Positions 1 to 64,000 of a stretch of DNA of 64,000 bases are shown piece by piece. The notes beneath the pieces were generated by a model. The model did no database searches, was not told the origin of the DNA, and worked only from the letters and a program-made list of their open reading frames with translations. The translations under genes and the position numbers were made by a program. Location: positions 1 to 64,000 of the forward strand of contig MKVQ01000030.1 in assembly GCA_001899635.1 (NCBI GenBank), written 5' to 3'. This DNA comes from Myxococcales bacterium 68-20. GTDB lineage: Bacteria > Myxococcota_A > Polyangia > Polyangiales > Polyangiaceae. Numbering within the stretch: position 1 is the first letter of the stretch; each line of letters starts with the position of its first letter.

Positions 1-702
1 TTCGACCGTCTTGGGCGAATCCGTCGGCTCAGCGCGGAGGACGGCCTTGCGTCCGAGCACACCACGACCGCCTGCTTTTCGCTCTTCGCGTGCGCGCTCT
101 TCCTCGAGGTTCAGGGCCTCTCGGAGCTTCGCCACCCACGCCTCCTCCGACAGCTCCTCGAAGCCGTCGGGCCGCTCGATACGGAGCGTGACTTCGTTGG
201 GCATCTTGCCGTTCGACCGAAAGAACCCCCTCGGCCGCTTCACTGTTTTCGTCGTCCCCGACAGGTGCATCCCGAGAGAGCACGCTCCCGGCCAATCGCT
301 AATCCGGTCGACGAGGTGGTCGGCGACTGGGTTGGCCAGCAGGTAGACGAGCTTGGCGAAGCGATCGGCGGGCTCGACCAAGTAGACCGCGTTCGGTTGC
401 TCGGTGGCCCAGAAGTTCTCCCATCGCCTTCGGAGCGCGTTCATCGCCTTGGAGAGCATCTTGTGGAGATGAGCGAGGAACGCGGGAAAGTTTGCGTGGT
501 TGTCGCGGACGAGCAGGTGCTGATGATTGCTCATGGCGATGAAGCCGTGGAGCGTGATCTCGTAGCGCTGCGCTGCCTCGCCGAGGCAATAGAGATAGAT
601 TTGCTCCGTCATCGGGTCCGGACGGAGCAGGAACTGGCGCTGCGTGCAGCGCCGGCTGATCAAGTACGTGCGACCCGCCACGACCTGGCGCGCGAGCGTC
701 AT
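1..702 (-). CDS. REP-associated tyrosine (Y1/HUH) transposase, 3' end beyond window
   Basis: The minus strand stays open from an ATG at 702 to the window edge (234 codons), so the C-terminus is missing. The start reads MTLARQVVAGRTYLISRR, typical of Y1_Tnp single-strand transposases. About residues 55-70 give GFIAMSNHQHLLVRD, which contains the HUH metal-binding His-x-His. The likely nucleophilic Tyr lies in KLVYLLANPV, followed by a SDWPGACS stretch like the usual family EDWPxSS. These enzymes are known to nick and rejoin single-stranded DNA at REP or hairpin ends. The acidic Glu/Arg-rich tail after the core is longer than in compact members. A repeat block starts about 130 bp upstream and could be its substrate, but that is inference. 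Confidence 0.85.
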   Translation of the reverse strand, partial: MTLARQVVAGRTYLISRRCTQRQFLLRPDPMTEQIYLYCLGEAAQRYEITLHGFIAMSNHQHLLVRDNHANFPAFLAHLHKMLSKAMNALRRRWENFWATEQPNAVYLVEPADRFAKLVYLLANPVADHLVDRISDWPGACSLGMHLSGTTKTVKRPRGFFRSNGKMPNEVTLRIERPDGFEELSEEAWVAKLREALNLEEERAREERKAGGRGVLGRKAVLRAEPTDSPKTVE

Positions 703-825
703 CGGAACTCCGGCGAACGGTACACGACCGCGTTGGAAGCACGCGCCAAGCCACGAGCTGGCCCCAACGATCTCAACACCTTGTCTCTCGTGACCCGATG
801 GCCCGGGCCAGATCGTGCCGGTCTC

Positions 826-892
826 GTCCATTCGCCCCCGCCGCCCTTGGCACCGCCCGCAGGACGGGTCTCGCCCCGCCCACGAACTCAGG
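826..892. repeat. Left part of a short direct-repeat block interrupted by the IS66 element
   Basis: The motif CCCCCGCCGCCCTTGGCACC lies at 835-854 and AGGACGGGTCTCGCC at 861-875, ending in CACGAACTCAGG at 881-892. The same words recur just beyond the IS66 element at 3311-3402. Removing the IS and one target duplication rejoins them into one block. No ORF with coding character spans it. Confidence 0.75.
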
Positions 893-921
893 GTAAGACC
901 TCGCCCTGGCACGTCGTGAAC
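893..921. repeat. IS66 left terminal inverted repeat
   Basis: This 29-bp end matches the complement of 3277-3305 at 25 of 29 positions. The 8-bp target duplication AACTCAGG sits just outside at 885-892. Confidence 0.9.
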
Positions 922-938
922 GCCGATGGGCGTGCGTG

Positions 939-2432
939 CTAGGCGGCTGCGCCCGTGAGATCGGACGGGATGACGGGCTCGCCCCCAGCAAGCGCCGCTT
1001 CGGCGGCGCGCCGGAGATACTCAGCGGGCTCGATCCCGACGAGCTTCGCGGACTCGATCAGGGAGTAGAAGACGGCGGCGACCTCGGTTCCGCGCTGCGA
1101 GCGCGAGCCGTAGTGATTCTTGCGCCCGAGCACGACGCCGCGGATCGCGCGCTCGGCGGCGTTGTTGTCGAGTGGGACATTCGGGTGCTCGAGGAAGAGC
1201 GTCGCCCGCGACCAACGCCTCGACATGTAGTCGACCGCCCCGGCCAGCGTACTGCCGGGCGTGCACACCACGTTGAGGCACCACGCCTGAATGCGCGCGA
1301 GCACGCAGCGCGATTCTGTCATGCGAAGTTGATGCCGAACGTCGTTACCCTCAGGACCGGGCGGGGCCCGATCTTCGATGGCGTAGAGTTCTCGGATGAG
1401 CCCGAGGATTTGCTCCGTCTCCTTTGGAAACGCCGATTCGCAATCGACGAACTTCCTCCGGATGTGCGCCCAGCATTGCGCGATGCGCAGGTCCTTCATC
1501 CGCTTCTCGAGCGCGTCGTAGACGCCATACCCGTCGGTGACCGCGATGCCTTTGAAGCCTCCGAGGAGCGACTTGCCCGCGTCGAGCCCGCGCGTGTCGT
1601 GGATCTCGTAGTACGCCCCCTTCGGGCTCGCGACCGTCCACGCATGCCACTTCGCGCTCGAGGCGTTCTTGCCGAGCAGCGGCCACGGCGTCTCATCCAC
1701 GTGGATCACCGGCTCATCGAGGAGCTCGGCACCAAGGCGGTCGTACGCAGGCCAGAGCACCCGCGCGAGGGCTTCGATCTGATCGTAGAGCGTCTGCGAG
1801 CCGACGATCAGACCTTCGCGCTGCATGATGCGGACTTGCCGCTCGAGCGGAAGGTGGTCAGCGTACTTCGAGATGGCGACGGTGATCGCGAACGCGAGGC
1901 TATAGCGCCCGCCGGGAACGAGGCGCGGAGGGAGGGGCGCGGTCTCGATGCACTCGCCGCAGCGGCAGCGGTACTTCTTCCGGACGTGCTTCTTGATCAC
2001 GAACTCGCGCGCGATGACGTCGATCTCTTCGCTCTCCTCGCCCTGACCGGCCATCTCCGCGAGCGCGCCGTTACACAAGACGCAGACGCGGTCTGCCTCG
2101 GGGATGTCGTGAGGCTCTTCGACGACGCGCAGCTGCTTCTGCTCACGCGGTCCGTGTCCCGTCCTTGGCTTGCGCTCCTTCGACGGCGCCGTCGGCTCAC
2201 CTGCGCGGCGTTCGGAGCTCTGTCCGAAGAGCATCCGATTCTTCTTCTCGAGCTGCGCCTGAAGGCCTTCGAGCTCCACTTGAAGCGCGATGCGGTCTTT
2301 GCCTTGAGCTGCAAGCAGCGCCTTCGTGAGCTCCATCACGCGAGCGAGCAGTCGGCGATTCTCCGCTTCGAGGAGGACGACCGCCTGACGGAGGACCTCG
2401 GGATCTTTCTCGCGCTCGAGGTCGATGCCCAC
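939..2432 (-). CDS. tnpC: IS66 transposase TnpC (DDE)
   Basis: The open frame extends upstream to 2651. Family-like sequence starts at the GTG at 2432 (VGIDLEREKDPEVLRQAVVL), which gives 497 residues, a usual length for this family. An N-terminal leucine-rich coiled-coil stretch spans about residues 14-70. A zinc-ribbon-like part has CVLC at 117-120 and CRCGEC at 156-161. The DDE catalytic residues are visible as HVDET (Asp246), VTDGYG (Asp300) and NNAAER (Glu427). All three are present, so the enzyme is predicted to be functional. It is the strand-transfer transposase of the surrounding IS. The gap to tnpB is 77 bp. Confidence 0.95.
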   Translation of the reverse strand: MGIDLEREKDPEVLRQAVVLLEAENRRLLARVMELTKALLAAQGKDRIALQVELEGLQAQLEKKNRMLFGQSSERRAGEPTAPSKERKPRTGHGPREQKQLRVVEEPHDIPEADRVCVLCNGALAEMAGQGEESEEIDVIAREFVIKKHVRKKYRCRCGECIETAPLPPRLVPGGRYSLAFAITVAISKYADHLPLERQVRIMQREGLIVGSQTLYDQIEALARVLWPAYDRLGAELLDEPVIHVDETPWPLLGKNASSAKWHAWTVASPKGAYYEIHDTRGLDAGKSLLGGFKGIAVTDGYGVYDALEKRMKDLRIAQCWAHIRRKFVDCESAFPKETEQILGLIRELYAIEDRAPPGPEGNDVRHQLRMTESRCVLARIQAWCLNVVCTPGSTLAGAVDYMSRRWSRATLFLEHPNVPLDNNAAERAIRGVVLGRKNHYGSRSQRGTEVAAVFYSLIESAKLVGIEPAEYLRRAAEAALAGGEPVIPSDLTGAAA

Positions 2433-2509
2433 GACGACGATATGCTCGACGCGGACCGCCGCCGCAAGGCACCGCGACGACGGAGATCCGATCGAGACGC
2501 GCGTCGCAG

Positions 2510-2887
2510 TCAGGTGAACGTGACGCGTCGCTCGTCCGGCGTCCACGCTGGCGGGCTCAGCGCCACCCGACCGACGAACTCGCTCCCCTCGAGGAAGAGC
2601 GCAAGCTCGCTCGTCGTCCACTCGAGAACGGCGCCGCGCTTCTTCTCCCACGGCGCAGCGAAACGCCCTTTCGAGAGCCGCTTCGCGAGAACGCAGAGTC
2701 CGGTACCGTCCCAGAAGAGCACCTTCGCCCTTCGCCGATCGCGGCCCACGAACACATAGACCGCGCCCTCCAAGACATCGCGACCGAGGTGCTCACGGAC
2801 GATCGCTGCGAGCGTGTCGAAGCTCTTTCGCATGTCGACGACCTCGCCGTACGCGAACACCGGCACGCGTCGACCGAGACCGATCAC
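2510..2887 (-). CDS. tnpB: IS66 accessory protein TnpB (Orf2)
   Basis: This is a 125-residue protein with the classic Orf2 signature: VDMRKSFDTLAAIV, then VYVFVGRDRRRAKVLFWDGTG and a basic C-terminal half. The GTG start at 2887 overlaps the tnpA stop by four bases, so the two are translationally coupled, as in other IS66 elements. The frame is open upstream to 3148, but that part is a shadow of tnpA. TnpB is known to be needed for IS66 transposition, with an unsettled biochemical role. Confidence 0.93.
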   Translation of the reverse strand: MIGLGRRVPVFAYGEVVDMRKSFDTLAAIVREHLGRDVLEGAVYVFVGRDRRRAKVLFWDGTGLCVLAKRLSKGRFAAPWEKKRGAVLEWTTSELALFLEGSEFVGRVALSPPAWTPDERRVTFT

Positions 2888-3246
2888 CCGAGCCTCGCAA
2901 GAACGACGCAGAGCGCGTCGACGTCGAGCCCTTCGACGCGGAGTCCGTGCGGCGTCGTGACAACGATTCTCGACGCAGCCTCCGGAGTTCGACTGGGCGC
3001 AATCACGCGGACGGGCACCATGGCGGTGCAGCTGCCGGGCTTTGTCCGCAACCACCGATGAACGCTCGTCACGGAGATACCGAGCTCGCTCGCGATGACT
3101 GTCGCCGTTGCTCCTTCCCTGGACCGCGCCGCAGCGTAGCTCGCGCACCGCGCGCGGAGGTGTTCGCTCAGCTTTCGCCCGCGCGCACAGCCGTGTCGGC
3201 CGACCTCACGTCGCAGCTTCTCGCCCTCGTCGTCTCGCATTCCCAT
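2884..3246 (-). CDS. tnpA: IS66 accessory protein TnpA (Orf1, helix-turn-helix)
   Basis: This 120-residue protein begins at an ATG only about 30 bp inside the right inverted repeat. Residues about 40-70 contain GATATVIASELGISVTSVHR, a helix-turn-helix typical of IS66 Orf1. The tail, VRVIAPSRTPEAASRIVV followed by a Leu/Val-rich end, is also typical. It is the first gene of the tnpABC unit and overlaps tnpB. Confidence 0.93.
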   Translation of the reverse strand: MGMRDDEGEKLRREVGRHGCARGRKLSEHLRARCASYAAARSREGATATVIASELGISVTSVHRWLRTKPGSCTAMVPVRVIAPSRTPEAASRIVVTTPHGLRVEGLDVDALCVVLARLG

Positions 3247-3276
3247 GCGCGCGAGCCGACCAACGTCGCGGCTTCA

Positions 3277-3305
3277 GGTCACGACGTGGCAGGGCGAGGA
3301 CGTAC
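3277..3305. repeat. IS66 right terminal inverted repeat
   Basis: This is the partner of the left end at 893-921. The second copy of the target duplication AACTCAGG follows at 3306-3313. Confidence 0.9.
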
Positions 3306-3410
3306 AACTCAGGACGGGTCTCGCCGCGCGCGCCCCCGCCGCCCTTGGCACCGCGTCGACGAGCGAATGGGGCTCGCCCACGAACTCAGGACGGGTCTCG
3401 CCCACCACCA
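3306..3410. repeat. Right part of the interrupted direct-repeat block
   Basis: The word AGGACGGGTCTCGCC occurs at 3311-3325 and 3388-3402, and CCCCCGCCGCCCTTGGCACC at 3333-3352. The phrase CGCCCACGAACTCAGG at 3375-3390 also appears left of the IS. The block is noncoding. The remaining stretch to 3505 shows no recognisable element. Confidence 0.75.
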
Positions 3411-3505
3411 CAGCTGCAGATCCCCGCACATTTCGGCGACGCCACCGAGCGAAGCGATCACCCCGACGCAGCCGGCCAGCCCTAGCTGGCGCGCGAGCCT
3501 GACGC

Positions 3506-4654
3506 TCAGGGAAGGGACATTCCGAGCACGAAGAACACGAACGCGCCGACGACGAAGTGCGAAAGCACGGGGCCGATCAGATGGCGCCGGCGCGAGAAGA
3601 GCCATCCCCAGAAGATGCCGGGAACAAAGGTGAACGCCGCGAACACGAACGACATGTGCAGGTGGTTCACCGAGAACATGAGCGCGCAGACGAGGAGCGT
3701 CACCAGGCGCTTCCTCGGCCCCACGAGGAACTCCTCGAGGCTCGCCTGCAACGCGGAGCGCACGATGAGCTCCTGCACGGCGGAGGAGACGAGATAGATG
3801 GCGAGGAGCTTGACCACGGCGGGCTCGACGAGGTGCTCTCGCCAATCGGTCCGCTCGAACAGCGGAAGGTCACGCCACGGCGCGTGGACCTTCATCGCGA
3901 TCCACTTGAGCCCTACGATGACCGCGCAGAACGGCCCCGTGAGCACGACCGACTCGAGGAGCGACGAGGCCAGGTTGCGGAGCCCGAGGCCGAACGCGGA
4001 CATCGGATAGCCCGCGCTCCGGATGAAGCGCCAGGCCCCCAGGCCGAACGCGGCGATGATCGGCAGGCTCACGTACGTCGTGCTGGTCGAACCGAGATCG
4101 AGGCCCGGCAGCGCGGCGAGCAGCAGGGCGTAGCCGCATAGCAGGGTGATGATCTTCACGATGAGCATGCCCATCGACGCGCGACGCTGGGCATGCTCGA
4201 GCTCCTCCTCGCTCGACACGCGGAGGCGCGACGCCATCTGCGTCCCCAGCCGCTTCACCACGAGCGCGCTGCTGGCGATGGCATCGAACGGAAGGACGAG
4301 GACGTTCGAGGGCTCCATCGCCCGGACCGTCGCCGATCGCGCTTGCCGATCGAAGAACGCGATCTCGCCGACGGGCTCGCCTGCAGACACCTCGTGGATG
4401 CGGTGCTCCGCGATCGCGCCGCGCACACGCTTGACGATCTCGAGCCGCCCCGAGAGGAGGATGCACAGATCGGCGGGCATCTCCCCCTCCGAGAAGAGCA
4501 CCTGTCCCGGAAGGAGGGTGCGTGTGGACGCGGCATTTTCGAGCGCCCCACGCACGGGTGGCGAGAGGCCTTCGAAGAGAGAGATATCCGGCAACTGCAT
4601 CGCGATCGAGGCGAAGAGCCTACCAGCAACGAGGCCGTCAGGGTCCCTCGACAC
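3506..4654 (-). CDS. Cyclic-nucleotide-binding domain fused to a CPBP-type intramembrane protease
   Basis: The N-terminal residues about 22-140 form a cNMP/CRP-type beta-roll: LPGQVLFSEGEMPADLCILL, then GEPVGEIAFFDRQARSATV, the phosphate-binding-cassette region. From about residue 160 the protein is membrane-embedded with some six to eight helices. The CPBP/CAAX-like signature is visible: VQELIVRSALQASLEEF stands in for the usual EExxxR motif, then FSVNHLHMSF with the metal-type His, and HFVVGAF near the C-terminus. The first motif has Gln-Glu rather than Glu-Glu, so proteolytic activity is uncertain. The annotated start is a GTG. The ATG at 4600 (MQLPDISLFEGL) is an equally good start. A cyclic nucleotide or similar ligand gating the membrane domain is inference. 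Confidence 0.8.
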   Translation of the reverse strand: MSRDPDGLVAGRLFASIAMQLPDISLFEGLSPPVRGALENAASTRTLLPGQVLFSEGEMPADLCILLSGRLEIVKRVRGAIAEHRIHEVSAGEPVGEIAFFDRQARSATVRAMEPSNVLVLPFDAIASSALVVKRLGTQMASRLRVSSEEELEHAQRRASMGMLIVKIITLLCGYALLLAALPGLDLGSTSTTYVSLPIIAAFGLGAWRFIRSAGYPMSAFGLGLRNLASSLLESVVLTGPFCAVIVGLKWIAMKVHAPWRDLPLFERTDWREHLVEPAVVKLLAIYLVSSAVQELIVRSALQASLEEFLVGPRKRLVTLLVCALMFSVNHLHMSFVFAAFTFVPGIFWGWLFSRRRHLIGPVLSHFVVGAFVFFVLGMSLP

Positions 4655-4911
4655 CGGACGAACGCAGCACCACCTTCGAGCTCGGCAGTATCTGGAGGTC
4701 GCGGCCGATGCTCACGTCACTCCCTCCACGCGTTCCATGCGTTGCATGCGATCTGCGACTCAACGCGGAGTGCGGGGCCTCTCCCGTGTCGGGAGCAACG
4801 CTCGTGCGGGGCTCGGCATGGCCGAACGCTCACTCGCTCAGTGCTCCTCCCTCCGCAGGTGGATCTACCATCGTGAGTCCGCTCGACGCGTCGTGAAACT
4901 CTGAGTGGCTG

Positions 4912-5290
4912 CTATCGAGAATACTCGATAAAAGGCGCACCCTCGCTCCGTGCGCCCATGGATCGTCGGACAGCAAGCTCGAGACACGAGGTAAATCTTC
5001 CTCGCTCGGACGCGACCGTCGTGTGGCCTCCGACCAGGAGGCTGACAACGGCGATTCCAAGCGCGACGACCCGTGACCGGACGAGCAAGCAGTAGGTCAG
5101 TGTTCGTGGCTCGAGCCGCTTCACCCACTCGGCGATGCGCCTTCGGAACGGAGCGTCGCCCCCGGTCTGCTCCTCGCAATCCACGAGGAAATGCAGGCCG
5201 TCTTGGCAGCCGAACACGTCGTCGCCCCCCCCTCTCGAGGAAGTCGACGTAGCTCGCGTCCGAGTGGCCTCTGTACTTGAAGACCATCAC
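4912..5290 (-). pseudogene. Small STAS/SpoIIAA-like protein interrupted by a frameshift in a poly-G run
   Basis: Two partial frames join into one sensible product. From 5290 the sequence reads MMVFKYRGHSDASYVDFLER and is lost at a run of eight G (complement of 5225-5232). In the next frame it resumes DDVFGCQDGLHFLVDCEEQ and ends with LLVRSRVVALGIAVVSLLVGG and ...APFIEYSR. Removing one G restores a single frame of about 125 residues. Its pattern resembles small myxobacterial proteins with an STAS/SpoIIAA-like fold; that assignment is from general resemblance only. The homopolymer makes a sequencing error, a pseudogene or slippage all possible. Confidence 0.5.
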
Positions 5291-5542
5291 CGTCGGAGCG
5301 GCGAGCCATATTCGTAGCTACCGCGCGCGGCGAAGTGCTCGAAGACCCTATACGTCAAAGTCGTCGGAAGCGTCCCCATCGGGACAAGTGTCCATCCTTC
5401 CTCCGGTCGCGTCAACGATGGCCGAGACGCGCACGACTCGAGTGCGCGCACATCTCGCACAAGAATGAGCGCATTTCCTCGAAGCAGCGATGGCGCAGGC
5501 TAGATTGCGAACTAGGTTCCGCAGAGACCGCGAGGGTTGCTC

Positions 5543-6589
5543 ATGTCCAAACCGTGTCGGTTCGTTCTCTCGCTCGTCGGAGTCGTCTCGCTCGTTACGC
5601 TCGCCGTCCCGACGACGGCGGAGGCGCACCCCCATACTCACGATCATGATCGCAGTCGCGATCGTGACCGCGTCGAGGTCGACCGATTCGACTTCCCCGT
5701 CACGCTCTCGGACGGGCATCGCTATGCGGTCGCCGGTTGGCTCTATCACGTCGGACCGATCCAACGACATCGCGTCCTCCAAGTTGCCGTGCATGGCATC
5801 ACCTACGACCACAAATACTGGGATATCGGCACGCTCAACGGCACGGACTACTCGTATGCGAGATGGATGGCGCGCGAGGGACACGCAGTCCTCGCGATCG
5901 ATCAGATCGGCTCCGGAGCAAGCGGCCGGCCTGACGGAGACTTCCTCTCGCTCGACGAGACGGCGTCGGCGCTCCATCAGGTACTCGTCAATCTACGCGG
6001 AAAGCACAACCCGATTGGGCGCGGATTCCAGAGCATCGCGCTGGTCGGGCATTCGAATGGCTCGCTCACGTCGATCTACGAGGCGGGCACGTATCACGAT
6101 GCCGATGCAGTCGTCAGCACGGCCTGGCAACACGCTCCCCACCCGCTGCCGTTCGATCCGGCGGCGGTCCTCTCCCAGCTGACGACGCCGTATCTCCCTG
6201 CGCGCTCGTTCCCCGAGCCGTTCCTTGCAGCGACCTTCTATCACCTGCCGTCGATCGATCCCGCCATGGTCCATCACGACTTCGTGAACCTGCAGGCGGA
6301 TCAGTCGCGCGGGCAGTTCCTCGACGCGCTCGGCACCGGGCTGAACCCGAGCCTGAGTCGCAGCTCGCAGATCACCGAGCCGGTGCTCGTCCAGTTCGGA
6401 GAGTTCGACGGGTTCGCGCCCGCGGCGTTCGGCGGACCGGAGCCCAGCTACTATCCGAACGCACGGCTCACCATTCAGAACATCTCCGCGATCGGTCACA
6501 ACGTGAACGCGCACCTGAACCGCCTCCAGAGCTGGCGCGCGATTGACCGCTGGCTCGAGCAGAACCTCGGGCGCTGCCGCGACGACTGA
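5543..6589 (+). CDS. Secreted alpha/beta-hydrolase
   Basis: The ATG at 5543 follows a purine-rich CGAGGG. The first 28 residues (MSKPCRFVLSLVGVVSLVTL...) are a clear signal peptide ending near AEA, followed by a His/Asp/Arg-rich linker. The body is an alpha/beta-hydrolase: the nucleophile elbow is GHSNG, the acid is probably Asp in GEFDGFAP, and the catalytic His is in IGHNVNAHL. The total is 348 residues, suited to an exported esterase or lipase-like enzyme; the substrate cannot be read from the sequence. About 310 bp of its 3' end is repeated in decayed form at 8188-8498. The gene faces the SMI1/KNR4 gene tail to tail. Confidence 0.85.
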   Translation: MSKPCRFVLSLVGVVSLVTLAVPTTAEAHPHTHDHDRSRDRDRVEVDRFDFPVTLSDGHRYAVAGWLYHVGPIQRHRVLQVAVHGITYDHKYWDIGTLNGTDYSYARWMAREGHAVLAIDQIGSGASGRPDGDFLSLDETASALHQVLVNLRGKHNPIGRGFQSIALVGHSNGSLTSIYEAGTYHDADAVVSTAWQHAPHPLPFDPAAVLSQLTTPYLPARSFPEPFLAATFYHLPSIDPAMVHHDFVNLQADQSRGQFLDALGTGLNPSLSRSSQITEPVLVQFGEFDGFAPAAFGGPEPSYYPNARLTIQNISAIGHNVNAHLNRLQSWRAIDRWLEQNLGRCRDD

Positions 6590-6891
6590 TCGTGCCCGCG
6601 AACGCTCGGACGCCTTCAAACCAGCACGCTACGTCGTACCGCGGCACAGTCCTACCCTCCATATGGTTGCCTCCCCTGGCACTCCCTTCGACTGCGCGTT
6701 CGAGCGCGCGGGAGTGTTCCGAGCTTCTGCTCGGCCAGGGGAGGTTTCCGGAATAGCCACCTCCGGAGTTCGCTACGGAAACGAGCACACACAGCCACGT
6801 CGGTGAGCCAATCGCAGCCCGGCGAAGCTGAATGTCGGAGCACCGAGGTCGGGACACGACCACCATCCACGCGCCGTAGCCGACGATCACC
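6590..6891. other. Convergent intergenic region, 302 bp
   Basis: No frame here has coding character. The notable content is the folded inverted-repeat element at 6665-6749. It lies between the ends of two convergent genes. Confidence 0.6.
6665..6749. terminator. Branched inverted repeat; candidate bidirectional terminator or structured RNA
   Basis: CCTCCCCTGGC (6670-6680) pairs perfectly with GCCAGGGGAGG (6734-6744). Directly inside, ACTCCC (6681-6686) pairs with GGGAGT (6710-6715), closing a smaller GCGCG/CGCGC hairpin. CGAG (6720-6723) pairs with CTCG (6730-6733), forming a third arm. The result is a compact three-way junction of about 85 nt. Its position between convergent stop codons suits transcription termination, though there is no U-run. 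Confidence 0.5.
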
Positions 6892-7992
6892 TCACCGCGT
6901 CAGAAGCGTTCGCCACGACGGAGGCAGCTCCGTCGCGAGGTGCATCTTCGCGTCGGGCGAGAGTCGTGCGGCGATCTCCTGGAACTGAGGAATCGCGCTC
7001 GCTCCGGCGCTGTACTTCGCGGGGCTCGTGGGGAGATCGAGCTTCGGCCCGCTGCGCCCCAGCGCGGCGCGGGCGACGAGCAGATGAATCCCGTGGACCG
7101 GACGGAATCGAAGATCACGCGTGAGCGGGTCGGGACCGGCGGCGTAGCCCGATGCCGCAAGCTCGAACGCCCGCGCGAAGTCGCCGGCCATCAAGAATGC
7201 GAGCGCGGCGGGTCGCTCTTTCGGGCCACCGAGAGCCATGAAGGCTTCGGCCACGCCGGCGTACGCGGTCGGTGCGAGCCCGCGCTCCGCGAACAGCTCG
7301 TGTGCGACGTCGGAGATCTGCGTCTCGAGGTTCGTGCGCGCGCTACCGGTCTTGCTCGCGAGGAGCTTCTTCGCGCCGCCGGCGAGGATCGTTGCCCGGA
7401 CGTCGCCGCCGCCGCGCAGCTCCTTTCGCTCGTTCCGCAGGAAGCTCTGTACGAGCGCGAGAAAGGCGGCCGGCTTGGCCGGCGTCACTCCGCCGGAGTC
7501 TTCGCCGGTCGCGTCGATCCAGACCTCTCCTGCATGCGGGCCGCGCAGGACGAGCTGGTAGTACTCGTGTGTTCCCGTCGGGACACCGAGCGGGATCGTA
7601 CCGTCGATCGGAGATGCTCCCTTCGGAAGCTCGACGGCATTGCGCTTGTTCTTCGCGCGAAGCCCCTGCTCTCGTCGCGCCCGCGTGCTGTCGGGATCGG
7701 GCGGAAACCACTTCTCCCGTAGTGGGAACTCCTTCCGCGCGCGTGCGATGTCCGACGCGGTCAGCTTGGCCAGGGAACGGATGGTGATCTCGGCGCCGAA
7801 GCCCGCTCCGCCGTCGCCGATCTCGCGGACGAACGCGCGATGGCCCGGCGGCAGTGCGAAGCCGAGCTTCTTCTCGATCGCCCGCACTGCCACCTCGGTG
7901 AGCGGCGGTCTGGTCTTCCAGCACTCGGGCTCTTCGGGAGCGAGCTCACGCAGGTCGGCGAGGCTCTTCTTGATGGAGTCGATCTCGCGCAT
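6892..7992 (-). CDS. SMI1/KNR4 (SUKH-1) domain protein
   Basis: The protein has 366 residues and no signal peptide. About residues 28-180 carry the SMI1/KNR4 pattern: PLTEVAVRAIEKKLGFALPP, then FVREIGDGGAGFGAEITIRS, and later VLRGPHAGEVWIDATGED with AKPAAFLALVQSFL. The C-terminal half is Ala/Leu-rich helical sequence that I do not recognise. Bacterial SUKH proteins are often immunity proteins of toxin systems, but no toxin gene is adjacent, so that role is only possible. It sits alone between an intact hydrolase gene and a decayed copy of that gene's 3' end. The start is an ATG (MREIDSIKKSLADL). Confidence 0.8.
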   Translation of the reverse strand: MREIDSIKKSLADLRELAPEEPECWKTRPPLTEVAVRAIEKKLGFALPPGHRAFVREIGDGGAGFGAEITIRSLAKLTASDIARARKEFPLREKWFPPDPDSTRARREQGLRAKNKRNAVELPKGASPIDGTIPLGVPTGTHEYYQLVLRGPHAGEVWIDATGEDSGGVTPAKPAAFLALVQSFLRNERKELRGGGDVRATILAGGAKKLLASKTGSARTNLETQISDVAHELFAERGLAPTAYAGVAEAFMALGGPKERPAALAFLMAGDFARAFELAASGYAAGPDPLTRDLRFRPVHGIHLLVARAALGRSGPKLDLPTSPAKYSAGASAIPQFQEIAARLSPDAKMHLATELPPSWRTLLTR

Positions 7993-8187
7993 CCACCGCA
8001 GGGTACTCGATGCGAGCGCTCACGTTCCCGTCTCATGTGAACAGCGTCGACGCCGGGCGAGCGCGAACGAAGGTCCCATAGCTCGAAGCTCGTTTCGCTC
8101 CTTTGACGTTCCTTACGACATCAACGCATTACCCGGCCACACTCGAACGTTCAACGGGGCCTCGAGTCACGGCCCTCTCGGGGCAGA

Positions 8188-8498
8188 TGCCGTCGATCGA
8201 TCCCGCCATGGTCCACTACGACTTCGTGAACCTGCAGGCGGGTCAATCGCGCGGGCAGTTCCTCGACGCGCTCGGCACCGGGCTGAACCCGAGCCTGAGT
8301 CGCAGCTCGCAGATCGCCGAGCCGTGCTCGTCCGGTTCGGAGTTGGACGGGCTTGCGCCCGCGGCGTTCGGCGGACCGGAACCCAGCTACTTTCCGAACG
8401 CCCGGCTCACCATCCGGAAATCTACTCGATGGTCACAACGTGAACGCGCACCCGAACCGCCTCCAGAGCAGGCGCGCAATCGACCGCTGGCTCGAGGA
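8188..8498 (+). pseudogene. Decayed duplicate of the 3' end of the alpha/beta-hydrolase gene
   Basis: The sequence matches 6246-6558 of the hydrolase gene almost base for base, in the same orientation. The shared stretch includes PSIDPAMVH, DFVNLQA, GQFLDALGTGLNPSLSRSSQI and FGGPEPSY. Single-base losses after SQIAEP and again near the LTIRK segment break the frame, and the nucleophile half is absent. Homology begins abruptly at 8188 and stops at about 8498, at the stop codon of the neighbouring minus-strand gene. Confidence 0.9.
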
Positions 8499-8499
8499 G

Positions 8500-9015
8500 T
8501 CACGGCTCCGCTCGAAGCGGCGTACGAGAGCCTGCGGTGAATCGTCCCCGAGCGCCTCGCCGCCCGCGGGGCGACCCTTGGGCAGGACGCCCGTCGACGA
8601 GATTCTTGGTCACTCGCTTCGCGACCTCCGAGGCCGCGAAGGTGATGACGGAGATCGTGATCGTGTCGAAGACGCGACGGCCGAACGACGGTCGAGCGAC
8701 GAGGTTCAGACGCTTGCCGAGATCGAGGCGCCTGAGCGCCTCCGACACGCGGTACGAGAGCGAGCGCCGGCGTCGCGCCTTCAGGGCGAGGCTGACCGCG
8801 AACAGGCTCGCTCCGAAGTGCGCGCCGATCCCGATCAGTGACAGCGCCGCCGACTTCGCGCGCAGCTTCGCGTGCACGACGACCTCCGCGATGTGATGAC
8901 GGCGCGCATCGAGCGTGTCGACGACACGCAAGAGGCGTGATCGGATGATCCGTGCCCTGCGCTCCAGGAGCTCCGTCCGCTCGTCGGCCGCGATCTCGTC
9001 CGTGGGGGAGCTCAT
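8500..9015 (-). CDS. DUF3618-like envelope protein
   Basis: The protein has 171 residues and its ATG overlaps the upstream gene's stop (ATGA). The N-terminal residues 1-60 are charged and helical, with IIRSRLLRVVDTLDARRHHI, resembling DUF3618/YqjD-like proteins. A hydrophobic stretch at about 58-78 (LSLIGIGAHFGASLFAVSLA) and a weaker one at about 118-130 could be membrane helices. The C-terminus is basic and Gly/Arg-rich and ends where the hydrolase-fragment homology begins, so the tail may have been reshaped by that insertion. The pairing with a Holin-X gene is the usual context for this family, whose function is not settled. Confidence 0.65.
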   Translation of the reverse strand: MSSPTDEIAADERTELLERRARIIRSRLLRVVDTLDARRHHIAEVVVHAKLRAKSAALSLIGIGAHFGASLFAVSLALKARRRRSLSYRVSEALRRLDLGKRLNLVARPSFGRRVFDTITISVITFAASEVAKRVTKNLVDGRPAQGSPRGRRGARGRFTAGSRTPLRAEP

Positions 9016-9413
9016 GCGATGTGCTCCTTCAGCTGAGCGACCTCGCTCCTCAGGCGGTGCCTCGTCCTCTCGAGCGGCTTCTTCGAGAGCAGCGAGTACC
9101 CCGCGAACGCGGCGGCAACGCCGATGAGTAGGAGCGCGCCAGCGACTGCGAGCGCTGCGAGGACGGTCCCACCGAGCGCGATGACGAGCGCAACGGCAAT
9201 CAAGCAGAGGACGAGGACGCCAGCGGCGAGCGCGATGCCGAAGACCACGGCCGCCTTCCTCGCCTGCTTGATCTCCTTCTGGATCTCGATTCTCGCGAGC
9301 TCGATCTCGATGCGGGCGAGCTCCTTCGCTTCCTCGAGCGCCTCGCGAACGAGATCGGCAGTCGAGGCCTCCTCTAGCGCGAGGCGCTCGGGTTGCGGCT
9401 GGACGTTACTCAT
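9012..9413 (-). CDS. Holin-X superfamily (DUF1469) membrane protein
   Basis: The start is the ATG at 9413, preceded by a strong AAGGAGATCACG ribosome site; the frame is open further upstream but has no start as good. The protein has 133 residues. A helical N-terminus of about 50 residues (LVREALEEAKELARIEIELA) is followed by two membrane helices (VVFGIALAAGVLVLCLIAVA and LAALAVAGALLLIGVAAAF) and a charged amphipathic tail. This is the standard architecture of DUF1469/putative Holin-X proteins such as the YqjE group. It is not a phage lysis cassette. It is translationally coupled to the DUF3618-like gene downstream. Confidence 0.8.
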   Translation of the reverse strand: MSNVQPQPERLALEEASTADLVREALEEAKELARIEIELARIEIQKEIKQARKAAVVFGIALAAGVLVLCLIAVALVIALGGTVLAALAVAGALLLIGVAAAFAGYSLLSKKPLERTRHRLRSEVAQLKEHIA

Positions 9414-9647
9414 GATCGTGATCTCCTTGTGCTGGGCGTTCGTCTCCGAATCTTCTCGCCGTCCGCTCGAGGGCGAGCCTCGCGATCCCTTCCTCGACCT
9501 CACGTGTCAGCGTGTTGCATCGTCCATACCGGTCGATCCCAGCGGCACGCCCGGCCCCGGACACACGCCCGCGCGTGGCGAACCGCCCGTCTCACGAAAC
9601 GAGCAGCGGGCTCACGTCGACATGCACGTCCCGCAACGACGTCCCCG

Positions 9648-9675
9648 AGCCTGAAGCCTGGAGCCTGGAGCCTGG
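9648..9675. repeat. Four tandem copies of a 7-bp unit (AGCCTGG)
   Basis: The units are AGCCTGA followed by AGCCTGG three times. They lie in the 270-bp gap between the end of tamB and the Holin-X gene start. No role is evident. Confidence 0.8.
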
Positions 9676-9683
9676 AGGGAGTC

Positions 9684-12600
9684 TCAGTACCGCTTCTGCC
9701 AAATCGCATCGAGAAGCGCCGTTCCTCGATCGCCGAACGTGGTCTCGAGCGACCAGTTGCGATGGAAACGGTACTCGATGTTCGCAAGGTTCTTGTCAGG
9801 CGCGGTGATCGGAGGCGTGCCGATGACGTGCGCGTAGCCGATCGACACACGTGGCGAGAGCTGCACGTCGACCTCGGGGCGCGGGTTGTTCGAGCGCGTC
9901 GTGTCGATGCGCGCCGTCGCCTGGATCCCGGCGAGGTCGTCGAGCGCCTCGGTGAGCCCCTGGGCCACGAAGCCTCCTCCCAGACCGACGGCGGTCTTCG
10001 TCGTCCCGTCGGCCTTCGTCCCCGGCTGCGCCGGCCGCGGATTCGCGCCGTCAGCGGTGCCGAACAGGACGAGTGCGAGGATCTCGCTGTTCGGTCGCGG
10101 TGGCTCGGAGCGGAGGTTTACCTTGCCCGTCTTCACCGGACCGACGAAGTCCGCAAAGATCCGCGAGCCATCCGCGGCCGTCCAGGCGGCAGTGGCGACG
10201 ACGACCGGATTCGGCGGCGACTCTCCCGTGAACGTCACGGTGCCCTTCTCGATCTCGAACTTCTTGCCCTGCACGTCGACCCAGCCGCCGTCGATGCGGA
10301 TCCGGCCGTCGAGCTTCGACTCGCCTCCTTCAATCGACACCTTCGGATTTCCCGTGAGATGAACCGTGAGCTGGTTTCCACGATCGATCGTGATCCTGCC
10401 GAGGCGGACGTCGACGTCGAGACGCGTCGCGTCGCCTTGCAGATCCTCGGCGCCCGTCGGCACGGCCTTCTCCAGCGGAAGCTCCACGAACCTGTTCCGG
10501 CCGCGGTAGACGCCGACGCGGATGTTCTCCCTCTGCTCGAGGGACTGCACCCCGCTCTTCATCACCTGGGGCAGCTCGAAGTTCATCTTCGGGACGTCGA
10601 CGGTGACCGATGTCTCCTTCCCGTCCGGGCTCTGCGACGCCTCGACCTTGATCGCGCCAGACACCTGGCCGAACGGCTGCCCCTGCAGGGCGATCGAGAG
10701 CGGGCTCTTCTGCGGAATGCCGATGTTCGCCGTCGCGTGCGCGACGCGCATCCCGTCGAGCTTCGCCTGCGCGTCCGCGTGGAGCTCGCCCTGTGTGCCC
10801 TTCGCGTAGACGTCGGTGACGCGAACCGTACCGTCGCGCGTGAGCGCGACCGACGCCCTGACGCCTCGAAGCTCGTCGCCGAGCGCAGCGATCTGCACGA
10901 TGCCATGGTGGAACTTCACGTCGCCGTCGATCGCCGCGCCCCGCTGGCCCGGGACGATGCGGGCCGTCGCGTTCGCATCGATGCGACCGTCGAGCATCGG
11001 GACCGCACTCTGGACGAACGGCTGGATCGCGGCGGCGCGGAACGACTTCGCCTGGAGCTTCGCCTCAAGCGGCTGCTCGGCGTCGAGCTTCGGTGTGACC
11101 TCGGCTCCCCACACGAGCCCGTTCGCTAGGGTCGCATCGAGGAAGCCGTCATTCTGCTCGAGTCGCACCTTCGCGGCGAGCTTCCCGCGGCCGGCGTCGA
11201 ATGAGAGGAAGCCCTTCGTGTACTGCGCCTTGCCCACGGCGAAGCCGTCGAGATCGAGGCGCCCCTCCACGTGCGCGTCCGCGTGCAGGCCCGCGAGCGT
11301 GAGCTCGCCGCTGACATTCCCGCGGATCTGGCGCTCCGCGAGCTGGGGAACGGTCTGGAGCGGGAAGGACGCGAGCCGGAGGTGGCCCGATGCGTTCCAG
11401 GGCAGCGCGCCGTTCCCGACGACGACGTCGCGGGCTCGCGCCTCCACACGTGCACGGACGTCGAGAAGCGCCTCCCCGCGCGCGCGGACATTTGCAGAGA
11501 GGTCGGCGATGCGTCCGTCGTAGTCGACGATGACGTCGGCGTCGGCCCTCGCGTCGGGCGGAAGCGCCGGAGAACGCACGCCGCGCGTACGCGCGACGAG
11601 GCGGACGGTCGGCTCGAGGAGCGTGCCCGAAGCGACGAGCTCCGCTTCGATCGCTCCCTGGACGTCGTTCACGCCAAGGATCGAGGGCAGCCGATCGAGC
11701 TGGCGCGGAGGGATGACGAGCGTGGCGTTGATCGGCGCGGTCGTAGCGCGGTCGCGCGCGCGTGCGGGCTCGGCGGCGATCTCGGCGTAGGGCAGGATCG
11801 TCTTCGCATCCAGCGCGACGACAGCGCCGTGCCGATCGGTCGCTCGGAACGCGACGCTCGTGAGGCCACTCGTGCCGTCGTTGCGCACGTCGAGCCCGAA
11901 GTCGAGGTCGGTCGAGCGCCAGCGCGGCGGGCCCGTCACCTCGATGCCGCCGACCTTCTTGGTCGGCCCGGGCGGTCCGGCGACGACGAGCCCGTTCGTG
12001 TGTGCGTGCAGCTGGACCTCGGGCGCCGCGTCGGGCGCGTCCCGACTGACGCTCCCCTGCACCGTCAAGAGCCCGCGGACGTCCGCGACCGGGAGCACCT
12101 TCGCCGGCAGGAGCGGGGCGGCGCGCTCCATGTCGACCGCACCGTCGAGGTGGACGCGTCCAGCCGCTCTCTTCCATGAACGAGGGTCGTCCACGCGGCC
12201 GTCGATGACGAGGCGCTCCGCGTGGACCCGCAGTACTCCAGAGTCTCCAACGTTAGCGCCGATGTCGAGCGCGACCTCGCGATCGTCGATCGATGCGTCA
12301 ATCACGGCGCCGGCGCGCTTCGCTTCGCGCATCGCGAGATCGCGGAGCTCGGCGTGGACCTTCCCCTTCGCGACGCCGCCACGGAGGGTCGCCTCGCCGC
12401 GGACGGCGAGGGTCCCGCTCCGGATCCCGAGCGGTTCGTTCTTTCCCGCGATCCGGGCGGCGAGCGGAACGTCGATCCGAGGCGCGTCGATGCTGGCGCG
12501 GACCTCGCGCGCGTCCTTCGACAGCTCGACGCGGATCGGATCGCCGACGCCGCAGACCTCGGCGCCCTCCACGCGCAGGCTCGGGCCATGAATCCGCACG

Positions 12601-14324
12601 AGGCGAGCGCTCGCCGAGATCTTCTCGTCGGCCGAACGTGCGGCGTCGACGCGCGCGTCACGGATCGTGATCGCCTTCTCGATGGTCTCGACACGCGCAC
12701 GCGCTCGCGCATCGAGCGAGGCGAGCGGGAGCGTCTCCGTGAGGAGCTGACGAGCATGGACCTCCGCGTCGATGACGGGCCGATCGATCGTCCCTTGAGC
12801 TCTGGCCTTCGCCTCGAGCCTGCCGACCGAGAGCTGCTCGTCCTTCACCCTGGTGAGGACGACCGTCACCTCCGCCGAGTCGATCACGTTCTCCGGCAGG
12901 AGCATCCGAGCCGAGGCGTCCACCGCGGCGCTGCCGCCGACCCTGGTACCGATCTTCGGCACCCGACGCAGGTCGGGGATCCGCGACCGGACAGCTGCCG
13001 TCAGTACCTGCGCGTCGGGCGCGCCTTCTCGCGGCGCGAGGTTCACCGCAACCTCGGTCGGCATCGCCTTGTCGTGGATGCGCGCGCGAACCTGCGCCGC
13101 CTTGCCCTCGAACTTCCCTCGCGCCTCGACGCGAGGGATCGCCTGCCGATCGATCGTTCCCGGCAGCGTGTGGAACGAAGCTTCGCCGCGGATCCCGCCG
13201 TCGTCGAACACGAGGGCAGCGCGCGCGTCGAGGCCGACGTTCGTCTCGGGCGCGCCCCGGCTGACGGCCGACACGTCGACGTTGCGCGCGGAGACGGATC
13301 CGTTGATCTCCGTGCTCGCGCCCGCGACTACGATCGCGCTCGCGTCGAGGCGAGCCTTGCCTAGCAGGAGCTTGGCCTGCGTCTCGACTCGCGGGAGATC
13401 TCCGTGCGCCTCCACGTGGAGCGAGATCGGATCGCGGATCGCGATCCCATCGACGATGGAGCTCATCTGCCCGCCGGTCGGATCGTGCGCATCGAAGCGG
13501 GCGTCGATCCGCCGATCGTTCATTCGAGCCTCCAGTGTCGCCCGCACGCCGGCGATCCGTCCCTCGAAGACCGCCTGGACGTCCATTCCCTGCCCGTTCG
13601 GCGCGGGGATCGCGAGCTTGCCGCCGATCGTGCCCCGCGGATCGGCGCCCCGCGGCAGGGATCGCGTGACGAGGTGCACGCGATCGAGCTCGGCGCGCGT
13701 CACGGACGGATCCACGTATGCCCTCGCCTCTAGGCCGGACAGATCGGCGTCGACGAGCGGCGCTCCCGGAGGAGTGCCGTGCACCCAGGCGTGATCGAGC
13801 CGCACGACCGGGGCCTCGACGCGGACGCCACGCCCGGGCGGCTCGTTCGGCTTCTTCGGGGTTGGCGGCTTCTTCGCGGCGAACGCGTTCGCGATGCGGA
13901 GGTTGCCTGTCCGATCGGCATCGAGGTTCACGTCGACGTTGCCGACCGAGGCCGAGGGGACGTCGATCGCGATCGGTCCCTTGCCGAAGAGCGCCGACCT
14001 CGCCGCCTCGAGCGCGCGGATGCGAACGCACACGCCATCGACGTGGATCACCTGCACGCCCTCGGGATCGTACACGCGGGCGCGGACGCCACAGGCGCCA
14101 CCGAGGCCGAGCGCTGCAATGTGGTCGATTTGGACCGTGCCTGCGAGGTTGGTCTCGAGGATGCCGTTCACCTGCGTCGCGACGAGCCGTCTCGCCGCCG
14201 GCAGGTCCAGATGCACGACTGCTGCACACGCGGACGCCGCGACGAACATGACGCTCACGCCCACGACGGAGCCAATCACACCAAGGACCCGTCGTGCGCG
14301 GTTGCGCTCGAGCTTCGAAGTCAT
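9684..14324 (-). CDS. tamB: Translocation and assembly module protein TamB (DUF490)
   Basis: This 1546-residue inner-membrane-anchored protein has an N-terminal membrane segment at about residues 13-34 (VLGVIGSVVGVSVMFVAAS) followed by a very long beta-rich region. The repetitive strands (for example ARVEARARDVVVGN and ANATARIVPGQRG) suit the taco-shaped beta-helix of AsmA-like TamB proteins. The C-terminal DUF490 part (about the last 380 residues) includes GGWVDVQGKKFEIEKGTVTF, NSEILALVLFG and the closing WSLETTFGDRGTALLDAIW. Its ATG shares a base with the tamA stop (TGATG), so the pair is translationally coupled. TamB is known to work with TamA in outer-membrane protein insertion and in lipid traffic across the periplasm. 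Confidence 0.93.
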   Translation of the reverse strand: MTSKLERNRARRVLGVIGSVVGVSVMFVAASACAAVVHLDLPAARRLVATQVNGILETNLAGTVQIDHIAALGLGGACGVRARVYDPEGVQVIHVDGVCVRIRALEAARSALFGKGPIAIDVPSASVGNVDVNLDADRTGNLRIANAFAAKKPPTPKKPNEPPGRGVRVEAPVVRLDHAWVHGTPPGAPLVDADLSGLEARAYVDPSVTRAELDRVHLVTRSLPRGADPRGTIGGKLAIPAPNGQGMDVQAVFEGRIAGVRATLEARMNDRRIDARFDAHDPTGGQMSSIVDGIAIRDPISLHVEAHGDLPRVETQAKLLLGKARLDASAIVVAGASTEINGSVSARNVDVSAVSRGAPETNVGLDARAALVFDDGGIRGEASFHTLPGTIDRQAIPRVEARGKFEGKAAQVRARIHDKAMPTEVAVNLAPREGAPDAQVLTAAVRSRIPDLRRVPKIGTRVGGSAAVDASARMLLPENVIDSAEVTVVLTRVKDEQLSVGRLEAKARAQGTIDRPVIDAEVHARQLLTETLPLASLDARARARVETIEKAITIRDARVDAARSADEKISASARLVRIHGPSLRVEGAEVCGVGDPIRVELSKDAREVRASIDAPRIDVPLAARIAGKNEPLGIRSGTLAVRGEATLRGGVAKGKVHAELRDLAMREAKRAGAVIDASIDDREVALDIGANVGDSGVLRVHAERLVIDGRVDDPRSWKRAAGRVHLDGAVDMERAAPLLPAKVLPVADVRGLLTVQGSVSRDAPDAAPEVQLHAHTNGLVVAGPPGPTKKVGGIEVTGPPRWRSTDLDFGLDVRNDGTSGLTSVAFRATDRHGAVVALDAKTILPYAEIAAEPARARDRATTAPINATLVIPPRQLDRLPSILGVNDVQGAIEAELVASGTLLEPTVRLVARTRGVRSPALPPDARADADVIVDYDGRIADLSANVRARGEALLDVRARVEARARDVVVGNGALPWNASGHLRLASFPLQTVPQLAERQIRGNVSGELTLAGLHADAHVEGRLDLDGFAVGKAQYTKGFLSFDAGRGKLAAKVRLEQNDGFLDATLANGLVWGAEVTPKLDAEQPLEAKLQAKSFRAAAIQPFVQSAVPMLDGRIDANATARIVPGQRGAAIDGDVKFHHGIVQIAALGDELRGVRASVALTRDGTVRVTDVYAKGTQGELHADAQAKLDGMRVAHATANIGIPQKSPLSIALQGQPFGQVSGAIKVEASQSPDGKETSVTVDVPKMNFELPQVMKSGVQSLEQRENIRVGVYRGRNRFVELPLEKAVPTGAEDLQGDATRLDVDVRLGRITIDRGNQLTVHLTGNPKVSIEGGESKLDGRIRIDGGWVDVQGKKFEIEKGTVTFTGESPPNPVVVATAAWTAADGSRIFADFVGPVKTGKVNLRSEPPRPNSEILALVLFGTADGANPRPAQPGTKADGTTKTAVGLGGGFVAQGLTEALDDLAGIQATARIDTTRSNNPRPEVDVQLSPRVSIGYAHVIGTPPITAPDKNLANIEYRFHRNWSLETTFGDRGTALLDAIWQKRY

Positions 14325-16474
14325 CAATACGCCTCGCCGATGCCGAGGGAGACTGCGATTGGAATGCCAAGCGGGAACGTCTCGGGGCGGCGCTCGTCCG
14401 GCGGGAGGCCGCCGATGACCTGCATCCCGGGGATCCGGTAGCCGATGTCGAGACGGACGGGGCCGACGGGTGTGTCGTAACGTCCGCCCGCACCGCAGGA
14501 GAGGTGAGGCCGATTCAGCCGGATGTCCGTCGTCCGTGGCGAAACGTCACTCGCATCACAGAAGGTCGCTGCAGAGAGCGGGCCGGTGATCTTGAAGCGG
14601 AACTCCGCAGACGCCTCCCAAAGTGTGAAGCCGCCCGTCGGTGTCCGGCAGTCGATTCCGTTCCCACACGCCGTGCCGAGCCGCTGGATCTCGGCGTCGG
14701 GCGAGATGAACGGGACGACGTCGTGCGGGCCGACGCCGCGAAGCGGGTAGCCGCGATTCGACGTCGGACCGCCGGAGAAGAACCCGCGGAAGAATGTGAG
14801 CTGGTAGTCGCGCGTCCGCGCCTTGGACAGTTCGAATTCGCTCAGTCGACGGCGGACCTGCTCGCCGTAGTTGCGCGGGAAGAGGAGACCGACGGAGCCG
14901 CGAACCGCGAACACGATGCCCTTCGAGACGGAGACGTAGGCGCGGAGATCGGGCTGGACCTTCACGTCGTCGGCCTGGCCGCCGAACGGGCCGCCAGCCA
15001 CCTGCAACGTGTTCAAGAGGTAGAAGCCCTTCCGCGGGTGAACGCGATTGTCTCGGAAGTCGAGCGACGTGATGAGCTCCGGATACGAGATGAATAGAGT
15101 GCCGAGCGTCGGATCGCGTTCACCGACGTACGCGAATGGGTAGGCGACCTGCAGGTTGTGCGAGATCGCGCCGTAGAGGCGCCGGTACGTCCGGTCGACG
15201 CCGATGCCGTTGCGCGCCTCCGCGTACCCGATCACCCGCTGGTTCGGAGGAGGATTCGGGTCGAGCATCAGCGCCTGAACGTTGAACTCGGGACGGATGA
15301 ACGCGTTCGTACGCGCCTCGATGAAGCCGGGCTGCCGGAAGTCGATTCGGAGGCGCTCCTCCGGAAGGAGTCTGTTCGGCGCCTCGATGTTGTTGATGCG
15401 GAGCGGATACAGCACGACGCCCGGCTTGAACCTCACGCTGAACGTGCGCAGGCCGCCGAAGAAGTTGCGGTGCTCCCAGCCGAAGATGCCGTGCACGTCG
15501 CTCTTCAGCGCGTCGAGCTCGACGCCGCCGCCGGCGCGGATGGTCCGCAGTCGCGACGGCTCGAGCTTGACCTTCACAGGGACGACGCGCTCCAAGGCCC
15601 CGCGGGCCGAGCGATCGGGGGACGGCGCGGGCAGGTCGGGCGTGATGTCGACTGACGCGAAGACGCCGAGGTCGAGGAGGGCCTGCTGTGCCGAGTCGAG
15701 CTCCGCCTCCGAGTACGTCGCGCCAGGCTCGAGATCGAGCGCGCGACGAACCGGCGCCTCGGGCAGATCTCCAAGGCCCTCGATCGTCACCGGACCGAAG
15801 ATGCACGGCTCGCCCGGCGTCACCGTCAGGACGACGTCGACCTCGTGCCGGACGATGTCTACGGTCGCGTCGTTCTCGACCTTCGCGTACGCGTAGCCGC
15901 GATCGCTGAGCGCGCGACGGACCGCGCCCAGCGCCATCTCGAAGCTCTCCTCCTCGAACGGCGCGCCGACGCTCAGCGTGTCCTCCGCGGAGCGCCGGGC
16001 GATGTCGGCGAGGTCCTTCGGAAGGTCCTCGAGCCCTTCGATGCGGACGCTCCGCAGGAGGACCGGCTTACCTTCCTCGACGATGATCTCGACGCGGACA
16101 TGCCTGTCGTTCTTGACGTGCACGCGTCCGGCGCGGGCGTGCGCTTCGTAGTACCCCTTCGACCGATAGAACGCCTCGACGCGGGCGAGATCGCGCTGGA
16201 GGACGTTCCAATCGAAGACCGAATACTCGTAGATGAGGCCGCGGAAGAGACCGAGGAGCTTCTCGCTCTCCGTCGTCGCGATCTTGTCCTTCACGTCGCC
16301 ATCGTCGATCTTCTTTGCGCCGCGGACGGTCACGTCGTCCACGGACATGCGGCCCCTCGGCACCGTGTTGCACCCGAGCAGGGCCACGAAGAGCGCCAGG
16401 ACGCCGAGCACACTGGCCAAGAGAGAGACGAACGATCGCTGCGAGTGCGGCGCAGAGCGCGGAGGTTGCGACAT
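14324..16474 (-). CDS. tamA: Omp85-family assembly protein TamA, lipoprotein variant
   Basis: The protein has 716 residues. The N-terminus has a lipobox (VALLGC, Cys35), so the mature protein should be lipidated, unlike Escherichia TamA. POTRA-like domains follow: MSVDDVTVRGAKKIDDGDV, then RVEAFYRSKGYYEAHARAG, VRIEGLEDLPKDLA and FGPVTIEGLGDLPEAPV, at about residues 42-275. The C-terminal half is the 16-strand-type barrel with FRGFFSGGPTSNRGYPLRGV and FTLWEASAEFRFKITGPLSA, typical Omp85 landmarks. It ends IAVSLGIGEAY, near the usual aromatic C-terminus. tamB overlaps immediately downstream. Lipidated TamA relatives (TamL) are known in Bacteroidota. The start ATG is at 16474. Confidence 0.9.
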   Translation of the reverse strand: MSQPPRSAPHSQRSFVSLLASVLGVLALFVALLGCNTVPRGRMSVDDVTVRGAKKIDDGDVKDKIATTESEKLLGLFRGLIYEYSVFDWNVLQRDLARVEAFYRSKGYYEAHARAGRVHVKNDRHVRVEIIVEEGKPVLLRSVRIEGLEDLPKDLADIARRSAEDTLSVGAPFEEESFEMALGAVRRALSDRGYAYAKVENDATVDIVRHEVDVVLTVTPGEPCIFGPVTIEGLGDLPEAPVRRALDLEPGATYSEAELDSAQQALLDLGVFASVDITPDLPAPSPDRSARGALERVVPVKVKLEPSRLRTIRAGGGVELDALKSDVHGIFGWEHRNFFGGLRTFSVRFKPGVVLYPLRINNIEAPNRLLPEERLRIDFRQPGFIEARTNAFIRPEFNVQALMLDPNPPPNQRVIGYAEARNGIGVDRTYRRLYGAISHNLQVAYPFAYVGERDPTLGTLFISYPELITSLDFRDNRVHPRKGFYLLNTLQVAGGPFGGQADDVKVQPDLRAYVSVSKGIVFAVRGSVGLLFPRNYGEQVRRRLSEFELSKARTRDYQLTFFRGFFSGGPTSNRGYPLRGVGPHDVVPFISPDAEIQRLGTACGNGIDCRTPTGGFTLWEASAEFRFKITGPLSAATFCDASDVSPRTTDIRLNRPHLSCGAGGRYDTPVGPVRLDIGYRIPGMQVIGGLPPDERRPETFPLGIPIAVSLGIGEAY

Positions 16475-16635
16475 CGAAGAGAGCCCGCGTTCGCGTCGAG
16501 CAAGCGCGACACCAGCGCTATTTCGCGCGCAGCTCCCCGATTTCGGTCTCGTGCTATGCGATCCTGCCCCACGATGTGGCGCCGCTGCCGCTCAGGGACG
16601 CCGGCGGCCGCGAAGAGCTCGACGCCGGAAACGGT

Positions 16636-18459
16636 TCAGTGCACCGTCGGCAGCGGCGCGTCGTTCACGGGGCGACTGGCCATTCCGCCGGCGTAGCCGT
16701 AGCTCGCCCACGGAGCGAGGCCCCAGACCGTGATCGAGAATGGTCCCTCGCTCTGCGCTTCGTGACGGCCGTAACCGCACTCGCCCTTGTCGAACTTCTG
16801 AGGGACGGCGCCCTTCGTGAGGTCGACGAAGGCGTATTCGTATTCGCCTTTCGTGCCGAGCGGGACGAAGCCCGTGAGCTCGCCAGCGCAATCGAGGACG
16901 ACGGGATGAAAGCCCGTCGGCGTCTTTCGACGGACGACGACGATCGTGGTCTCCGGGAAGGTGTAGTCGGTGAAGAAGACGTAGCGATCGAGGAACTGAT
17001 CCGATGGGACCATCGTGACGAAGTCGGGATCGCCGATCGTGACGTTGCCGTGGGTCGCGCCCCCGCCGTACGTCCCGCCGGTCATGTGGACGGCGGCGTA
17101 GAAAGGATGCTTCGAGTCCTGGCTCTTCACCGAGACGCGTGCGTCGGTGATGAAGTTCGCGACCTGCCCAGCCGAGAGCGTGCCCGGTGCGCCGGGCGGC
17201 TGCTCGGGATCGTAGGTGAGCACGGTGCCGTCGACGGCGCCGACGATGGTCCACGGCACGTTCTCGCGCATGACCGACGTGAGGCCGACGGTGCGCGGCT
17301 TGAACGGAACGAGGGCGTACTCCGTGCCCCACTGGGCAAAGGGCGGGATCTGCTGCTGAGTGACATCGCACGCGGGCGACGCGTTCGGAAGGTAGACGCA
17401 GGGCGAGCCGCCGAAGACCGCGACCGGCTTGTTCGAGGAGATCGGGCTTCCGGAGAGTGTCAGGATCTGCGTGATCTGGAGGACCTCGCCGCGCGACAGC
17501 TTCCACGTCGTAGGAGCGCCAGCCGCGGCGGGCTCGACGCCGATGCCCTCGAGGACGGCTTCGGTCGGACGCATCGAGACCTCGGTGCCATCCTCGTTCG
17601 CGACGATCTGGAGTGTGCGCGGGTCTTCGGCGACGTAAGGATCGTCAGGCCCGAACCGCCCAGTCGAGACGGCGACGTAGCCGGTGTCCCAGGACGAAAC
17701 CGGAAGGAGCAGCGACGCGGACGGCGTCGCGCTCGCTGCTCCGCCGTACGGGAAGATCGAATACGCGGCGACCGGCGCGTCGGCGGTGATGTGGAAGGCT
17801 CGGGTCCTGACCGTGCCCCCCGCGACGGCCTCCTCCTTGGACGCCGGCACGACGCCGGGCGGGCATTGCAGGTTCTTGGTCTCCGCTCCGCCGGCGTCGA
17901 CCCGCGCGACCTGGGAGAGGAAGACGAGCGCCACCGCTCCCGGCGGGACCGGCCCCTTCAACTGCGTGTAGACGGGCGTCGTGCCCTCGACCGAAGCAGT
18001 GTAGACGGACTGTGAGATGTCCAGCGGTGCGCTGCCGAGCTCGGCGCCGAGGGTCACCGGACGGTCCCAGGTGTTGGCGATCATCGCGACGAAGCAGGCG
18101 CCAGGAGCAACCGCGACGTCGTCGGGTGGCAGCGTCCAGAACGAGCAGCCGACGGAGCCCTTGGAGAGCGCAGCGGCCTGGCATGCATCGACGCACCGGT
18201 CGATTCCGCAGCCCTCGTCGGGACCGCACGTCGCGATGGTCTCTTCCGCTCCACCGTCACACGTGCTCATCACCTTCTTGAGATCGCGCGAGCAGCGGTA
18301 GCTGCATGCGCCGCCATCCGTCAGCGAAGCCTCCGGGAACGGAGGGGGCGGTCGCTCGAAACCATCACGCTCGCTCGAGCACGCCGAGGCGAGCAACGTT
18401 GCGAATGCGGTGCCGCCGATGGCGAACGTGGCAATCCCCACGCGAAGCTTGGAGTACAT
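16636..18459 (-). CDS. Cluster A: IgGFc-binding-domain lipoprotein
   Basis: The protein has 607 residues. A lipoprotein signal ends at Cys27 (LLASACSS), followed by a Pro/Asp linker and a Cys-rich segment (GACSYRCSRDLKKV, CGPDEGCGIDRCVDAC). From about residue 200 the IgGFc-binding N-terminal-type domain is visible: AYSIFPYGGAASATPSASLL, LPVSSWDTGYVAVS, ISSNKPVAVFGGSPC and IPPFAQWGTEYALVPF. The name comes from a mammalian mucin-like protein; no IgG binding is implied for bacteria. It is the last gene of cluster A, 12 bp after the RCC1 gene, and has a full-length paralogue at 49411-51204. An outer-surface or periplasmic location after lipidation is inference. Confidence 0.8.
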   Translation of the reverse strand: MYSKLRVGIATFAIGGTAFATLLASACSSERDGFERPPPPFPEASLTDGGACSYRCSRDLKKVMSTCDGGAEETIATCGPDEGCGIDRCVDACQAAALSKGSVGCSFWTLPPDDVAVAPGACFVAMIANTWDRPVTLGAELGSAPLDISQSVYTASVEGTTPVYTQLKGPVPPGAVALVFLSQVARVDAGGAETKNLQCPPGVVPASKEEAVAGGTVRTRAFHITADAPVAAYSIFPYGGAASATPSASLLLPVSSWDTGYVAVSTGRFGPDDPYVAEDPRTLQIVANEDGTEVSMRPTEAVLEGIGVEPAAAGAPTTWKLSRGEVLQITQILTLSGSPISSNKPVAVFGGSPCVYLPNASPACDVTQQQIPPFAQWGTEYALVPFKPRTVGLTSVMRENVPWTIVGAVDGTVLTYDPEQPPGAPGTLSAGQVANFITDARVSVKSQDSKHPFYAAVHMTGGTYGGGATHGNVTIGDPDFVTMVPSDQFLDRYVFFTDYTFPETTIVVVRRKTPTGFHPVVLDCAGELTGFVPLGTKGEYEYAFVDLTKGAVPQKFDKGECGYGRHEAQSEGPFSITVWGLAPWASYGYAGGMASRPVNDAPLPTVH

Positions 18460-18471
18460 CGTCGAGCCTCT

Positions 18472-19902
18472 CTAGAACGTGATCTTCGTCGGCGTCGGAT
18501 GGGCGCCGTGGTCCGGCGTGAGCCCGAGCTCGCCGCTGGCATTGCTCCCCCAGCACTCGACGGTGCCGCCTTGCACGAGGGCGCAGATGCTGGCGAGGCT
18601 CGCGGCGACCTGAACGGCGCGCCCCTTGAAGGCGCTCGCTGCGGTGAAGGAGGCGCTGAAGCCGTCAGCGCTCCCCGTGCCGAGGGCCCCGTGAGTGTTC
18701 TCGCCACAGCATTGCACCGTGCCATCGGTCATGCGTACGCAGGTCGTCTCGTCGCCGACGGCGATCTGTTGTGGCCACGCCGGCCCCGAGACGAGGGCAC
18801 GCTTCGGCACCGGCTCGCGATCGGGAAGCCCCGTGCAGAGCGCGCCGTAGAGGCTCTTCCCCCAGCAGAAGACCTCACCGTTCGCGATCGCACATCCATG
18901 ACCGTAGGACGGCATCGGAGCCGGACGCTGATTCGCGTCGGACGGCTGGCGCTGGAGGAGCGGAGAGACGGCGACGCTCGTGACCTTCGACAGCTCCACG
19001 AGCCGCTTCGGCGTGCGAGAAGGGCTCACCGACGAGATGCGACCAGAGACGAGCCCGTCGTCGCCCGAGATCGCGCCCCAGCTGAACACGTCGCCCGTCG
19101 TCGTGAGAGCAAGCGTCGTCTTCGAGCTGATGAACGTCTTCCTAAACGTGGAGGCGTCGAGCTCGGCTTCGCCCGGCCCGATGGCGACTTGAAACGGGTC
19201 ATCGAAATCGGGGCGAGCGAGCTTCATGTATTGGGTCCCGCCCCAGCAAACGAGCTTGCCCGTCGTGAGCAGTGCGCACGCGCTGTCGATCCCCACGTCG
19301 ACGCGCGTAACGCTCGCACCGCCGAGCGCGACCGGCGAGGGAATGGGATGGCGATCGACGTCCTCCGAAGGAGGATCGACCTCGAGGCCGAGCTCGCCGA
19401 GGAGGTTGCTGCCCCAACATTGCACCGCGCCGTCCACGAGGAGCGCGCAGGTCGAGCGACCACCAGCGCTGATCTGGATCGCGTTGGTCAGACCGACCAC
19501 GGGCGGAATCGCGCCGGCGTCGCCGTCGGACGACGTCTCGTCCGCTTCGCCGCGACCGAGCTGGCCCCAAAAATCGTCACCCCAGCAGCGCACCGTGCCG
19601 TCATTCATGCGCGCGCAGTAGTGACGCTCGCCGGCGACGAGCTCGACGGCGCACGGATTCGCCGTGCACGTGACCGGCTCGGTGGCCGCGTCGAACGGTG
19701 GCCGTGCGTCGACGGCCGGCGTCGCGTCGGGGCTCTCCTCGGGAGGAGAGCTCGCGTCGGCGGCGTCGTCGGCAGCGTCGGGCGCGCTCGGCTCGAGCGC
19801 GACCTCGTCCGAGCTGCACGCCGCAACGGACATCATGACCGCTGCCGCCGCAGCGGACGCCGTTGCAGCTCCGAGCAAGAACCTTCGAATGCGAGCTCTC
19901 AT
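18472..19902 (-). CDS. Cluster A: RCC1-repeat lipoprotein
   Basis: The protein has 476 residues. A lipobox gives Cys29 (MSVAACSS), followed by an Asp/Ala/Pro-rich spacer. The body is a run of RCC1 blades of about 50 residues, recognisable from repeats such as RCWGDDFWGQLGRGEAD, QCWGSNLLGELGLEVD, FCWGKSLYGALCTGL and ECWGSNASGELGLTPD. These should fold into a seven-blade propeller, a protein-binding scaffold. Each blade also has a paired CA/CALL motif of the bacterial secreted type, perhaps disulphide-bonded. It starts 7 bp after the preceding gene and has a paralogue at 51201-52595. The partner protein is unknown. Confidence 0.85.
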   Translation of the reverse strand: MRARIRRFLLGAATASAAAAAVMMSVAACSSDEVALEPSAPDAADDAADASSPPEESPDATPAVDARPPFDAATEPVTCTANPCAVELVAGERHYCARMNDGTVRCWGDDFWGQLGRGEADETSSDGDAGAIPPVVGLTNAIQISAGGRSTCALLVDGAVQCWGSNLLGELGLEVDPPSEDVDRHPIPSPVALGGASVTRVDVGIDSACALLTTGKLVCWGGTQYMKLARPDFDDPFQVAIGPGEAELDASTFRKTFISSKTTLALTTTGDVFSWGAISGDDGLVSGRISSVSPSRTPKRLVELSKVTSVAVSPLLQRQPSDANQRPAPMPSYGHGCAIANGEVFCWGKSLYGALCTGLPDREPVPKRALVSGPAWPQQIAVGDETTCVRMTDGTVQCCGENTHGALGTGSADGFSASFTAASAFKGRAVQVAASLASICALVQGGTVECWGSNASGELGLTPDHGAHPTPTKITF

Positions 19903-19909
19903 CGCGCGC

Positions 19910-21106
19910 TCACTTCTTCTTCGTGGGGTCGAGGTGGAGAGCGATGCCTTCGCCGACGACCCAGAGATCGTCCGGGCCCTTCACCCAGAAGGCATGGAGG
20001 TTTTCGATGACCGGGAACTTCGTGACGGTGAGCGCGGGGGCCGACCACCGACTGCCGTTCCAGTGGCGCATCCGTCCGTACTCGCCGGCTACCCAGAGAT
20101 CGTCGTCAGTGGTCGCGGCGACGGCAAACGACGAGAGACCATTGAACTCACCGTTGAACTCGGCATGCTCGAGCGTGAACGTCAGCCCGCCGTCCGTGCT
20201 CTTCCCGCGAATGAGCATCTCGTCCCCGAACGGTGTTCGACCGAGCAGCACCATGCTCGTGTCCGAGAGCACCGAGACGCTGGCGAGCTCGCCGGGGTCG
20301 TACGCCGTCTCGGTCTCCGGATCGTCCGGATCGGCGGGCGCCAGAACGGGCGCAAACTCGGTCGCTCCAGGCTGGCGGCGATAGATGCGCCCCGGCGCGC
20401 CCGAGTACACATCACCCAGGATCCCTCCGAGCCAGACCCCGGAAGCGGCGGTGCCCCAGACGTGCGTGAAGCGCATCTCGGGATCGACCGTCACCTCCGA
20501 CCAGGACGACGGTCCGCCGCCACTACTGGGCGCGTAGTGGAGGACGCGCGAACGCGGGAGCGAGTCGTTTCGGACGACCACGGCCCAGACGTCGTTCGCG
20601 CTGGTCCCCCAGATCGACGCGATCTCACCCATCGGCCTCGTCGTGGCGGCGAACGTCAGCGCTGCCGGGCTCGCGCCGGTGCCGTGGAAGAGGACACTCT
20701 GGCCGCCGACCCAGACGTCGGTCGGCCCGCTGCCCCATACCGCGCTGAGCGGACCGAGCCCCGAGGCATGGATCTTCCACTCGGTCTGATCCCAGCGAAG
20801 GATGGCGCCCTGGCCGCTCACGGCCCAGACGATGCCTTGACCATCACCCCAGACCGCGCGGAGCGTCTGCCCGGTCGGCAGCGCCGTGTGGCAGAACCCG
20901 TCACCGGAGCATTCGCGCGGGGGAGACGCGTCGACATCGGCATCCTCGCCCTCGCTCGGAGGCGCCGATGCATCAGTGGGAGGCGCCACCGCTCCGCTAT
21001 CCGCTTCCGGCCGAGGCTGCACGTCCTCGCTCGCCGCACAGGCGACGACGAGATGAACGAGCAGAGCCCCGGCGCAGGCTGCGCCCAATCGAACGATGGC
21101 GCTCAT
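19910..21106 (-). CDS. Cluster A: WxG/DVWVGG-repeat lipoprotein 1
   Basis: The protein has 398 residues, with a lipobox at Cys23 (LVVACAAS). After an Asp/Pro-rich spacer come repeated motifs of the form VWG...DVWV/AV: LRAVWGDGQGIVWAVSGQGA, LSAVWGSGPTDVWVGGQSV, IASIWGTSANDVWAVVV and FTHVWGTAASGVWLGG. The C-terminal part has DDDLWVAGEYGRMRHWNGSRW. The repeats suggest a beta-propeller. The ATG overlaps the preceding gene's stop (ATGA). Its positional paralogue in cluster B is at 52570-53919. Function is unknown; extracellular binding or scaffolding is inference. Confidence 0.75.
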   Translation of the reverse strand: MSAIVRLGAACAGALLVHLVVACAASEDVQPRPEADSGAVAPPTDASAPPSEGEDADVDASPPRECSGDGFCHTALPTGQTLRAVWGDGQGIVWAVSGQGAILRWDQTEWKIHASGLGPLSAVWGSGPTDVWVGGQSVLFHGTGASPAALTFAATTRPMGEIASIWGTSANDVWAVVVRNDSLPRSRVLHYAPSSGGGPSSWSEVTVDPEMRFTHVWGTAASGVWLGGILGDVYSGAPGRIYRRQPGATEFAPVLAPADPDDPETETAYDPGELASVSVLSDTSMVLLGRTPFGDEMLIRGKSTDGGLTFTLEHAEFNGEFNGLSSFAVAATTDDDLWVAGEYGRMRHWNGSRWSAPALTVTKFPVIENLHAFWVKGPDDLWVVGEGIALHLDPTKKK

Positions 21107-22335
21107 CGAGAACCTCCCGCGTCACCGAGCGCGCCACCCGTGTAGTGGAGCGCGACGCCGTCGCCGACGATCCAGACGTCGTCGCGCGCGCTGCCCCAGA
21201 CGCCGTGGAGCGCGGGCTTCTTGCCGGCCGGAAACGCTGCGAGCGTCGTGCTCCAGGTGTGGCCGTCGTAGTGGATGATGGTGCCGGCATCGCCGACCGC
21301 CCAGACGTCGTCGGCCGTCGAGCCCCAGACAGCACGGAGGTGCTCGCGTGTCGGCGACGGGACGACCTCCCAGTCGCTGGCGTTCGCGCTCGTGATGTGA
21401 CGAATCGTGCCCACGTCGCCGACGGCCCAGATGTCGCTCGCCGAGCTGCCCCAGACCGCGCGCAGGGTCACCGCCGAGTGCGTGTCGACCGCAGCCCATT
21501 CGAGCTCGCTCGCATCGGAGGGGAGCGTGCCGTGGAGCGACATCGAGCGTTGCCAGCTCACGTCTGCCGAGTTGTCGGCGACGAGCCAGATGTCGTTCGC
21601 GGCCGAGCCCCACATGCCGAACACGCTCGCTGTCCCCGGCACGCCTTGCCAACCGATGCCTCCGTCGTCGAGGTTCGTCTTGGTGAATGCGTTCACCGTG
21701 ACGACCTCGCCCATCTCGTCGAACATCATCGAAGCGCGCCCGGCGAGGCGGACGTCGGCGGCGGAGGTCCCCCAGATCGCGAAGAGAGGTACGTCGAGGC
21801 CCTCTTCGATGGGCAGCCGCACGTTCTCCCACTCCGTCGCGGCGCCGGCGTAACCGCGCGTGCGGAACACCGCGTCCGTCGCGCTCGCGATCCACACGTC
21901 GTTCGGACCGGTGCCTCGGACCGCGTAGAACGTGTTCTTCACCGGGAGCTTCGGCGGGTAGAAGCTGGTCGGCGTCGGCACCACCGTCCACGCCTTCCCG
22001 TCCCAGTGCACGACCGTCCCGTTCGAGCCAACCGCCCAGACGTCGGTCTTGCTCGATCCCCACACCGACGTGAGCGCCGCAAAAGCGGACACGTTTGTCG
22101 GCACGGGACACCACGGGACTTCGGCGCAGGAGAGAGCAGGAGCGCAGCCCTCGTCCGAGGCATCACATCCGCCCTCTGACGCAGCATCGAGACCGCCAGC
22201 GTCGATGTGGATGGAGGCGTCCTCGTGAGCGATCTCCTGTTTCTCGGTGTCGGCGCAGCTCACGAACGCGACGACCGGAAGGAACAGGGCACCGAGCAGT
22301 GACGCGCGGAGAAGCGTTCGGCCTCGAGAGAGCAT
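21103..22335 (-). CDS. Cluster A: WxG/DVWAVG-repeat lipoprotein 2
   Basis: The protein has 410 residues from the ATG at 22335, which shares a base with the preceding stop (TGATG). A lipobox gives Cys27 (VAFVSCADT). Repeats are very regular: LTSVWGSSKTDVWAVGSNGT, LFAIWGTSAADVRLAGRA, LRAVWGSSASDIWAVGDVGT and LRAVWGSTADDVWAVGDAGT, ending HGVWGSARDDVWIVGDGVA. This is a probable beta-propeller surface lipoprotein. The two propeller genes of the cluster are related to each other as well as to those of cluster B. The ORF is open upstream to 22392, but the signal peptide fixes the start used here. Confidence 0.78.
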   Translation of the reverse strand: MLSRGRTLLRASLLGALFLPVVAFVSCADTEKQEIAHEDASIHIDAGGLDAASEGGCDASDEGCAPALSCAEVPWCPVPTNVSAFAALTSVWGSSKTDVWAVGSNGTVVHWDGKAWTVVPTPTSFYPPKLPVKNTFYAVRGTGPNDVWIASATDAVFRTRGYAGAATEWENVRLPIEEGLDVPLFAIWGTSAADVRLAGRASMMFDEMGEVVTVNAFTKTNLDDGGIGWQGVPGTASVFGMWGSAANDIWLVADNSADVSWQRSMSLHGTLPSDASELEWAAVDTHSAVTLRAVWGSSASDIWAVGDVGTIRHITSANASDWEVVPSPTREHLRAVWGSTADDVWAVGDAGTIIHYDGHTWSTTLAAFPAGKKPALHGVWGSARDDVWIVGDGVALHYTGGALGDAGGSR

Positions 22336-23561
22336 CAGTTGACCTTCCCGGCGTCGCTGCATTCGGTCATCAGGCACTTGCCATGGATGCACGGCTGCCC
22401 AGCGTTGAGGTCACAGGCGTTGCCGCACGACCCGCAGTTGCCGGGATGGGCCAGCAAGTTGGTCTCGCAACCGTCGGACGGATCGCCGTTGCAGTCGCCA
22501 AAGCCCGGAAGGCAGTCGAGCTCGCATAGCCCTTTGCGACACGCTCGAACCTGATTCGGGCCGGCTTCGGGGCACACGTTCGTGCAGGCTCCACACGCCG
22601 TCGGATCGTTGAGGAAGTCACGGCACCCGAGCAGCGGGCAGAACGTCATCCCCTTCCCGACGCACTGAACGGCACAGTAGGAGCCACCCTGCCCGTTGAT
22701 GCACTTCTCGCCCGCTTCGGTATCGCACTTGATCCCGCAGCCACCGCAGTTGTTCGGGTCGAAGTTGATGTCCTCGACCTCGCAGCCGTCGGAGTTGCAC
22801 TCCGGATCCCCGAGGTCCTTGTTGCAATCACCCCTCGAGCCCCGGCACTTGGGAGCGCCGCAGACGCCGCCAGCGCATCCGTAATAGGCAGTCTCCGGTA
22901 GGGTGCACGGCCCCTCGGTCTGCTCGCACGTGATCCCGCAGCCGCCACAGTTCCAGTCGTCGCCCAGAGGATCGGTGCACATGCCGTCGCAGACGATCTG
23001 CCCCGGCGGGCACCCGCATTTGCCCTCGATGCACGGCGCGCCGTTCGCGCACACGTTCCCGCACGCACCGCAGTTCTTGTCGTCCGAGTTGACGTCGACC
23101 TCGCAGCCGTCGTCGACCTTCCCGTTGCAGTTGCGCCATTCCCCGCCGTCGCCGGGGATCTTCGGGCTCCAGCATTCGAGCTCGCAGCCGCCTTCGATGC
23201 AGCGCGAGGTCATGTGAAGGCGACCGTAGTGGCGACACTTGTTCCCGCACGCGCCGCAATGATCGACGTCGCGCTTCAGGTCCGTGCCGCACTTGTACGC
23301 AGGCCCGCCCCCGCTCGCGCAGGTCCCGAAGCCTTCGGGGCACGTCGTGCCGACGCACAAGAGGAGACTCGCCGCGTCCGGCGCGACGCTCGGCGCTTCG
23401 CCGTCGGGTTGCTCGAAGATCCCTCCCCGACCGGCATCGTCTAGGAAGATGACGCTGTCCACGGGCGACGTGCACGACGTGACGAGGATCACGCTTCCCG
23501 CCAACGCCGACGCCGCGAGAGCGATCTTGCGCGCCGAAACCAGATTGATCGCCTTCATCAT
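22335..23561 (-). CDS. Cluster A: Cys-rich Stig1-like repeat lipoprotein
   Basis: The protein has 408 residues. A lipobox gives Cys30 (VILVTSCTSP). The mature part is made of six or seven Cys-rich units of the type NCGACGNVCANGAPCIEGKC and NCGGCGITCEQTEGPC, separated by segments such as DGCEVDVNSDDKN and CNGDPSDGCETNLLAHPGN. This is the pattern often annotated as Stig1-like in myxobacteria. The many paired Cys imply disulphide-stabilised export. The ATG overlaps the stop of the upstream anti-sigma candidate (ATGA). Its paralogue is at 55115-56392. Confidence 0.82.
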   Translation of the reverse strand: MMKAINLVSARKIALAASALAGSVILVTSCTSPVDSVIFLDDAGRGGIFEQPDGEAPSVAPDAASLLLCVGTTCPEGFGTCASGGGPAYKCGTDLKRDVDHCGACGNKCRHYGRLHMTSRCIEGGCELECWSPKIPGDGGEWRNCNGKVDDGCEVDVNSDDKNCGACGNVCANGAPCIEGKCGCPPGQIVCDGMCTDPLGDDWNCGGCGITCEQTEGPCTLPETAYYGCAGGVCGAPKCRGSRGDCNKDLGDPECNSDGCEVEDINFDPNNCGGCGIKCDTEAGEKCINGQGGSYCAVQCVGKGMTFCPLLGCRDFLNDPTACGACTNVCPEAGPNQVRACRKGLCELDCLPGFGDCNGDPSDGCETNLLAHPGNCGSCGNACDLNAGQPCIHGKCLMTECSDAGKVN

Positions 23562-24307
23562 GGCGTCGCCGTCTTCTGTGCAGCAGCCTTCGTCACGAGT
23601 GAGCGCACGCGGTTCGCGTACGGGCTGTCGGGGCTGCGGGTGAGGAACGCTTCACCGAGCGCGCGCGCCCGAGCCGCTTCCCCGCGTGCGAGCAGCGCTT
23701 CGATGCGCATGACGGCGACCTCGCGCTCGAAGACACCGGCGCGAACCCGCCGATCGTATTCGTCGAGCTGAGAAAGGCAGCCCGCGGCGTCGCCCGTCGC
23801 GAGCGACGTCCGTGCGGCCTCGACGAGGGCAAGCTCGTCGTCGAACGATGCTGGCGTCGCGTTCGTGCTCGCAGCCGTCGTCGGGCGAGCACGCGGCGCC
23901 AGCTTCTCCGCCAGCGGCGTCGCCGTCGGGAGCTCGTCGACACGCATCGTCTTCGCCTCGACGGGCGCCGGCGCCGCCCGCGACACGACCTCGTCGACCG
24001 TCGCCGGTGCGGCCACCGAGGATGTCGGACCAGCCGCGCCGGAGCTCGAATGATGCAAGTACCATCCGGCGCCGATCGCCATCGCGAGCGCGACGAAGGC
24101 TCCCGCCTTCAGCGAGAACATCGATCGCCCGACCTGCACCGAGGCGCCGGGGTCGAATTTGGAGCCTCTCGTAGCGTCGAACCGCGCGAGAGCGCGCTGC
24201 ATGCGCGCCTCCGCAGGCTCGTAGCTCTTGGCGACCTCGAGGGCGTCGACGAGGCGCGCGTCGGTCGAGGACTCACTCAAGCGAGGCGGGAAGGTCGGCT
24301 CTTTCAT
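23558..24307 (-). CDS. Cluster A: one-pass membrane protein, candidate anti-sigma factor
   Basis: The protein has 249 residues. The ATG at 24307 overlaps the sigma gene stop. A cytoplasmic N-terminus of about 64 residues includes DALEVAKSYEPAEARMQRAL, followed by one membrane helix at about 65-86 (SLKAGAFVALAMAIGAGWYL). The periplasmic part is Pro/Ala-rich and ends in a TPR-like helical domain (ELALVEAARTSLATGDAAGC, RIEALLARGEAARARALGEA, SPYANRVRSLVTKAA). There is no HxxxCxxC zinc anti-sigma motif. The anti-sigma role is inferred from position and topology. The positional paralogue at 56432-57262 has the same layout. Confidence 0.7.
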   Translation of the reverse strand: MKEPTFPPRLSESSTDARLVDALEVAKSYEPAEARMQRALARFDATRGSKFDPGASVQVGRSMFSLKAGAFVALAMAIGAGWYLHHSSSGAAGPTSSVAAPATVDEVVSRAAPAPVEAKTMRVDELPTATPLAEKLAPRARPTTAASTNATPASFDDELALVEAARTSLATGDAAGCLSQLDEYDRRVRAGVFEREVAVMRIEALLARGEAARARALGEAFLTRSPDSPYANRVRSLVTKAAAQKTATP

Positions 24308-24948
24308 CGGGTATCTCGACCAAACGGGGGGGCATTCGCATCTGCGCGTGCGAGCGCCTCGCGGAAATCCTCTCGTGCTTTGCGGAGCCGTGAGGCCACC
24401 GTTCCGGGAGGGATTCCGAGATGCTCGGCGATCTCGCGCCCGCTGAGCTCCTCGAGCTCGTAGAGCACGAAGACCTCGCGACGTTCGGGGTCCATGCTCT
24501 CGAGGATCCTCTGGATCATCGCGAGCGTCTGCTTGCGCTCGAAAGCGTCCGCTGGATCCGCATCGGGCGACAGCGGAGCCTCCTCGAGCTCCTCGAGCGT
24601 GGTGTTCCGGACAGCGTGACGGTTTCGGCGGCGCCCGACTTCTCGGGCGACGTTCACGCAGACCGCGCAGGTGTAGGCCCGCAGCTCTGCTCGGTTCGGG
24701 ATCTCGTCGAACTTCCGATCCGCGGCGATGAGAACGGCCTGCAGTGCGTCGTCGATCTCGGCGTTCTGCACGCCCAGACGCTGGAGGACGCGGAAGGCGA
24801 CCTTGACCAGCGGTTCGATGGCCGCGCGAAATCTGGCGTGACGCGTGGCGATGTCGCCCTCCCGCGCCTCGACCCCGCCGATCGCCGCAACACACTCCAC
24901 ACTACTGGAGCGGTCCGGCCGCCCCGTTTGATCACGAGGGGGCCACAT
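24304..24948 (-). CDS. Cluster A: ECF-type sigma factor
   Basis: The protein has up to 214 residues. Region 2 is seen in LVKVAFRVLQRLGVQNAEID and ALQAVLIAADRKFDEIPNRA. Region 4 is clear: MDPERREVFVLYELEELSGR followed by the helix-turn-helix IAEHLGIPPGTVASRLRKAR. The annotated ATG at 24948 may be too early, because the GTG at 24900 (VECVAAIGG) aligns better with cluster B. The stop overlaps the anti-sigma candidate. A 73-bp gap to the OMP gene upstream contains TGATCA, also found upstream of the cluster B sigma gene. It probably directs transcription of its own cluster; that is inference. Confidence 0.88.
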   Translation of the reverse strand: MWPPRDQTGRPDRSSSVECVAAIGGVEAREGDIATRHARFRAAIEPLVKVAFRVLQRLGVQNAEIDDALQAVLIAADRKFDEIPNRAELRAYTCAVCVNVAREVGRRRNRHAVRNTTLEELEEAPLSPDADPADAFERKQTLAMIQRILESMDPERREVFVLYELEELSGREIAEHLGIPPGTVASRLRKAREDFREALARADANAPPFGRDTR

Positions 24949-25021
24949 TTATCGCTCGACCGTCACGGCTCCTCGAGCTCAGGCATTGGACAGCGTCTCG
25001 GCCGCGCGCCCGCCTCGCGGA

Positions 25022-26137
25022 TCAGAACCGCCACTCGACCAGCAAGCCCCCCGTGATTCCGACCGGCGGCGCCTGCGAGACGACCCCGCCTTCGACGAAC
25101 GCAAAGCGATGGCGCACGAACGGGGCGGAGACGAGGATCGTCGCCCCGACGCCCACGGATTGACCGATCCGGTAGACCACTCGACCTGATCCGCCCACGT
25201 CGAACCAGGCGCTCGACACCCTGCGTGCGGCCGGCGTCGTCCGGGCCTCCGCTTGGAGAACCCCCGCATTGGCTTCGGCACAGGGAACGGCATCGAGTCG
25301 ACCCGACGCGAAGCGGAAGCGCACCGGACAGAGTCGAAACATAGCCGTGGTCCACGAGAACTCCGAGCTCCCGAAGGGCGCATCCACGACGACGGGAAAG
25401 CTCTGCCTCACGCCCACTGCCAAGGACGGGGCGAGCCATTCCGGGACGCCCGGCGGAGCCGCACGCACGTCGACGGCAGCTCCAACCACCGGTGCAACGT
25501 CCCGGACGACCGCAGACGTGACCTCCCCCCGCGCTTCGAGCGCAAACGTCAGCACCGGACGCCGCGCGCCGGATGGTGCGCCGACCTTCCCCCTCGCCTT
25601 CTCCTTTTCGTTCTCCGTCCTCCGCTCCGTGGCCTTCTCCTTCCCCGCGTCCTCGGGACGAGCTGGTGGAAGCGGCGGATGCTCAGGCTCGCTCGCCACA
25701 TCGAGCGCCTCGGGCTCGGGAGCCGTCTTGGGAGGCACCTCGGAGATGTTCGCCTCCGGATCGATCGCCAGCGCCATGGCGATGGCCAGCCCGCGAGCGA
25801 CGCGCTCGCAGTCCGGTGCCACGATCTCGCGCTGGGTCACTTCTCCGTTCGGCGTCTCGATGACGAGCACACCGCGATGCTCCGCACCGCGTCGTCCGAG
25901 CACGACGCGAAAGCTCCGGACGCTCGAGCTCGAGTCGACGACTTGCCACTTCGTCGTGTACCTCCTCACGTTCCCGATGAAGCGCTCCTCGGAGGGGCAG
26001 GACTCCTGCGCAGCGTACGCGACGGAAACGCGCTCCGCCTCGGGCTCTCCCGCGCGCGCGCGGAGCGGCATCGACGCAAGGCAGACCGCGAGAACGAGGG
26101 CAGCCGTCGTGGCGCACACTCTGTGAAATCGCGGCAT
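25022..26137 (-). CDS. Cluster A: outer-membrane beta-barrel protein
   Basis: The protein has 371 residues. A signal peptide is cleaved near ARA-GEP (about residue 29). The N-terminal domain has ESCPSEERFIGNVRRYT and DCERVARGLAIAMALAIDPE. A Lys/Glu/Pro-rich linker follows at about 140-190. The C-terminal half alternates hydrophobic and polar residues and ends VGITGGLLVEWRF, with the terminal Phe usual in outer-membrane barrels. It is probably the first gene of cluster A. The paralogue at 57949-59052 keeps the CPSEE motif, the linker and the barrel. Its cargo or ligand is unknown. Confidence 0.72.
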   Translation of the reverse strand: MPRFHRVCATTAALVLAVCLASMPLRARAGEPEAERVSVAYAAQESCPSEERFIGNVRRYTTKWQVVDSSSSVRSFRVVLGRRGAEHRGVLVIETPNGEVTQREIVAPDCERVARGLAIAMALAIDPEANISEVPPKTAPEPEALDVASEPEHPPLPPARPEDAGKEKATERRTENEKEKARGKVGAPSGARRPVLTFALEARGEVTSAVVRDVAPVVGAAVDVRAAPPGVPEWLAPSLAVGVRQSFPVVVDAPFGSSEFSWTTAMFRLCPVRFRFASGRLDAVPCAEANAGVLQAEARTTPAARRVSSAWFDVGGSGRVVYRIGQSVGVGATILVSAPFVRHRFAFVEGGVVSQAPPVGITGGLLVEWRF

Positions 26138-26325
26138 TCCTCGCCCCGAGCTAACGGCCTACTCCCGAGCAGGTCAAGCTCGAAGGGGCGCAGCGGGTCG
26201 CGCTTGCGGCCGGCTCGGGTCATCCGCGCGCCGCGCGTCACGCTATCCTCGATGGACGGCGCGCGCAGACGACCGTCGCGAGCACGAACGTACCGGGAGG
26301 CGCCGCGCGGACGCCCCCGACCGAG

Positions 26326-27375
26326 CTAGCCGAGCTTCGCCTTGCCCTGGCTCGCGAGCGTGAACCCGACGAGCTTGTAGAGGAGGCGCGCGCCGACGTT
26401 GCCGTCCCACTCGTCGTCCTCGTTCGCGAGATTCGGCGCGACCTCGTTGAGGTCGAAGCCCACGATCTTCTTCCCCGCGCGCACGACCTCGCGAATGATC
26501 GCGATCGCCTCCGCGAGCTCGAGACCGCCCGGCACCGGCGTACCGGTGTGCGGGCAATAGCGCGGATCGAGTCCGTCGATGTCGAACGAGATCCAGACGA
26601 GGTTCGGGAGGGAGGCGGCGATCTCGCGCGCGACCTTCGCGAACGGCTCGCCCTCCTGCTTCCGGAGCGCGAGGCTGCGGTCGTAGAAGACCTCGACGCG
26701 GGCGCCCTGCGACTCGCAGTAGCGGACCTCCGCCTCGCAGACGTCGCGGATGCCGACCTGGACGAGCTTCTCGACCTCGGGCACGCCCTCGAGGACGTTG
26801 TGCATGATCGAGGCATGCGAGTGCGCGAACCCCTCGTAGGCATCGCGCGTGTCGGAGTGCGCGTCGAAGTGAAGGACGCCGAACGGACGCTTCAGGTGCT
26901 GGGCCATCGCGCGGAGCGCGCCATAAGGCACCGAGTGATCGCCGCCGACGACGCCGACGATCTTGTTCGCGGTGAGGAGCCGCGCCACCTCGCGCTCGAC
27001 GTGCGAGTTGACCTGCTTCGACAGGGCGTTGACACGCCCGAGTGCCGCGAGGAGCTCCGGATCGTCTCCCGCGCCGCCGTGCTCGATGACCTTCTCGGCG
27101 GAGGCCTTCCCTTCCTCGTTCCACGCCATGACCTCGGACGGCAGCGGGAGCATGTGGATGCCGTGCTGGTAGGGTCGATCGACGTCGAGGTCGAAGAGAT
27201 CGACCTGCATGCTCGCGTCGAGGATCGCCCGCGGGCCCTCGGCCGCGCCGCCGCCATACGAGGTCGTCGCCTCCCACGGGACCGGAACGAGGACGACGAG
27301 CGACTCCTCCTCGGAGTGAGGCAAACCGAAGATTCCCGAGCCCGGCTGCGCAGGCGCGTTCGGATCGAAGGACAT
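26326..27375 (-). CDS. Agmatinase/arginase-family ureohydrolase
   Basis: The protein has 349 residues and no signal peptide. All three binuclear manganese motifs are present: GGDHS at 144-148, DAHSD at 171-175 and SFDIDGLDP at 263-271. AHSHASIMHNVLEG and GTPVPGGLELAEA also fit the agmatinase-like branch. The known reaction of the family is hydrolysis of a guanidino compound (agmatine, guanidinobutyrate or similar) to an amine and urea; substrate choice cannot be settled here. The neighbours do not form a polyamine pathway. It is divergent from the CE2 esterase gene, with 156 bp between the starts. Confidence 0.9.
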   Translation of the reverse strand: MSFDPNAPAQPGSGIFGLPHSEEESLVVLVPVPWEATTSYGGGAAEGPRAILDASMQVDLFDLDVDRPYQHGIHMLPLPSEVMAWNEEGKASAEKVIEHGGAGDDPELLAALGRVNALSKQVNSHVEREVARLLTANKIVGVVGGDHSVPYGALRAMAQHLKRPFGVLHFDAHSDTRDAYEGFAHSHASIMHNVLEGVPEVEKLVQVGIRDVCEAEVRYCESQGARVEVFYDRSLALRKQEGEPFAKVAREIAASLPNLVWISFDIDGLDPRYCPHTGTPVPGGLELAEAIAIIREVVRAGKKIVGFDLNEVAPNLANEDDEWDGNVGARLLYKLVGFTLASQGKAKLG

Positions 27376-27531
27376 GGGCCCTCAGTATCACACCGCGAAG
27401 CGGCCGGGCCGCGCGCGTGGGCCGAGGGAGCTCGTCAATGCTGGAGACCGAGGGGCATCGCCCGCACCCACCGACAATCGGCGCCGCCGATTTTCACACG
27501 GGCGCGGACATCGGTACGCTCGACCTGGTCG

Positions 27532-28680
27532 ATGCGCCGCCCTCTCGCCAGCACGCTGACGTTCGCCGCCTTGGTGGTGGTGTCCGCCTGCACGCGCAAG
27601 GCCCCCCCCGCGACCGACTCGCCCTCGGGTCCGGCCGTCGTGCCGGCAGCAGCCGCGGCGACCGGCGCCGGTGGCCGCGTGCCGGCCGCCGCGGAGAGCA
27701 CGGCGCCGCGCTTCGTCGGTCGCTGGATCCCCGACGGTGACCGCGGAATGCGCTGCGCCTGGTCGGGCAGCTACGTCATCGGTCGCTTCAAGGGCACCGG
27801 CGTCTCGGCCCGCATCAAGGACGAGGGCAACAACCTGTTCCAGGTCGTCATCGACGGCGAGACGAAGAAGGTGCTGCGCACGGACAAGGCCAAGGGCGAG
27901 CACGTCTACCAGCTGGCGGACGGCCTCCCCGACGCGGTCCACGAGGTCTCGCTCCATCGGCGCACCGAGGCAAAGGTCGGCGAGGCCGTCTTCTACGGCT
28001 TCGAGCCCAAGGACGGCACGCTCCTCGCGTCGCCCCCGCCGCTCGAACGGCGCATCGAGATCGTCGGCGACTCGATCTCGACGGGCTACGGCAACGAGGG
28101 GCCCAGCGCCACGTGCGGCTACGTGAACAGCGAGCAGAACGAATACGCGACGTACGGTGCGATCGCCGCTCGCAATCTGAACGCGGATCACACGACGATC
28201 GCGTGGTCCGGCAAGACACTCCACGAGATGAAGGGCTTCTTCGACAAGGCGCTTCCGCAGCGCTCCGATGGCCCGCGCTGGGACTTCACGCAGTACGAGC
28301 CGCAGGTGGTCGTCGTGAACGTCGGCACGAACAACTTCGCCAACATCGATCCCGGCGAGGCACGATTCGTGCGGCTCTATCACGAGCTGATTCACGTCGT
28401 CCGGGAGGCTTACCCGAAGGCGTTCATCGTTTGCGCGCTCGGATCGATGCTGAGCAACGTCTACCCCGAAGGTCGGAACAGCCTGACGCAGGCGCGGAAG
28501 TACATGAAGGTGGCGGTCGCGAAGCTGAAGGAAGCGGGCGACTCGAACCTCGACTTCCTGGAGTTCCCCGAGCAGAAGCACGCCGACGGGCTCGGCTGCG
28601 GGTTTCACCCGAGTCTCAAGACGCACAAGCTCATGGGCGAGCGTCTGACCACGTTCATCAAGGAGCGCATGGGATGGTGA
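27532..28680 (+). CDS. CE2-type SGNH esterase lipoprotein
   Basis: The protein has 382 residues from the ATG at 27532. A lipobox gives Cys20 (LVVVSACTR). After a Pro/Ala linker, residues about 60-165 form a jelly-roll-type N-terminal domain (RFVGRWIPDGDRGMRCAWSG). The SGNH hydrolase domain then starts with IEIVGDSISTGYGNEGP, with the nucleophile at Ser181, continues with VVVNVGTNNFANIDPGEA, and ends with the catalytic His region GLGCGFHPSLKTHKLMGE. This two-domain layout matches carbohydrate esterase family 2, known to deacetylate polysaccharides. The next gene starts inside its last codons, so the two are probably co-expressed. Confidence 0.88.
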   Translation: MRRPLASTLTFAALVVVSACTRKAPPATDSPSGPAVVPAAAAATGAGGRVPAAAESTAPRFVGRWIPDGDRGMRCAWSGSYVIGRFKGTGVSARIKDEGNNLFQVVIDGETKKVLRTDKAKGEHVYQLADGLPDAVHEVSLHRRTEAKVGEAVFYGFEPKDGTLLASPPPLERRIEIVGDSISTGYGNEGPSATCGYVNSEQNEYATYGAIAARNLNADHTTIAWSGKTLHEMKGFFDKALPQRSDGPRWDFTQYEPQVVVVNVGTNNFANIDPGEARFVRLYHELIHVVREAYPKAFIVCALGSMLSNVYPEGRNSLTQARKYMKVAVAKLKEAGDSNLDFLEFPEQKHADGLGCGFHPSLKTHKLMGERLTTFIKERMGW

Positions 28681-30185
28681 GGGCAGTAGAGCTCGGGTCG
28701 ATGCGTGCCGCCCTCGGTTGTGCGGTCTTCGCGCTGCTGGCCTCATGCTCCCCGAAGACGGGCACGCCACAGAGCGCGCGTGACGGGTCACCCGACGGCG
28801 CAGGCGCGACGGTATCGAGCACGCCCTCGGCCGATCTCGACACGGCGGGCGACGCCGGCGCTCCGATCGAGAAGGCGGCGAACACGAACGACGACGCTCC
28901 TCAGGACGTCGCCACCTACCTGAAGAGCAAGCTCCCGAAGGGCGGCAGCGTCGAAGGCGACCCGCCGAAGCTCAAACACGAGGTGCAGCCGGGCCAGTCG
29001 ATCGCGGCGATCGCGGCGGCCTACCTCGAGCTCACCGAGGTCTATCGCGTCGAGGAGCTCGCCAAGGCGATCGGCAAGAGCAATGCGAACGTGTCGCCCG
29101 GTGCGACGATCACGATCCCGCGACCGCTCACGCGCGTGCCCTCCGCCGATCCGAAGAACGACCGGCTCGGATGGCCCGAAGACAAGATCCTCCGCGGCGT
29201 CTTCGTCACCGGCTCGTACGCCGGCATCCGCTGGGCCGAGACCGTGGAGAAGGTCGCCGACCACGGGCTCAACGCCATCGTCCTCGATGCAAAGGACTAC
29301 GAGGGCTACGTCAACTACCCGTCGAAGGCGAAGATCGCCGTCGAGAGCGGCGCGATCCGAGCGAAGAACATCCCCGATCTCGCGCGCGCGATCCGCTACG
29401 CGCACTGGCACGGCGTCCGCGTCATCCTCCGCATCCCCTGCTTCCACGACCCGTGGGCCGACAAGCGCCTGCCGGGATCGCGCCTTTCGCTCCGATACAC
29501 GCCGACCGGCAAACCGATCCACGTCGACTGGATCGATCCTACGAACATCGAGGCGCAGGACTACGCCATCGAGCTCGCGAAGGAGGGCGTGGAGGCCGGC
29601 GCCGACGAGATCCAGCTCGACTACGTCCGCTTCCCCGTTCACCTCCCGATGCGGGTCGCGATGCTGCCCGATCCGAGCGAGCGCTCGAAGATCATCCGTG
29701 ACTTCGTCAAGCGCGTGCGCGCAGTGACGCAGGCGGCCGGCGCGTACCTCTCGCTCGACTTCTTCGGCGTGGCCGCGACCGGCGAGCGCTACGACATCGA
29801 TCGCCTCGGGCAAGACATTGCCACGGTCGCACCGGAGGCAGACGCGATCAGCCTGATGACGTATCCCTCGCACTACGGCAAGGGCTACATGGGCTTCAAG
29901 AACCCGGCCGATCATCCCGAGATCATCGGCATCGGCAACAAGATGGCGCTCGCCCAGCTCAAGCCGACGGGCGCGAAGACGATCTTCCGCACCTGGCTAC
30001 AGGCATTCCCGCTCGGGGTGACGCGCTACAACTCGCAATACCTCCTCGCGCAGGCCAAGTCGGCCGAGACGTCCGGCGGCCACGGCTGGCTGATGTGGAG
30101 CCCCGGGTGCGAGTACAGCCAGGTCTGGAACGGCTGGCCGAGCCAGAAGAAGGCGCAAGCGAACGCACAGGCGAGCGCGAAGTAG
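28674..30185 (+). CDS. LysM-containing putative glycoside hydrolase (DUF4015) lipoprotein
   Basis: The protein has 503 residues from the ATG at 28674, which lies 7 bp after AAGGAG and overlaps the esterase stop. The ATG at 28701 (MRAALGCAVFALLASC) gives a more typical lipoprotein signal. A LysM-like module spans about residues 100-160 (KHEVQPGQSIAAIAAAYLEL, NVSPGATITIPRP). The rest is a TIM-barrel-like DUF4015 domain: GVFVTGSYAGIRW, LNAIVLDAKDYEGYVNYPS, ADEIQLDYVRFP, LSLDFFGVAAT and AISLMTYPSHYGKGY. Acidic residues at strand ends suit a glycosidase. A role on cell-wall or exopolysaccharide with the esterase is inferred from the pairing. Confidence 0.82.
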   Translation: MVRAVELGSMRAALGCAVFALLASCSPKTGTPQSARDGSPDGAGATVSSTPSADLDTAGDAGAPIEKAANTNDDAPQDVATYLKSKLPKGGSVEGDPPKLKHEVQPGQSIAAIAAAYLELTEVYRVEELAKAIGKSNANVSPGATITIPRPLTRVPSADPKNDRLGWPEDKILRGVFVTGSYAGIRWAETVEKVADHGLNAIVLDAKDYEGYVNYPSKAKIAVESGAIRAKNIPDLARAIRYAHWHGVRVILRIPCFHDPWADKRLPGSRLSLRYTPTGKPIHVDWIDPTNIEAQDYAIELAKEGVEAGADEIQLDYVRFPVHLPMRVAMLPDPSERSKIIRDFVKRVRAVTQAAGAYLSLDFFGVAATGERYDIDRLGQDIATVAPEADAISLMTYPSHYGKGYMGFKNPADHPEIIGIGNKMALAQLKPTGAKTIFRTWLQAFPLGVTRYNSQYLLAQAKSAETSGGHGWLMWSPGCEYSQVWNGWPSQKKAQANAQASAK

Positions 30186-30218
30186 CTGGCGCCGCACACG
30201 GAGTGCTAGAGCTGGCCT

Positions 30219-30632
30219 GTGGCCTGCGTCTTCTGCGACATCGCCGAGGGGAAAATCCCCGCGCACCTCGTCTTCGAGGACGACCTCGCGCTCGCCTTCC
30301 TCGACAAGACCCCGCTCTTTCACGGCCACGTGCTCGTCGTCCCGCGCGCCCACGTCGTGACGCTGCCCGAGCTCTCCGCCGACATCGTCGGGCCGTTCTT
30401 CGCACGCGTGCAGGCGATCGCGCGGGCGGTGCCGAGCGCGCTCGGTGCGCAGGGCACCTTCGTCGCGATGAACAACGTCGTCAGCCAGAGCGTCGCGCAT
30501 CTCCACGTCCACGTGGTCCCGCGGACGAAGGGTGACGGGCTCAAGGGCTTCTTCTGGCCGCGCACGAAGTACTCGAGCGACGATCAGATGCGCGAGACGG
30601 CCGACAGGATCCGGCCGCACGTCGCCATCTGA
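30219..30632 (+). CDS. HIT-family nucleotide hydrolase/transferase
   Basis: The protein has 137 residues. It starts at GTG 30219 with ACVFCDIAEGKIPAHLVFED, the family's standard N-terminus with a CxxC. The histidine triad is SVAHLHVHVVP at about residues 95-105. HVLVVPRAHVVTLPEL is also characteristic. HIT proteins of this length usually hydrolyse dinucleotide or nucleoside phosphoramidate substrates in the cytoplasm. It is 33 bp downstream of the LysM/DUF4015 gene and could be read through from it. Confidence 0.92.
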   Translation: MACVFCDIAEGKIPAHLVFEDDLALAFLDKTPLFHGHVLVVPRAHVVTLPELSADIVGPFFARVQAIARAVPSALGAQGTFVAMNNVVSQSVAHLHVHVVPRTKGDGLKGFFWPRTKYSSDDQMRETADRIRPHVAI

Positions 30633-30741
30633 TCCTGACGCCGGGGCCGCTACCGTCGCGCGTTCGGGTCGAGCTCGCGAAGCCCCCATGGCTCGCGGTC
30701 TTGGGGTTGGTGTCCCCTTCGACCGCGAGCCGCGAGCTTCG

Positions 30742-31125
30742 TCAGCCGCCGTCCTTGTCGCCGCTGAGCGCGATCGTGCCGCCGTCCTTGTCGCCGCTGA
30801 GCGCGATCGTGCCGCCGTCCTTGTCGCCACTGAGCGCGATCGTGCCGCCGTCCTTGTCGCCACTGAGCGCGATCGTGCCGCCGTCCTTGTCGGCGCCGAG
30901 CGCGATCGTGCCGCCGTCCTTGTCGCTGCTGAGCGCGATCGAGCCGCCGTCCTTCTCGCCGCTGAGCGCGATCGAGCCGCCGTCCTTGTCGCCGCTGAGC
31001 GCGATCGAGCCGCCGTCCTTCTCGTCGCCGAGCGTGGCGCCGCCGCGCGCATGCGCGAGGCTCGCGGTGAGGGCGAGGGCGACGGTGCTCGTGGCGATGA
31101 AGAAACGGATCCTGCTCTTCGTCAT
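30742..31125 (-). CDS. Secreted protein built from 11-residue DKDGGTIALSG repeats
   Basis: The ATG at 31125 opens a 127-residue protein. A signal peptide of about 27 residues (MTKSRIRFFIATSTVALALT...AHA) is followed almost at once by eight full copies and one partial copy of an 11-residue unit, DKDGG(S/T)IALSG, reaching the stop codon. There is no other domain. The unit alternates charged Asp/Lys-Gly-Gly turns with short beta-prone Ile-Ala-Leu segments, suggesting a solenoid or aggregating fibre. I do not recognise the family. Codon identity between copies is high, consistent with recent expansion by slippage or recombination. Confidence 0.75.
   Translation of the reverse strand: MTKSRIRFFIATSTVALALTASLAHARGGATLGDEKDGGSIALSGDKDGGSIALSGEKDGGSIALSSDKDGGTIALGADKDGGTIALSGDKDGGTIALSGDKDGGTIALSGDKDGGTIALSGDKDGG
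30745..31029 (-). repeat. 33-bp tandem repeat inside the secreted repeat protein gene
   Basis: There are eight full 33-bp units plus 21 bp. Several neighbouring units are identical or differ by one or two bases. The repeat keeps all three frames open on the complementary strand as well, which explains long antisense ORFs here. Confidence 0.92.
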
Positions 31126-31259
31126 GAAGACCTCCAGAGTGTTCGTTCGCGTGGGCTTCTCGACCAAACCGAGTCCCCTCGGCATGAGGGGAGGCGAAGC
31201 GCACGACCGTTGGTACCGCGGCGCGCGCGAAACGGCTCACGCGCGGCTCCTTGTCGCGC

Positions 31260-32279
31260 TCAGAAGAGCGCCGCGACGCCGAGCGTTCCTCCAGCTGCGA
31301 TCCCTTCGCCCGCCGATCGCCCGCGATCGCCGTCGGTCATCCCATGGATGCGGCCGATCGCGCCACCGACGTACGCGTCGGCGGTGAGCCGAAGGCTCGG
31401 CGTGATCGCCGTGTAGGCCGAGAGCCCGACGCGTCCGACGGCCAGCGTGTCCACGAACGATTCGTTCGGTCCGACGGACTTCAACGACATCGCATCCACG
31501 CCGGCGCTCACGGCGAAGCCGGCGCGAGGGCCGCTCGGGCCGATTCGGAGGGTGCCTCCGGCGAGCCATCCGCCGGACGTCCGCAGCGACGTGTCCCGCT
31601 TTGGCTCCATCGAGGCGCGCGTGCCGAATCGCAGTGCGAGGGCGAAGCTGCTCGTCAACGGGACCAGCAGCTGCGCATCGGGCCCGACGAGCGTGAGCCG
31701 CGGGCCGACGAAGTCGAGCGCCGCAGCCGGGCCAAACGCGAACCTCTGCGGAGTGGGTGTCGACGCCGGCGTCGACCGTGGGGCCTCGACCGACGGCAAC
31801 ACGCTCGGCACAGGCGACGGCGGCAGATCTTGACCGAGCTGCTCGCCGATCGTCGCGAGGAGCTCGTCGGTGGCGACGGCGACCGCCAGCGGGATCCCGT
31901 CCCGAGGGAGCTTCTGCAGGTCGAGCTCTCGAATGCCGTAGTGCACGCGTCGTGACGTCGTCGCGACGATCACCACCCGAGCCCGCGCGGCGTCCGGCCA
32001 TCGAACCTCAATGTGGATCGTCGGCCCCCTCGGAGGGTCGTGTGCTCGCCAGCACGGCGCCGACGGCATCGTCTCGAGCACGGACGCGATCTCCCGCGCA
32101 ACCCTCTCCGCCACACGCTTGTCCGCGAACGGAGCCACCTGGACGGTGACCGACTCCGGCGGGATGCATCTCGAGGCGGGGGCCGAAGGCTCGTCCGCGC
32201 GCGCGTGCCGCGATGCGAGCGAGAGGCACGCGATGATCATCAGGCACGTGCGCGCGAGGCGACCCGCGATCACCTGCAC
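31260..32279 (-). CDS. Outer-membrane protein of a third ECF locus
   Basis: The protein has 339 residues from a GTG overlapping the end of the FecR-like gene. The signal peptide runs to about ARA-DEP. The N-terminal domain (VTVQVAPFADKRVAERVARE, LDLQKLPRDGIPLAVAVATD) is followed by a Pro/Ser/Thr linker at about residues 150-170. A Gly-rich beta-barrel-like half includes LALRFGTRASMEPKRD, FAVSAGVDAMSLKSVG and GGTLGVAALF at the end, with a terminal Phe. Layout and length resemble the OMPs of clusters A and B, but the sequence is distinct. Its function is unknown. Confidence 0.65.
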   Translation of the reverse strand: MQVIAGRLARTCLMIIACLSLASRHARADEPSAPASRCIPPESVTVQVAPFADKRVAERVAREIASVLETMPSAPCWRAHDPPRGPTIHIEVRWPDAARARVVIVATTSRRVHYGIRELDLQKLPRDGIPLAVAVATDELLATIGEQLGQDLPPSPVPSVLPSVEAPRSTPASTPTPQRFAFGPAAALDFVGPRLTLVGPDAQLLVPLTSSFALALRFGTRASMEPKRDTSLRTSGGWLAGGTLRIGPSGPRAGFAVSAGVDAMSLKSVGPNESFVDTLAVGRVGLSAYTAITPSLRLTADAYVGGAIGRIHGMTDGDRGRSAGEGIAAGGTLGVAALF

Positions 32280-33406
32280 CGTCGCTGCACCATCCGCTCG
32301 TGAAGACCACCCGGGTGCGTCGCGAGATAGCGATCACGGGCGGCGGCGCATTCGGCGGCGAGCCCGGCCGCCTCGAGCGCCTCGACGAGGCGCGCGTCGG
32401 AATCCTCACGAAAAGCACCGTTGGGGTCGAGCTGAATCGCATCCTCGAACGCCTCTCTCGCTTCGAGCGGCGCGCCGAGCTCGGAGAGGCGGAGACGACC
32501 GAGCTCCAGCGCTGCGAGCGGCGCGCGCGGATCGGAACGGAAACGACGCCGGAAGACGTCGAACGCCCGCGCCGCTTCGTATGGATGCCCGCTCATCCGC
32601 GCAGACTCGGCGACGGCGAAGACGTCCTCCGGGCGAGCGGACGCGATGATCGCCTCGAAGTCGGAGCTCGGGACCTGCTCCCAGGCTGCAGCATAACGTC
32701 CGTCACGCCAGTGCTCGCGAAACCGCTTCGAGAGCACGGGCCCCCGCGCCACCGCGCGAGGCGTGCGCGGTTCGACGGTGCCCCCCGCAGACGCATCCGC
32801 GATCGGAGGCGGCTCCGGCGCAGCGACGCTCGCAGCCTCGGACGACCACGTCTCCCCGGCGCCGAGGGTTCCAGGGACGGGGCGCCCGTCGACGCGCGAG
32901 AGGGAGACGCGGCCTTCGGTGACCGCCACGGAGATGTCGCCGTCCGTCGGATCGAGCTCGACGCGGAACTTCGTCCCGACGACGTGCACCTCCACGGGCC
33001 CGGCGACGACGGTGAACGGCCGATTGGCCACGTGGGTCACGCTCGCGTGCACCGCTCCCGCCTCCACTCTGAGGCGCATCTCGCGCCCGGACACGCGCTC
33101 GAGCTGGAGCCTCGTCGACGGTTCGAGGACGATCTGCGAGCCATCACCGAGCTCGAGCGACTGCCTCTCTCCGATCCCCGTCTCGAGAAGAGCGCCGTCG
33201 ATCGCGCCGCGCGTCGGCCGAATGAGCCTCGTCGCAACGAGCGAAACGACGAGCAGAGCGATCGCCGCGAGCGCGAACGCATGATTGATGCGCGGCCGCT
33301 GCCGGCGCTGCGCCGGAAGTCGCGCGCGAATGGCCTCCCACCCACGCTCGCGCTGTTCCTCGGAGAGCGGCGTGTGGAAGTACTGCGAAGGCGGCCGCTC
33401 ACTCAT
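32270..33406 (-). CDS. FecR-like anti-sigma/transmembrane regulator with TPRs
   Basis: The protein has 378 residues. A cytoplasmic N-terminus (TPLSEEQRERGWEAIRARLP) leads to one membrane helix at about residues 43-61 (FALAAIALLVVSLVATRLI). The periplasmic FecR domain has GERQSLELGDGSQIVLEPST, VEAGAVHASVTHVANRPFTV, VHVVGTKFRVELD and VAVTEGRVSLSRVDG. The C-terminal 150 residues are TPR-like (FDVFRRRFRSDPRAPLAALE, EAFEDAIQLDPNG). FecR proteins are known to control a partner ECF sigma factor. The partner here is the overlapping upstream gene. Confidence 0.88.
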   Translation of the reverse strand: MSERPPSQYFHTPLSEEQRERGWEAIRARLPAQRRQRPRINHAFALAAIALLVVSLVATRLIRPTRGAIDGALLETGIGERQSLELGDGSQIVLEPSTRLQLERVSGREMRLRVEAGAVHASVTHVANRPFTVVAGPVEVHVVGTKFRVELDPTDGDISVAVTEGRVSLSRVDGRPVPGTLGAGETWSSEAASVAAPEPPPIADASAGGTVEPRTPRAVARGPVLSKRFREHWRDGRYAAAWEQVPSSDFEAIIASARPEDVFAVAESARMSGHPYEAARAFDVFRRRFRSDPRAPLAALELGRLRLSELGAPLEAREAFEDAIQLDPNGAFREDSDARLVEALEAAGLAAECAAARDRYLATHPGGLHERMVQRRCR

Positions 33407-33995
33407 CGCCGCTGCCTCCCTCCCCGTCCTGCAACATCGTGTTTCCCTTCTTCAGCCGACGTTTCACCGTGGCGAGCGACGCTCCGGTCAGCTGCGCGAT
33501 CTCTTCGAGCGACGCCCCGTCGACACGCCGAAGCAAGAGCGTGGTGCGCAGATCCCCCGGGAACGTCTCGAGGCGCGCATAGAGCTGCCGAAGCTCGACG
33601 GCAATGTCGGGCGGCGTGCTCCGCGACAGGATCGAATCGAGATCCGGCGGCGGCAGGCTACGGCGCAGACCGAGCCGCGAGAGGAGGCTCCGCCGGCGAA
33701 TGAGCTTCGACGTCTTTCGCACCACCATCCCGCAGAGCCACCCGCGGAATGCACCTTCGTCATCGAGACGATCGAGCGTCGCGAACGCGGTCAGAAAGCA
33801 GTCCTGCAGCAGATCCTCGACGTCGGTCCTCGACCCGAGCATGCGACAAGCCAGCCCGTACGCCGTGCCGGAGTGTCGTCGGTACAACACCTCGCACGCC
33901 CACGCCTCGCCCGCTCGCGCGGCGATGACGAGCGCAGCGTCGGTCGGCCCGGCAGGCGCTGGGCGGACCCGCTCCGAGATGGCGGTCGAAGACAT
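33399..33995 (-). CDS. ECF sigma factor paired with the FecR-like gene
   Basis: The protein has 198 residues. Region 2 is ACEVLYRRHSGTAYGLACRM followed by VEDLLQDCFLTAFATLDRLD. Region 4 contains FPGDLRTTLLLRRVDGASLE and the helix-turn-helix IAQLTGASLATVKRRLKKG. The ATG is preceded by AAGGGGG. The stop overlaps the FecR-like gene, giving the order sigma, anti-sigma, OMP on one message. The sequence differs clearly from the sigma factors of clusters A and B, so this is a separate regulatory unit. Confidence 0.92.
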   Translation of the reverse strand: MSSTAISERVRPAPAGPTDAALVIAARAGEAWACEVLYRRHSGTAYGLACRMLGSRTDVEDLLQDCFLTAFATLDRLDDEGAFRGWLCGMVVRKTSKLIRRRSLLSRLGLRRSLPPPDLDSILSRSTPPDIAVELRQLYARLETFPGDLRTTLLLRRVDGASLEEIAQLTGASLATVKRRLKKGNTMLQDGEGGSGDE

Positions 33996-34168
33996 GCGGG
34001 GAACCGCCCCCTTAGTACCCCGAAGCGGTCCACACGGCTCACGACGAACCGCAGCAAACGTCCTGGTGCGGCGTGAGGCCTCGCCCCATGCACGAGCTCG
34101 AGCATGGCGCGCGATGCGCGGCCGAGGAGAACGCGTCGAGACGCGTCGTCCTCAGCCGAGCGGCGGCG

Positions 34169-35863
34169 TCACTTGTTGAAGCACTTCGGCTTGCCCTTCG
34201 ATCCGAACGGGCAACCCGGGACGGGGTTCGACCCGTCCGCGTTCGTCTCCGACGTGCAGAGGATCGCCGGAGCCTTCGGTCCGTCGCCATCGCGACGGCA
34301 CTCCTGGTTGAGACTGCACTGATGGCCCTCGGCGACCTGCTCGACACCGGGCTCACCGGAGCAGCGATAGCCGCCCTTCGCCTGCTCCTCGAAGCAGTAC
34401 CAGCCCGCCTCGCGGTAGATGCAGTTGTCGGGCTCGCACGTCCTGTTCTTGCAGTACAGGTCGACGTCGACCTTGCACTGGTAGTCCCACTCCTTGATGC
34501 AGCAGTAGGGATCCTTCGCGCAGACCTCCGCGACGCACGGGAGCTCGCAGTTGACGCCGAGCGCGTCGCCGGTCTCGCAAACCTTGTGGTTGCACGAGCC
34601 GCGCTCCGGGACGTTCTCGTTCGTCTGCGCGCAGCGCGCCAGCATGTTCGGGCACGGCAGGCACGCGCCGTAGTCGCCTGCCACCTTCTGGCAGAACATG
34701 TGGATCTTGTGGTCGTTCGGCCCGAACGCCTTGTCGAGGAGGATCTTCGAGGCGACGGAGCCGAGCGGTCCGAAGATGTCGCCCGCGGCCTTCGTCACGT
34801 CGATGTCCTGGCAGTCCGTGTCCTGCTTGCACGGGACGCAGACACCGCAGCTCTTGTCGAGCACCTCGACCGACGCGCACGCATGCATGCCGTACGAGAG
34901 GTTGCCGTCCTTGATGATGTTGAGGCCGGTGATGTCGCGGAGGATCTTGCCGACGTTGAGATCGGCGCTGACGTTCGAGCAGTCCGTGTCCGTCGAACAG
35001 GCATTCGTGTAGCGGCTGAACGGATCGGGCAGGACGACGATGCCTTTGCCGATGTCGGAGCAACCGTTCACCGGCGCAGCGCAGACGCCCTCACCGCCGT
35101 TGACCGGCACCTTGCACTTCGTCGTGCCCTCGCAGCCACCGCAGTTGCCGTCCTCGGTGCAGTTGGACTTGCCGGGCCGGCCGAGACCGCACGGCTTCAC
35201 GCACGTGCCGTGCTCGAGATCGCAAATCTCACCGTTCGCACAGGGCTTCGTCGGCGAACACTGCGCGCAGACGTGCTTGTTGCACGCATGTGCCTCCTTG
35301 CCGGGCACACCGCACTCACCGCAGTCGTCGTCCTGGTTGCACTCCTTCGGGCACTTCGGAGCGCACGTGTTGTTCTTGCAGGTGTCGGTCGACTGGCAGT
35401 TCGTCGTGTTGTCGGGGAGACAGCCGACGCACTTGTTCGTGCCCGGATCGCAGACGCGGAAGTTCGGCCCGCAGGCCCCGCAGTCCGCGGTGTTCTTGCA
35501 CGAGATCGTCGGGACGCCGGCGGCGTCCTCATCGCACTTCACGCCGTTGGGAACGCAGTCGCCGTACTTCGTGCAGTAGCTGCCGCTCTTGCACGACTTG
35601 TTTCCGGCGTTCGGTCCGCACGCAACGCAGCGGTGCTCCTTCTGGTAGCACGTCGTACGTTCGCCATCGCAGTCGGTGCAGTCGCGATCGATATCGCAGT
35701 TGTTGAGGAGGCAGATCTGGTCCTCGCCAGTACCGCCGTCCTTCTTCTTGCCGCCGCCCCCGCCGTAGTCACCGAGATCATCGTCACTCCCGCACCCCTG
35801 AGCCATGAGAAGGAGGAGCGCGACGAGCGTGAACGGAATCGTGAAGAGGCGTGCCTTCGTCAT
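34169..35863 (-). CDS. Large Cys-rich lipoprotein
   Basis: The ATG at 35863 gives 564 residues; the frame is open further upstream but without a signal. A lipobox gives Cys24 (LLLMAQGCGS), then a Gly/Lys linker. The body has dozens of Cys in units such as DRDCTDCDGERTTCYQKEH, CKNTADCGACGPNFRVC and CNQDDDCGECGVPGK. A middle segment with few Cys lies at about residues 280-400. A distinct module CCIKEWDYQCKVDVDLYC lies near the C-terminus. It is an exported, probably disulphide-rich surface protein of unknown role. It lies upstream of the third ECF locus on the same strand, with a 173-bp gap. Confidence 0.75.
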   Translation of the reverse strand: MTKARLFTIPFTLVALLLLMAQGCGSDDDLGDYGGGGGKKKDGGTGEDQICLLNNCDIDRDCTDCDGERTTCYQKEHRCVACGPNAGNKSCKSGSYCTKYGDCVPNGVKCDEDAAGVPTISCKNTADCGACGPNFRVCDPGTNKCVGCLPDNTTNCQSTDTCKNNTCAPKCPKECNQDDDCGECGVPGKEAHACNKHVCAQCSPTKPCANGEICDLEHGTCVKPCGLGRPGKSNCTEDGNCGGCEGTTKCKVPVNGGEGVCAAPVNGCSDIGKGIVVLPDPFSRYTNACSTDTDCSNVSADLNVGKILRDITGLNIIKDGNLSYGMHACASVEVLDKSCGVCVPCKQDTDCQDIDVTKAAGDIFGPLGSVASKILLDKAFGPNDHKIHMFCQKVAGDYGACLPCPNMLARCAQTNENVPERGSCNHKVCETGDALGVNCELPCVAEVCAKDPYCCIKEWDYQCKVDVDLYCKNRTCEPDNCIYREAGWYCFEEQAKGGYRCSGEPGVEQVAEGHQCSLNQECRRDGDGPKAPAILCTSETNADGSNPVPGCPFGSKGKPKCFNK

Positions 35864-36075
35864 CTCCCCGGCAGTATAGCGACCTCTTCCGGATGGTCGG
35901 CCAGGGGCATTGATCGAGACGCTGGCGAAATCCTTTCGGATCTCCGTCGATCCAGTTGGATCCTCCGCCAACCACCCGACGCCTCCAGTCACTCCGTCGG
36001 CTCCTTTAATGAAGTCATTCCAAGTACCGCATGCATGTAGGCATCCGGCACACATTCTGAAGGCGAGCGGACAAC

Positions 36076-36976
36076 ATGTTTGCTCGTCGCTCTCTTCGGA
36101 TCGCCCTCAGCGCTCTCGTCGTCGGCCTCGCGGCGTCGACGGGTGCGTGCGCGGATGTCTCGACCGATGACGAGGCGACCGAGGAGGGCGAGGACGACCT
36201 CACCAGCGAGACCGCGCGCTCGCGGACCCTCGAGTTCGTCGGCACCGTCTTCGTCGAGCCGGGCACGAGCGACCAGGCGCTCCTCCAGACCGTCCGCACG
36301 CAGGCGCAGACCGCGTTCGGTCCGCTGCGCACCGCCGAGATGGCTGCTTCTGGACCTCGCGCGCGTCCTGATAGGAGAGCCCGAGGCTCGAGCCGCCCGT
36401 CTTCAGGCGGACGAGGTCGGCGAACGATTCGCCGACCGCGTCTACAAGAAGTGGGTCGCCGTCGAGAAGCCGATCCGCGTGAAGGTCGGCAACGAGTCGC
36501 CGCGCGACTTCGCCATCCAGATCCTCTTCTACTTCGGCGCCGACTCGAGCTCGGCACCGCACAAGTTCGCGACGAAGAACTCCGACGTCTTCATCTACAA
36601 CGGCCACTCGAGCATCGGGTATGGCCCGCTCGATCCGCGCAACTTCACCTCCGCGGACTTCCCGTCGAGCTACCAGATCATGTGGATGGATGGCTGTGCA
36701 TCCTACAACTACTATCACAAGGACTACATCCCGCTGAAGGAAGGCGGGACGAAGAACCTCGACCTCGTCACCAACGGCCTCGAGGCGCCCGCGTGGCGCG
36801 GCGGCACGGCGAACGGGAAGTTCCTCGTCGCGCTCCTCAGCGGCGGGACCTCCAGCTACAAGGACCTCCTCCTCGCGGCGCGCGACACCGAGGCGATGCG
36901 CGTCGTCGACGGCGAGCTCGACAACGTCTACAAACCCACGAAGGCGTCGACGCGGGTGACGATCACCAATCGCTGA
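36076..36976 (+). pseudogene. Lipoprotein gene broken by a short internal inversion and frameshift
   Basis: The gene begins at ATG 36076 with a lipoprotein signal (AASTGACADVS) and reads well to about ...FGPLRTAEM near 36340. From about 36425 a different frame reads well to a stop at 36976: FADRVYKKWVAVEKPIRVKV, NSDVFIYNGHSSIGYGPLDP, YQIMWMDGCASYNYYHKDYI and EGGTKNLDLVTNGLEAPAWR. Between them the good coding frame is on the opposite strand (FADLVRLKTGGSSLGLSYQD). So an internal segment is reversed, and other sequence may be missing. The intact protein may be a secreted caspase-like or peptidase-type fold, but I cannot name it. Confidence 0.7.
36344..36424. other. Short inverted segment within the broken lipoprotein gene
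   Basis: The complement of this 81-bp stretch reads FADLVRLKTGGSSLGLSYQD and AREVQKQ, with nearly all codons ending in G or C. The forward frame here lacks that bias. The right edge coincides with a perfect 10-bp inverted repeat, GGTCGGCGAA/TTCGCCGACC, at 36415-36437. Confidence 0.7.
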
Positions 36977-37101
36977 CGGCCACGACCTGACGAGGAGGGG
37001 ACGGGGTCGACTCGGCGCCGGCCCGCCCCGCCCGCGCCCGCAGGCACGGACGCGGTTCCGGCTTCACCCCTCTCGGCCGACACGATAGAACCCGTGCGGT
37101 C

Positions 37102-38358
37102 TTGCTCCTCCGTCGCATTCCCGATCGCAACGTCTGGATCATCTACGCGGCGATCCTGCTGCTCGGGGTCGCCTACGGCGTCTCGATCGCCGTGCTCGCC
37201 ATCCACCTCAAGGAGCACGGGATCCCCGAGCTCGCGATGGGCGGGCTCGCCGCTGCGTTCGCGCTCGGCATCGTCGCCTTCTCGATCCCCTCCGGCTGGG
37301 TCGTGCAGCGCTTCGGCGCGAAGAAGACGCTGCTCGTCGCCCTCCTCGGCTATGCGACCTGCGTATCGATCTTCCCCTTCCTGACGACGACCTCGGCGCT
37401 CTCGATCGCGCGCTTTTTCGACGGCTCGTTCTCGGTCGCGGTCTGGGTGGCCGCCGAGACGGCGCTGCTCGCGCGCTCCGACAAGACGAACAAGGCGTTC
37501 GTCATGAGCCTCTACGCGATGTCGCTCGGGCTCGGCTACGTCTTCGGGCCGATCCTCGCGATGGGCGTCGTGAAGGCGGCGGGAACGACCGGAACGTTCG
37601 TCGCGGCGGGAGTCCTCGCCTTCGTCGCGGCGGCCGTCGTCTTCGCGCGCTTCGACGGCAAGGCTACCGCCGGAGGCGAGCACGAGGAGACGCACGCCCC
37701 CGAAGCCGGAACCGCTCGCACGCCGGGCCTCACGATCCTCTGGAGGATCAAGAGCTCGTGCCTCGCGACGTTCTCCTATGGCTATTTCCAGGCGAGCGTC
37801 GTGCTCTTCCTTCCGCTCTTCCTCATCCAGTCGAAGGGCATCCCGAAAGAGCGCACGATCCTCATCACGGCGTTCTTCGCGCTCGGGATGCTGCTCTCGA
37901 CCACGGTCGTCGGACGCCTCGGCGATCGGTATGGGCACCTCCTCGTCATGCGCGTGCTCGGCGCGCTCGGCGGCACGATGGTCGCGAGCTTCGTCCTCCT
38001 CTCGTCCTTCGAGGCCATGTGCGGCGCCGTCTTCATCGCCGGGGCGACGCTCGCAGCGATCTCGCCCGTGAGCCTCGCGCTCCAGGGCGTGATCGTCCCG
38101 AAGAGCGATCTCGGCCGGGCAAACGCGTTCTACAACGCGTGTTACGCCGCCGGCATGCTCCTCGGGCCGCCCATCTCGAGCGTCTTCTTCACGAAGAAGG
38201 GCGGCGCCGAGATGCTCATCCACCTCGCCGGGATCTGGGCGACGTTCGTGGTCTTCACCGTGATCTTCGCGAACGACGATCCGAAGCGCGCTGCACGAAA
38301 GGGCATCGCGACCGAGGCGCTCCCGGCGAAGCCCGAGACGTCCGCGCTCCCGGACTGA
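37102..38358 (+). CDS. Major facilitator superfamily transporter
   Basis: The protein has about 418 residues with twelve predicted membrane helices. Helices 1-6 start WIIYAAILLLGVAYGVSIAV and include the loop 2-3 motif GWVVQRFGAKKTLL. A charged cytoplasmic loop lies at about residues 190-215. The second half starts ATFSYGYFQASVVLFLPLFL and has the equivalent loop VVGRLGDRYGHLLVM. This is the drug/sugar efflux type layout; the substrate cannot be read. Only a TTG is available near the N-terminus, so the start is uncertain. The beta-lactamase-fold gene follows 50 bp later. Confidence 0.88.
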   Translation: MLLRRIPDRNVWIIYAAILLLGVAYGVSIAVLAIHLKEHGIPELAMGGLAAAFALGIVAFSIPSGWVVQRFGAKKTLLVALLGYATCVSIFPFLTTTSALSIARFFDGSFSVAVWVAAETALLARSDKTNKAFVMSLYAMSLGLGYVFGPILAMGVVKAAGTTGTFVAAGVLAFVAAAVVFARFDGKATAGGEHEETHAPEAGTARTPGLTILWRIKSSCLATFSYGYFQASVVLFLPLFLIQSKGIPKERTILITAFFALGMLLSTTVVGRLGDRYGHLLVMRVLGALGGTMVASFVLLSSFEAMCGAVFIAGATLAAISPVSLALQGVIVPKSDLGRANAFYNACYAAGMLLGPPISSVFFTKKGGAEMLIHLAGIWATFVVFTVIFANDDPKRAARKGIATEALPAKPETSALPD

Positions 38359-38408
38359 GCCCAAGCGCACGCGCGTTCGAGCGCCGCGCGGCATGGTACC
38401 GTCGTTCC

Positions 38409-39575
38409 GTGCAGCGCTGGCTCGTCGTCCTCCTGGCGGGTGCCTGTGCGTCGTGCCGAGCCTGCGGAGGCGCCTCGAGCACGGAGGACGCTGGCACGCA
38501 CACGTCGGCGCGGGTCGACTCCGGCGCGCCTGCCTCGATCGACGTCGAGCCCTTTCGCGCTCGCGCGCGGGTGCCTGCGGTGGGCTGGGCCTCCGTGACC
38601 CGAGACCTCGAGTCGAGCGGCGCGGTGGGCGTGGCCGACGTGGAGCGCTCCGAGCCGGCGAGCGCGACCACCGCCTTCGAGGCGGCGTCGGTCGCGAAGA
38701 CGATCATCGCGACGTGCGTCATGCAACTCGTCGAAGAGAAGACGCTCGCGCTCGATGCCGACGTGTCTTCGTACGTCGGGTTCCCCGTCCGTCACCCTCG
38801 TCTGCCGGCACCGATCACGCTGCGCCGTCTCCTCACCCACACCGCGTCGATCGCGGACCGTGAGGAGACTCGTGCGGCCGGAGACGTCGCGCTCGGCGAC
38901 TTCCTCGCCGGATACTTCGCGGACGCCGGCAGTCGCGGCACGTTCCTCGACGCCGCGCCGGGCACCTCGATGAGCTACTCGAACGTCGGTCCGTCGCTCG
39001 CGGCGCTCGCCGTCGAGCGCGTCACCGGCGTGCGCTTCGCCGACCGCGCACGCGCACGGGTGTTCGAGCCGCTCGGCATGAGGACGACCGCGTTCGGCGT
39101 CGATGCCCTCCCTCCCGGTGCACGTGTCGCCGCTCCGTACGCTGCGCGTGGGTCGAGCTTCGTCCGCCTCCCGGCTCCGTCACACGCGCTCTATCCGGTC
39201 GTCGACCTGTTCTCGACGCCACGCGACCTCGCTCGCTTCGCGCGCGCGATGCTCCGCGACGGCGAGCTCGACGGGGTGCGGGTCCTCGCGCGCGCGAGCG
39301 TCGACGAGATGCTGCGCGTGCAGCTGCCCGACGCCGCGCCGGACGACGCGCTCGGCTGGCAGGTGCGCTCGTTCGGTGGCCGGCGCGTCGTGGGCCACGA
39401 GGGCGAGGACGCCGGCGCATCGACGGGCCTCTACCTCGACCGTGCGTCCGGCACCGGCGCGATCGTCCTCGCGAACGGCGACGCGTTCCAGGGCGAGGAC
39501 GAAGCGCGCGCCGCGGCGCTCGGCGAGCTCGTGGAGCGGCTGCTCACCGTCCAGCGGGCTTCATCGGGACCGTGA
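38409..39575 (+). CDS. Serine beta-lactamase/PBP-fold hydrolase, lipoprotein
   Basis: The protein has 388 residues from the GTG at 38409. The signal peptide has a Cys-rich lipobox region (VVLLAGACASCRACGG). The class C beta-lactamase/DD-peptidase fold is shown by the nucleophile motif SVAKT (SxxK), the YSN motif in MSYSNVGPSLAAL and a C-terminal HEG (VVGHEGEDAGASTGLYL) in place of KTG. LRRLLTHTASIAD is also typical of the family. It is an exported esterase or peptidase; true beta-lactamase activity is not implied. It is 19 bp upstream of the beta-CASP nuclease gene. Confidence 0.9.
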   Translation: MQRWLVVLLAGACASCRACGGASSTEDAGTHTSARVDSGAPASIDVEPFRARARVPAVGWASVTRDLESSGAVGVADVERSEPASATTAFEAASVAKTIIATCVMQLVEEKTLALDADVSSYVGFPVRHPRLPAPITLRRLLTHTASIADREETRAAGDVALGDFLAGYFADAGSRGTFLDAAPGTSMSYSNVGPSLAALAVERVTGVRFADRARARVFEPLGMRTTAFGVDALPPGARVAAPYAARGSSFVRLPAPSHALYPVVDLFSTPRDLARFARAMLRDGELDGVRVLARASVDEMLRVQLPDAAPDDALGWQVRSFGGRRVVGHEGEDAGASTGLYLDRASGTGAIVLANGDAFQGEDEARAAALGELVERLLTVQRASSGP

Positions 39576-39594
39576 AAGCGAATAGGTTGGTGGG

Positions 39595-41013
39595 ATGTTC
39601 ATCGAGTTCGTCGGGGCCGCCCAGACGGTCACCGGATCGAAGCACCTGATCAGGACGAAGCACGCCAACGTGCTCCTCGACTGCGGCATGTTCCAGGGGC
39701 GGCGCAAGGAAGCGAACCGGCTGAACCAGGAGCTCGGCGTCGACGCTCCCTCGCTCGATGCCGTCATCCTCTCGCACGCCCACATCGATCACTCCGGCGC
39801 GCTCCCTCTCCTCGTGCGGCAAGGTTTCGACGGGCCGATCTACACGACGCCCGCGACCCGCGACCTGTGCGCCGTCATGCTCGAAGACGCCGCCATGATC
39901 CAGGCGAACGACGCGCGCTTCATCAACAAGACGATCGCGCGCGACAGGGCGTCGGGGCTCGATCCCGTCGAGCCGCTCTTCAGCGTCGAGGACGTGCTCC
40001 GCGTGCTCGAGCGAATGATCGCCGTGCCGTATCGGCGAACGGCGGAGGTTGCCCCGGGCGTCCGCGTCACCTTCTACGACGCAGGGCACGTCCTCGGCAG
40101 CGCGATCTCCGCGATCGACGTCGAGGAGTCGCCCGGCAGCGGCGGCAAGACGAAGCGCGTCGTGTTCACGGGCGACCTCGGCCGGAAGAACATGCCGATC
40201 CTCAAGGATCCGGAGATCGTCGAGGGCGCCCATGCGCTCCTCACTGAGAGCACCTACGGCGACCGTCTCCACAAGCCGATCGCCGCGATGGAAGACGACC
40301 TCGCGAGCGTGCTCGAGCGCACCTACCAGCGCGGAGGCAAGGTCGTCATCCCGTCGTTCGCCCTCGAGCGCGCGCAGGAGCTCCTCTACGCCATCAACGA
40401 GCTCAAGCGTCGCGGACGGATGCCGAAGATGCCGGTCTACGTCGACTCCCCGCTCACCGTGAAGATCACCGACATCTTCCGGATCCATCCGGAGTGCTAC
40501 GACGCCGAGACCCGCGCCCTCATCCGCGAGAACCGCTCGCCGTTCGACTTCGAAGAGCTCCGCTACGTCTCCGACAAGGAAGAGAGCATCGCGATCGACG
40601 CGTCACCCGAGCCGTGCGTCATCATCTCGGCGAGCGGAATGTGCGAAGCGGGGCGGGTCGTCCACCACCTCAAGGCGACGATCGAGGATCCGAAGAACAC
40701 GGTCTGCATCGTCGGCTTCCAGGCAGCGCACACGCTCGGCCGCCGGATCGTGGAGCGCCGTCCGCGCGTGAAGATCTTCGGCGTCGAGCGCGATCTCCGA
40801 GCGGAGGTCGTCATCATGAACGGCTTCTCCGCGCACGCCGACCAGCGCGACCTCGTCCAATACGCCGGCGAGCTGAAGGAGCGCGGCCCGCTCGGTCGGA
40901 TCGCCCTCGTCCACGGCGAGGAGACCCCGCAGAAGGCCCTCATCGCGAAGATGAAGGAGAACGGCCTCGACGACGCGGTCGCCCCCGGGCCGGGGGACGT
41001 CATCGAAATCTGA
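39595..41013 (+). CDS. Beta-CASP metallo-beta-lactamase RNase
   Basis: The protein has 472 residues, starting at ATG 39595 with MFIEFVGAAQTVTGSKHLI. The metal-binding motif HAHIDHSG is at residues 61-68. Further motifs are FYDAGHVLGSAISAIDVEE, VFTGDLGRKNMPIL, SASGMCEAGRVVHHLK and GFSAHADQRDLV. This is the bacterial branch of the YSH1/CPSF73-like family, often annotated as exonuclease of the beta-lactamase fold. It is cytoplasmic. The acid and His residues needed for catalysis appear intact. The gene is in a rightward run with the MFS and beta-lactamase-fold genes. Confidence 0.93.
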   Translation: MFIEFVGAAQTVTGSKHLIRTKHANVLLDCGMFQGRRKEANRLNQELGVDAPSLDAVILSHAHIDHSGALPLLVRQGFDGPIYTTPATRDLCAVMLEDAAMIQANDARFINKTIARDRASGLDPVEPLFSVEDVLRVLERMIAVPYRRTAEVAPGVRVTFYDAGHVLGSAISAIDVEESPGSGGKTKRVVFTGDLGRKNMPILKDPEIVEGAHALLTESTYGDRLHKPIAAMEDDLASVLERTYQRGGKVVIPSFALERAQELLYAINELKRRGRMPKMPVYVDSPLTVKITDIFRIHPECYDAETRALIRENRSPFDFEELRYVSDKEESIAIDASPEPCVIISASGMCEAGRVVHHLKATIEDPKNTVCIVGFQAAHTLGRRIVERRPRVKIFGVERDLRAEVVIMNGFSAHADQRDLVQYAGELKERGPLGRIALVHGEETPQKALIAKMKENGLDDAVAPGPGDVIEI

Positions 41014-41031
41014 TCGGCACTCGGCGCGAGC

Positions 41032-41904
41032 TTAGTCGTCGAGGTACTCGTCGACCTGCAGGGCGAGAGCGGAAGCGCCGTCGCGGCGGCAGGAGGCGAG
41101 CGCCCCGGCGACCGCGGCGGGGCGCATGCCGCGAAGGTAGCCAGCGTCCGTGAGCGTCGCGCAGACCTCATGCGTCGCGGTGATGGCCGCCGCGATGCGG
41201 GCCTCGGCGTCGGCGCGAACTTGGTTGGGATCGCGGCCGCCGTACGTCCTGGTGATGCGCTCGACGATCAGGTCGATGCGTCCGGTGAGTGCGTTCTCGA
41301 TACAGGTGGCGTGGCCGGCGACGGCATCGGCAATGGCAGTCTCGTCGTTGCCGGCTGCGGTTCGATCGTCCTCGAAGGCCCTGTCACACGCGTACGAAAA
41401 CGCGTCGAACGACACCCTTGCCGGGCCTCCGCCGAGGTCTGCGTACACGGCGATGAGCTCGCCGAGCGTGTTCTCTCGCGAACGATGGCAGCCGGCAAGG
41501 GAGGCATCGGCGAGGTAGCTCGTCCCGACGGAATGCGCGTCGAGCATGAACGCGCAGATGGCGTTGGCATCGCGGTAGGTGCCGAAGGTCGATGCCCCCG
41601 TTCCGGCACGCGCCGAGCCCGACTGCACGAGCACGCGCTCGATGCGTTTGAGCGCCTTGGTGTTCGCGCGCTTGACGCACGCGGTCCCCTTCTTGGCTTC
41701 GACCGGTGCATCGTCGACGTTGGTCAACGACTGCAGAGCCTCGTTGGAATCGGCGATGCACTTGCGGATCGTCGAGAGGTGGCTCTCGCTCGAGAGAGCG
41801 GCGCTGTCCTCGTCAGCGTCTTCCTCTGCCGTTGCAGCGCATCCCGCGCTCACGAAAGCCAACGCACAGGCCCCGAGCAGCGTCTGCAGGTGTCGTCCGA
41901 CCAT
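41032..41904 (-). CDS. Hypothetical lipoprotein
   Basis: The ATG at 41904 gives 290 residues; the frame extends upstream without coding character. A lipobox gives Cys at SAGCAAT (about residue 22), then an Asp/Glu-rich spacer. The rest is mostly helical, with several Cys (IRKCIADSNEALQSL, ANAICAFMLDAHSVG, YACDRAFEDD, GHATCIENAL, HEVCATLTDA) that may form disulphides. No family is recognised. It converges with the beta-CASP nuclease gene, leaving only an 18-bp gap. Confidence 0.7.
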   Translation of the reverse strand: MVGRHLQTLLGACALAFVSAGCAATAEEDADEDSAALSSESHLSTIRKCIADSNEALQSLTNVDDAPVEAKKGTACVKRANTKALKRIERVLVQSGSARAGTGASTFGTYRDANAICAFMLDAHSVGTSYLADASLAGCHRSRENTLGELIAVYADLGGGPARVSFDAFSYACDRAFEDDRTAAGNDETAIADAVAGHATCIENALTGRIDLIVERITRTYGGRDPNQVRADAEARIAAAITATHEVCATLTDAGYLRGMRPAAVAGALASCRRDGASALALQVDEYLDD

Positions 41905-42153
41905 GGGGAGGCGATGAGCACTGAGCGTGCCATGCCGCCGACCGCGATGAATCCGTTGTAAAACCGCGTGGTAACCAACCGTAAGGAGCGCGCCGTCGGG
42001 CCGGAATGGGTGGATCGATCCGTAGGCCCCCCGGATCGGATGTAAGCCAATGTGGACCGCCAGTTCTCTCTGCGATGGCTCGTCGAGCGGCGAGATCATG
42101 CGCAGCGTCGAGGCGACCTGCTGAAAAGCGAGGGCTCGGAGGCGCGCAGCGGA

Positions 42154-43608
42154 TCAGAGCGGCCAGCGTGGCGGCGGGGTCCAGCCGCCGGCGGCGCGTT
42201 CGAGCTCGAGGGCGGCGGCGATCGTCAGCGTGTCGCGCTGGTTGCTCGCGGCGATCTGGACGCCGAGCGGGACGCCGCGCTCGTCGAGTCCCATCGGCAC
42301 CTGGGTCACCGGCAGCTCGAGCACGTTGAAGATCGCCGTGTAGCTCCACTTGAAGGGGACGAGGAGCGGCGCGTGGTGCCTCGGCGCGACGGTCGGGTAC
42401 GACGGAAAGAGCATCACGCCGTCGTCGCCGAGCATGCTCTCGATCTCGACGCGGAGCTCGTGGCCGAGCAAGACCGACTTCTTCGAGCGTTCGGCCATGA
42501 GATCGGGGACGCGCTCGAGGAGGCACAGGAGGAGCCCCGGGAGCGTGTAGCGCGACCTGCCGAGCGCTACCTTGCCGAGCTCCCGCAGCGGGTGGAGCTG
42601 TCCTCCTGCCGCCATCAGCTCGGCGAACGTCTCGTCGCCGCCGCCGTCGTGGAGCATCGCCGACCAGATCTCGAGCGAGCGTTTGAGGGCCGGGATTCGG
42701 CGGTGCTCGATGCGCGCTCCCGCGGCCTCGAGCGCGCGGGCGGCTCGCTGCTGCGCGGCGGCCATGCGCCTGTCGACTGCGAAGAGCCCGTTGTCGGGGA
42801 CGACGTAGACCGTGATCTTCGAGAGGTCGATCTTGCCGGGATCGCCGAGCCTCGGCTCGATGTTGTGCTCCTCGATCCCGTCCGGACCGGCGACGACGCG
42901 GAGGAACGGCATGAGGTCCTCCGCCCGGCGGACGATCGGGCCCGTCGTCACGTAGCGCTGGTGGAGCCTCTCGGCCGCGGGATAGTGGCCGGTGTTCGGG
43001 ACGAGGCCGCCGGTCGGCTTGTGCCCGAACGCCCCGTTGAAGAAGGCAGGCATGCGGATCGAACCGCCGACGTCCGAGCCGAGCCCGAGGACCGACCCGC
43101 CCGCGCCGACGATCGCGCCCTCGCCGCCCGAGCTGCCTCCGGCGGTGCGCGTCGGGTCGTAGGGGTTGTTCGTCCGCCCCCACACCTTGTTGTTGCTCTC
43201 CATCCACATGCAGAGCTCGCTGATGTTCGTGACGCCTAGGAGGATCGCGCCCGCATCCTTGAGACGCTTCACCGCGGTCGCGTCCTTGCTCGCGATGACG
43301 CCACGACGCGCCCAGAGCCCCGACGTGTTCGGCATCCCGGCGGCCCGAAGGGCATCCTTCGTCGTGAACGGGATGCCATGCAGCGGCGGGAGATCGTCGG
43401 GGTGGACGCTCCCCGTCTTCTCATCCGCGATGCGCGCCTCGCCCAGGGCGTCGTCGAAGCGATCCCGGACGAGCGCGTTGATCGTCGGATTCACCCTCCG
43501 GATGCGGGCGATGTGAGCCTCGACGACCTCGCGCGCGGTCGTCTCTCGACGCCGGATCGCCGCGGCAAGCGCGACCGCAGAGGACGAGAGGATTCGTTCC
43601 GGCCGCAC
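42154..43608 (-). CDS. Amidase-signature family amidase
   Basis: The protein has 484 residues. The amidase signature is complete: Lys84 in GIPFTTKDALRAAG, the Gly/Ser-rich core TRTAGGSSGGEGAIVGAGG with cis-Ser159, and the nucleophile Ser183 in GSDVGGSIRMPAFF. The spacing Lys-75-Ser-24-Ser equals that of fatty-acid amide hydrolase, and the sequence around the core is FAAH-like. There is no signal peptide. There is no gatB or gatC nearby, so it is more likely a stand-alone amide hydrolase than GatA. It is divergent from the kinase gene, with 43 bp between starts. Confidence 0.92.
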   Translation of the reverse strand: MRPERILSSSAVALAAAIRRRETTAREVVEAHIARIRRVNPTINALVRDRFDDALGEARIADEKTGSVHPDDLPPLHGIPFTTKDALRAAGMPNTSGLWARRGVIASKDATAVKRLKDAGAILLGVTNISELCMWMESNNKVWGRTNNPYDPTRTAGGSSGGEGAIVGAGGSVLGLGSDVGGSIRMPAFFNGAFGHKPTGGLVPNTGHYPAAERLHQRYVTTGPIVRRAEDLMPFLRVVAGPDGIEEHNIEPRLGDPGKIDLSKITVYVVPDNGLFAVDRRMAAAQQRAARALEAAGARIEHRRIPALKRSLEIWSAMLHDGGGDETFAELMAAGGQLHPLRELGKVALGRSRYTLPGLLLCLLERVPDLMAERSKKSVLLGHELRVEIESMLGDDGVMLFPSYPTVAPRHHAPLLVPFKWSYTAIFNVLELPVTQVPMGLDERGVPLGVQIAASNQRDTLTIAAALELERAAGGWTPPPRWPL

Positions 43609-43651
43609 ACCTCCTGATTAGCAGAGTTCTGATACGCTCGGCCCCTACGCG

Positions 43652-46066
43652 ATGAGCGACGCGGATCCCCAGGCGAATACGATCTCGGCGTCCCTCGAAG
43701 GCGCCCCGACGCGGATGACGTCACCGGAGGAGTCGCCGCAGCTCCTCGGCGGGCGCTACGAGCTCCTCGGGATGCTCGGCGCAGGCGCGATGGGCACCGT
43801 CTACCGCGCGCGAGACCGCGAGCTCGACGAGGTCGTCGCGCTCAAGGTGCTGAAGAAAGAGCTCGCCTCCGCCGACATGATCGAGCGCTTCCGGCGCGAG
43901 GTGAAGCTCGCGCGACGCGTGACGCACAAGAACGTCGCGCGCACCTACGACATCGGCGAAGACGGCGGCGATCGCTTCCTGACGATGGAGTTCATCGAGG
44001 GCGAGATGCTCGGAGCGCTGCTCGCGCGCAAGGGCCGGCTCCCGCTCGAGGACGTGATCCGATACGGCCTCGACGTCTGCGCCGGGCTCGCGGCAGCACA
44101 CGCCGCGAACGTGCTTCACCGTGACCTCAAGCCCGAGAACGTGATCGTCGCGAAGGACGGACGCGCGGTCATCACCGACTTCGGGATCGCGCGCGCCGCG
44201 ACCCGGGAGGAGCTGTCGAGGACCGTCGGCGGCATCGTCGGCACGCCTGCCTACATGGCCCCGGAGCAGGTCGAAGGCTCCGCCGATCTCGACGCACGCG
44301 CGGATCTCTACGCGCTCGGCACGATGCTCTTCGAGCTCATCACCGGGCAAATGGCCTGGCAGGGAGACTCGATCGTCACGGTAGCGGCCGGGCGCCTGCT
44401 CAAGCCGCCGCCCGATCCCCGCACCGTGATGCCGAACCTCCCGGCGCCCGTCGCCGAGCTCGTGCTCAAGCTGATGGCGCGCTACCGCGACGATCGCTTC
44501 GCGAGCGCGCACGATACGGCCATCGCGCTCGACGGCCTCGTCGTCGCGCCGGCGAGCGCGCCTGCAGTGTCTCGCCACGCGCCGTCGGGGACGCTTCCGC
44601 TGCTCCCTGCCCTTCCTTCGCTCCGCGAGCAACGCTCCACCGGAGCGCGCGTCGTCGCGATCCTGCCCGTGCTCAACCTCGGCGCGAGCGACGACCTGTA
44701 CCTCGTCGACAACGTGAACGAGGACGTCGTCGACCTCCTGAGCGTCGTGCCCGGGCTGCTCGTCCGGCCGCGCGGCGACACGGCCCGTTTCGACGATCCG
44801 AGGCGCGACGTCCGCGAGGTCGGGCGATCGCTCGGCGCCGACGTCGTCGTCGACGGATCGCTCCGTCGGCTCGGCGACACGGTGCGCGCATCATTCCGGC
44901 TCATCTCGGTCGAGGACGGCTTCCAGCTCTGGGCCCGCCGGTTCGATCGCCCGCCCGCGCAGCTGCTCTCGATCGCCGACGACGCGGCGGAGGCGATCGC
45001 GCGCGCGCTCACCACGGAGCTCGGTCACAAGGCGAGGACACGCGCCTCGGATCCCGAAGCCGAGGACCTGTTCCTACGCGGTCGCTTCCTCATGCGGCGC
45101 GGATGGCTCGAGGTCGTGCGCGAGGCCGTGGAGCTGCTCGGTCGCGCCCACGAGCGCGCACCGGACGACGCGCGGATCATGGGCACCTACGCGCTGGCGC
45201 TGGCGCGCGTCTACGGCACCGAGTCCTTCGGACACGAGACCGCCGATCGCGCGCGCGCGCTCGCCACGCGAGCGGCCGAGCTCGACCCGATGCAGCCGGA
45301 GGCGAAGGTCGCGCTCGCGATCGTCCACCTCCAGCACCAGGAGGTCGACGCCGCCGTCCGTTACTTCCGGGCAGCGCTCGCGGTCGCGCCGAACTCGGTC
45401 GACGCGCTGGACTGGCTCGCCCGCGTCATGGCGGAGGTCGGACGGGTCGACGACGCCTTTGCGCTCTTCCGCCAGGTGAACGCGATCGATCCCGAGACCG
45501 TCCAGGCGCGCCATCAGGTCGCGCGGGTCCGCTCGATCATCGGCGACCGGGCCGGGATGCTGGAGGCGCTCGGCGACATCCCTTCTCACCCCGGGGACAT
45601 CGCCTCCTGGTTCATCATCCAGACGCGCGATGTCGTCTGGCGCCGCGATCTCGAGGGCGCGAAGCGCATGTCGGAGCGCCTCGCGTCCGTCACGGTGCCC
45701 GCGAGCGCGCGCTTCGCCCTCGAGCACATGCTCCTCGTGCCGCTCGGTCAGGACACGCTCGTGCGGGACCGTGCGTTCCTCGATCGTGTCCTTCCGGTCG
45801 ACGCATCTCGGCTCCCACGACGCGCCTCGTTCAACGCGCAGCTGCGCGCCGAGATGCTCTCCTTCGTCGGCCTGAAGGCCGAAGCTCTCGAGGCGCTTCG
45901 ATCATGCGACGCGAACGGCCTCATCGACATCGTCTGGCTCGATCGCTGCCCGCTCTTCAATCCCTTCCGCAGCGACCCGGACTTCACGACGATCCGGAAT
46001 CGAGTCGCCCTTCGAGCCCAGCGTGTCACCGCCGCGCTCGACGCGCGTTCGCCCGCCGGCGTCTGA
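43652..46066 (+). CDS. Ser/Thr protein kinase with FlgO/TolB-like and TPR regions
   Basis: The protein has 804 residues. The kinase domain is at about 35-290: glycine loop GAGAMG at 43-48, Lys65, HRDLKPENV at 156-164, DFG at 176-178 and APE at 203-205. All catalytic residues are present. Residues about 335-450 form a TolB/FlgO-like domain (VVAILPVLNLGASDDLYLVD, GRSLGADVVVDGSLRRLGDT, GFQLWARRFDRPPAQL). The rest is TPR-like helices (LAIVHLQHQEVDAAVRYFRA). There is no membrane helix, so it is cytoplasmic. Bacterial kinases with this layout occur in myxobacteria and Acidobacteria. Targets are unknown. Confidence 0.93.
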   Translation: MSDADPQANTISASLEGAPTRMTSPEESPQLLGGRYELLGMLGAGAMGTVYRARDRELDEVVALKVLKKELASADMIERFRREVKLARRVTHKNVARTYDIGEDGGDRFLTMEFIEGEMLGALLARKGRLPLEDVIRYGLDVCAGLAAAHAANVLHRDLKPENVIVAKDGRAVITDFGIARAATREELSRTVGGIVGTPAYMAPEQVEGSADLDARADLYALGTMLFELITGQMAWQGDSIVTVAAGRLLKPPPDPRTVMPNLPAPVAELVLKLMARYRDDRFASAHDTAIALDGLVVAPASAPAVSRHAPSGTLPLLPALPSLREQRSTGARVVAILPVLNLGASDDLYLVDNVNEDVVDLLSVVPGLLVRPRGDTARFDDPRRDVREVGRSLGADVVVDGSLRRLGDTVRASFRLISVEDGFQLWARRFDRPPAQLLSIADDAAEAIARALTTELGHKARTRASDPEAEDLFLRGRFLMRRGWLEVVREAVELLGRAHERAPDDARIMGTYALALARVYGTESFGHETADRARALATRAAELDPMQPEAKVALAIVHLQHQEVDAAVRYFRAALAVAPNSVDALDWLARVMAEVGRVDDAFALFRQVNAIDPETVQARHQVARVRSIIGDRAGMLEALGDIPSHPGDIASWFIIQTRDVVWRRDLEGAKRMSERLASVTVPASARFALEHMLLVPLGQDTLVRDRAFLDRVLPVDASRLPRRASFNAQLRAEMLSFVGLKAEALEALRSCDANGLIDIVWLDRCPLFNPFRSDPDFTTIRNRVALRAQRVTAALDARSPAGV

Positions 46067-46102
46067 TCGCTCCGCCACCGCAACCGAACGCGAGCGAGCG
46101 CC

Positions 46103-46831
46103 TCAGCGGTGCTTGTCGTAGATCGTGTCGCGCCACTCGAGCAGATCGCCGAAGTCCCGGACGAGCGCTTCGTTCGTCCACGCTTCTCGCGTGAACGGCC
46201 CGAGCTTCGCCGACACGTGTGGACGAATCACATGCAGCGCCGAGGCCATGACGATGTCGGCGGCGCTGAAGCTCGCCGGCGAGAGGAGGTACGCGCCCTT
46301 CGAGAGCGCCGCCCGCACGTCGTGGAAGATCGGCCGAACGGTGTGCTCGATTCGAGCTTCGACGTCGTCCGGAACGTCGTACTTCTTCATGAGGAAGCGA
46401 ACCGCCATCGCGGCCGACGGCGCCAGCGCTCCGCGTACGCCGCCTGGGACGAACGTGGGCAACACCTCTGTCTGCGCCCCCTTGTTCGCGAGGAAGCGCT
46501 TCATGAACCATGCACGCCCGACCCCCAGGATGCGCTCCCCGGCGTCGACCCACCGGGTAATCTCCGCGTCCTGATCGCGCGGGAAGAGTGAAGCGCCTCG
46601 GCCAACCCGCTCGGCGTAGCGAGCGATCTCGACGGACCCCATCACGACTTCGTCCCCGTCCGCGAGCAACGGCACGCTCGCGCGCGTCGTCCGTGCCTTC
46701 ATCCGGAGCAAGACCTCGCCGAGCATCGGCACGTGCTCGTGGTAGCCGTAGACGACGCCATGGTGATCGAGCGCCCAGCGCGCGCGCTCCGTCCAGGCGG
46801 ACTGGGACAGGCCGTAGAGGGTTCGGCTCAT
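46103..46831 (-). CDS. Glutathione S-transferase-like protein
   Basis: The protein has 242 residues. The N-terminal thioredoxin-like domain has LYGLSQSAWTERARWALDHH, then TTRASVPLLADGDEVVMGSV with the cis-Pro after SV, and IARYAER. The helical C-terminal domain contains YLLSPASFSAADIVMASALH, the usual GST N-capping region. The catalytic Ser or Tyr of classical GSTs is probably Ser in GLSQSAW. It is cytoplasmic and could be a transferase or reductase. It is convergent with the kinase gene and divergent from the YceI-like gene. Confidence 0.85.
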   Translation of the reverse strand: MSRTLYGLSQSAWTERARWALDHHGVVYGYHEHVPMLGEVLLRMKARTTRASVPLLADGDEVVMGSVEIARYAERVGRGASLFPRDQDAEITRWVDAGERILGVGRAWFMKRFLANKGAQTEVLPTFVPGGVRGALAPSAAMAVRFLMKKYDVPDDVEARIEHTVRPIFHDVRAALSKGAYLLSPASFSAADIVMASALHVIRPHVSAKLGPFTREAWTNEALVRDFGDLLEWRDTIYDKHR

Positions 46832-46895
46832 GGGCGGCCGAGTATATGCCCGTCGGAGTCGATCGGCGGGGCATCGTTCGGGCTATCATCGCCGC

Positions 46896-47459
46896 GTGAC
46901 GAAGCTCGCCCTCGATCCAAGCCGGAGTCGTGTTCGCATCCGGACGTTCGCCCAAGGCCTCCTCGCACGGCTCGCGCACGACCTCGAGCTCGTCTGCGGT
47001 AACCTCACGGGCAGCGCGGAACGGACGAGCTCGGACGCGGGCTCGGGGAGCATCGAGGTCCCCATCGGCGCGATCGACGTCGCCGGCACGCTCAAGGACG
47101 GGCGCGTCGATCCGAACGGGCTCTCACCGTCGGATCGCGAAGACTGCCTCGTGAAGATGCGAAGGGACGTCTTCCATGCGCATGCGAATGGCAGCGCCTC
47201 CGGCGTCGTCCGGATCGAGGCGAAGCTCGAGGCTGGGAAGGCGCACGTCCGGCTCGTTCCGCCCAACGGCCGGGCCGCCGAGCGCCTGGTCAACGTGCGG
47301 CTCGAGCCCAAAGGCGACACGGGCACGCGCGTGACCGGCACGTTCGACGTATCGCTGAGCGCGATCGGCTCGGATCCCGTCAAAGGCCCGATGAACGCGT
47401 TCCGGGTGAAGGACTCGGTCGAGGTCTTGTTCGAGCTCGTCTTCGACGAGACGCGCTGA
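46896..47459 (+). CDS. YceI-like domain protein
   Basis: The GTG at 46896 gives 187 residues with no signal peptide. It reads LDPSRSRVRIRTFAQGLLAR and LAHDLELVCGNLTG, with later MRRDVFHAHANGSASGVVRI, GTFDVSLSAIGSDPVKGPMN and FRVKDSVEVLFELVF, a pattern like YceI beta-barrels. YceI-like proteins are known to bind isoprenoid-type lipids. This one lacks the usual signal peptide, so a cytoplasmic role or a missed start is possible. It is convergent with the IF2_N-domain gene, 22 bp away. Confidence 0.75.
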   Translation: MTKLALDPSRSRVRIRTFAQGLLARLAHDLELVCGNLTGSAERTSSDAGSGSIEVPIGAIDVAGTLKDGRVDPNGLSPSDREDCLVKMRRDVFHAHANGSASGVVRIEAKLEAGKAHVRLVPPNGRAAERLVNVRLEPKGDTGTRVTGTFDVSLSAIGSDPVKGPMNAFRVKDSVEVLFELVFDETR

Positions 47460-47481
47460 GCTCCTTGAAGCGGTACTGCGT

Positions 47482-48321
47482 TCAGCGCGCCAGGCGCCGC
47501 TTGGCGGGCTTCGCGCTTGCCGCCTTGGCCTTCGCCTTCACCTTGACCTTCGACTTCGGCTTCGCCGCCTTCGTCTTCACGCCGACCTTCCGCCTCGTGG
47601 CGATGCGCGAGCGCGTCCCGCTCTTCGCGGGCGCCGACTCCTCGGCCTCCGGCGGTGCATCCTCGACGCGCCAGCCGAACATCTCCGCGATGACCCGAGC
47701 CGTCTCGCGAGGAAGCACCGTCCTCGCGGTGAGCGCGTAGAAGCCTCGCGTCACGAGCGTCGCCGTCAGCTCTTGCGAGGGTACGCCGACGCGGTCCGCG
47801 AGCTCCGAGAGCGGGATCGTCTTGCCGATCGTCAGGGTCTGGACGGGAGGGGTGGCTTCCTTGACGCTCGCACTCGGCGCGCGCACGACCTCCTCGTCCG
47901 CGCGCACAAGGTCCTCCACCCGCTGGAGCTCGTCGGACCGCAACGACGCGAGGGCTCGTGCGACGTTGATCGACGACGGCGGTCCCCTCTCGTCCTCCTC
48001 ATCGGCCAACTCGACACCGGCCGAAGGCCCACCTCTGCGGGAGATCGGGGCGCCGCCGCGGGTGCTTGGGGGGCCGCTGCGGGTGCTTGGGGGGCCGCTG
48101 CGGGTGCTTGGGGGGCCGCTGCGGGTGCTTGGGGCTCCCGCCTCGACGTCGACGGACGACGGCGGTTGCGTGGCCGTCGTGAATGCCCGCCGAGTCTGGG
48201 CCCCCTTTTCGAGCAACGTCGCGTCGTATACGCGGCGGCGCACGACCACTGCGGGGCGCAGTGGATCGAGAACCGTGGTGGGTCGAGGCGCCTTGCTGGC
48301 CTCGCGCGTCCTGTCAGACAT
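47482..48321 (-). CDS. IF2_N-domain protein with Pro/Ser repeats and a histone-like Lys tail
   Basis: The protein has 279 residues from ATG 48321. Residues about 1-60 contain VVVRRRVYDATLLEKG. Residues 64-90 are GPPSTRS repeats. Residues about 163-221 (LTIGKTIPLSELADRVGVPS, FYALTARTVLPRETARVIAE) line up with the N-terminal domain of translation initiation factor IF-2 (IGxTI, ELA, ETAxxxAExxG). The last 40 residues are Lys/Ala-rich (KTKAAKPKSKVKVKAKAKAA), like histone H1-type tails. No GTPase domain is present. It may be an IF-2 fragment turned nucleic-acid-binding protein; that is inference. Confidence 0.75.
   Translation of the reverse strand: MSDRTREASKAPRPTTVLDPLRPAVVVRRRVYDATLLEKGAQTRRAFTTATQPPSSVDVEAGAPSTRSGPPSTRSGPPSTRSGPPSTRGGAPISRRGGPSAGVELADEEDERGPPSSINVARALASLRSDELQRVEDLVRADEEVVRAPSASVKEATPPVQTLTIGKTIPLSELADRVGVPSQELTATLVTRGFYALTARTVLPRETARVIAEMFGWRVEDAPPEAEESAPAKSGTRSRIATRRKVGVKTKAAKPKSKVKVKAKAKAASAKPAKRRLAR
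48060..48137 (-). repeat. 21-bp tandem repeat encoding GPPSTRS
   Basis: Three identical 21-bp units (48060-48080, 48081-48101, 48102-48122) are followed by a partial fourth. They lie inside the IF2_N-domain gene and stay in frame. Confidence 0.92.
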
Positions 48322-49410
48322 GGTGACTCCCGCTTGCTCCGAGTCTACTCGATGAGACCGCCACACGCCTCTGTCGACGCACGGCCTCACACTCGACTCT
48401 ATAAGCCATAGCCCGAACATCCAGTGCGCGCTGCGTGGCAAAGTTCGTCGCTCCGAGGTGATGTCGCAATCAGCCCCGTCCCCGGCGGGTCAGCCTCTTG
48501 CTCCTCGCTCGTTGCCCCTTGAACCACGTCGCCGGCGCACCGAGCACGAGCCCTTGGCGACGCGCGGGAGGTCTCCGGCGTCGTCAGCTCGACCTTCACG
48601 CGCGCGATCGCCAAGTCGAGGAGCTTCACGTGACCTCGTCGTCGCGGCGAGCGAGGAACAGGTTCGCGGGCCCGATTGCCGCGGTGAACGATGTCCGCTC
48701 CGTGTGCGCGCATGAGCCCGACGCCCGCTTGCGCAGCGACCTACGCGCGACGCCCGGAGACTCATCCCGAGCTGCCCTTCGCCTGGGACCTCCCAGCATG
48801 ACGCCCGACGACGCTGCTCGATCCGTCCTGACATCGTTGCGCGGTCGTCGAGCCAAGCCGGACGAACGTGCTCCTAGAGCCAGCCATTCCCGACTCGAAC
48901 GCGATCTCTTCCTGAGCGCACCGGAGCTCGCCACCGGCAGCGCCTTCGGCCTCGAAGGGGAAGCCGCGCGGTACGCGGGAGCGCTGGCTTCGACGAGCCC
49001 CCCCTTCGGGTGTCACGAAGCGCGACAAGCTCCGCTCGCGCATCGTCCCCGAGCCGCCCTTGTCGGAAGCGCACGCAACGCGCCCGAGCGTCGCCGAGGA
49101 GGAGCCAGAGCCGCGCCCCCTTCGCTGTCGCTGTCGCTATCGCCCATCGGCCGAGCTCATGATGCGGACGTTCGCGCTCGACGTTCTCTGCTGTCCGCGT
49201 CGCTCTGGACGACTACGCCTCGTCGCGCTCATGACCGAGCCAAGGAGACGGTGAAGGCGTCTTCCCGAGAGCGGCATCGCCCCGACGATGCCACAGCTCG
49301 CCTGCGGCTGGTGGATCGGATGCGCTGCTCCGCGCGGGCGTCGTCGCTCGACGCGCGGACGGCCTCGGGCCCGAGGGGATCGGGAGCCGAGGCCGAGCGC
49401 GCCGTGCGGG
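48322..49410. other. Non-genic stretch holding a decayed kinase gene
   Basis: No intact gene was found in this 1.1 kb. The 48430-48990 part carries kinase remnants on the minus strand. The rest, 48991-49410, has short frames without coding character. Confidence 0.6.
48430..48990 (-). pseudogene. Decayed Ser/Thr protein kinase
   Basis: Fragments in different frames line up with a kinase domain in the right order: EVPGEGQLGMSLRAS (like MELLEGESLxxxLRA), then GVGLMRAHGADIVHRGN (like the HRDxKPxN catalytic loop, with Asp changed to Gly), ANLFLARRDDEVT, VKLLDLAIARVKVE (like VKLLDFGIAR) and LGAPATWFKGQRARSKRL (like LGTPxYMSPEQARG). At least two frameshifts separate them and key residues are lost. 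N-lobe remnants further upstream are weak. This is a dead gene on the same strand as cluster B. Confidence 0.7.
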
Positions 49411-51204
49411 TCAGTTGACGGTGAGCGGCGTGGTCACAAGCTTCCGGATCGCCATGCCGCCGGGATAGGCGTAGCTCGCGGCGACGCCCCAGCCCCAGAT
49501 CGTCGCGGTGAATTCGCCCTCGCTGCGCATGCGCTGAAGGCCCGTGATGCAGCGCTTGTCTCCAAACGTGTCGCCCGGGCCGAAGTCGCGCGACAGGTCC
49601 ACGCGGCGGTACTCGTAGTCGCCCTTCGTATCGATCGCCTTCCAGTCCGGCAGGTCGCCGGCGCACTCGAGCCACACGTCCTTGAACTCACCACGGTGAC
49701 GCTTTCGGACGATGACGAGCGAATTCTCGGGGTAGGTCGAGTCGGCGTAGAAGCTGTACGAGTTTCGGTATTGCCCCGCGGGCACGACGTTGACGAACTC
49801 TGGATCGCCCATCGATCCGTGGCGCGGCTCCGTGGGGGAACCGCCGCCGCCGCTCATGTGCATCGCGAGGTAAAACGGGTGCTTGGCGCCGTGCGAGCGA
49901 ACGACGAACGGTTCGCTCGCGCGCGCGCGAAAGAGCACGAACTCGCCGGCGGAGAGCGTGAGCGGCGCACCGGGGGGCTTGACGGGATCGTACGCGAGCT
50001 CGGTGCCGTCCCGCGCGCCGACGATCCGGTACCAGACGATCTCCTCACCGTCCTTGATCCGCGGGCGGTAGGCGGCGGCGACGTACTCCGTTCCCCACTG
50101 CTCGAAGGGCGGAATCTGCTGCGCGAGCGTATCGCAAGCGGTGGCCGTGTTCGCGATGTTCGCGCAGTCGTTGCCGCCGAGCGTCACCGTGGGCTTGTTC
50201 GAGAAGACGAAGCTGCCGGTGAGCTCCTCGGTCTGATGAAGTTGCGCGAACTGTCCCTTCTGGAGCTTGATCTTCGCGGGTTGCCCGGCCGCGGCACCGG
50301 CGAAGCCGTCGCCGTTCAGGATGTCCTTTCGGCCAAGGAGCGTGATCTCGGTGTCGTCTTCAGCCGCGTAGATCTGCGTGATCGGGCGTCCGTTGAGGCC
50401 CTTCTCCCAGCCGTTGACGACCACGTGCTCCCTCGCCCAAGCGCTCACTGGCAATACGAGCGTCGCCGAGGGGACGAAGCTCGCCGCGCCACCGTACGGG
50501 TACATCGACGTGACGCCGACGGGGACGTTGCTGGTCATACGGAACGCGCCGGCGATCCTGGAGCCGTAGATCCCGAAGTCTTGCTCGACGGCCGCCGTCA
50601 CGGCGCGTGGGCAGCCGATGTAGTTGAGCTTCTCGTTGAGCGTGCGCGCTTTGGTCTGATCCCGATCGGAGACGAAGACGATCGCGCTCTCTCCGGGTGC
50701 GATCGGACCGTCGAGGAGCTCGAGGTCGGTGCTGTTCGGGACGGCTCGGAAGAGCGAGTGAGACAGATCGAGCGCCACGCCCTCGCGCTCGAGCGTCACC
50801 GTGGCTGGCTGGTTCGACGTGTTGACGACAAACGCTGCGTGGCACGACTGCGGATACGACGCGGTGAAGCGGGGGGCGGAGAAGTAGAAGTCGCAGCCGT
50901 CCGAGCTTCGATCCGCGGCCGCGGCGTCGCAGGGCTTCTGGCACTTGGCGGCGCCGCACGCCAGATCGTCGGCGCACTTCTCAACCTCCGCGCCGGTGCA
51001 CGAGTCGACGACTGAGCGTCCGTCGAGCGAGCATTGCGTGTAACACGTCTCTGCATCGGGGCCGGCGTCGGCGACGGGCACGAGCTCCTCGGGACCGTGC
51101 GTGAAGTCCTCGCGATCGCCGCTGCACGCGCCGGTCGTGGACGCGATGAGGCCGAGGCCGAGCACGACGCCGATGGCGCCCACGGAATAGCGCGCGCCGT
51201 TCAT
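49411..51204 (-). CDS. Cluster B: IgGFc-binding-domain lipoprotein
   Basis: The protein has 597 residues from ATG 51204, which overlaps the RCC1 gene stop (ATGA). A lipobox gives Cys27 (STTGACSGD). A Cys-rich segment follows (ETCYTQCSLDGRSVVDSCTG). The IgGFc-type domain has SMYPYGGAASFVPSATLVLP, VSAWAREHVVVNGWEK, VFSNKPTVTLGGNDCANI and IPPFEQWGTEYVAAAY, matching the cluster A paralogue motif by motif. It closes with ASYAYPGGMAIRKLV, equivalent to ASYGYAGGMASRPV in A. It is the last gene of cluster B. The ligand is unknown. Confidence 0.82.
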   Translation of the reverse strand: MNGARYSVGAIGVVLGLGLIASTTGACSGDREDFTHGPEELVPVADAGPDAETCYTQCSLDGRSVVDSCTGAEVEKCADDLACGAAKCQKPCDAAAADRSSDGCDFYFSAPRFTASYPQSCHAAFVVNTSNQPATVTLEREGVALDLSHSLFRAVPNSTDLELLDGPIAPGESAIVFVSDRDQTKARTLNEKLNYIGCPRAVTAAVEQDFGIYGSRIAGAFRMTSNVPVGVTSMYPYGGAASFVPSATLVLPVSAWAREHVVVNGWEKGLNGRPITQIYAAEDDTEITLLGRKDILNGDGFAGAAAGQPAKIKLQKGQFAQLHQTEELTGSFVFSNKPTVTLGGNDCANIANTATACDTLAQQIPPFEQWGTEYVAAAYRPRIKDGEEIVWYRIVGARDGTELAYDPVKPPGAPLTLSAGEFVLFRARASEPFVVRSHGAKHPFYLAMHMSGGGGSPTEPRHGSMGDPEFVNVVPAGQYRNSYSFYADSTYPENSLVIVRKRHRGEFKDVWLECAGDLPDWKAIDTKGDYEYRRVDLSRDFGPGDTFGDKRCITGLQRMRSEGEFTATIWGWGVAASYAYPGGMAIRKLVTTPLTVN

Positions 51205-52595
51205 GGAAGCACTACTTCCCTCGGCACGGAGACCGAGAGCGTGGGGGTAGTGGAGCCGAGCTGCCCGTGGGCGTTGTTTCCCCAGCAGTACACTTTGCCG
51301 CTCGTCAGGAGGGCGCACGTCGAATAAGGCATGACCTTCACCTCGGCTGCCGGCGCGGGGAGTCCCTGGACGCGCACGGCGGAAAGCGCAAACTCTTTGG
51401 TGCCGTCGCCGGCCTGGCCCATGTTGTTCAGGCCCCAGCAGTAGACGTCACCTGACGTCGTCGTCGCGCACCAGCGACGCTTCTCCACCGACGTCACGTA
51501 GTCGTTCGTCACGAAGTAGGACTGCGTCGTCGCGATGCGCGTGATCGGCTCGGGCATGTCGACGGCGCGCGGCGTCCCTCGTAGCTGCGCGCTCGGGATG
51601 TCGAAGGTGGACCGCGCGTCGGCGGCGCCCCAGCACCACCCGACGCCGTTCGCGACCGCGCACGCTTCTTCGCCGCTCGTGGACACCATCGTGACGTGCT
51701 CGAGCGCGACGGGGGACGGCCAGCCGTCTGCAGTGAGCGGGGTTGGGCGGCCAACGGTGGGCGCGGTGCCCCAGCTCGAGAGCGTCCCGTCCTCGTGCGT
51801 CGTGAAAGTTGCGCCTCTTGACGCGCCGTACGCCACGGCGATGTCCTTCGCGCTAGCGGCCAGGTCGATCGCGTGAGGTTGCGTGTTGGCAGCGCTCGTG
51901 GAGAGCTCCGCGCTCACCTGGAGCGTGGCGTTCGTTCCCCAGCAGACGACGCTCGCGTCGCGGAGAATGGCGCACCCGACCCACTCCGAGACCGCGACCT
52001 TGTTTGCCGGCCCGGGGAGCGCCAAGCGGACGGGGCTCGTTTGAACGGTGGTCGCGGAGGCATCGCTCTGAAGGAACGGGCCACGGCCCCAGCACCAGAC
52101 CGCGCCGTCACCATCGACGGCGCACGTTCGGTCGAGGTGCGTGATGTCCGAGAGGCCGGGGACGCGGACCGCGCTCGCGCTCTGCGCGACGTCGGGGATC
52201 CCGAGCTGTCCGGCGTTGTTCGCGCCCCAGCACGCGACGGTGCCGTCCGTCAGGAGCGCGCAAAACCCCTCCTCGCGCGCACCGGTCCCGCTCGGTAGGG
52301 GCGTCGAGAGCGCGAGCGCGCACGGAGCGGCTTCGCACGCGATGGGCAGCGGCGAAGCATCGACGAGCGCCGCGTCGACGAGGGCGACGTCGTCGGTACC
52401 CGCATCGACGACGTCGTCCTCGAGAGCGCCGTCGGAGGCCGCGTCCGCGCTGCCTTCTCCGCCATCGTTCTCTGACATGGGACGGTCGTCGCTGCTCGAG
52501 CAACTCGTCGTCACCGACGTGATCAGCGACGCGCCGGCGAGCGCGAGCAGCGCGGTGTACGCGCGAGGGTCAAGGGATCGTCTTGTGAAACGCAT
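51201..52595 (-). CDS. Cluster B: RCC1-repeat lipoprotein
   Basis: The ATG at 52595 gives 464 residues. A lipobox gives Cys32 (SVTTSCSSSD), followed by an Asp-rich spacer. RCC1 blades are visible: ACWGANNAGQLGIPD, WCWGRGPFLQSDASA, VCWGTNATLQVSAE, YCWGLNNMGQAGDGTKEF and YCWGNNAHGQLGSTT. It is predicted to form a seven-blade propeller outside the cytoplasm. The start overlaps the end of the preceding gene by 26 bp, so translation is coupled. It is the positional paralogue of 18472-19902. Confidence 0.85.
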   Translation of the reverse strand: MRFTRRSLDPRAYTALLALAGASLITSVTTSCSSSDDRPMSENDGGEGSADAASDGALEDDVVDAGTDDVALVDAALVDASPLPIACEAAPCALALSTPLPSGTGAREEGFCALLTDGTVACWGANNAGQLGIPDVAQSASAVRVPGLSDITHLDRTCAVDGDGAVWCWGRGPFLQSDASATTVQTSPVRLALPGPANKVAVSEWVGCAILRDASVVCWGTNATLQVSAELSTSAANTQPHAIDLAASAKDIAVAYGASRGATFTTHEDGTLSSWGTAPTVGRPTPLTADGWPSPVALEHVTMVSTSGEEACAVANGVGWCWGAADARSTFDIPSAQLRGTPRAVDMPEPITRIATTQSYFVTNDYVTSVEKRRWCATTTSGDVYCWGLNNMGQAGDGTKEFALSAVRVQGLPAPAAEVKVMPYSTCALLTSGKVYCWGNNAHGQLGSTTPTLSVSVPREVVLP

Positions 52596-53919
52596 GGCGA
52601 ACTCCAACCGCCCAGAGGTTTTGATTCGAGGTGCCGCGGACCCTTCGCACGGACGCGCGGACGGCGGTGCCGTCTCGCGAGAGCGTGGACGTCGAATAGG
52701 TGCCGTCGTCCGCGCCTCGGAGGACGAGCCCCCACGCGGACAGCCAGGTCTCTCCGTCGCCGCGCCAGAGCGAGTGCGCGGCGTTCGGTGGCCCCGAGCC
52801 CACGCCGAGCTTGAGCGGAACGGCCGACTGCGCGAACGTTATCGCGGAGCCGCCGTCCGTCGCGTCGCTGTCCCCGATGCGAATGTGCGTGAGCTCGACG
52901 CTCGCTGTAGAGAGGGCGGACCTCCCGTTGTACAGCGCGACGTACTCGGTCGCGCTCACCCGCCCGACGTTGGAGAGCCAGCCGCTGAACGTGTTGCCCA
53001 CGCGTTGCGTGCCTGCGCGCGCGGCGCAGGGAGCGGAAGAGCTCGTCCCGACGACGCCATCGGCGATCCGCTCCCAGCCTGCCGCCGTCTTCCGAACGAC
53101 GAGCGGACAGTGGAGGTTCGTGCTCAACGCGCTCGAGCGGTCGCGCGCGCCGACGAACCACATGTCGTCTGGCCCGGTGCCGGCGGCGCTGACGAAGAAG
53201 GCGTGCTCGCTCGCCGCGTCGAGATCGCTGACCGTGTACACGGCCGACCAGCTACCGTCCGCCGGATCGCGCCGAAAGATCGTGTTGCTGAAGTATGCAT
53301 ACACGTTCGCGGTGTCGAAGCCCCACACTCCCATCACCGGTACGCGCTCGCGCATGGCGCTCGAGTAAGGTCGTCCGTGTTCGTGCGATGCGGAATGCCC
53401 GACGATGGCGTCGGGCAGGTCGGTGCGCGTCCACGTCCACTTCGTCTCCGGTGGGACGCCGCGCTTGCCGCGGTAGATGCTCGACGGGCCGGACGCGAAG
53501 TACACCTCGTCCTCGTTTGGCGCGTACACGGCTGACGCGAACGCGCCAGGGCGGTTCTGGCTCTGGTCGTCGATGTACTCCCAGGCGTTGGTGGACTTCT
53601 TCCACTCGAGGAACTTCACGCCCTCCGAGGCACTGTCGGCGATCGCAAACGCAACATCCTCGAACGGCCAAACGTCACGGAAGTCGAGGTCCGCGTCGGG
53701 GAAGGCGGTGACGCACCAGCCTGCGCTGCTGCAGTCCGGCAGGCGCGTATCCCCGTCGGCGTCCGCCACGTCGACGTCGACGTCCGGGAGGCCGCTGTCC
53801 GGGATCGGCGCGGGAGGGGCCTCCGCGGTGGGGGGCGTCGACTCCTCCTCCGAACTCGCGCAGGCGGCGATCGCCGCCAGCGACGCGGCCGTGGCCGCGA
53901 GCAACATCGAAGCTCTCAT
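52570..53919 (-). CDS. Cluster B: WxG-repeat lipoprotein 1
   Basis: The ATG at 53919 gives 449 residues and overlaps the previous stop (ATGA). A lipobox gives Cys20 (AAIAACASSEE). The region after the Asp/Pro spacer has LDFRDVWPFEDVAFAIADS, VMGVWGFDTANVYAYFSNTI, GTGPDDMWFVGARDR and RGTSNQNLWAVGVRHAF. The repeats are less regular than in the cluster A equivalent, and the protein is longer (449 against 398). A propeller fold is inferred. Gene order makes it the partner of 19910-21106. Confidence 0.72.
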   Translation of the reverse strand: MRASMLLAATAASLAAIAACASSEEESTPPTAEAPPAPIPDSGLPDVDVDVADADGDTRLPDCSSAGWCVTAFPDADLDFRDVWPFEDVAFAIADSASEGVKFLEWKKSTNAWEYIDDQSQNRPGAFASAVYAPNEDEVYFASGPSSIYRGKRGVPPETKWTWTRTDLPDAIVGHSASHEHGRPYSSAMRERVPVMGVWGFDTANVYAYFSNTIFRRDPADGSWSAVYTVSDLDAASEHAFFVSAAGTGPDDMWFVGARDRSSALSTNLHCPLVVRKTAAGWERIADGVVGTSSSAPCAARAGTQRVGNTFSGWLSNVGRVSATEYVALYNGRSALSTASVELTHIRIGDSDATDGGSAITFAQSAVPLKLGVGSGPPNAAHSLWRGDGETWLSAWGLVLRGADDGTYSTSTLSRDGTAVRASVRRVRGTSNQNLWAVGVRHAFHKTIP

Positions 53920-55118
53920 CGTTTTCCTCCGAGCGAGACGATCGCGCCCTGCCCGGCGACCCAGACCTTCCCCGGTGCCGCGATCCAGATCCGATCGAAC
54001 CGCGGACGCCTTCCGTCGAGACCAGCCACCTTCACGCGCGTCCACGCCGCTCCGTCGTAGTGAAAGACGATGGCGTCCTCGCCGGCGACCCAGATGTCGC
54101 TCGGCGACGTGCCGGCGACCGCGTAGAGGTGCTCTTGCGTCGGGATCTCGTCGTAGCTCTCCCAGAACCGCGCGTCGCCGCGGTAGCGCCGGACGGTGCC
54201 GGTCGCGCCGACGGCCCAGACGTCGTTCTCCGCCGCCGCCCAGACGCCGTGGAGCGCGTAGACGGTCTGCGTGTTGAAGCCGGTGAGCGTCGGCGTGTCG
54301 GACTCGGCGTCGGTGACGCGGAACGCGGCTCCTCTCGGTCCAACGGCCCACACCTCATCGCCGGAGAGCCCGTGCAGGCCGTAGACCTCCTTGCACGGGA
54401 GCGTGGTGCACTTGTCGAGCGTCAGCGGGTCGAAAGTGAACGCGTTGCTCTCGCTCGAGTAGCGCATGCGCCAGAGCCCGCCCCTCGTCCCTTGCGTCGT
54501 CGCTCCGATGAAGAGCGAGCGCGAGCCGGGGGCCGCCCACGTCGTCTCGACGCGCATGAAGGAGTTGCCCCATGCGGAGTGCACCGTCACCGCGGGGAAA
54601 AGTGACCAGCCGTCGGCGGACGCATCGGTGCCGGCGTCGAGGCCGCGCGTGTAGAGCCGCTTTGGATCGTCGAACGCGACTTCGGCATCGTCGCGGAGCC
54701 AGAGCCCGTAAAACGAGTTCTGAACGTCCGCGTTGGACCGCCTCCAGGCGGTACCGTCGAAGCGCGCGATGGCGCCCGAGGTCCCCGCCAGCCACAGATC
54801 GTCGGGAGCCCGCCCGGTGAGGGCATGGACGTGGGTGCGCGGATCGAGCGTCGTCGGCGTGCTGCTGTTCGAGAAGAGCGCCGCCGCGCAGAGCGCGTCT
54901 GGAGTGCACTCGGTGGGGAAGAGCTCGCAGTCGTCACACGCGCCCGCGTCAGCGGCGTCGCTCGCTTCGCCGCCGTCCAAGGCTGGGGCGGGAACGGGGG
55001 TGTTCCGCTCCTCGGACGGCGCGTCGCTCGTTCCGCCGTCGTTCGCGCACGCCGAGAGCACCGCCGCCAGCGCGGAGAACGCGGTGCTGGCGATGGTCAA
55101 AGTCCAACGTTTCCTCAT
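53916..55118 (-). CDS. Cluster B: WxG/DVWAVG-repeat lipoprotein 2
   Basis: The ATG at 55118 gives 400 residues, overlapping the Cys-rich gene stop (ATGA). A lipobox gives Cys24 (AAVLSACANDG). Repeats include VHALTGRAPDDLWLAGTSGA, VYGLHGLSGDEVWAVGPRGA, LHGVWAAAENDVWAVGATGT and LYAVAGTSPSDIWVAGEDAI. This is a probable beta-propeller surface lipoprotein, equivalent to 21103-22335. The frame is open upstream of 55118, but the signal peptide fixes this start. Confidence 0.77.
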   Translation of the reverse strand: MRKRWTLTIASTAFSALAAVLSACANDGGTSDAPSEERNTPVPAPALDGGEASDAADAGACDDCELFPTECTPDALCAAALFSNSSTPTTLDPRTHVHALTGRAPDDLWLAGTSGAIARFDGTAWRRSNADVQNSFYGLWLRDDAEVAFDDPKRLYTRGLDAGTDASADGWSLFPAVTVHSAWGNSFMRVETTWAAPGSRSLFIGATTQGTRGGLWRMRYSSESNAFTFDPLTLDKCTTLPCKEVYGLHGLSGDEVWAVGPRGAAFRVTDAESDTPTLTGFNTQTVYALHGVWAAAENDVWAVGATGTVRRYRGDARFWESYDEIPTQEHLYAVAGTSPSDIWVAGEDAIVFHYDGAAWTRVKVAGLDGRRPRFDRIWIAAPGKVWVAGQGAIVSLGGKR

Positions 55119-56392
55119 CGCGTCGGTCCTCCAGCGTCCTGGAGCTCGTCGCACGGCTCGACCATGCACTGTCCATCGACGCACGCCTGGCCTGCGATCG
55201 CGTCGCAGACGTTGCCGCATGCTCCGCAGTTCTGCGGGTCCGCGGCGATGTGGGTCTCGCAGCCGTCGTCGCGGTTGCCGTTGCAGTCGCCCCAGCCGCC
55301 GTAACACGTCCGCTGGCACTTTCCGAAGACGCACGCTTCGGTGGCTTTCTCGTTACCGAGAAACCCGCATCGCGCTCCGCACGCTCCGCAGTTCTGGTCG
55401 TCACCGGTCAGGTCGACGCACGTTCCGACCTTGATCCCTCCGGAGGCGGTGCCGCAAAACGTCTGCCCCACGGGGCACATGCACGTCGGTATCCCCAAGG
55501 CGGAGAGCCCGCATTCCTGCCCGTCCGGGCACGCGGCCCCACACGCGCCGCAGTGGTCCTTGTGGAGGAGACGCGTCTCGCAGCCGTTCTCGCGGACACC
55601 GTCGCAGTCGCCGTTCCATCCGCTGCACTTGAGCGTGCCGCACCGACCGCCGCCGCAGCCGAAGTAGGTGTTCGCCGGCGCCGTCTCGCTCCCATCCCCT
55701 TGGGGCGGGCACGCGTTGCCACACGCGCCGCAGTTCGCGTCGTCGTTCTCCGGGTCTGCGCACGGAAAGGAGAGGGGATTGGCCGGGTTCGGGCAGTAGA
55801 GCTCGCCCGGTCGGCATCCGCAGCCGATGTCGGGATTGACGAGCCCGCGGTTGATGCAAGGCTTGTCCGCCGGACACACGATCCCGCACGCTCCGCAGCT
55901 GTCGTTGCTGCGCGGGGATGCCTCGCACCCGTTGTCCGCGAGGCCATCGCAGTCGAGAGCAAGATGCGCCTGGCACGCCAGCACGCAGCGTCCGTCGACG
56001 CACGAGTACTCTTCCTGGACTTCGAGCGCCGACACCCGACAAGCGTTGCCGCACGAACCGCAGTTGTCCGGATCGGTCAGCAGATCGGTATCGCAGAGAA
56101 AGCGCGAGCTCGGGCACGTCGTGCGCCCGCGCGGGCAGCGGTCCGATGGGCAATAGCTGACCGCCTCGTCCGGCCCGAGGACGCCGCTGTCGGTGACCTC
56201 CTCGAACGACGGCGGCGCGCTCGCGTCCATGACGTCGTTGCCGATGATGATCGGCACGCGATCCATCGCGGTGCACGAGGCGGCGAGCAGCGCGAGGAGC
56301 GCGGCGCCGCCGAAGCTCACGGCGGCGCGCACGACCGTCGTTCGATACAGCCGTCCTCTGCGAGCGGGGCTCGGTGAGATACCAATCGTCAT
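55115..56392 (-). CDS. Cluster B: Cys-rich Stig1-like repeat lipoprotein
   Basis: The protein has 425 residues. A lipobox gives Cys40 (ALLAASCTAM). The mature part has repeated NCGSCGNACRVSALE, SCGACGIVCPADKPCI, NCGACGNACPPQGDG, HCGACGAACPDGQEC and NCGACGNVCDAIAGQACVDG units joined by DGCETHIAADPQ-type linkers, the same arrangement as the cluster A paralogue. It should be exported and disulphide-rich. A 39-bp gap separates it from the anti-sigma candidate, whereas in cluster A the two overlap. Confidence 0.82.
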   Translation of the reverse strand: MTIGISPSPARRGRLYRTTVVRAAVSFGGAALLALLAASCTAMDRVPIIIGNDVMDASAPPSFEEVTDSGVLGPDEAVSYCPSDRCPRGRTTCPSSRFLCDTDLLTDPDNCGSCGNACRVSALEVQEEYSCVDGRCVLACQAHLALDCDGLADNGCEASPRSNDSCGACGIVCPADKPCINRGLVNPDIGCGCRPGELYCPNPANPLSFPCADPENDDANCGACGNACPPQGDGSETAPANTYFGCGGGRCGTLKCSGWNGDCDGVRENGCETRLLHKDHCGACGAACPDGQECGLSALGIPTCMCPVGQTFCGTASGGIKVGTCVDLTGDDQNCGACGARCGFLGNEKATEACVFGKCQRTCYGGWGDCNGNRDDGCETHIAADPQNCGACGNVCDAIAGQACVDGQCMVEPCDELQDAGGPTR

Positions 56393-56431
56393 GACCTTGA
56401 ACCTCGTGTCGCGTTCGCGTTCGACCGAACG

Positions 56432-57262
56432 TCAGAGACCGGAGCGCTCGTGCAGCGAGCGAACGCGGTCGGCGTAAGGGCTCGCTCCGTGCGCTGCCAA
56501 GAACTGCTCCGCAGCGGTCCGTGCTTGCGCGCGGTCACCTGCGTGAAGCAACCCTTCGATGCGGATCACCTCGACCTCCTGCGCGAAGGTCCCGGCGCCG
56601 AACCGCGTGCGGTGAGCGTCGACCGCGCGCATGCACGCGGCGACATCGCCGCGCTGCAGGCCAGCGCGCGCCGCCGAGACGAGCGCGAGCTCTTCGTCGA
56701 ACGACGTCCCGCTCGCGGCGGCGGGAGCGTCGTCGCCGTGCGCGCCGCGGCTCGGCATCGGCGCGTCGGCCTGCGTTGCCGTCGCGATCTCGCGTGTCCC
56801 GCTCTCGGCGCGGCGCGCACGCGGCTCGGCCGACGCGGAGCGCGCGGGCGCCGCGAGCGCCGCGGGCGCGAGGTCCTCGATCGACAGCATGGGCACGGGC
56901 GCCTCGCTCGAAGCTTCGTTCGTCGAGAGCAACGCGCGCGCTTCGTCGGCTTCGCTCGTCGTGACGACGCCATCGAGCGCTGGCGGAGCCTGCGGGGCCG
57001 CGACAGCGTGCGCGGGCTCGCTCGCGTCGTACGCGCTCGTCCCGACGGCGATGCCGAAGACCGACACGCCGACGGCGGCGATCCCGAGCGCGACGCTCGG
57101 ACGAGTCGTCCACCACGACCGACGAGGAGCCGCCGCGGCCTGCGTCGCGAGCGCACGGAGCTTCTCCATGTGCGCGGCCGGCGGGCCGTCCTGCTTGCTC
57201 ACCGCCAGGAGATGCGCGATCCCCGGGTCCTCTTCGAAGAGTCGCTTCGGGTCGGAATTCAT
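56432..57262 (-). CDS. Cluster B: one-pass membrane protein, candidate anti-sigma factor
   Basis: The ATG at 57262 gives 276 residues and overlaps the sigma gene stop. The cytoplasmic N-terminus is about 54 residues (RLFEEDPGIAHLLAVSKQDG). One membrane helix lies at about 55-76 (SVALGIAAVGVSVFGIAVGT). A Pro/Ala/Ser spacer and a TPR-like C-terminus follow (EELALVSAARAGLQRGDVAA, SPYADRVRSLHERSGL), close to the cluster A sequence SPYANRVRSL. No zinc motif is present. The anti-sigma role is inferred from position and topology. Confidence 0.7.
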   Translation of the reverse strand: MNSDPKRLFEEDPGIAHLLAVSKQDGPPAAHMEKLRALATQAAAAPRRSWWTTRPSVALGIAAVGVSVFGIAVGTSAYDASEPAHAVAAPQAPPALDGVVTTSEADEARALLSTNEASSEAPVPMLSIEDLAPAALAAPARSASAEPRARRAESGTREIATATQADAPMPSRGAHGDDAPAAASGTSFDEELALVSAARAGLQRGDVAACMRAVDAHRTRFGAGTFAQEVEVIRIEGLLHAGDRAQARTAAEQFLAAHGASPYADRVRSLHERSGL

Positions 57263-57945
57263 GTGCCCTCCTCGCGGCGCATCCGCATGCGGTATCGCTC
57301 GAGCCGCGCGCGGAAATCGTCGCGCGCGTGTCGAAGCCGAGAGGCCACGGTCCCCATCGGGATCTCCAGCACCTCCGCGATCTCGTGCATCGTCAACTCT
57401 TCGAGCTCGTACATGACGAAGACCACGCGATGGCGTTCGTCGAGCTCCGCGAGGAGCTGGTAGAGCAAGTGCCGCGCGCGCTCGTCGTCGAGCAGCGTCT
57501 CGGGCGTCGCCGAGGTCCGCATCGCTTCGCTCGTGGTGCCGAGGGTGTCCACGGGGAGCTCCCGCGCCTCCTTGCGCTTGAGCTTCCGCGCGATGCGCAG
57601 GGCGGCGCCGAAGAGGAATGCGCGCTCGCGGCCCGGCGTCACCTCCTCGATCCGCCGCGCCGCGACGAGGAAGAGGTCCTGCGTCGCGTCCTCGATGACC
57701 AGCTCGTCGAAGCCGAGGCGTCGGAGGAACCTCCACACGCTCGGGAAGTACTCGCTCACGAGCGTGCGGAGGTGCTCCGCCCGCGCGAGCTCGGCCTCGC
57801 CGACGTTCGGCGCGACGCTCGCTCGGACGGGCGCGACGTCGATGCGCCCGCTCACGTCGGCGTTCGGCGCCGGGATGGCCTCCACATTCAGCACTGGTCG
57901 TAGTGCCGGGACCGTTCGCTTATGATCAAAAAAACGATCGCTCAA
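57259..57945 (-). CDS. Cluster B: ECF-type sigma factor
   Basis: The protein has up to 228 residues. Region 2 is TLVSEYFPSVWRFLRRLGFD followed by VIEDATQDLFLVAARRIEEV. Region 4 has LDERHRVVFVMYELEELTMH and the helix-turn-helix IAEVLEIPMGTVASRLRHAR, close to the cluster A version. The listed start is a TTG only 3 bp after the OMP stop. GTG codons at 57894 or 57885 (VEAIPAPNA) align better with cluster A, and TGATCA then lies upstream of the start in both. The start is therefore uncertain. Control of cluster B is inferred. Confidence 0.88.
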   Translation of the reverse strand: MSDRFFDHKRTVPALRPVLNVEAIPAPNADVSGRIDVAPVRASVAPNVGEAELARAEHLRTLVSEYFPSVWRFLRRLGFDELVIEDATQDLFLVAARRIEEVTPGRERAFLFGAALRIARKLKRKEARELPVDTLGTTSEAMRTSATPETLLDDERARHLLYQLLAELDERHRVVFVMYELEELTMHEIAEVLEIPMGTVASRLRHARDDFRARLERYRMRMRREEGT

Positions 57946-57948
57946 TGG

Positions 57949-59052
57949 TCACATCGTGATGCCGAGCCCGATGCCGCCGAGAACGCCGACGACGGGTGGG
58001 TCCGAGACGATGGCTCCGCTCGCGAGCGCGAACGGCCGCCGGGTCGCGGGCGCCGTCACGAGGAGCGTCGAGCCGACGTACACGTGGCGCGAGAGCATCA
58101 CCGTCGTCCAGACGGAGGCGCCGACGTCGAGCCAGAACGTCGAGACCGACCGGGCCGCGCCGAAGCCGCGCGCGGCGACGTCGAGCTGTCCGGCGTTCGC
58201 CTCGGCGCACGGCGCGAGCGCGACGCGCTGGCGGAGCGTGACGCGAAAGGGGCACAGGTGAAGGTGCGCGGCGGTCCACGTGAACTCCGCGCTGCCTCCG
58301 CGAAGGGAGCGCTCCTTCGGCAAGCTCTGGCGTATCCCGAGGCCGAGACTCGGCTGCCACGCGCGGAGCAACGCGGGACCGGCGTCGGGGGGAAGCTCGA
58401 CCTTCGCCGTGAGCGCACCTCCGAACAGCGCACCCCGGACCACCGCGCTCGTGGCCTCGGCGCGAAGCTCGAGCGATACGCGAGGCCACGCGCGCGCGGG
58501 CGCGTCGCTCGGAGGCACGCCGTTCTTGCGAAACAGCGCCGGGCGAGCGGGCGCGCGCTCAGGTGCGGCCACGTTCGAGCGCTCCTCGGCGCTCGGTGGG
58601 GTCGCCTCGAGCGCCTCGGGCTCGGCAGGCGCTTCGGTCGTCGGGCCCGCTTCGCCCGCGCGTGGATCGATCGCCACGGCGACCATCAAGGCGAGCGCGC
58701 GCGAGACCGCCATGCACGTCGGGCCCTCGATCGCGCGCTCGGAGACGCCGCCCTTCGGGGTCGCGACCACGAGCTTGCCGTCGGCGCCGTTCGCGCGCGT
58801 CGACAGCACGACACGCATCGTGCGCCTCGACGGCACTCCCTCCGGCACGCGCGTCCATCGCGGCGTCTGCGCGCGAACCAGCGCGATGAAATCCTCTTCG
58901 CTCGGGCAAAGATCGCCGGCAGCGTAATGGAGGACGATCGGCTCCTCGACGTCCTCGGCCCTCACCGACGCGGGCGCGAAGAGGACGAGCACACCCGCGA
59001 TTGCGCCGGCCACACGTCCCTTCGCAAGCGTCGGATCGTTTCTGCTGCTCAC
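57949..59052 (-). CDS. Cluster B: outer-membrane beta-barrel protein
   Basis: The protein has 367 residues from a GTG. The signal peptide ends near VRA-EDV. The N-terminal domain has GDLCPSEEDFIALVRAQTPR and CMAVSRALALMVAVAIDPRA, matching ESCPSEERFIGNV and GLAIAMALAIDPE of the cluster A protein. After an Ala/Pro/Glu linker the barrel half includes QPSLGLGIRQSLPKERSL, SAEFTWTAAHLHLCPF and VGVLGGIGLGITM. It heads the cluster B unit. The final Phe of a classic barrel is absent (it ends Met), so barrel insertion is less certain. Confidence 0.7.
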   Translation of the reverse strand: MSSRNDPTLAKGRVAGAIAGVLVLFAPASVRAEDVEEPIVLHYAAGDLCPSEEDFIALVRAQTPRWTRVPEGVPSRRTMRVVLSTRANGADGKLVVATPKGGVSERAIEGPTCMAVSRALALMVAVAIDPRAGEAGPTTEAPAEPEALEATPPSAEERSNVAAPERAPARPALFRKNGVPPSDAPARAWPRVSLELRAEATSAVVRGALFGGALTAKVELPPDAGPALLRAWQPSLGLGIRQSLPKERSLRGGSAEFTWTAAHLHLCPFRVTLRQRVALAPCAEANAGQLDVAARGFGAARSVSTFWLDVGASVWTTVMLSRHVYVGSTLLVTAPATRRPFALASGAIVSDPPVVGVLGGIGLGITM

Positions 59053-59365
59053 GCCCGACTCGTCATGCCCACACGATGAAAGTTACCTCAGTGCGGGTGC
59101 CCGGTCCTCTGCGAACGCGCCTCGCGCGACGTGTTTGGAGGGCGCGCAGGCGGAGTCGGCCTGCGAGATGAAGCTGGGCCGTGGGTGATGTGCGCCCCCT
59201 GTCTAGAACGTGCGATTCCCCACCGTCTGGCTGCACACCCATGGGTCCTTCGCGCGCCAGGGGTCTACGTCTCCGAGAAGGCCGGCAAGCTGATCCCGGC
59301 CGACGTCCAGGGCCGCGCACGGTTTTTCGCCCGCGCGTCGGGCGCGCTCGTGCTTCAACTTGGAT
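59053..59365. other. Divergent intergenic region, 313 bp
   Basis: It lies between the start of cluster B and the start of the CxxCH lipoprotein gene, so it should hold both promoters. I saw no clear repeat, terminator or small gene in it. Confidence 0.5.
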
Positions 59366-60136
59366 ATGCGGAAAGCGCTCGTGCTGCTCGTCCTGGCTGC
59401 CTGCGATGGCTCCTCGCCCGACGCCGAGCCCGCACCCGCGCCGACCGCGCGGCCGACGACGCCTTCTGCGCCGGCTCCGAAGGACGGCGGGGCGCCGGAC
59501 GGCGGGCCGCACATGGCGAGTGAAGCCCTGCGTCGGTGCGCAGAGTCGAAAGGCGACCTCGGATCGATCGCCGACGCCATCACACGGCTGAACGCGATCA
59601 TCGACAAGGGCGGCGACGGCGCCTGCTTCGTCGCCACGCTGCCGCGCCCGCTCGCGGTGGTCGCGACGCTCAACGCGACGAGCGCGCAGCCGGCCGGCGG
59701 ACGCGGGGCACCGCGCCTGTTCTTCATGTTGCCGAAGCTCGTCGTCACCGCCGTACCCGAGGGCGCAGGGAGCAAGGTGCTCGAGTTCGGCCAGTGGACG
59801 GGGACCACCCGAACGATCAAGGGTGAAGTAGCCCTGCCGGTCGCCGCCCCGCTCACGGCGGACGCAGCGTTCCAACACATCCTCCAGGGGAGCGACCGGA
59901 CGACATGCGGGACATGCCACGGAGCAGAGGAACCTCACCCGACGATCGCGAACGCCTTCGTCTCGAAGGCGCTGAAGCCGTCGAACGAGCTGACGGTCAC
60001 CGAGCTCGAAGAGCTTCACACGCTGTGCGTCAGTACTGGCCTCGAGTCACCGCGCTGCAACTTCATCCATGCGCTCTTCGACTTCGGTGAGATCACGCAG
60101 GGCGCATTTTCGCCCGTCGTCGAGACCTTGAACTGA
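59366..60136 (+). CDS. Lipoprotein with a single CxxCH haem-type motif
   Basis: The ATG at 59366 gives 256 residues; the TTG two codons earlier is less likely. A short signal has Cys near residue 13 (LVLLVLAACDGS), then an Ala/Pro-rich spacer. The body includes ARCAESKGDLGS-type helices and VLEFGQWTGTTRTIKGEVAL. The C-terminal region has TTCGTCHGAEEPHP, a CxxCH motif of cytochrome c type, and later Cys in LHTLCVSTGLESPRCNF. One haem per chain is plausible, but no axial Met is obvious. No respiratory partner gene is adjacent. Confidence 0.7.
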   Translation: MRKALVLLVLAACDGSSPDAEPAPAPTARPTTPSAPAPKDGGAPDGGPHMASEALRRCAESKGDLGSIADAITRLNAIIDKGGDGACFVATLPRPLAVVATLNATSAQPAGGRGAPRLFFMLPKLVVTAVPEGAGSKVLEFGQWTGTTRTIKGEVALPVAAPLTADAAFQHILQGSDRTTCGTCHGAEEPHPTIANAFVSKALKPSNELTVTELEELHTLCVSTGLESPRCNFIHALFDFGEITQGAFSPVVETLN

Positions 60137-60297
60137 GGGGACATGCGGTGCGACGGGGCGATCTCGTCCACGGAAAGCTGAAGAGCACCGCGCCACTGAA
60201 CTGGGGCGGTCGCGCTCCACAGCCTTCGAGCGCGACGATTCGTACGCCGACGCCGCTCACCAGAGCGTTGGCGCTCGCGCGACCTACGAGCGGCACT

Positions 60298-61527
60298 TCA
60301 ACCGGCGTAGCCCTCTTCGCCGTGCTGGGTGGTGTCGAGGCCCTCACGCTCGTCCGAGACCGTCACGCGCAAGCCGACGATCTTGTCGACGAGGACGAGG
60401 ATGCCCCACGTCACGCCCGCGGCGTAGATCGCCGATACCGCGCACGTGAAGACCTGGATGGCGAGCAGCTTCGGGTTGCCGGCGAGGAGCCCATCCGCGC
60501 CGACGGGCTGGTCGACCCCCGGAAACGTGCGCTGCACCGCGAAGACGCCGGTGAGGATCGCTCCGGTGAGCCCGCCCACGCCGTGGACGCCGAACGCATC
60601 GAGCGAGTCGTCGTAGCCGTACTTGTATTTTGCAAGCACCGCGATGTAGCAGACGCACGAGGAGACGAAGCCAATCACGATCGCCGCCGCCGGCGAGACG
60701 AAGCCCGCCGCCGGCGTGATCGCGACGAGGCCGGCGACGAGGCCCGAGGCCACGCCGAGCGCGGTGGGCTTTCCGCGGTGCTTCCACTCGACGACGAGCC
60801 AGCCGAGCGCGCCGCCGGCCGCGCCGAGATGCGTCGTCGCGAACGCGAGCGCGGCGAGCCAGCCGCTCGAGAGCGCGCTGCCGGCATTGAAGCCGAACCA
60901 GCCGAACCAGAGGAGGCCCGCACCGGTGAGCGTCATCGTGAGGTTGTGCGGCAACGGCCGCTCCCGCGGGTACTTCAGGCGCCGGCCGATCTTCAGCGCG
61001 CAGACGAGCGCCGACGCGCCCGCGGTCAGGTGCACGACCGCCCCGCCCGCGAAGTCGAGCGCGCCGAGCTTGGCGAGCCAGCCCTCCTCGGCCCACACCC
61101 AGTGCGCAACCGGAACGTAGACGAGCAGCGACCACAGCACGATGAAGACGACGTACGCCGAGAACCGCATCCGCTCCGCAAACGCACCCGAGATGAGCGC
61201 CGGCGTGATCACCGCGAACATCATCTGGAAGGCGCAGAACGCGAGAGTGGGCACGGAGCCGTGCGCGCCGGTGAGGAGGTCGCCGAGCCCCACCGAACCG
61301 AGCGTCCCGATGAGCCCGCTGTGCGATGGCCCGAAAGCGAGCGAATAGCCACAGGCCGCCCAGACGACGCTGACGATGGGGATCGCGGCGAGCGAATGCA
61401 TCAGCGTCGAGAGGACATTCTTCTTCCGCACCATCCCGCCGTAGAAGAGGGCGAGCGCGGGGGTCATCAAGAGAACGAGCGCAGCGCTCACGAGCAGCCA
61501 CGCCGTATCGCCGGCGTTGATCGTCAT
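60298..61527 (-). CDS. amtB: Ammonium transporter (Amt family)
   Basis: The ATG at 61527 follows GGAGG by about 9 bp and gives 409 residues. Eleven membrane helices are expected. Family landmarks are ALFYGGMVRKKNVLSTLM at about residues 27-44, LDFAGGAVVHLTAGASALVC with the first pore His, LLWFGWFGFNAGSALSSGW and DDSLDAFGVHGVGGLTGAIL with the second His. A charged C-terminal tail (TVSDEREGLDTTQHGEEG) resembles regulated members. No glnK gene is next to it, so PII control, if any, acts in trans. The known role is ammonium uptake across the inner membrane. Confidence 0.95.
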   Translation of the reverse strand: MTINAGDTAWLLVSAALVLLMTPALALFYGGMVRKKNVLSTLMHSLAAIPIVSVVWAACGYSLAFGPSHSGLIGTLGSVGLGDLLTGAHGSVPTLAFCAFQMMFAVITPALISGAFAERMRFSAYVVFIVLWSLLVYVPVAHWVWAEEGWLAKLGALDFAGGAVVHLTAGASALVCALKIGRRLKYPRERPLPHNLTMTLTGAGLLWFGWFGFNAGSALSSGWLAALAFATTHLGAAGGALGWLVVEWKHRGKPTALGVASGLVAGLVAITPAAGFVSPAAAIVIGFVSSCVCYIAVLAKYKYGYDDSLDAFGVHGVGGLTGAILTGVFAVQRTFPGVDQPVGADGLLAGNPKLLAIQVFTCAVSAIYAAGVTWGILVLVDKIVGLRVTVSDEREGLDTTQHGEEGYAG

Positions 61528-61914
61528 CGCCAAGGGCCTCCGAAGGGAGCGAAGCTCCGATCGTCAGTCTGCGGCGGCCCTTGTTTCGGAGGTGTTTCGC
61601 CGCGTTTTCACGCACGGCAAGGCACGAAGCCCCGTGCATCGGCACACGAGCTTCGTCATTCGGATCGCTCGTCGACGAGCGCGGTGCGGTCGACGGGCGG
61701 GCCGAGCACGTGGCGTCGCGGCCCGCGCCTGATGCTCACCGACGCAGAGGCGAAAGCGGCGCGAGCACGGATCGCGGGAGCGTCATGAGCTCGCGGTGCT
61801 GCGCGTCGTCGTCCCCCGCCCGCCTTCGCGACCGAGGAGGGCTGCGACGCGCAGCTTCACGTCCACACGCGTGGCGTGGACGTGATCCCAGTGCTCCCGA
61901 CGGAGCCGCGGCGC
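61528..61914. other. Intergenic region, 387 bp
   Basis: It lies between the Amt start and the end of the next minus-strand gene. Short frames cross it but none has coding character or a signal peptide. It should contain the Amt promoter; no clear binding site was recognised. Confidence 0.5.
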
Positions 61915-63063
61915 CTACTGGACGCGGACCCGCACGCTGCTCCAGGTGACACCGCCACGGTCGTCGCGGAGCACGACCCAGATCGGGTAGACGCCGGGCG
62001 TCGTCGGCGCGGTGAATTCGTTCTCGGCGAACGTCGCGAGGTCGTCGGCCGAACGCCCGGAGCGGTCATCACGGAACGCCCCGCCGCCGTCGACGGCGAA
62101 CCACGAGGCGCGCATCACCTCCCGCACCTCCGTGACCTGGCGCGTCTCGAGGCTGAACGCGAGGTAGCGCTCGGCGCCGCCGCAGGCGCGCTCCACCTTG
62201 CAATCATCCTCGCACTGCCCGACGCCTTTCTCCTTGGTCTCGGTCGGCCCGCAGTACCCGTCACCACAGACGTCGTTGGTCGGGCACGCCGGCCAGGACG
62301 CGCGGAGCGTGATTGTCTGCCCCGGGCCGACGATGAGCGGCTCGGCATCGGGTTTGACCTCGAGCGCCTCGAGCGCCTGCTCTCCGCTCGGGAGTTGGGC
62401 GGTGACCCGCTCGATCGTCGGGTTGGTGTTGAGGTGATAGTTCCGATTGAACTGCGTGATCTGCTCCTGCGAGGCGCCGGGCAGACCGCACCGGATCCGC
62501 ACCTTGCCGAGCGCCGGGATGACCCGCCCACCATCCGGCCGATAGAGCACGCGCAGCGGCTGGTAGTAGCCGCCGGTCACGTCCGGGTCGGCCGGGCGGA
62601 AGGACTGATCCTCCGGGACGTCGGGGCCGAACTGCCGGCACGTGTTCTCCGGGACCTCGGCGCTCGCGTCCGGTCCCGTGCCGACGTTCACGAGGTAAGC
62701 CGGATCGTTCTGGAAGCACTTGATGTTGACGTCGTTCAGCTCCGTCAGAGGCTTCGGGAGCGTGCAGAAGGCCCACTCGAGCTCCGGCTTGTCGACGGTC
62801 CCGAGCGGGTTGACGACGAGGGCGCGGTACTTGGCAGGTTTCGCGAGCCCGGTGTCGGGGTCGACGATGCGCTGCCACTCCGCGGGCTCGGCCTGGATGG
62901 CGAGCACGCGGTAGTTCTCGACCTCCGAGGGGCGCTCGGAGAACTCCGGCTTGCAGCCGGCGGCGGTGACCGTCGTGACGAGAAGCAGCGCGCCGAGCGC
63001 AGCGGCAACACGTCGAGAGCCCGAGGGACGGTGCCCTTCGAAGCGGGGAGAGAAGCGCTTCAT
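61915..63063 (-). CDS. Lipoprotein coupled to a TonB-dependent receptor
   Basis: The ATG at 63063 shares a base with the receptor stop (TGATG) and gives 382 residues. A lipobox gives Cys at TAAGCKPE (about residue 37). The body has RVLAIQAEPAEWQRIVDPDT, LRASWPACPTNDVCGDGYCG, CEDDCKVERACGGAERYLAF and a C-terminal Ig-like segment, TTPGVYPIWVVLRDDRGGVT. Cys pairs suggest disulphides. I do not recognise a family. Coupling suggests it serves the receptor, for example by presenting the ligand, which is inference. Confidence 0.75.
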   Translation of the reverse strand: MKRFSPRFEGHRPSGSRRVAAALGALLLVTTVTAAGCKPEFSERPSEVENYRVLAIQAEPAEWQRIVDPDTGLAKPAKYRALVVNPLGTVDKPELEWAFCTLPKPLTELNDVNIKCFQNDPAYLVNVGTGPDASAEVPENTCRQFGPDVPEDQSFRPADPDVTGGYYQPLRVLYRPDGGRVIPALGKVRIRCGLPGASQEQITQFNRNYHLNTNPTIERVTAQLPSGEQALEALEVKPDAEPLIVGPGQTITLRASWPACPTNDVCGDGYCGPTETKEKGVGQCEDDCKVERACGGAERYLAFSLETRQVTEVREVMRASWFAVDGGGAFRDDRSGRSADDLATFAENEFTAPTTPGVYPIWVVLRDDRGGVTWSSVRVRVQ

Positions 63064-64000
63064 CACCAATCGAGCCTCGCGCCGACGACCGCCAGGGTCG
63101 GCAAGCCGGTAATGTAGTTCCGGGACGTGTAGTTGTAGTTGTAGACCATGTCCTCACGATTCTTGCGATTCGTGATGTTCTGGACATCGGCATAGAGCTC
63201 GAGCTTCCCCCAGTTCCACTGGAACTTCTTGCTCAGGCGAACGTCGGCCTGCGCAAAGGCGGGAATGCGAATCGAGTTCTGCTCACCGAATGCAGGCTCG
63301 TACAGATCCCGTCGCGCGTTGTAGTAGGCGCCGACGACGGGCGTGCGCGGGAAGCCGCTCGCGTAGCGAAGCCGGGTGCCGACCTCGAATCCGAGCGGCA
63401 GCTCGTACGAGGCGACGAGCGTGGCAACGTGGGTCTGATCGTAGTCGAAGAGCCGCCAATCGCGCTCCTCACTGTCCTTTCGCTCGGACCGGATGTAGCT
63501 GTAGCTGATCCAACCGAAGAAGCCCTTGGCGAGCTCCTGGCGGAGGAGGAGCTGTCCGCCGTAGGCTCGCCCCTCCCGCGTGTTGAGGAGCGCCTGTCCC
63601 GTCTGGGGCGCGGGCAACGGGCTTCGTGCGGCGAGATCCTCGGATCGCGAGGTGAACGTCGTCGCCTCGGCAGAGAGCTTCTCGAGGATGCGATACGTGA
63701 ATCCCGCGAGATAGTGCGAGGCATTCGCAAATCCGAGCGTCGGATTACCGAATACCGGCGAGAGGTCTTCGGCGTCGGGCGCCTGGTGGTACCGGCCATA
63801 CGCGGCCTTCAGGAGCAGCTTCTCCGAGAGCTGGTAGCGCGCCGCGAGGCGGGGCTCGGCGACGGTCTCGTTCCGGAGATAGCCACGCTGCTCCGTGCCC
63901 TCTTTGGTCGGGAACAGCTTGTCACCGCTGACGACGAAGGAGTCGAGACGCGCTCCCGGGACGACGTGCAGCTTGTTGTTGAGGAGCTCGATGTCCGCCT
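63063..64000 (-). CDS. TonB-dependent receptor, C-terminal part (5' end beyond window)
   Basis: The minus-strand frame is open from 63998 to the stop at 63063, giving the last 311 residues of a larger protein. Barrel features are clear: GARLDSFVVSGDKLF, PRLAARYQLSEKLLLKAAYG, GFANASHYLAGFTYRILEKL, FFGWISYSYIRSERKDSEER and VASYELPLGFEVGTRLRYAS. The last strands include LELYADVQNITNRKNREDMV and VVGARLDW, with the aromatic end usual for this family. The plug domain and TonB box are outside the window. The substrate is unknown. Confidence 0.92.
   Translation of the reverse strand, partial: ADIELLNNKLHVVPGARLDSFVVSGDKLFPTKEGTEQRGYLRNETVAEPRLAARYQLSEKLLLKAAYGRYHQAPDAEDLSPVFGNPTLGFANASHYLAGFTYRILEKLSAEATTFTSRSEDLAARSPLPAPQTGQALLNTREGRAYGGQLLLRQELAKGFFGWISYSYIRSERKDSEERDWRLFDYDQTHVATLVASYELPLGFEVGTRLRYASGFPRTPVVGAYYNARRDLYEPAFGEQNSIRIPAFAQADVRLSKKFQWNWGKLELYADVQNITNRKNREDMVYNYNYTSRNYITGLPTLAVVGARLDW

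Follow-up and report, generated by a model that had tools for sequence, protein, structure and literature searches.

Clusters A (positions 16636–26137) and B (49411–59052) of the 64-kb stretch of DNA analyzed here (the window) belong, as ordinary members and not as a special pair, to a family that numbers about 139 operons in the source genome, that of a soil bacterium. Sequence comparison among the family members showed that each operon consists of two units: cassette 1, encoding an outer-membrane protein (OMP), an ECF sigma factor and a predicted single-pass membrane protein with TPR-like repeats (TM protein), joined to cassette 2, encoding five lipoprotein-like proteins. That these operons form a shuffled two-cassette repertoire is highly probable, and the explanation that best accounts for the evidence as a whole (with a probability of roughly 0.55) is that shuffled two-cassette operons encode surface complexes that would be switched through the OMP, the TM protein and the sigma factor.

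The eight gene types reported in the earlier note were all found as ORFs in A and in B, on the minus strand and in the order it gave, and their starts overlap (ATGA/TGATG-type) or nearly abut, as it had described, start codons being inferred. Cluster A comprises the OMP A1 (25022..26137); the ECF sigma factor A2 (24304..24948; Sigma70_r4_2, 6.8e-17; TIGR02937, 1e-22); A3 (23558..24307), a single-pass membrane protein and candidate anti-sigma factor or regulator, with weak TPR/YfiO matches, described through a family alignment and consensus; A4 (22335..23561), a Stig1-like/MXAN_6577-like Cys-rich lipoprotein (Stig1, 5.2e-07; NF041328, 5e-21, under its cut-off); the WxG-repeat lipoproteins A5 (WxG1, 21103..22335), which at full length is genus-specific, and A6 (WxG2, 19910..21106); the RCC1-repeat lipoprotein A7 (18472..19902; RCC1_2, 2.9e-40); and A8 (16636..18459), a lipoprotein with an IgGFc_binding domain (PF17517, 1.4e-100). 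In cluster B the corresponding genes are the OMP B1 (57949..59052; 39% identical to A1 by BLASTP, 7e-54), the ECF sigma factor B2 (57259..57945; Sigma70_r4_2, 9.2e-13), the single-pass TM/TPR protein B3 (56432..57262), which pairs with A3 by BLASTP and has weak TPR/YfiO matches, the Stig1-like Cys-rich lipoprotein B4 (55115..56392; Stig1, 4e-04, under the cut-off), the WxG lipoproteins B5 (53916..55118) and B6 (52570..53919), BLASTP pairs of A5 and, weakly, A6, the RCC1 lipoprotein B7 (51201..52595; RCC1_2, 2.8e-23) and the IgGFc lipoprotein B8 (49411..51204; PF17517, 1.5e-93). The OMPs and most of the WxG proteins of A and B had no Pfam family match. Lipoprotein signals had been assigned to the last five proteins; a strict simple pattern detected a lipobox-like motif in 53–77% of the members of each of the five families, which supports their lipidation without proving it. 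Directly downstream of A, also on the minus strand, lie Omp85/POTRA (TamA-like) and TamB proteins (9684–16474), families of outer-membrane protein assembly, and between A and B a FecR-domain protein (PF04773, 2.2e-17) adjoins a sigma region-4 match (32270–33590, minus strand), forming a classical-looking ECF/FecR pair.

Profile searches of the source genome (11.89 Mb in 52 contigs, 98% complete, contamination estimate 4%) detected about 139 Stig-like loci, a count based on a single assembly in which some loci are partial where contigs end. Among these, 93 are canonical copies (OMP-σ-TM-Stig1-WxG-WxG-RCC1-IgGFc), which span 9.6 kb at the median (n = 93), and 125 contain σ and Stig1. The family covers 1.23 Mb in total, about 10% of the genome, over 38 contigs. 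In the first profile searches of this genome the OMP gave 64 matches and IgGFc at least 33 (the best 33 of 144 candidates), and iterative profiles applied to about 2.1 Mb around the loci retrieved 131–143 genes per class and 263 WxG genes. Operon-level paralogy is thus extreme here: some 139 copies of an eight-gene operon occupy about 10% of a genome, and most copies carry their own sigma factor. A third family cluster, L138 (C30:95097-111097), is located on the window's own contig about 40 kb past B. Cassette-1 genes also occur without a lipoprotein half in the ~2.1 Mb of stretches (18 lone OMP and 6 sigma-TM loci), and some of these may represent split or divergent arrangements. The sigma-factor set of the genome is very large, with at least 150 sigma region-4 (PF08281) matches and 443 candidates.

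Seen against this family, the description of A and B as complete paralogues holds insofar as all eight genes pair by BLASTP, seven of them strongly (E <= 5e-20) and the second WxG pair (A6/B6) weakly (5e-04, chiefly over the signal peptide), but they are not each other's closest relatives because about 139 such loci exist in the genome. The expectation that A and B would be closer to each other than to other members failed: for the lipoprotein half, B is more distant from A than are 83 of the 92 other canonical operons. Ranked among all pairs, A and B stand fairly high in the similarity of their sensor halves (95th percentile) and rather low in that of their lipoprotein halves (15th percentile), which in itself points to mixed ancestry. 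The proposal of a conserved envelope module was right and indeed understated, given the copy number and the recurrence of the same gene order in other genomes; as an evolutionary unit, however, the single module gives way to two cassettes with unrelated histories, as evidenced by identity correlations, trees and synonymous distances.

In the 93 canonical operons, pairwise identities correlated at 0.73–0.77 within OMP-sigma-TM and at 0.85–0.95 within Stig-WxG-WxG-RCC1-IgGFc, compared to 0.02–0.09 between the halves, and when the genes were cut into blocks the switch in correlation fell between TM and Stig. Nearest neighbours agreed in 39–63% of cases within halves vs 2–12% between them, and a Mantel test between halves gave r 0.05 (p 0.02). 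Maximum-likelihood trees of the two halves had 1 of 90 splits in common, with 53 of the 54 supported splits contradicted, whereas control trees built from two parts of one half shared 58/90 or 36/90 splits. A weak, coarse association remains (same lipoprotein subfamily in 0.56 given the same sensor subfamily vs 0.36 expected, p 0.002), meaning that the shuffling is not fully free. At the DNA level, swapped pairs are 85–88% identical over about 6.9 kb and have unrelated OMP-sigma-TM genes. In C17_56079 and C40_512502, for example, a tract of 6.97 kb that begins within Stig and runs slightly beyond the IgGFc stop is 88% identical, and OMP-sigma-TM similarity is only at background level; the synonymous p-distance is 0.16–0.22 for WxG/RCC1/IgGFc, 0.57–0.67 for OMP/sigma/TM and 0.32 for Stig, which spans the joint.

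The joint is near-fixed, as the alignments show, by the first conserved cysteine of the Cys domain of the Stig1-like protein. The change point fell at residues 60–69 of A's Stig protein in 21 of 28 swapped pairs, not all of which are independent, and the cysteine adjoining the joint is invariant in 93/93 operons, with a steep climb in DNA conservation at this position. The correlation of Stig's signal/tether part is weak with either half, so that the crossover is placed only approximately within the tether and signal peptide. At the other end, cassette 2 finishes with the IgGFc stop codon (that of A8 in cluster A), and swapped similarity stops at or just past it. These comparisons show that cassette 2 has been exchanged between operons, although transfer of the cassette and gene conversion are not fully separable. 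In the latter case, concerted evolution would homogenize the lipoprotein half among resident operons, with tracts copied and no cassette moved. Tandem arrays such as the C17 operons, with near-identical lipoprotein halves and unrelated sensor halves, are consistent with such copying, as is the fact that the tracts are bounded by conserved blocks of homology, the Stig Cys domain on one side and IgGFc on the other. Nevertheless, the swapped tracts run to the IgGFc stop and not to varied points inside a homologous gene, and sensor halves have close relatives on distant lipoprotein halves (e.g., 0.57 in the former with 0.29 in the latter), making gene conversion a rather unlikely account, and one that would in any case produce the same shuffled repertoire.

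Regarding the function of the shuffled operons, the AlphaFold2 model of A1 (pLDDT 77) shows, after a signal peptide, an N-terminal alpha-beta periplasmic domain (residues ~35–131) that is TolB N-domain-like (TolB, Z 9.0 over 97 aa), a disordered Pro-rich linker (~134–190) and an 8-stranded barrel (195–371) that matches NspA/OmpA (Z 16.8/16.6). In the TM protein family the cytosolic N-terminus is short and carries a recurrent 'P.RL' motif; it is followed by a single TM segment, a Pro/Ala linker and a TPR-like C-terminus, a topology deduced from hydrophobicity and alignment. A3 and B3 did not match any anti-sigma or FecR family model (PF04773 included), and FecR was detected by the same Pfam search in another gene of the window. 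Based on this architecture, the OMP would span the outer membrane and, through its N-terminal periplasmic domain, contact the TM protein at the periplasmic C-terminus of the latter; the TM protein in turn would hold or release the ECF sigma factor with its cytosolic N-terminus; cassette 2 would supply an outer-surface complex of five lipoproteins, their surface exposure being assumed from the lipobox-like motifs. Contact with a ligand or partner at the surface would then switch transcription, as occurs in FecA-FecR-FecI. Within this proposal the domain order and the co-inheritance of OMP, TM protein and sigma factor were observed, and the contacts and the signal are suggested by analogy with FecA-FecR-FecI; signaling from the OMP through the TM protein to the sigma factor is a tentative, if plausible, part of the overall explanation.

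Another view of the same proteins is that the lipoproteins and the OMP form a non-signaling surface machine, an adhesin or a gliding/predation complex, with the sigma-TM pair setting its level under general envelope stress. This would agree with the beta-rich, repeat-type lipoproteins and with the IgGFc model, which weakly resembles beta-sandwich and pilin/adhesin domains (Z < 8). The best structural matches of this model were Thermotoga TM1070 (Z 7.7) and the Anabaena sensory rhodopsin transducer (Z 6.5), which is no proof of a new fold; no solved relative was found by sequence, and Foldseek gave none with E <= 0.001. One sigma factor per operon in about 125 copies is, however, hard to explain by a single stress signal, and this view is unlikely.

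The preferred reading, that of OMP-TM-sigma-switched complexes, does not extend to the idea that the ECF sigma factor controls its own operon, which the earlier note gave as common for such factors. The ECF promoter hallmark, AAC (-35) ... CGT (-10) (PMC8103513), occurred in the -80..-1 region of 9 of 107 operons vs 7 and 4 in control windows, a count from which unusual ECF specificities would escape; as it is not enriched, ECF autoregulation is unproven. Neither dyad counts, an EM motif search (with scores from a control of unsuitable background left out), orthologue footprints nor upstream-similarity tests revealed an ECF-specific or sigma-covarying motif. The only promoter signature found was a shared -10-like element, TA(G/C)NNT(C), immediately ahead of the OMP gene: TA...T was present in 60 of the 107 upstream windows adjoining the OMP start, compared to 5–18 in control windows and 1–17% before internal genes, and in the stricter TA(G/C)NNTC form the hexamer lies about 10 bases from the start codon. 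This pattern fits a single near-leaderless transcript from a housekeeping-like (sigmaA-like) -10. The promoter-proximal block of A (26138..26200, minus strand) is conserved with the orthologous locus L257 as CTTGACCTGCTC..GGAG.AGGCCGTTAGCTC, and farther upstream the loci are unrelated.

The same gene order is present in the Labilithrix sp. MAGs ACE_MYX5, MYX7 and MYX8 and partly in Polyangiaceae bin.255, where it is cut by a contig end, so that the search for a second genome, as advised in the earlier note, gave at least three others of the genus and, in part, a fourth assembly. Full-length WxG1 was found only in the window's genus (at least 17 in the source genome, at least 17 in G003, about 11 in G006, 2 in G009, 1 in G011 and a single weak edge match in G004), the other members of the genus and the remainder of the 108 family genomes having only generic repeats among the matches listed. 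The TM protein of cassette 1 was detected in 96 of the 108. Judged from these distributions, obtained for other genera mainly through marker searches, cassette 1 appears to be an ancient ECF cassette of the whole family, and cassette 2 appears to have arisen within the genus. In ACE_MYX8 (L260) the OMP-sigma-TM half is divergent, on the strand opposite to the lipoprotein half, which indicates that the halves need not stay coupled.

In ACE_MYX7, the locus orthologous to A (L257) has all eight genes, 71–87% identical; similarity sets in some tens of bases ahead of the OMP and ceases at the IgGFc stop, and the flanks are unrelated. Synonymous divergence between A and L257 is fairly even (pS 0.24–0.34) and pN/pS ranges from 0.24 to 0.54 across the eight genes, pointing to joint inheritance under purifying selection. 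Thus, as these alignments show, whole operons occupy different genomic sites in sister species. Together with the range of copy numbers in a single genus (0 to about 139), the occurrence of the whole operon and its short upstream block at unrelated sites could indicate a selfish or mobile operon family, spread through movement and retention and not through differing jobs of its copies. This is quite improbable in view of the purifying selection on all eight A genes and of the unit itself, which carries no transposase or integrase and has no terminal repeats, shared terminal sequence or 3' motif at the operon ends, nor long inverted repeats bounding A or B. Mobility via integrase or DDE_Tnp_1 elements is likewise unlikely with only 6 matches to each genome-wide. 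Ordinary tandem or whole-operon duplication with a merely faster-evolving sensor half, in spite of the tandem neighbors (18 adjacent operon pairs within 3 kb) and of the OMP being the most divergent gene (mean identity 0.21), is extremely improbable, as synonymous divergence differs about 3-fold between the halves of one pair, the half-trees conflict with support, true orthologues diverge similarly in all eight genes, and faster evolution of the sensor half is ruled out by synonymous sites.

If the shuffled operons do act as switched surface complexes, the expanded set would provide a combinatorial repertoire of complexes, each wired to a different switch, that might be used, e.g., in the recognition of prey, kin or substrates. 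A combinatorial recognition system of about 139 OMP-sigma switches and five-part surface complexes, with halves exchanged at a defined joint and many input-output pairings per cell, is a more tentative suggestion than the signaling itself, and recognition as the purpose of the repertoire is doubtful; the adhesion or recognition complex put forward in the earlier note is likewise conjectural. Such a system would follow the same logic as repertoires of shuffled receptors. The two-cassette exchange makes it testable which half sets specificity, whether more than 100 ECF switches in one cell are insulated from one another and which surface targets are recognized, and nature provides in this family a collection of matched OMP/TM/sigma sets that could serve orthogonal signaling.

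No description of this gene set was found among the open-access papers examined, and one of the closest resemblances is to the cell-surface signaling system FecA-FecR-FecI (reviewed in PMC9249621). Like this system, the family combines in one locus an OMP with an N-terminal periplasmic domain, a single-pass regulator whose predicted topology places a short N-terminus in the cytosol and the C-terminus in the periplasm, and an ECF sigma factor, and possibly shares with it the lack of ECF autoregulation. FecA, however, is a TonB-dependent 22-strand receptor with an STN-type signaling domain, whereas the family OMP is an 8-strand OmpA-like barrel with a TolB-N-like domain; the TM protein bears TPR-like repeats and does not match FecR, and in the family operon five lipoproteins follow and there are no iron genes. 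On the most likely reading, the family would work by analogy with FecA-FecR-FecI without belonging to it.

Large sets of paralogous operons with linked ECF/anti-sigma factors are also characteristic of the SusCD polysaccharide-utilization loci of Bacteroidetes, each of which, like the operons described here, has a regulator of its own alongside outer-membrane and surface lipoproteins. The family differs from them in that its halves shuffle at a fixed joint, and Pfam searches detected no SusC, SusD or glycan enzymes in the 16 window proteins of A and B. Surface/antigen shuffling systems such as pilin shufflons and polymorphic toxin cassettes generate new combinations through cassette exchange at a fixed joint; here a five-gene half-operon is exchanged, and near A or B neither a recombinase nor silent cassettes nor long inverted repeats were seen. 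The same Pfam searches found in these 16 proteins neither a toxin domain, among the known toxins that Pfam recognizes, nor the PA14 domain of TraA of the TraA/TraB kin-recognition system. Finally, the MXAN_6577-like Cys-rich proteins and free-standing IgGFc_binding proteins of Myxococcota belong to the same families as A4 and A8 and occur order-wide, standing outside the genus, in the loci sampled, without the other genes of the cluster.

Follow-up and report, generated by a model that had tools for sequence, protein, structure and literature searches.

An 84-bp segment lying reversed beside a 700-bp gap in a lipoprotein gene, probably the mark of a one-step inversion-deletion

The stretch of DNA analysed here, called the window, spans 64 kb from the start of a 331,764-bp contig (C30) in a draft genome of 11.9 Mb and 52 contigs. 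It holds a gene that begins with a lipoprotein-type signal and then changes its reading twice, so that three stretches with different reading directions or frames lie end to end (Table 1). The GC content at codon position 3 peaks in its own phase in each of them, at 0.89 in 36076-36343, at 0.96 in the reverse reading of 36344-36427 and at 0.95 in 36428-36973. This pattern had been proposed in the original prediction as a coding bias that runs forward, moves to the opposite strand and comes back in another forward frame, and it is borne out by BLASTN against the nearest relative found, the Labilithrix MAG ACE_MYX7. There the intact orthologue, which is also the closest one, has 533 codons (locus L032, gene at L032:3948-5546, on contig JAHBWC010000087.1, which is contig C169 of genome G096), and over the three pieces its DNA differs from that of the window by 7-16%. 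Window base 36344 aligns with L032 base 4216, the stretch 36344-36427 with 5000-4917 on the minus strand, and base 36428 with 5001. The right arm thus restarts exactly one base past the original end of the flipped piece (L032 5000/5001), and the order of the points on L032 is 4216, 4917, 5000, 5001. The three-phase gene with its internal inversion is a real feature of the sequence, and the inverted segment, earlier given as 81 bp, measures 84 bp in the L032 alignment.

Table 1. Parts of the broken gene in the window, and matches to end-joining proteins elsewhere in the same genome
Feature	Position	Strand	Remarks
Left arm	36076..36343	+	Start codon, lipoprotein-type signal, codons 1-89; aligns with L032 3948-4216
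Junction 1, left arm/flipped piece	36343..36344		700 bp missing; 1 bp (C) overlap
Flipped piece, 84 bp	36344..36427	-	Orthologue codons 324-351; 88% identity to L032 5000-4917 minus
Junction 2, flipped piece/right arm	36427..36428		No base in common
Hairpin, 10 bp with 3-bp loop, spanning junction 2	36415..36437		By-product of two FAD words
Right arm	36428..36973	+	Codons 352-533; 92% DNA identity to L032 5001-5550
Open frame remaining after the break	36076..36990	+	89 native codons, then ~215 out-of-frame
Ku	C5:723681-724238; C9:135011-135502		Over cut-off
LigD_pol	C5:727276-728043; C34:2521-3294; C10:66105-66839		Over cut-off

The flipped piece consists of 28 whole orthologue codons, SFADLVRLKTGGSSLGLSYQDAREVQKQ, and 74 of its 84 bases are identical to L032, where the best of 2000 codon shuffles of the target reached 49. 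Eight of the differences are synonymous and two are non-synonymous. The right arm is without an internal stop, ending at a stop codon at 36974-36976, and carries the conserved NGHS and DGC.S motifs, which are now out of frame with the start. Comparison with homologues had been named as the way to find the uninverted order and any missing residues, and it gives both. In two further intact orthologues from the same genus (L179 and L180) the order is the original one, with the breakpoints at the same codons as in L032, and in all 23 aligned homologues the segment lies forward, with 226-242 residues between the breakpoints. What is absent from the window gene, to the left of the flipped piece, is L032 4217-4916, i.e. 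700 bp or 233 and a third codons. This deletion makes up the larger part of the change and was beyond the reach of the original prediction. When 12 genomes of the genus, its own included, were queried with the window gene, 9 gave some match, and the single full-length match among the 12 is in its own genome. In that genome contig C10 also holds a distant match to the right arm (27%).

The intact relatives form a family of lipoproteins in Polyangia that is of separate interest, as it has a predicted caspase-type fold and is unmatched by Pfam and NCBIfam in the members scanned. Homologues are mostly ~520-550 residues long and have a lipoprotein-type N-terminus, in which C25 is invariant in 23 of 23 sequences (alignment A1, 23 rows, with L021 and L028 left out; the first alignment had 26 loci). 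Several genomes of the same genus have 2-4 family matches each. The C-terminal domain has invariant motifs of the N.GHS and C.S types, with H411 and C441 present in all 23 sequences. In AlphaFold modelling (mean pLDDT 83.0 for the model of the whole protein and 85.0 for that of the domain) H411 comes after a strand at 405-410 and C441 after a strand at 434-440. A His and a Cys that each follow a core strand are the defining feature of clan CD, and the intact homologues have both this arrangement and the predicted caspase-type fold. In VIA the best match of the domain is SAVED-CHAT 8tl0 (Z 11.1, rmsd 3.2, 167 residues aligned), and other matches are separase (Z 10.1, rmsd 3.4, 163 aligned), RgpB (Z 9.8, rmsd 3.8, 171 aligned), legumain (Z 8.9, rmsd 3.7, 169 aligned) and caspases up to Z 7.3. 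Among the matches listed, 49 of 50 are caspase-fold proteins by title, the exception being 8rw5; one VIA match is GPI transamidase chain K, which we take to be a caspase-fold protein. The VIA ranking and the positions of H411 and C441 thus point to a caspase-type (clan CD) fold for the intact domain, with the two residues as its putative catalytic pair. With Foldseek neither the whole nor the domain model had a match at E <= 0.001, and GTPases stood near the top of its results. Sequence searches gave little: Pfam nothing above cut-off on the two window arms and three homologues, NCBIfam only single-member matches at E 0.03-0.08 and none above cut-off across 23 members, PADLOC no match for two homologues, and searches of PDB sequences none below E 0.2.

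For the window gene, the missing part includes the first strand and helix of the C-terminal domain (model residues 257-265 and 279-295). The loss of 700 bp is not divisible by three, and the right arm no longer shares the reading frame of the start codon. Judged from the sequence, the frameshift would keep the export signal and remove the first part of the caspase-type domain, and the product of the broken gene is very probably non-functional. Translocation of the missing part to another place was considered and rejected, as searches of the gene's own genome at both levels came back empty. The missing 700 bp have no DNA match there, in a search that had no positive control, and the missing part has no protein match on any contig. 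The same protein search was positive in the relatives, where it found the missing part in four of four genomes (G096, G100, G102 and G103) with 2-4 matches each.

At the right junction there is a perfect 10-bp inverted repeat with a 3-bp loop (36415-36424 / 36428-36437), just as had been described. From the word with which FADLVRLK (reversed) and FADRVYKK (forward) both start, the original prediction took its mechanism, namely inversion through inverted homology. That part is unsupported. The word TTCGCCGACC is found twice, close to the beginning of the flipped piece when this is read in its coding direction, and where the right arm begins. Both FAD places point the same way in relatives, at a distance of 81 bp in L032 (SFADLVRLK ... 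KQFAARIDKK); in L180 the same places read SIKDL ... KQFADRVFRKW. No inverted word of at least 6 bp is common to the two edges of the flipped piece when edge stretches of 46 bp are compared. The hairpin is therefore left over from the flip and did not cause it: the flip turned over one word of a direct repeat, and an inverted repeat is what came out. By itself the hairpin, unlike the flip, is unremarkable, as the window holds four perfect stems of at least 10 bp with loops of 3-10, and 10 random nearest-neighbour-matched sequences hold 0-4 each. A striking hairpin at a junction can, in other words, be the result of an inversion rather than its cause.

The lack of inverted repeats at the edges also bears on the idea of a programmed intragenic inversion, in which the gene would be a phase-variable switch. 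Such a switch would look like what is seen here, a short stretch lying inverted within the gene of a predicted surface lipoprotein, and the likeness extends to invertons, which are inverted DNA segments in or near surface genes (PMC11892184). An invertible switch has inverted repeats at both edges of its segment and can be reversed. In the window gene flanking inverted repeats are absent, and turning the 84 bp back would leave the gene still short of 700 bp, which were not found elsewhere. A switch driven by inverted repeats was rejected for these reasons, and a programmed inversion of any kind is highly improbable. Microinversions between human and chimpanzee are similar in that a short segment is reversed; those (PMC8755829) are 17-33 nt long, and each lies between perfect or near-perfect inverted repeats, whereas here the segment has 84 bp, no such repeats and an adjoining deletion of 700 bp.

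How old the break might be can be judged from the remnants. In the flipped piece and right arm taken together, the window branch has 7 non-synonymous and 17 synonymous changes and the L032 branch has 7 and 16. When L181 and L033 were taken as two outgroups, the count was 6 non-synonymous to 16 synonymous against 7 to 10; the two are identical in sequence, and the final count leaves L181 out. The dN/dS between window and L032 comes to 0.06 in the flipped piece and 0.15 in the right arm. An old pseudogene was rejected on the near-equal counts on the two branches. Remnants without extra decay mean either that the event is very young or that it is an assembly or amplification error. Our own arithmetic places the event in about the most recent 13% of the time elapsed since the lineages of window and L032 parted (one-sided 95% bound, Poisson). 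It uses these counts with 482 non-synonymous and 148 synonymous sites in the flipped piece and right arm, and assumes equal constraint on L032 and on the remainder of the window branch. Two small signs concern lost constraint. In the protein tree (FastTree) the window branch is longer than that of L032 (0.089 vs 0.053), which speaks mildly in favour of some relaxation. The window also has an alanine in place of valine at position 442, beside the invariant C441 (window 36698-36703, orthologue codons 441-442), a position that is V or L in 22 of 22 other homologues (19 V, 3 L; V in L032), and this is perhaps an early sign of the same.

The lack of decay is equally what an artefact would leave behind, that is, a chimeric or mis-assembled join in a record whose organism still has the intact gene. 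The record is after all a draft of 52 contigs, and the chimeras of multiple displacement amplification are mostly inverted sequences with intervening deletions (PMC1855051), which is the combination seen in the window gene. In that source >70% of the chimeric junctions have 2-21 nt of priming homology. A chimera of this kind needs one switch, and the window gene has two joins, with 1 and 0 bp in common and an exact abutment. It also has no duplicated bases, and the missing 700 bp were found on no other contig. The related suspicion of a fold-back assembly artefact, raised in the first reading of this DNA, can be dropped: a fold-back copies bases twice, each orthologue position in 4917-5550 is used once here, and the perfect match between the hairpin arms ends after 10 bp, identity over 31 bp being 74%. 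A chimeric join is not touched by that argument. A screen for further flips covered the C30 sequence that aligned with pieces of G096 at >=78% over >=400 bp; these pieces were taken from queries with window 10001-29900 (3 of 8 loci used), from 3 of 14 other C30 stretches (L066, L070 and L074) and from the whole of G096 contig C169. In the 50,911 of 331,764 bases so aligned there is no other flipped segment, so joins of this sort are not widespread in the assembly. With these points on both sides, an artefact is a possible explanation that we find doubtful.

If the break is natural, the deletion and the inversion have a breakpoint in common, and one event is a simpler account than two. It is somewhat probable, going by what the bases of the junctions and the genome content suggest, that the gene is a pseudogene made by a one-step inversion-deletion, for which we prefer end joining by Ku and LigD as the mechanism. 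In such an event two double-strand breaks would release 784 bp (L032 4217-5000), the excised fragment would lose 700 bp to chewing at its left end, and what was left of it, 84 bp, would be ligated in again in reversed orientation by non-homologous end joining (Ku/LigD). With ancestral bases inferred from L032, L179 and L180, the homology is 1 bp (C) at junction 1 and 0 bp at junction 2, which is the little or no homology expected of such joints. The host encodes the proteins that would be needed: Ku is matched twice above the Pfam cut-off, and the LigD polymerase three times above that of NCBIfam. On C5 a Ku match and a LigD match are separated by ~3 kb, and the several matches may mean that end joining is elaborate in the source genome.

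Template switching during replication can be made to give the same sequence. Here the growing strand would leave its template at 4216, run back along the other strand from 5000 to 4917 and resume at 5001. The order of these points on the ancestral sequence is that of the type 1-3-2-4 events of the four-point model (PMC7954356), in which the reverse complement of 3-2 takes the place of a larger 1-4 region; as in the window gene, a region is replaced by the reverse complement of a part of itself and the rest is lost. The 1-bp overlap at the first switch is a further point for it. The events described there are from great apes and of short range, and here there is a bacterium, a span of 784 bp and an exact abutment at the return. 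Moreover, under two independent switches it would be a coincidence that the return point is the very base after the landing point, there is no homology at the return, and the edges are without inverted repeats. Template switching is for these reasons rather unlikely. Cutting and religating explains the exact abutment at 5000/5001 without any further coincidence. The sequence fits both mechanisms, and end joining is our preference between the two. The complete version of the end-joining account, in which a natural and young scar was left when Ku and LigD reinserted an excised 84-bp fragment chewed on one side, reversed and with its flanks kept to the base, is offered tentatively, as a possibility below even chances.

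As a kind of mutation the event is ordinary, a complex indel, and its modest interest lies in the clean anatomy, which resembles that of end joining. It would show cleanly what a bacterial inversion-deletion made in one step looks like, and a search of mostly open-access journal literature found no published case from bacteria of precisely this scar. If the end-joining account is true, aligners would read such scars as a deletion plus noise, and if the process is recurrent in myxobacteria, the flipping of fragments by Ku and LigD would steadily supply the genomes of wild bacteria with complex mutations. For the gene itself, the anatomy explains the odd coding pattern, which annotation would either miss as a gene or call as a protein of 304 aa. 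Elsewhere in the window, two stretches (39537-42145, ~2.6 kb, and 48355-60298, ~11.9 kb) lie between blocks colinear with contig C169 of the nearest relative and are without an aligned counterpart there; these are differences in gene content.
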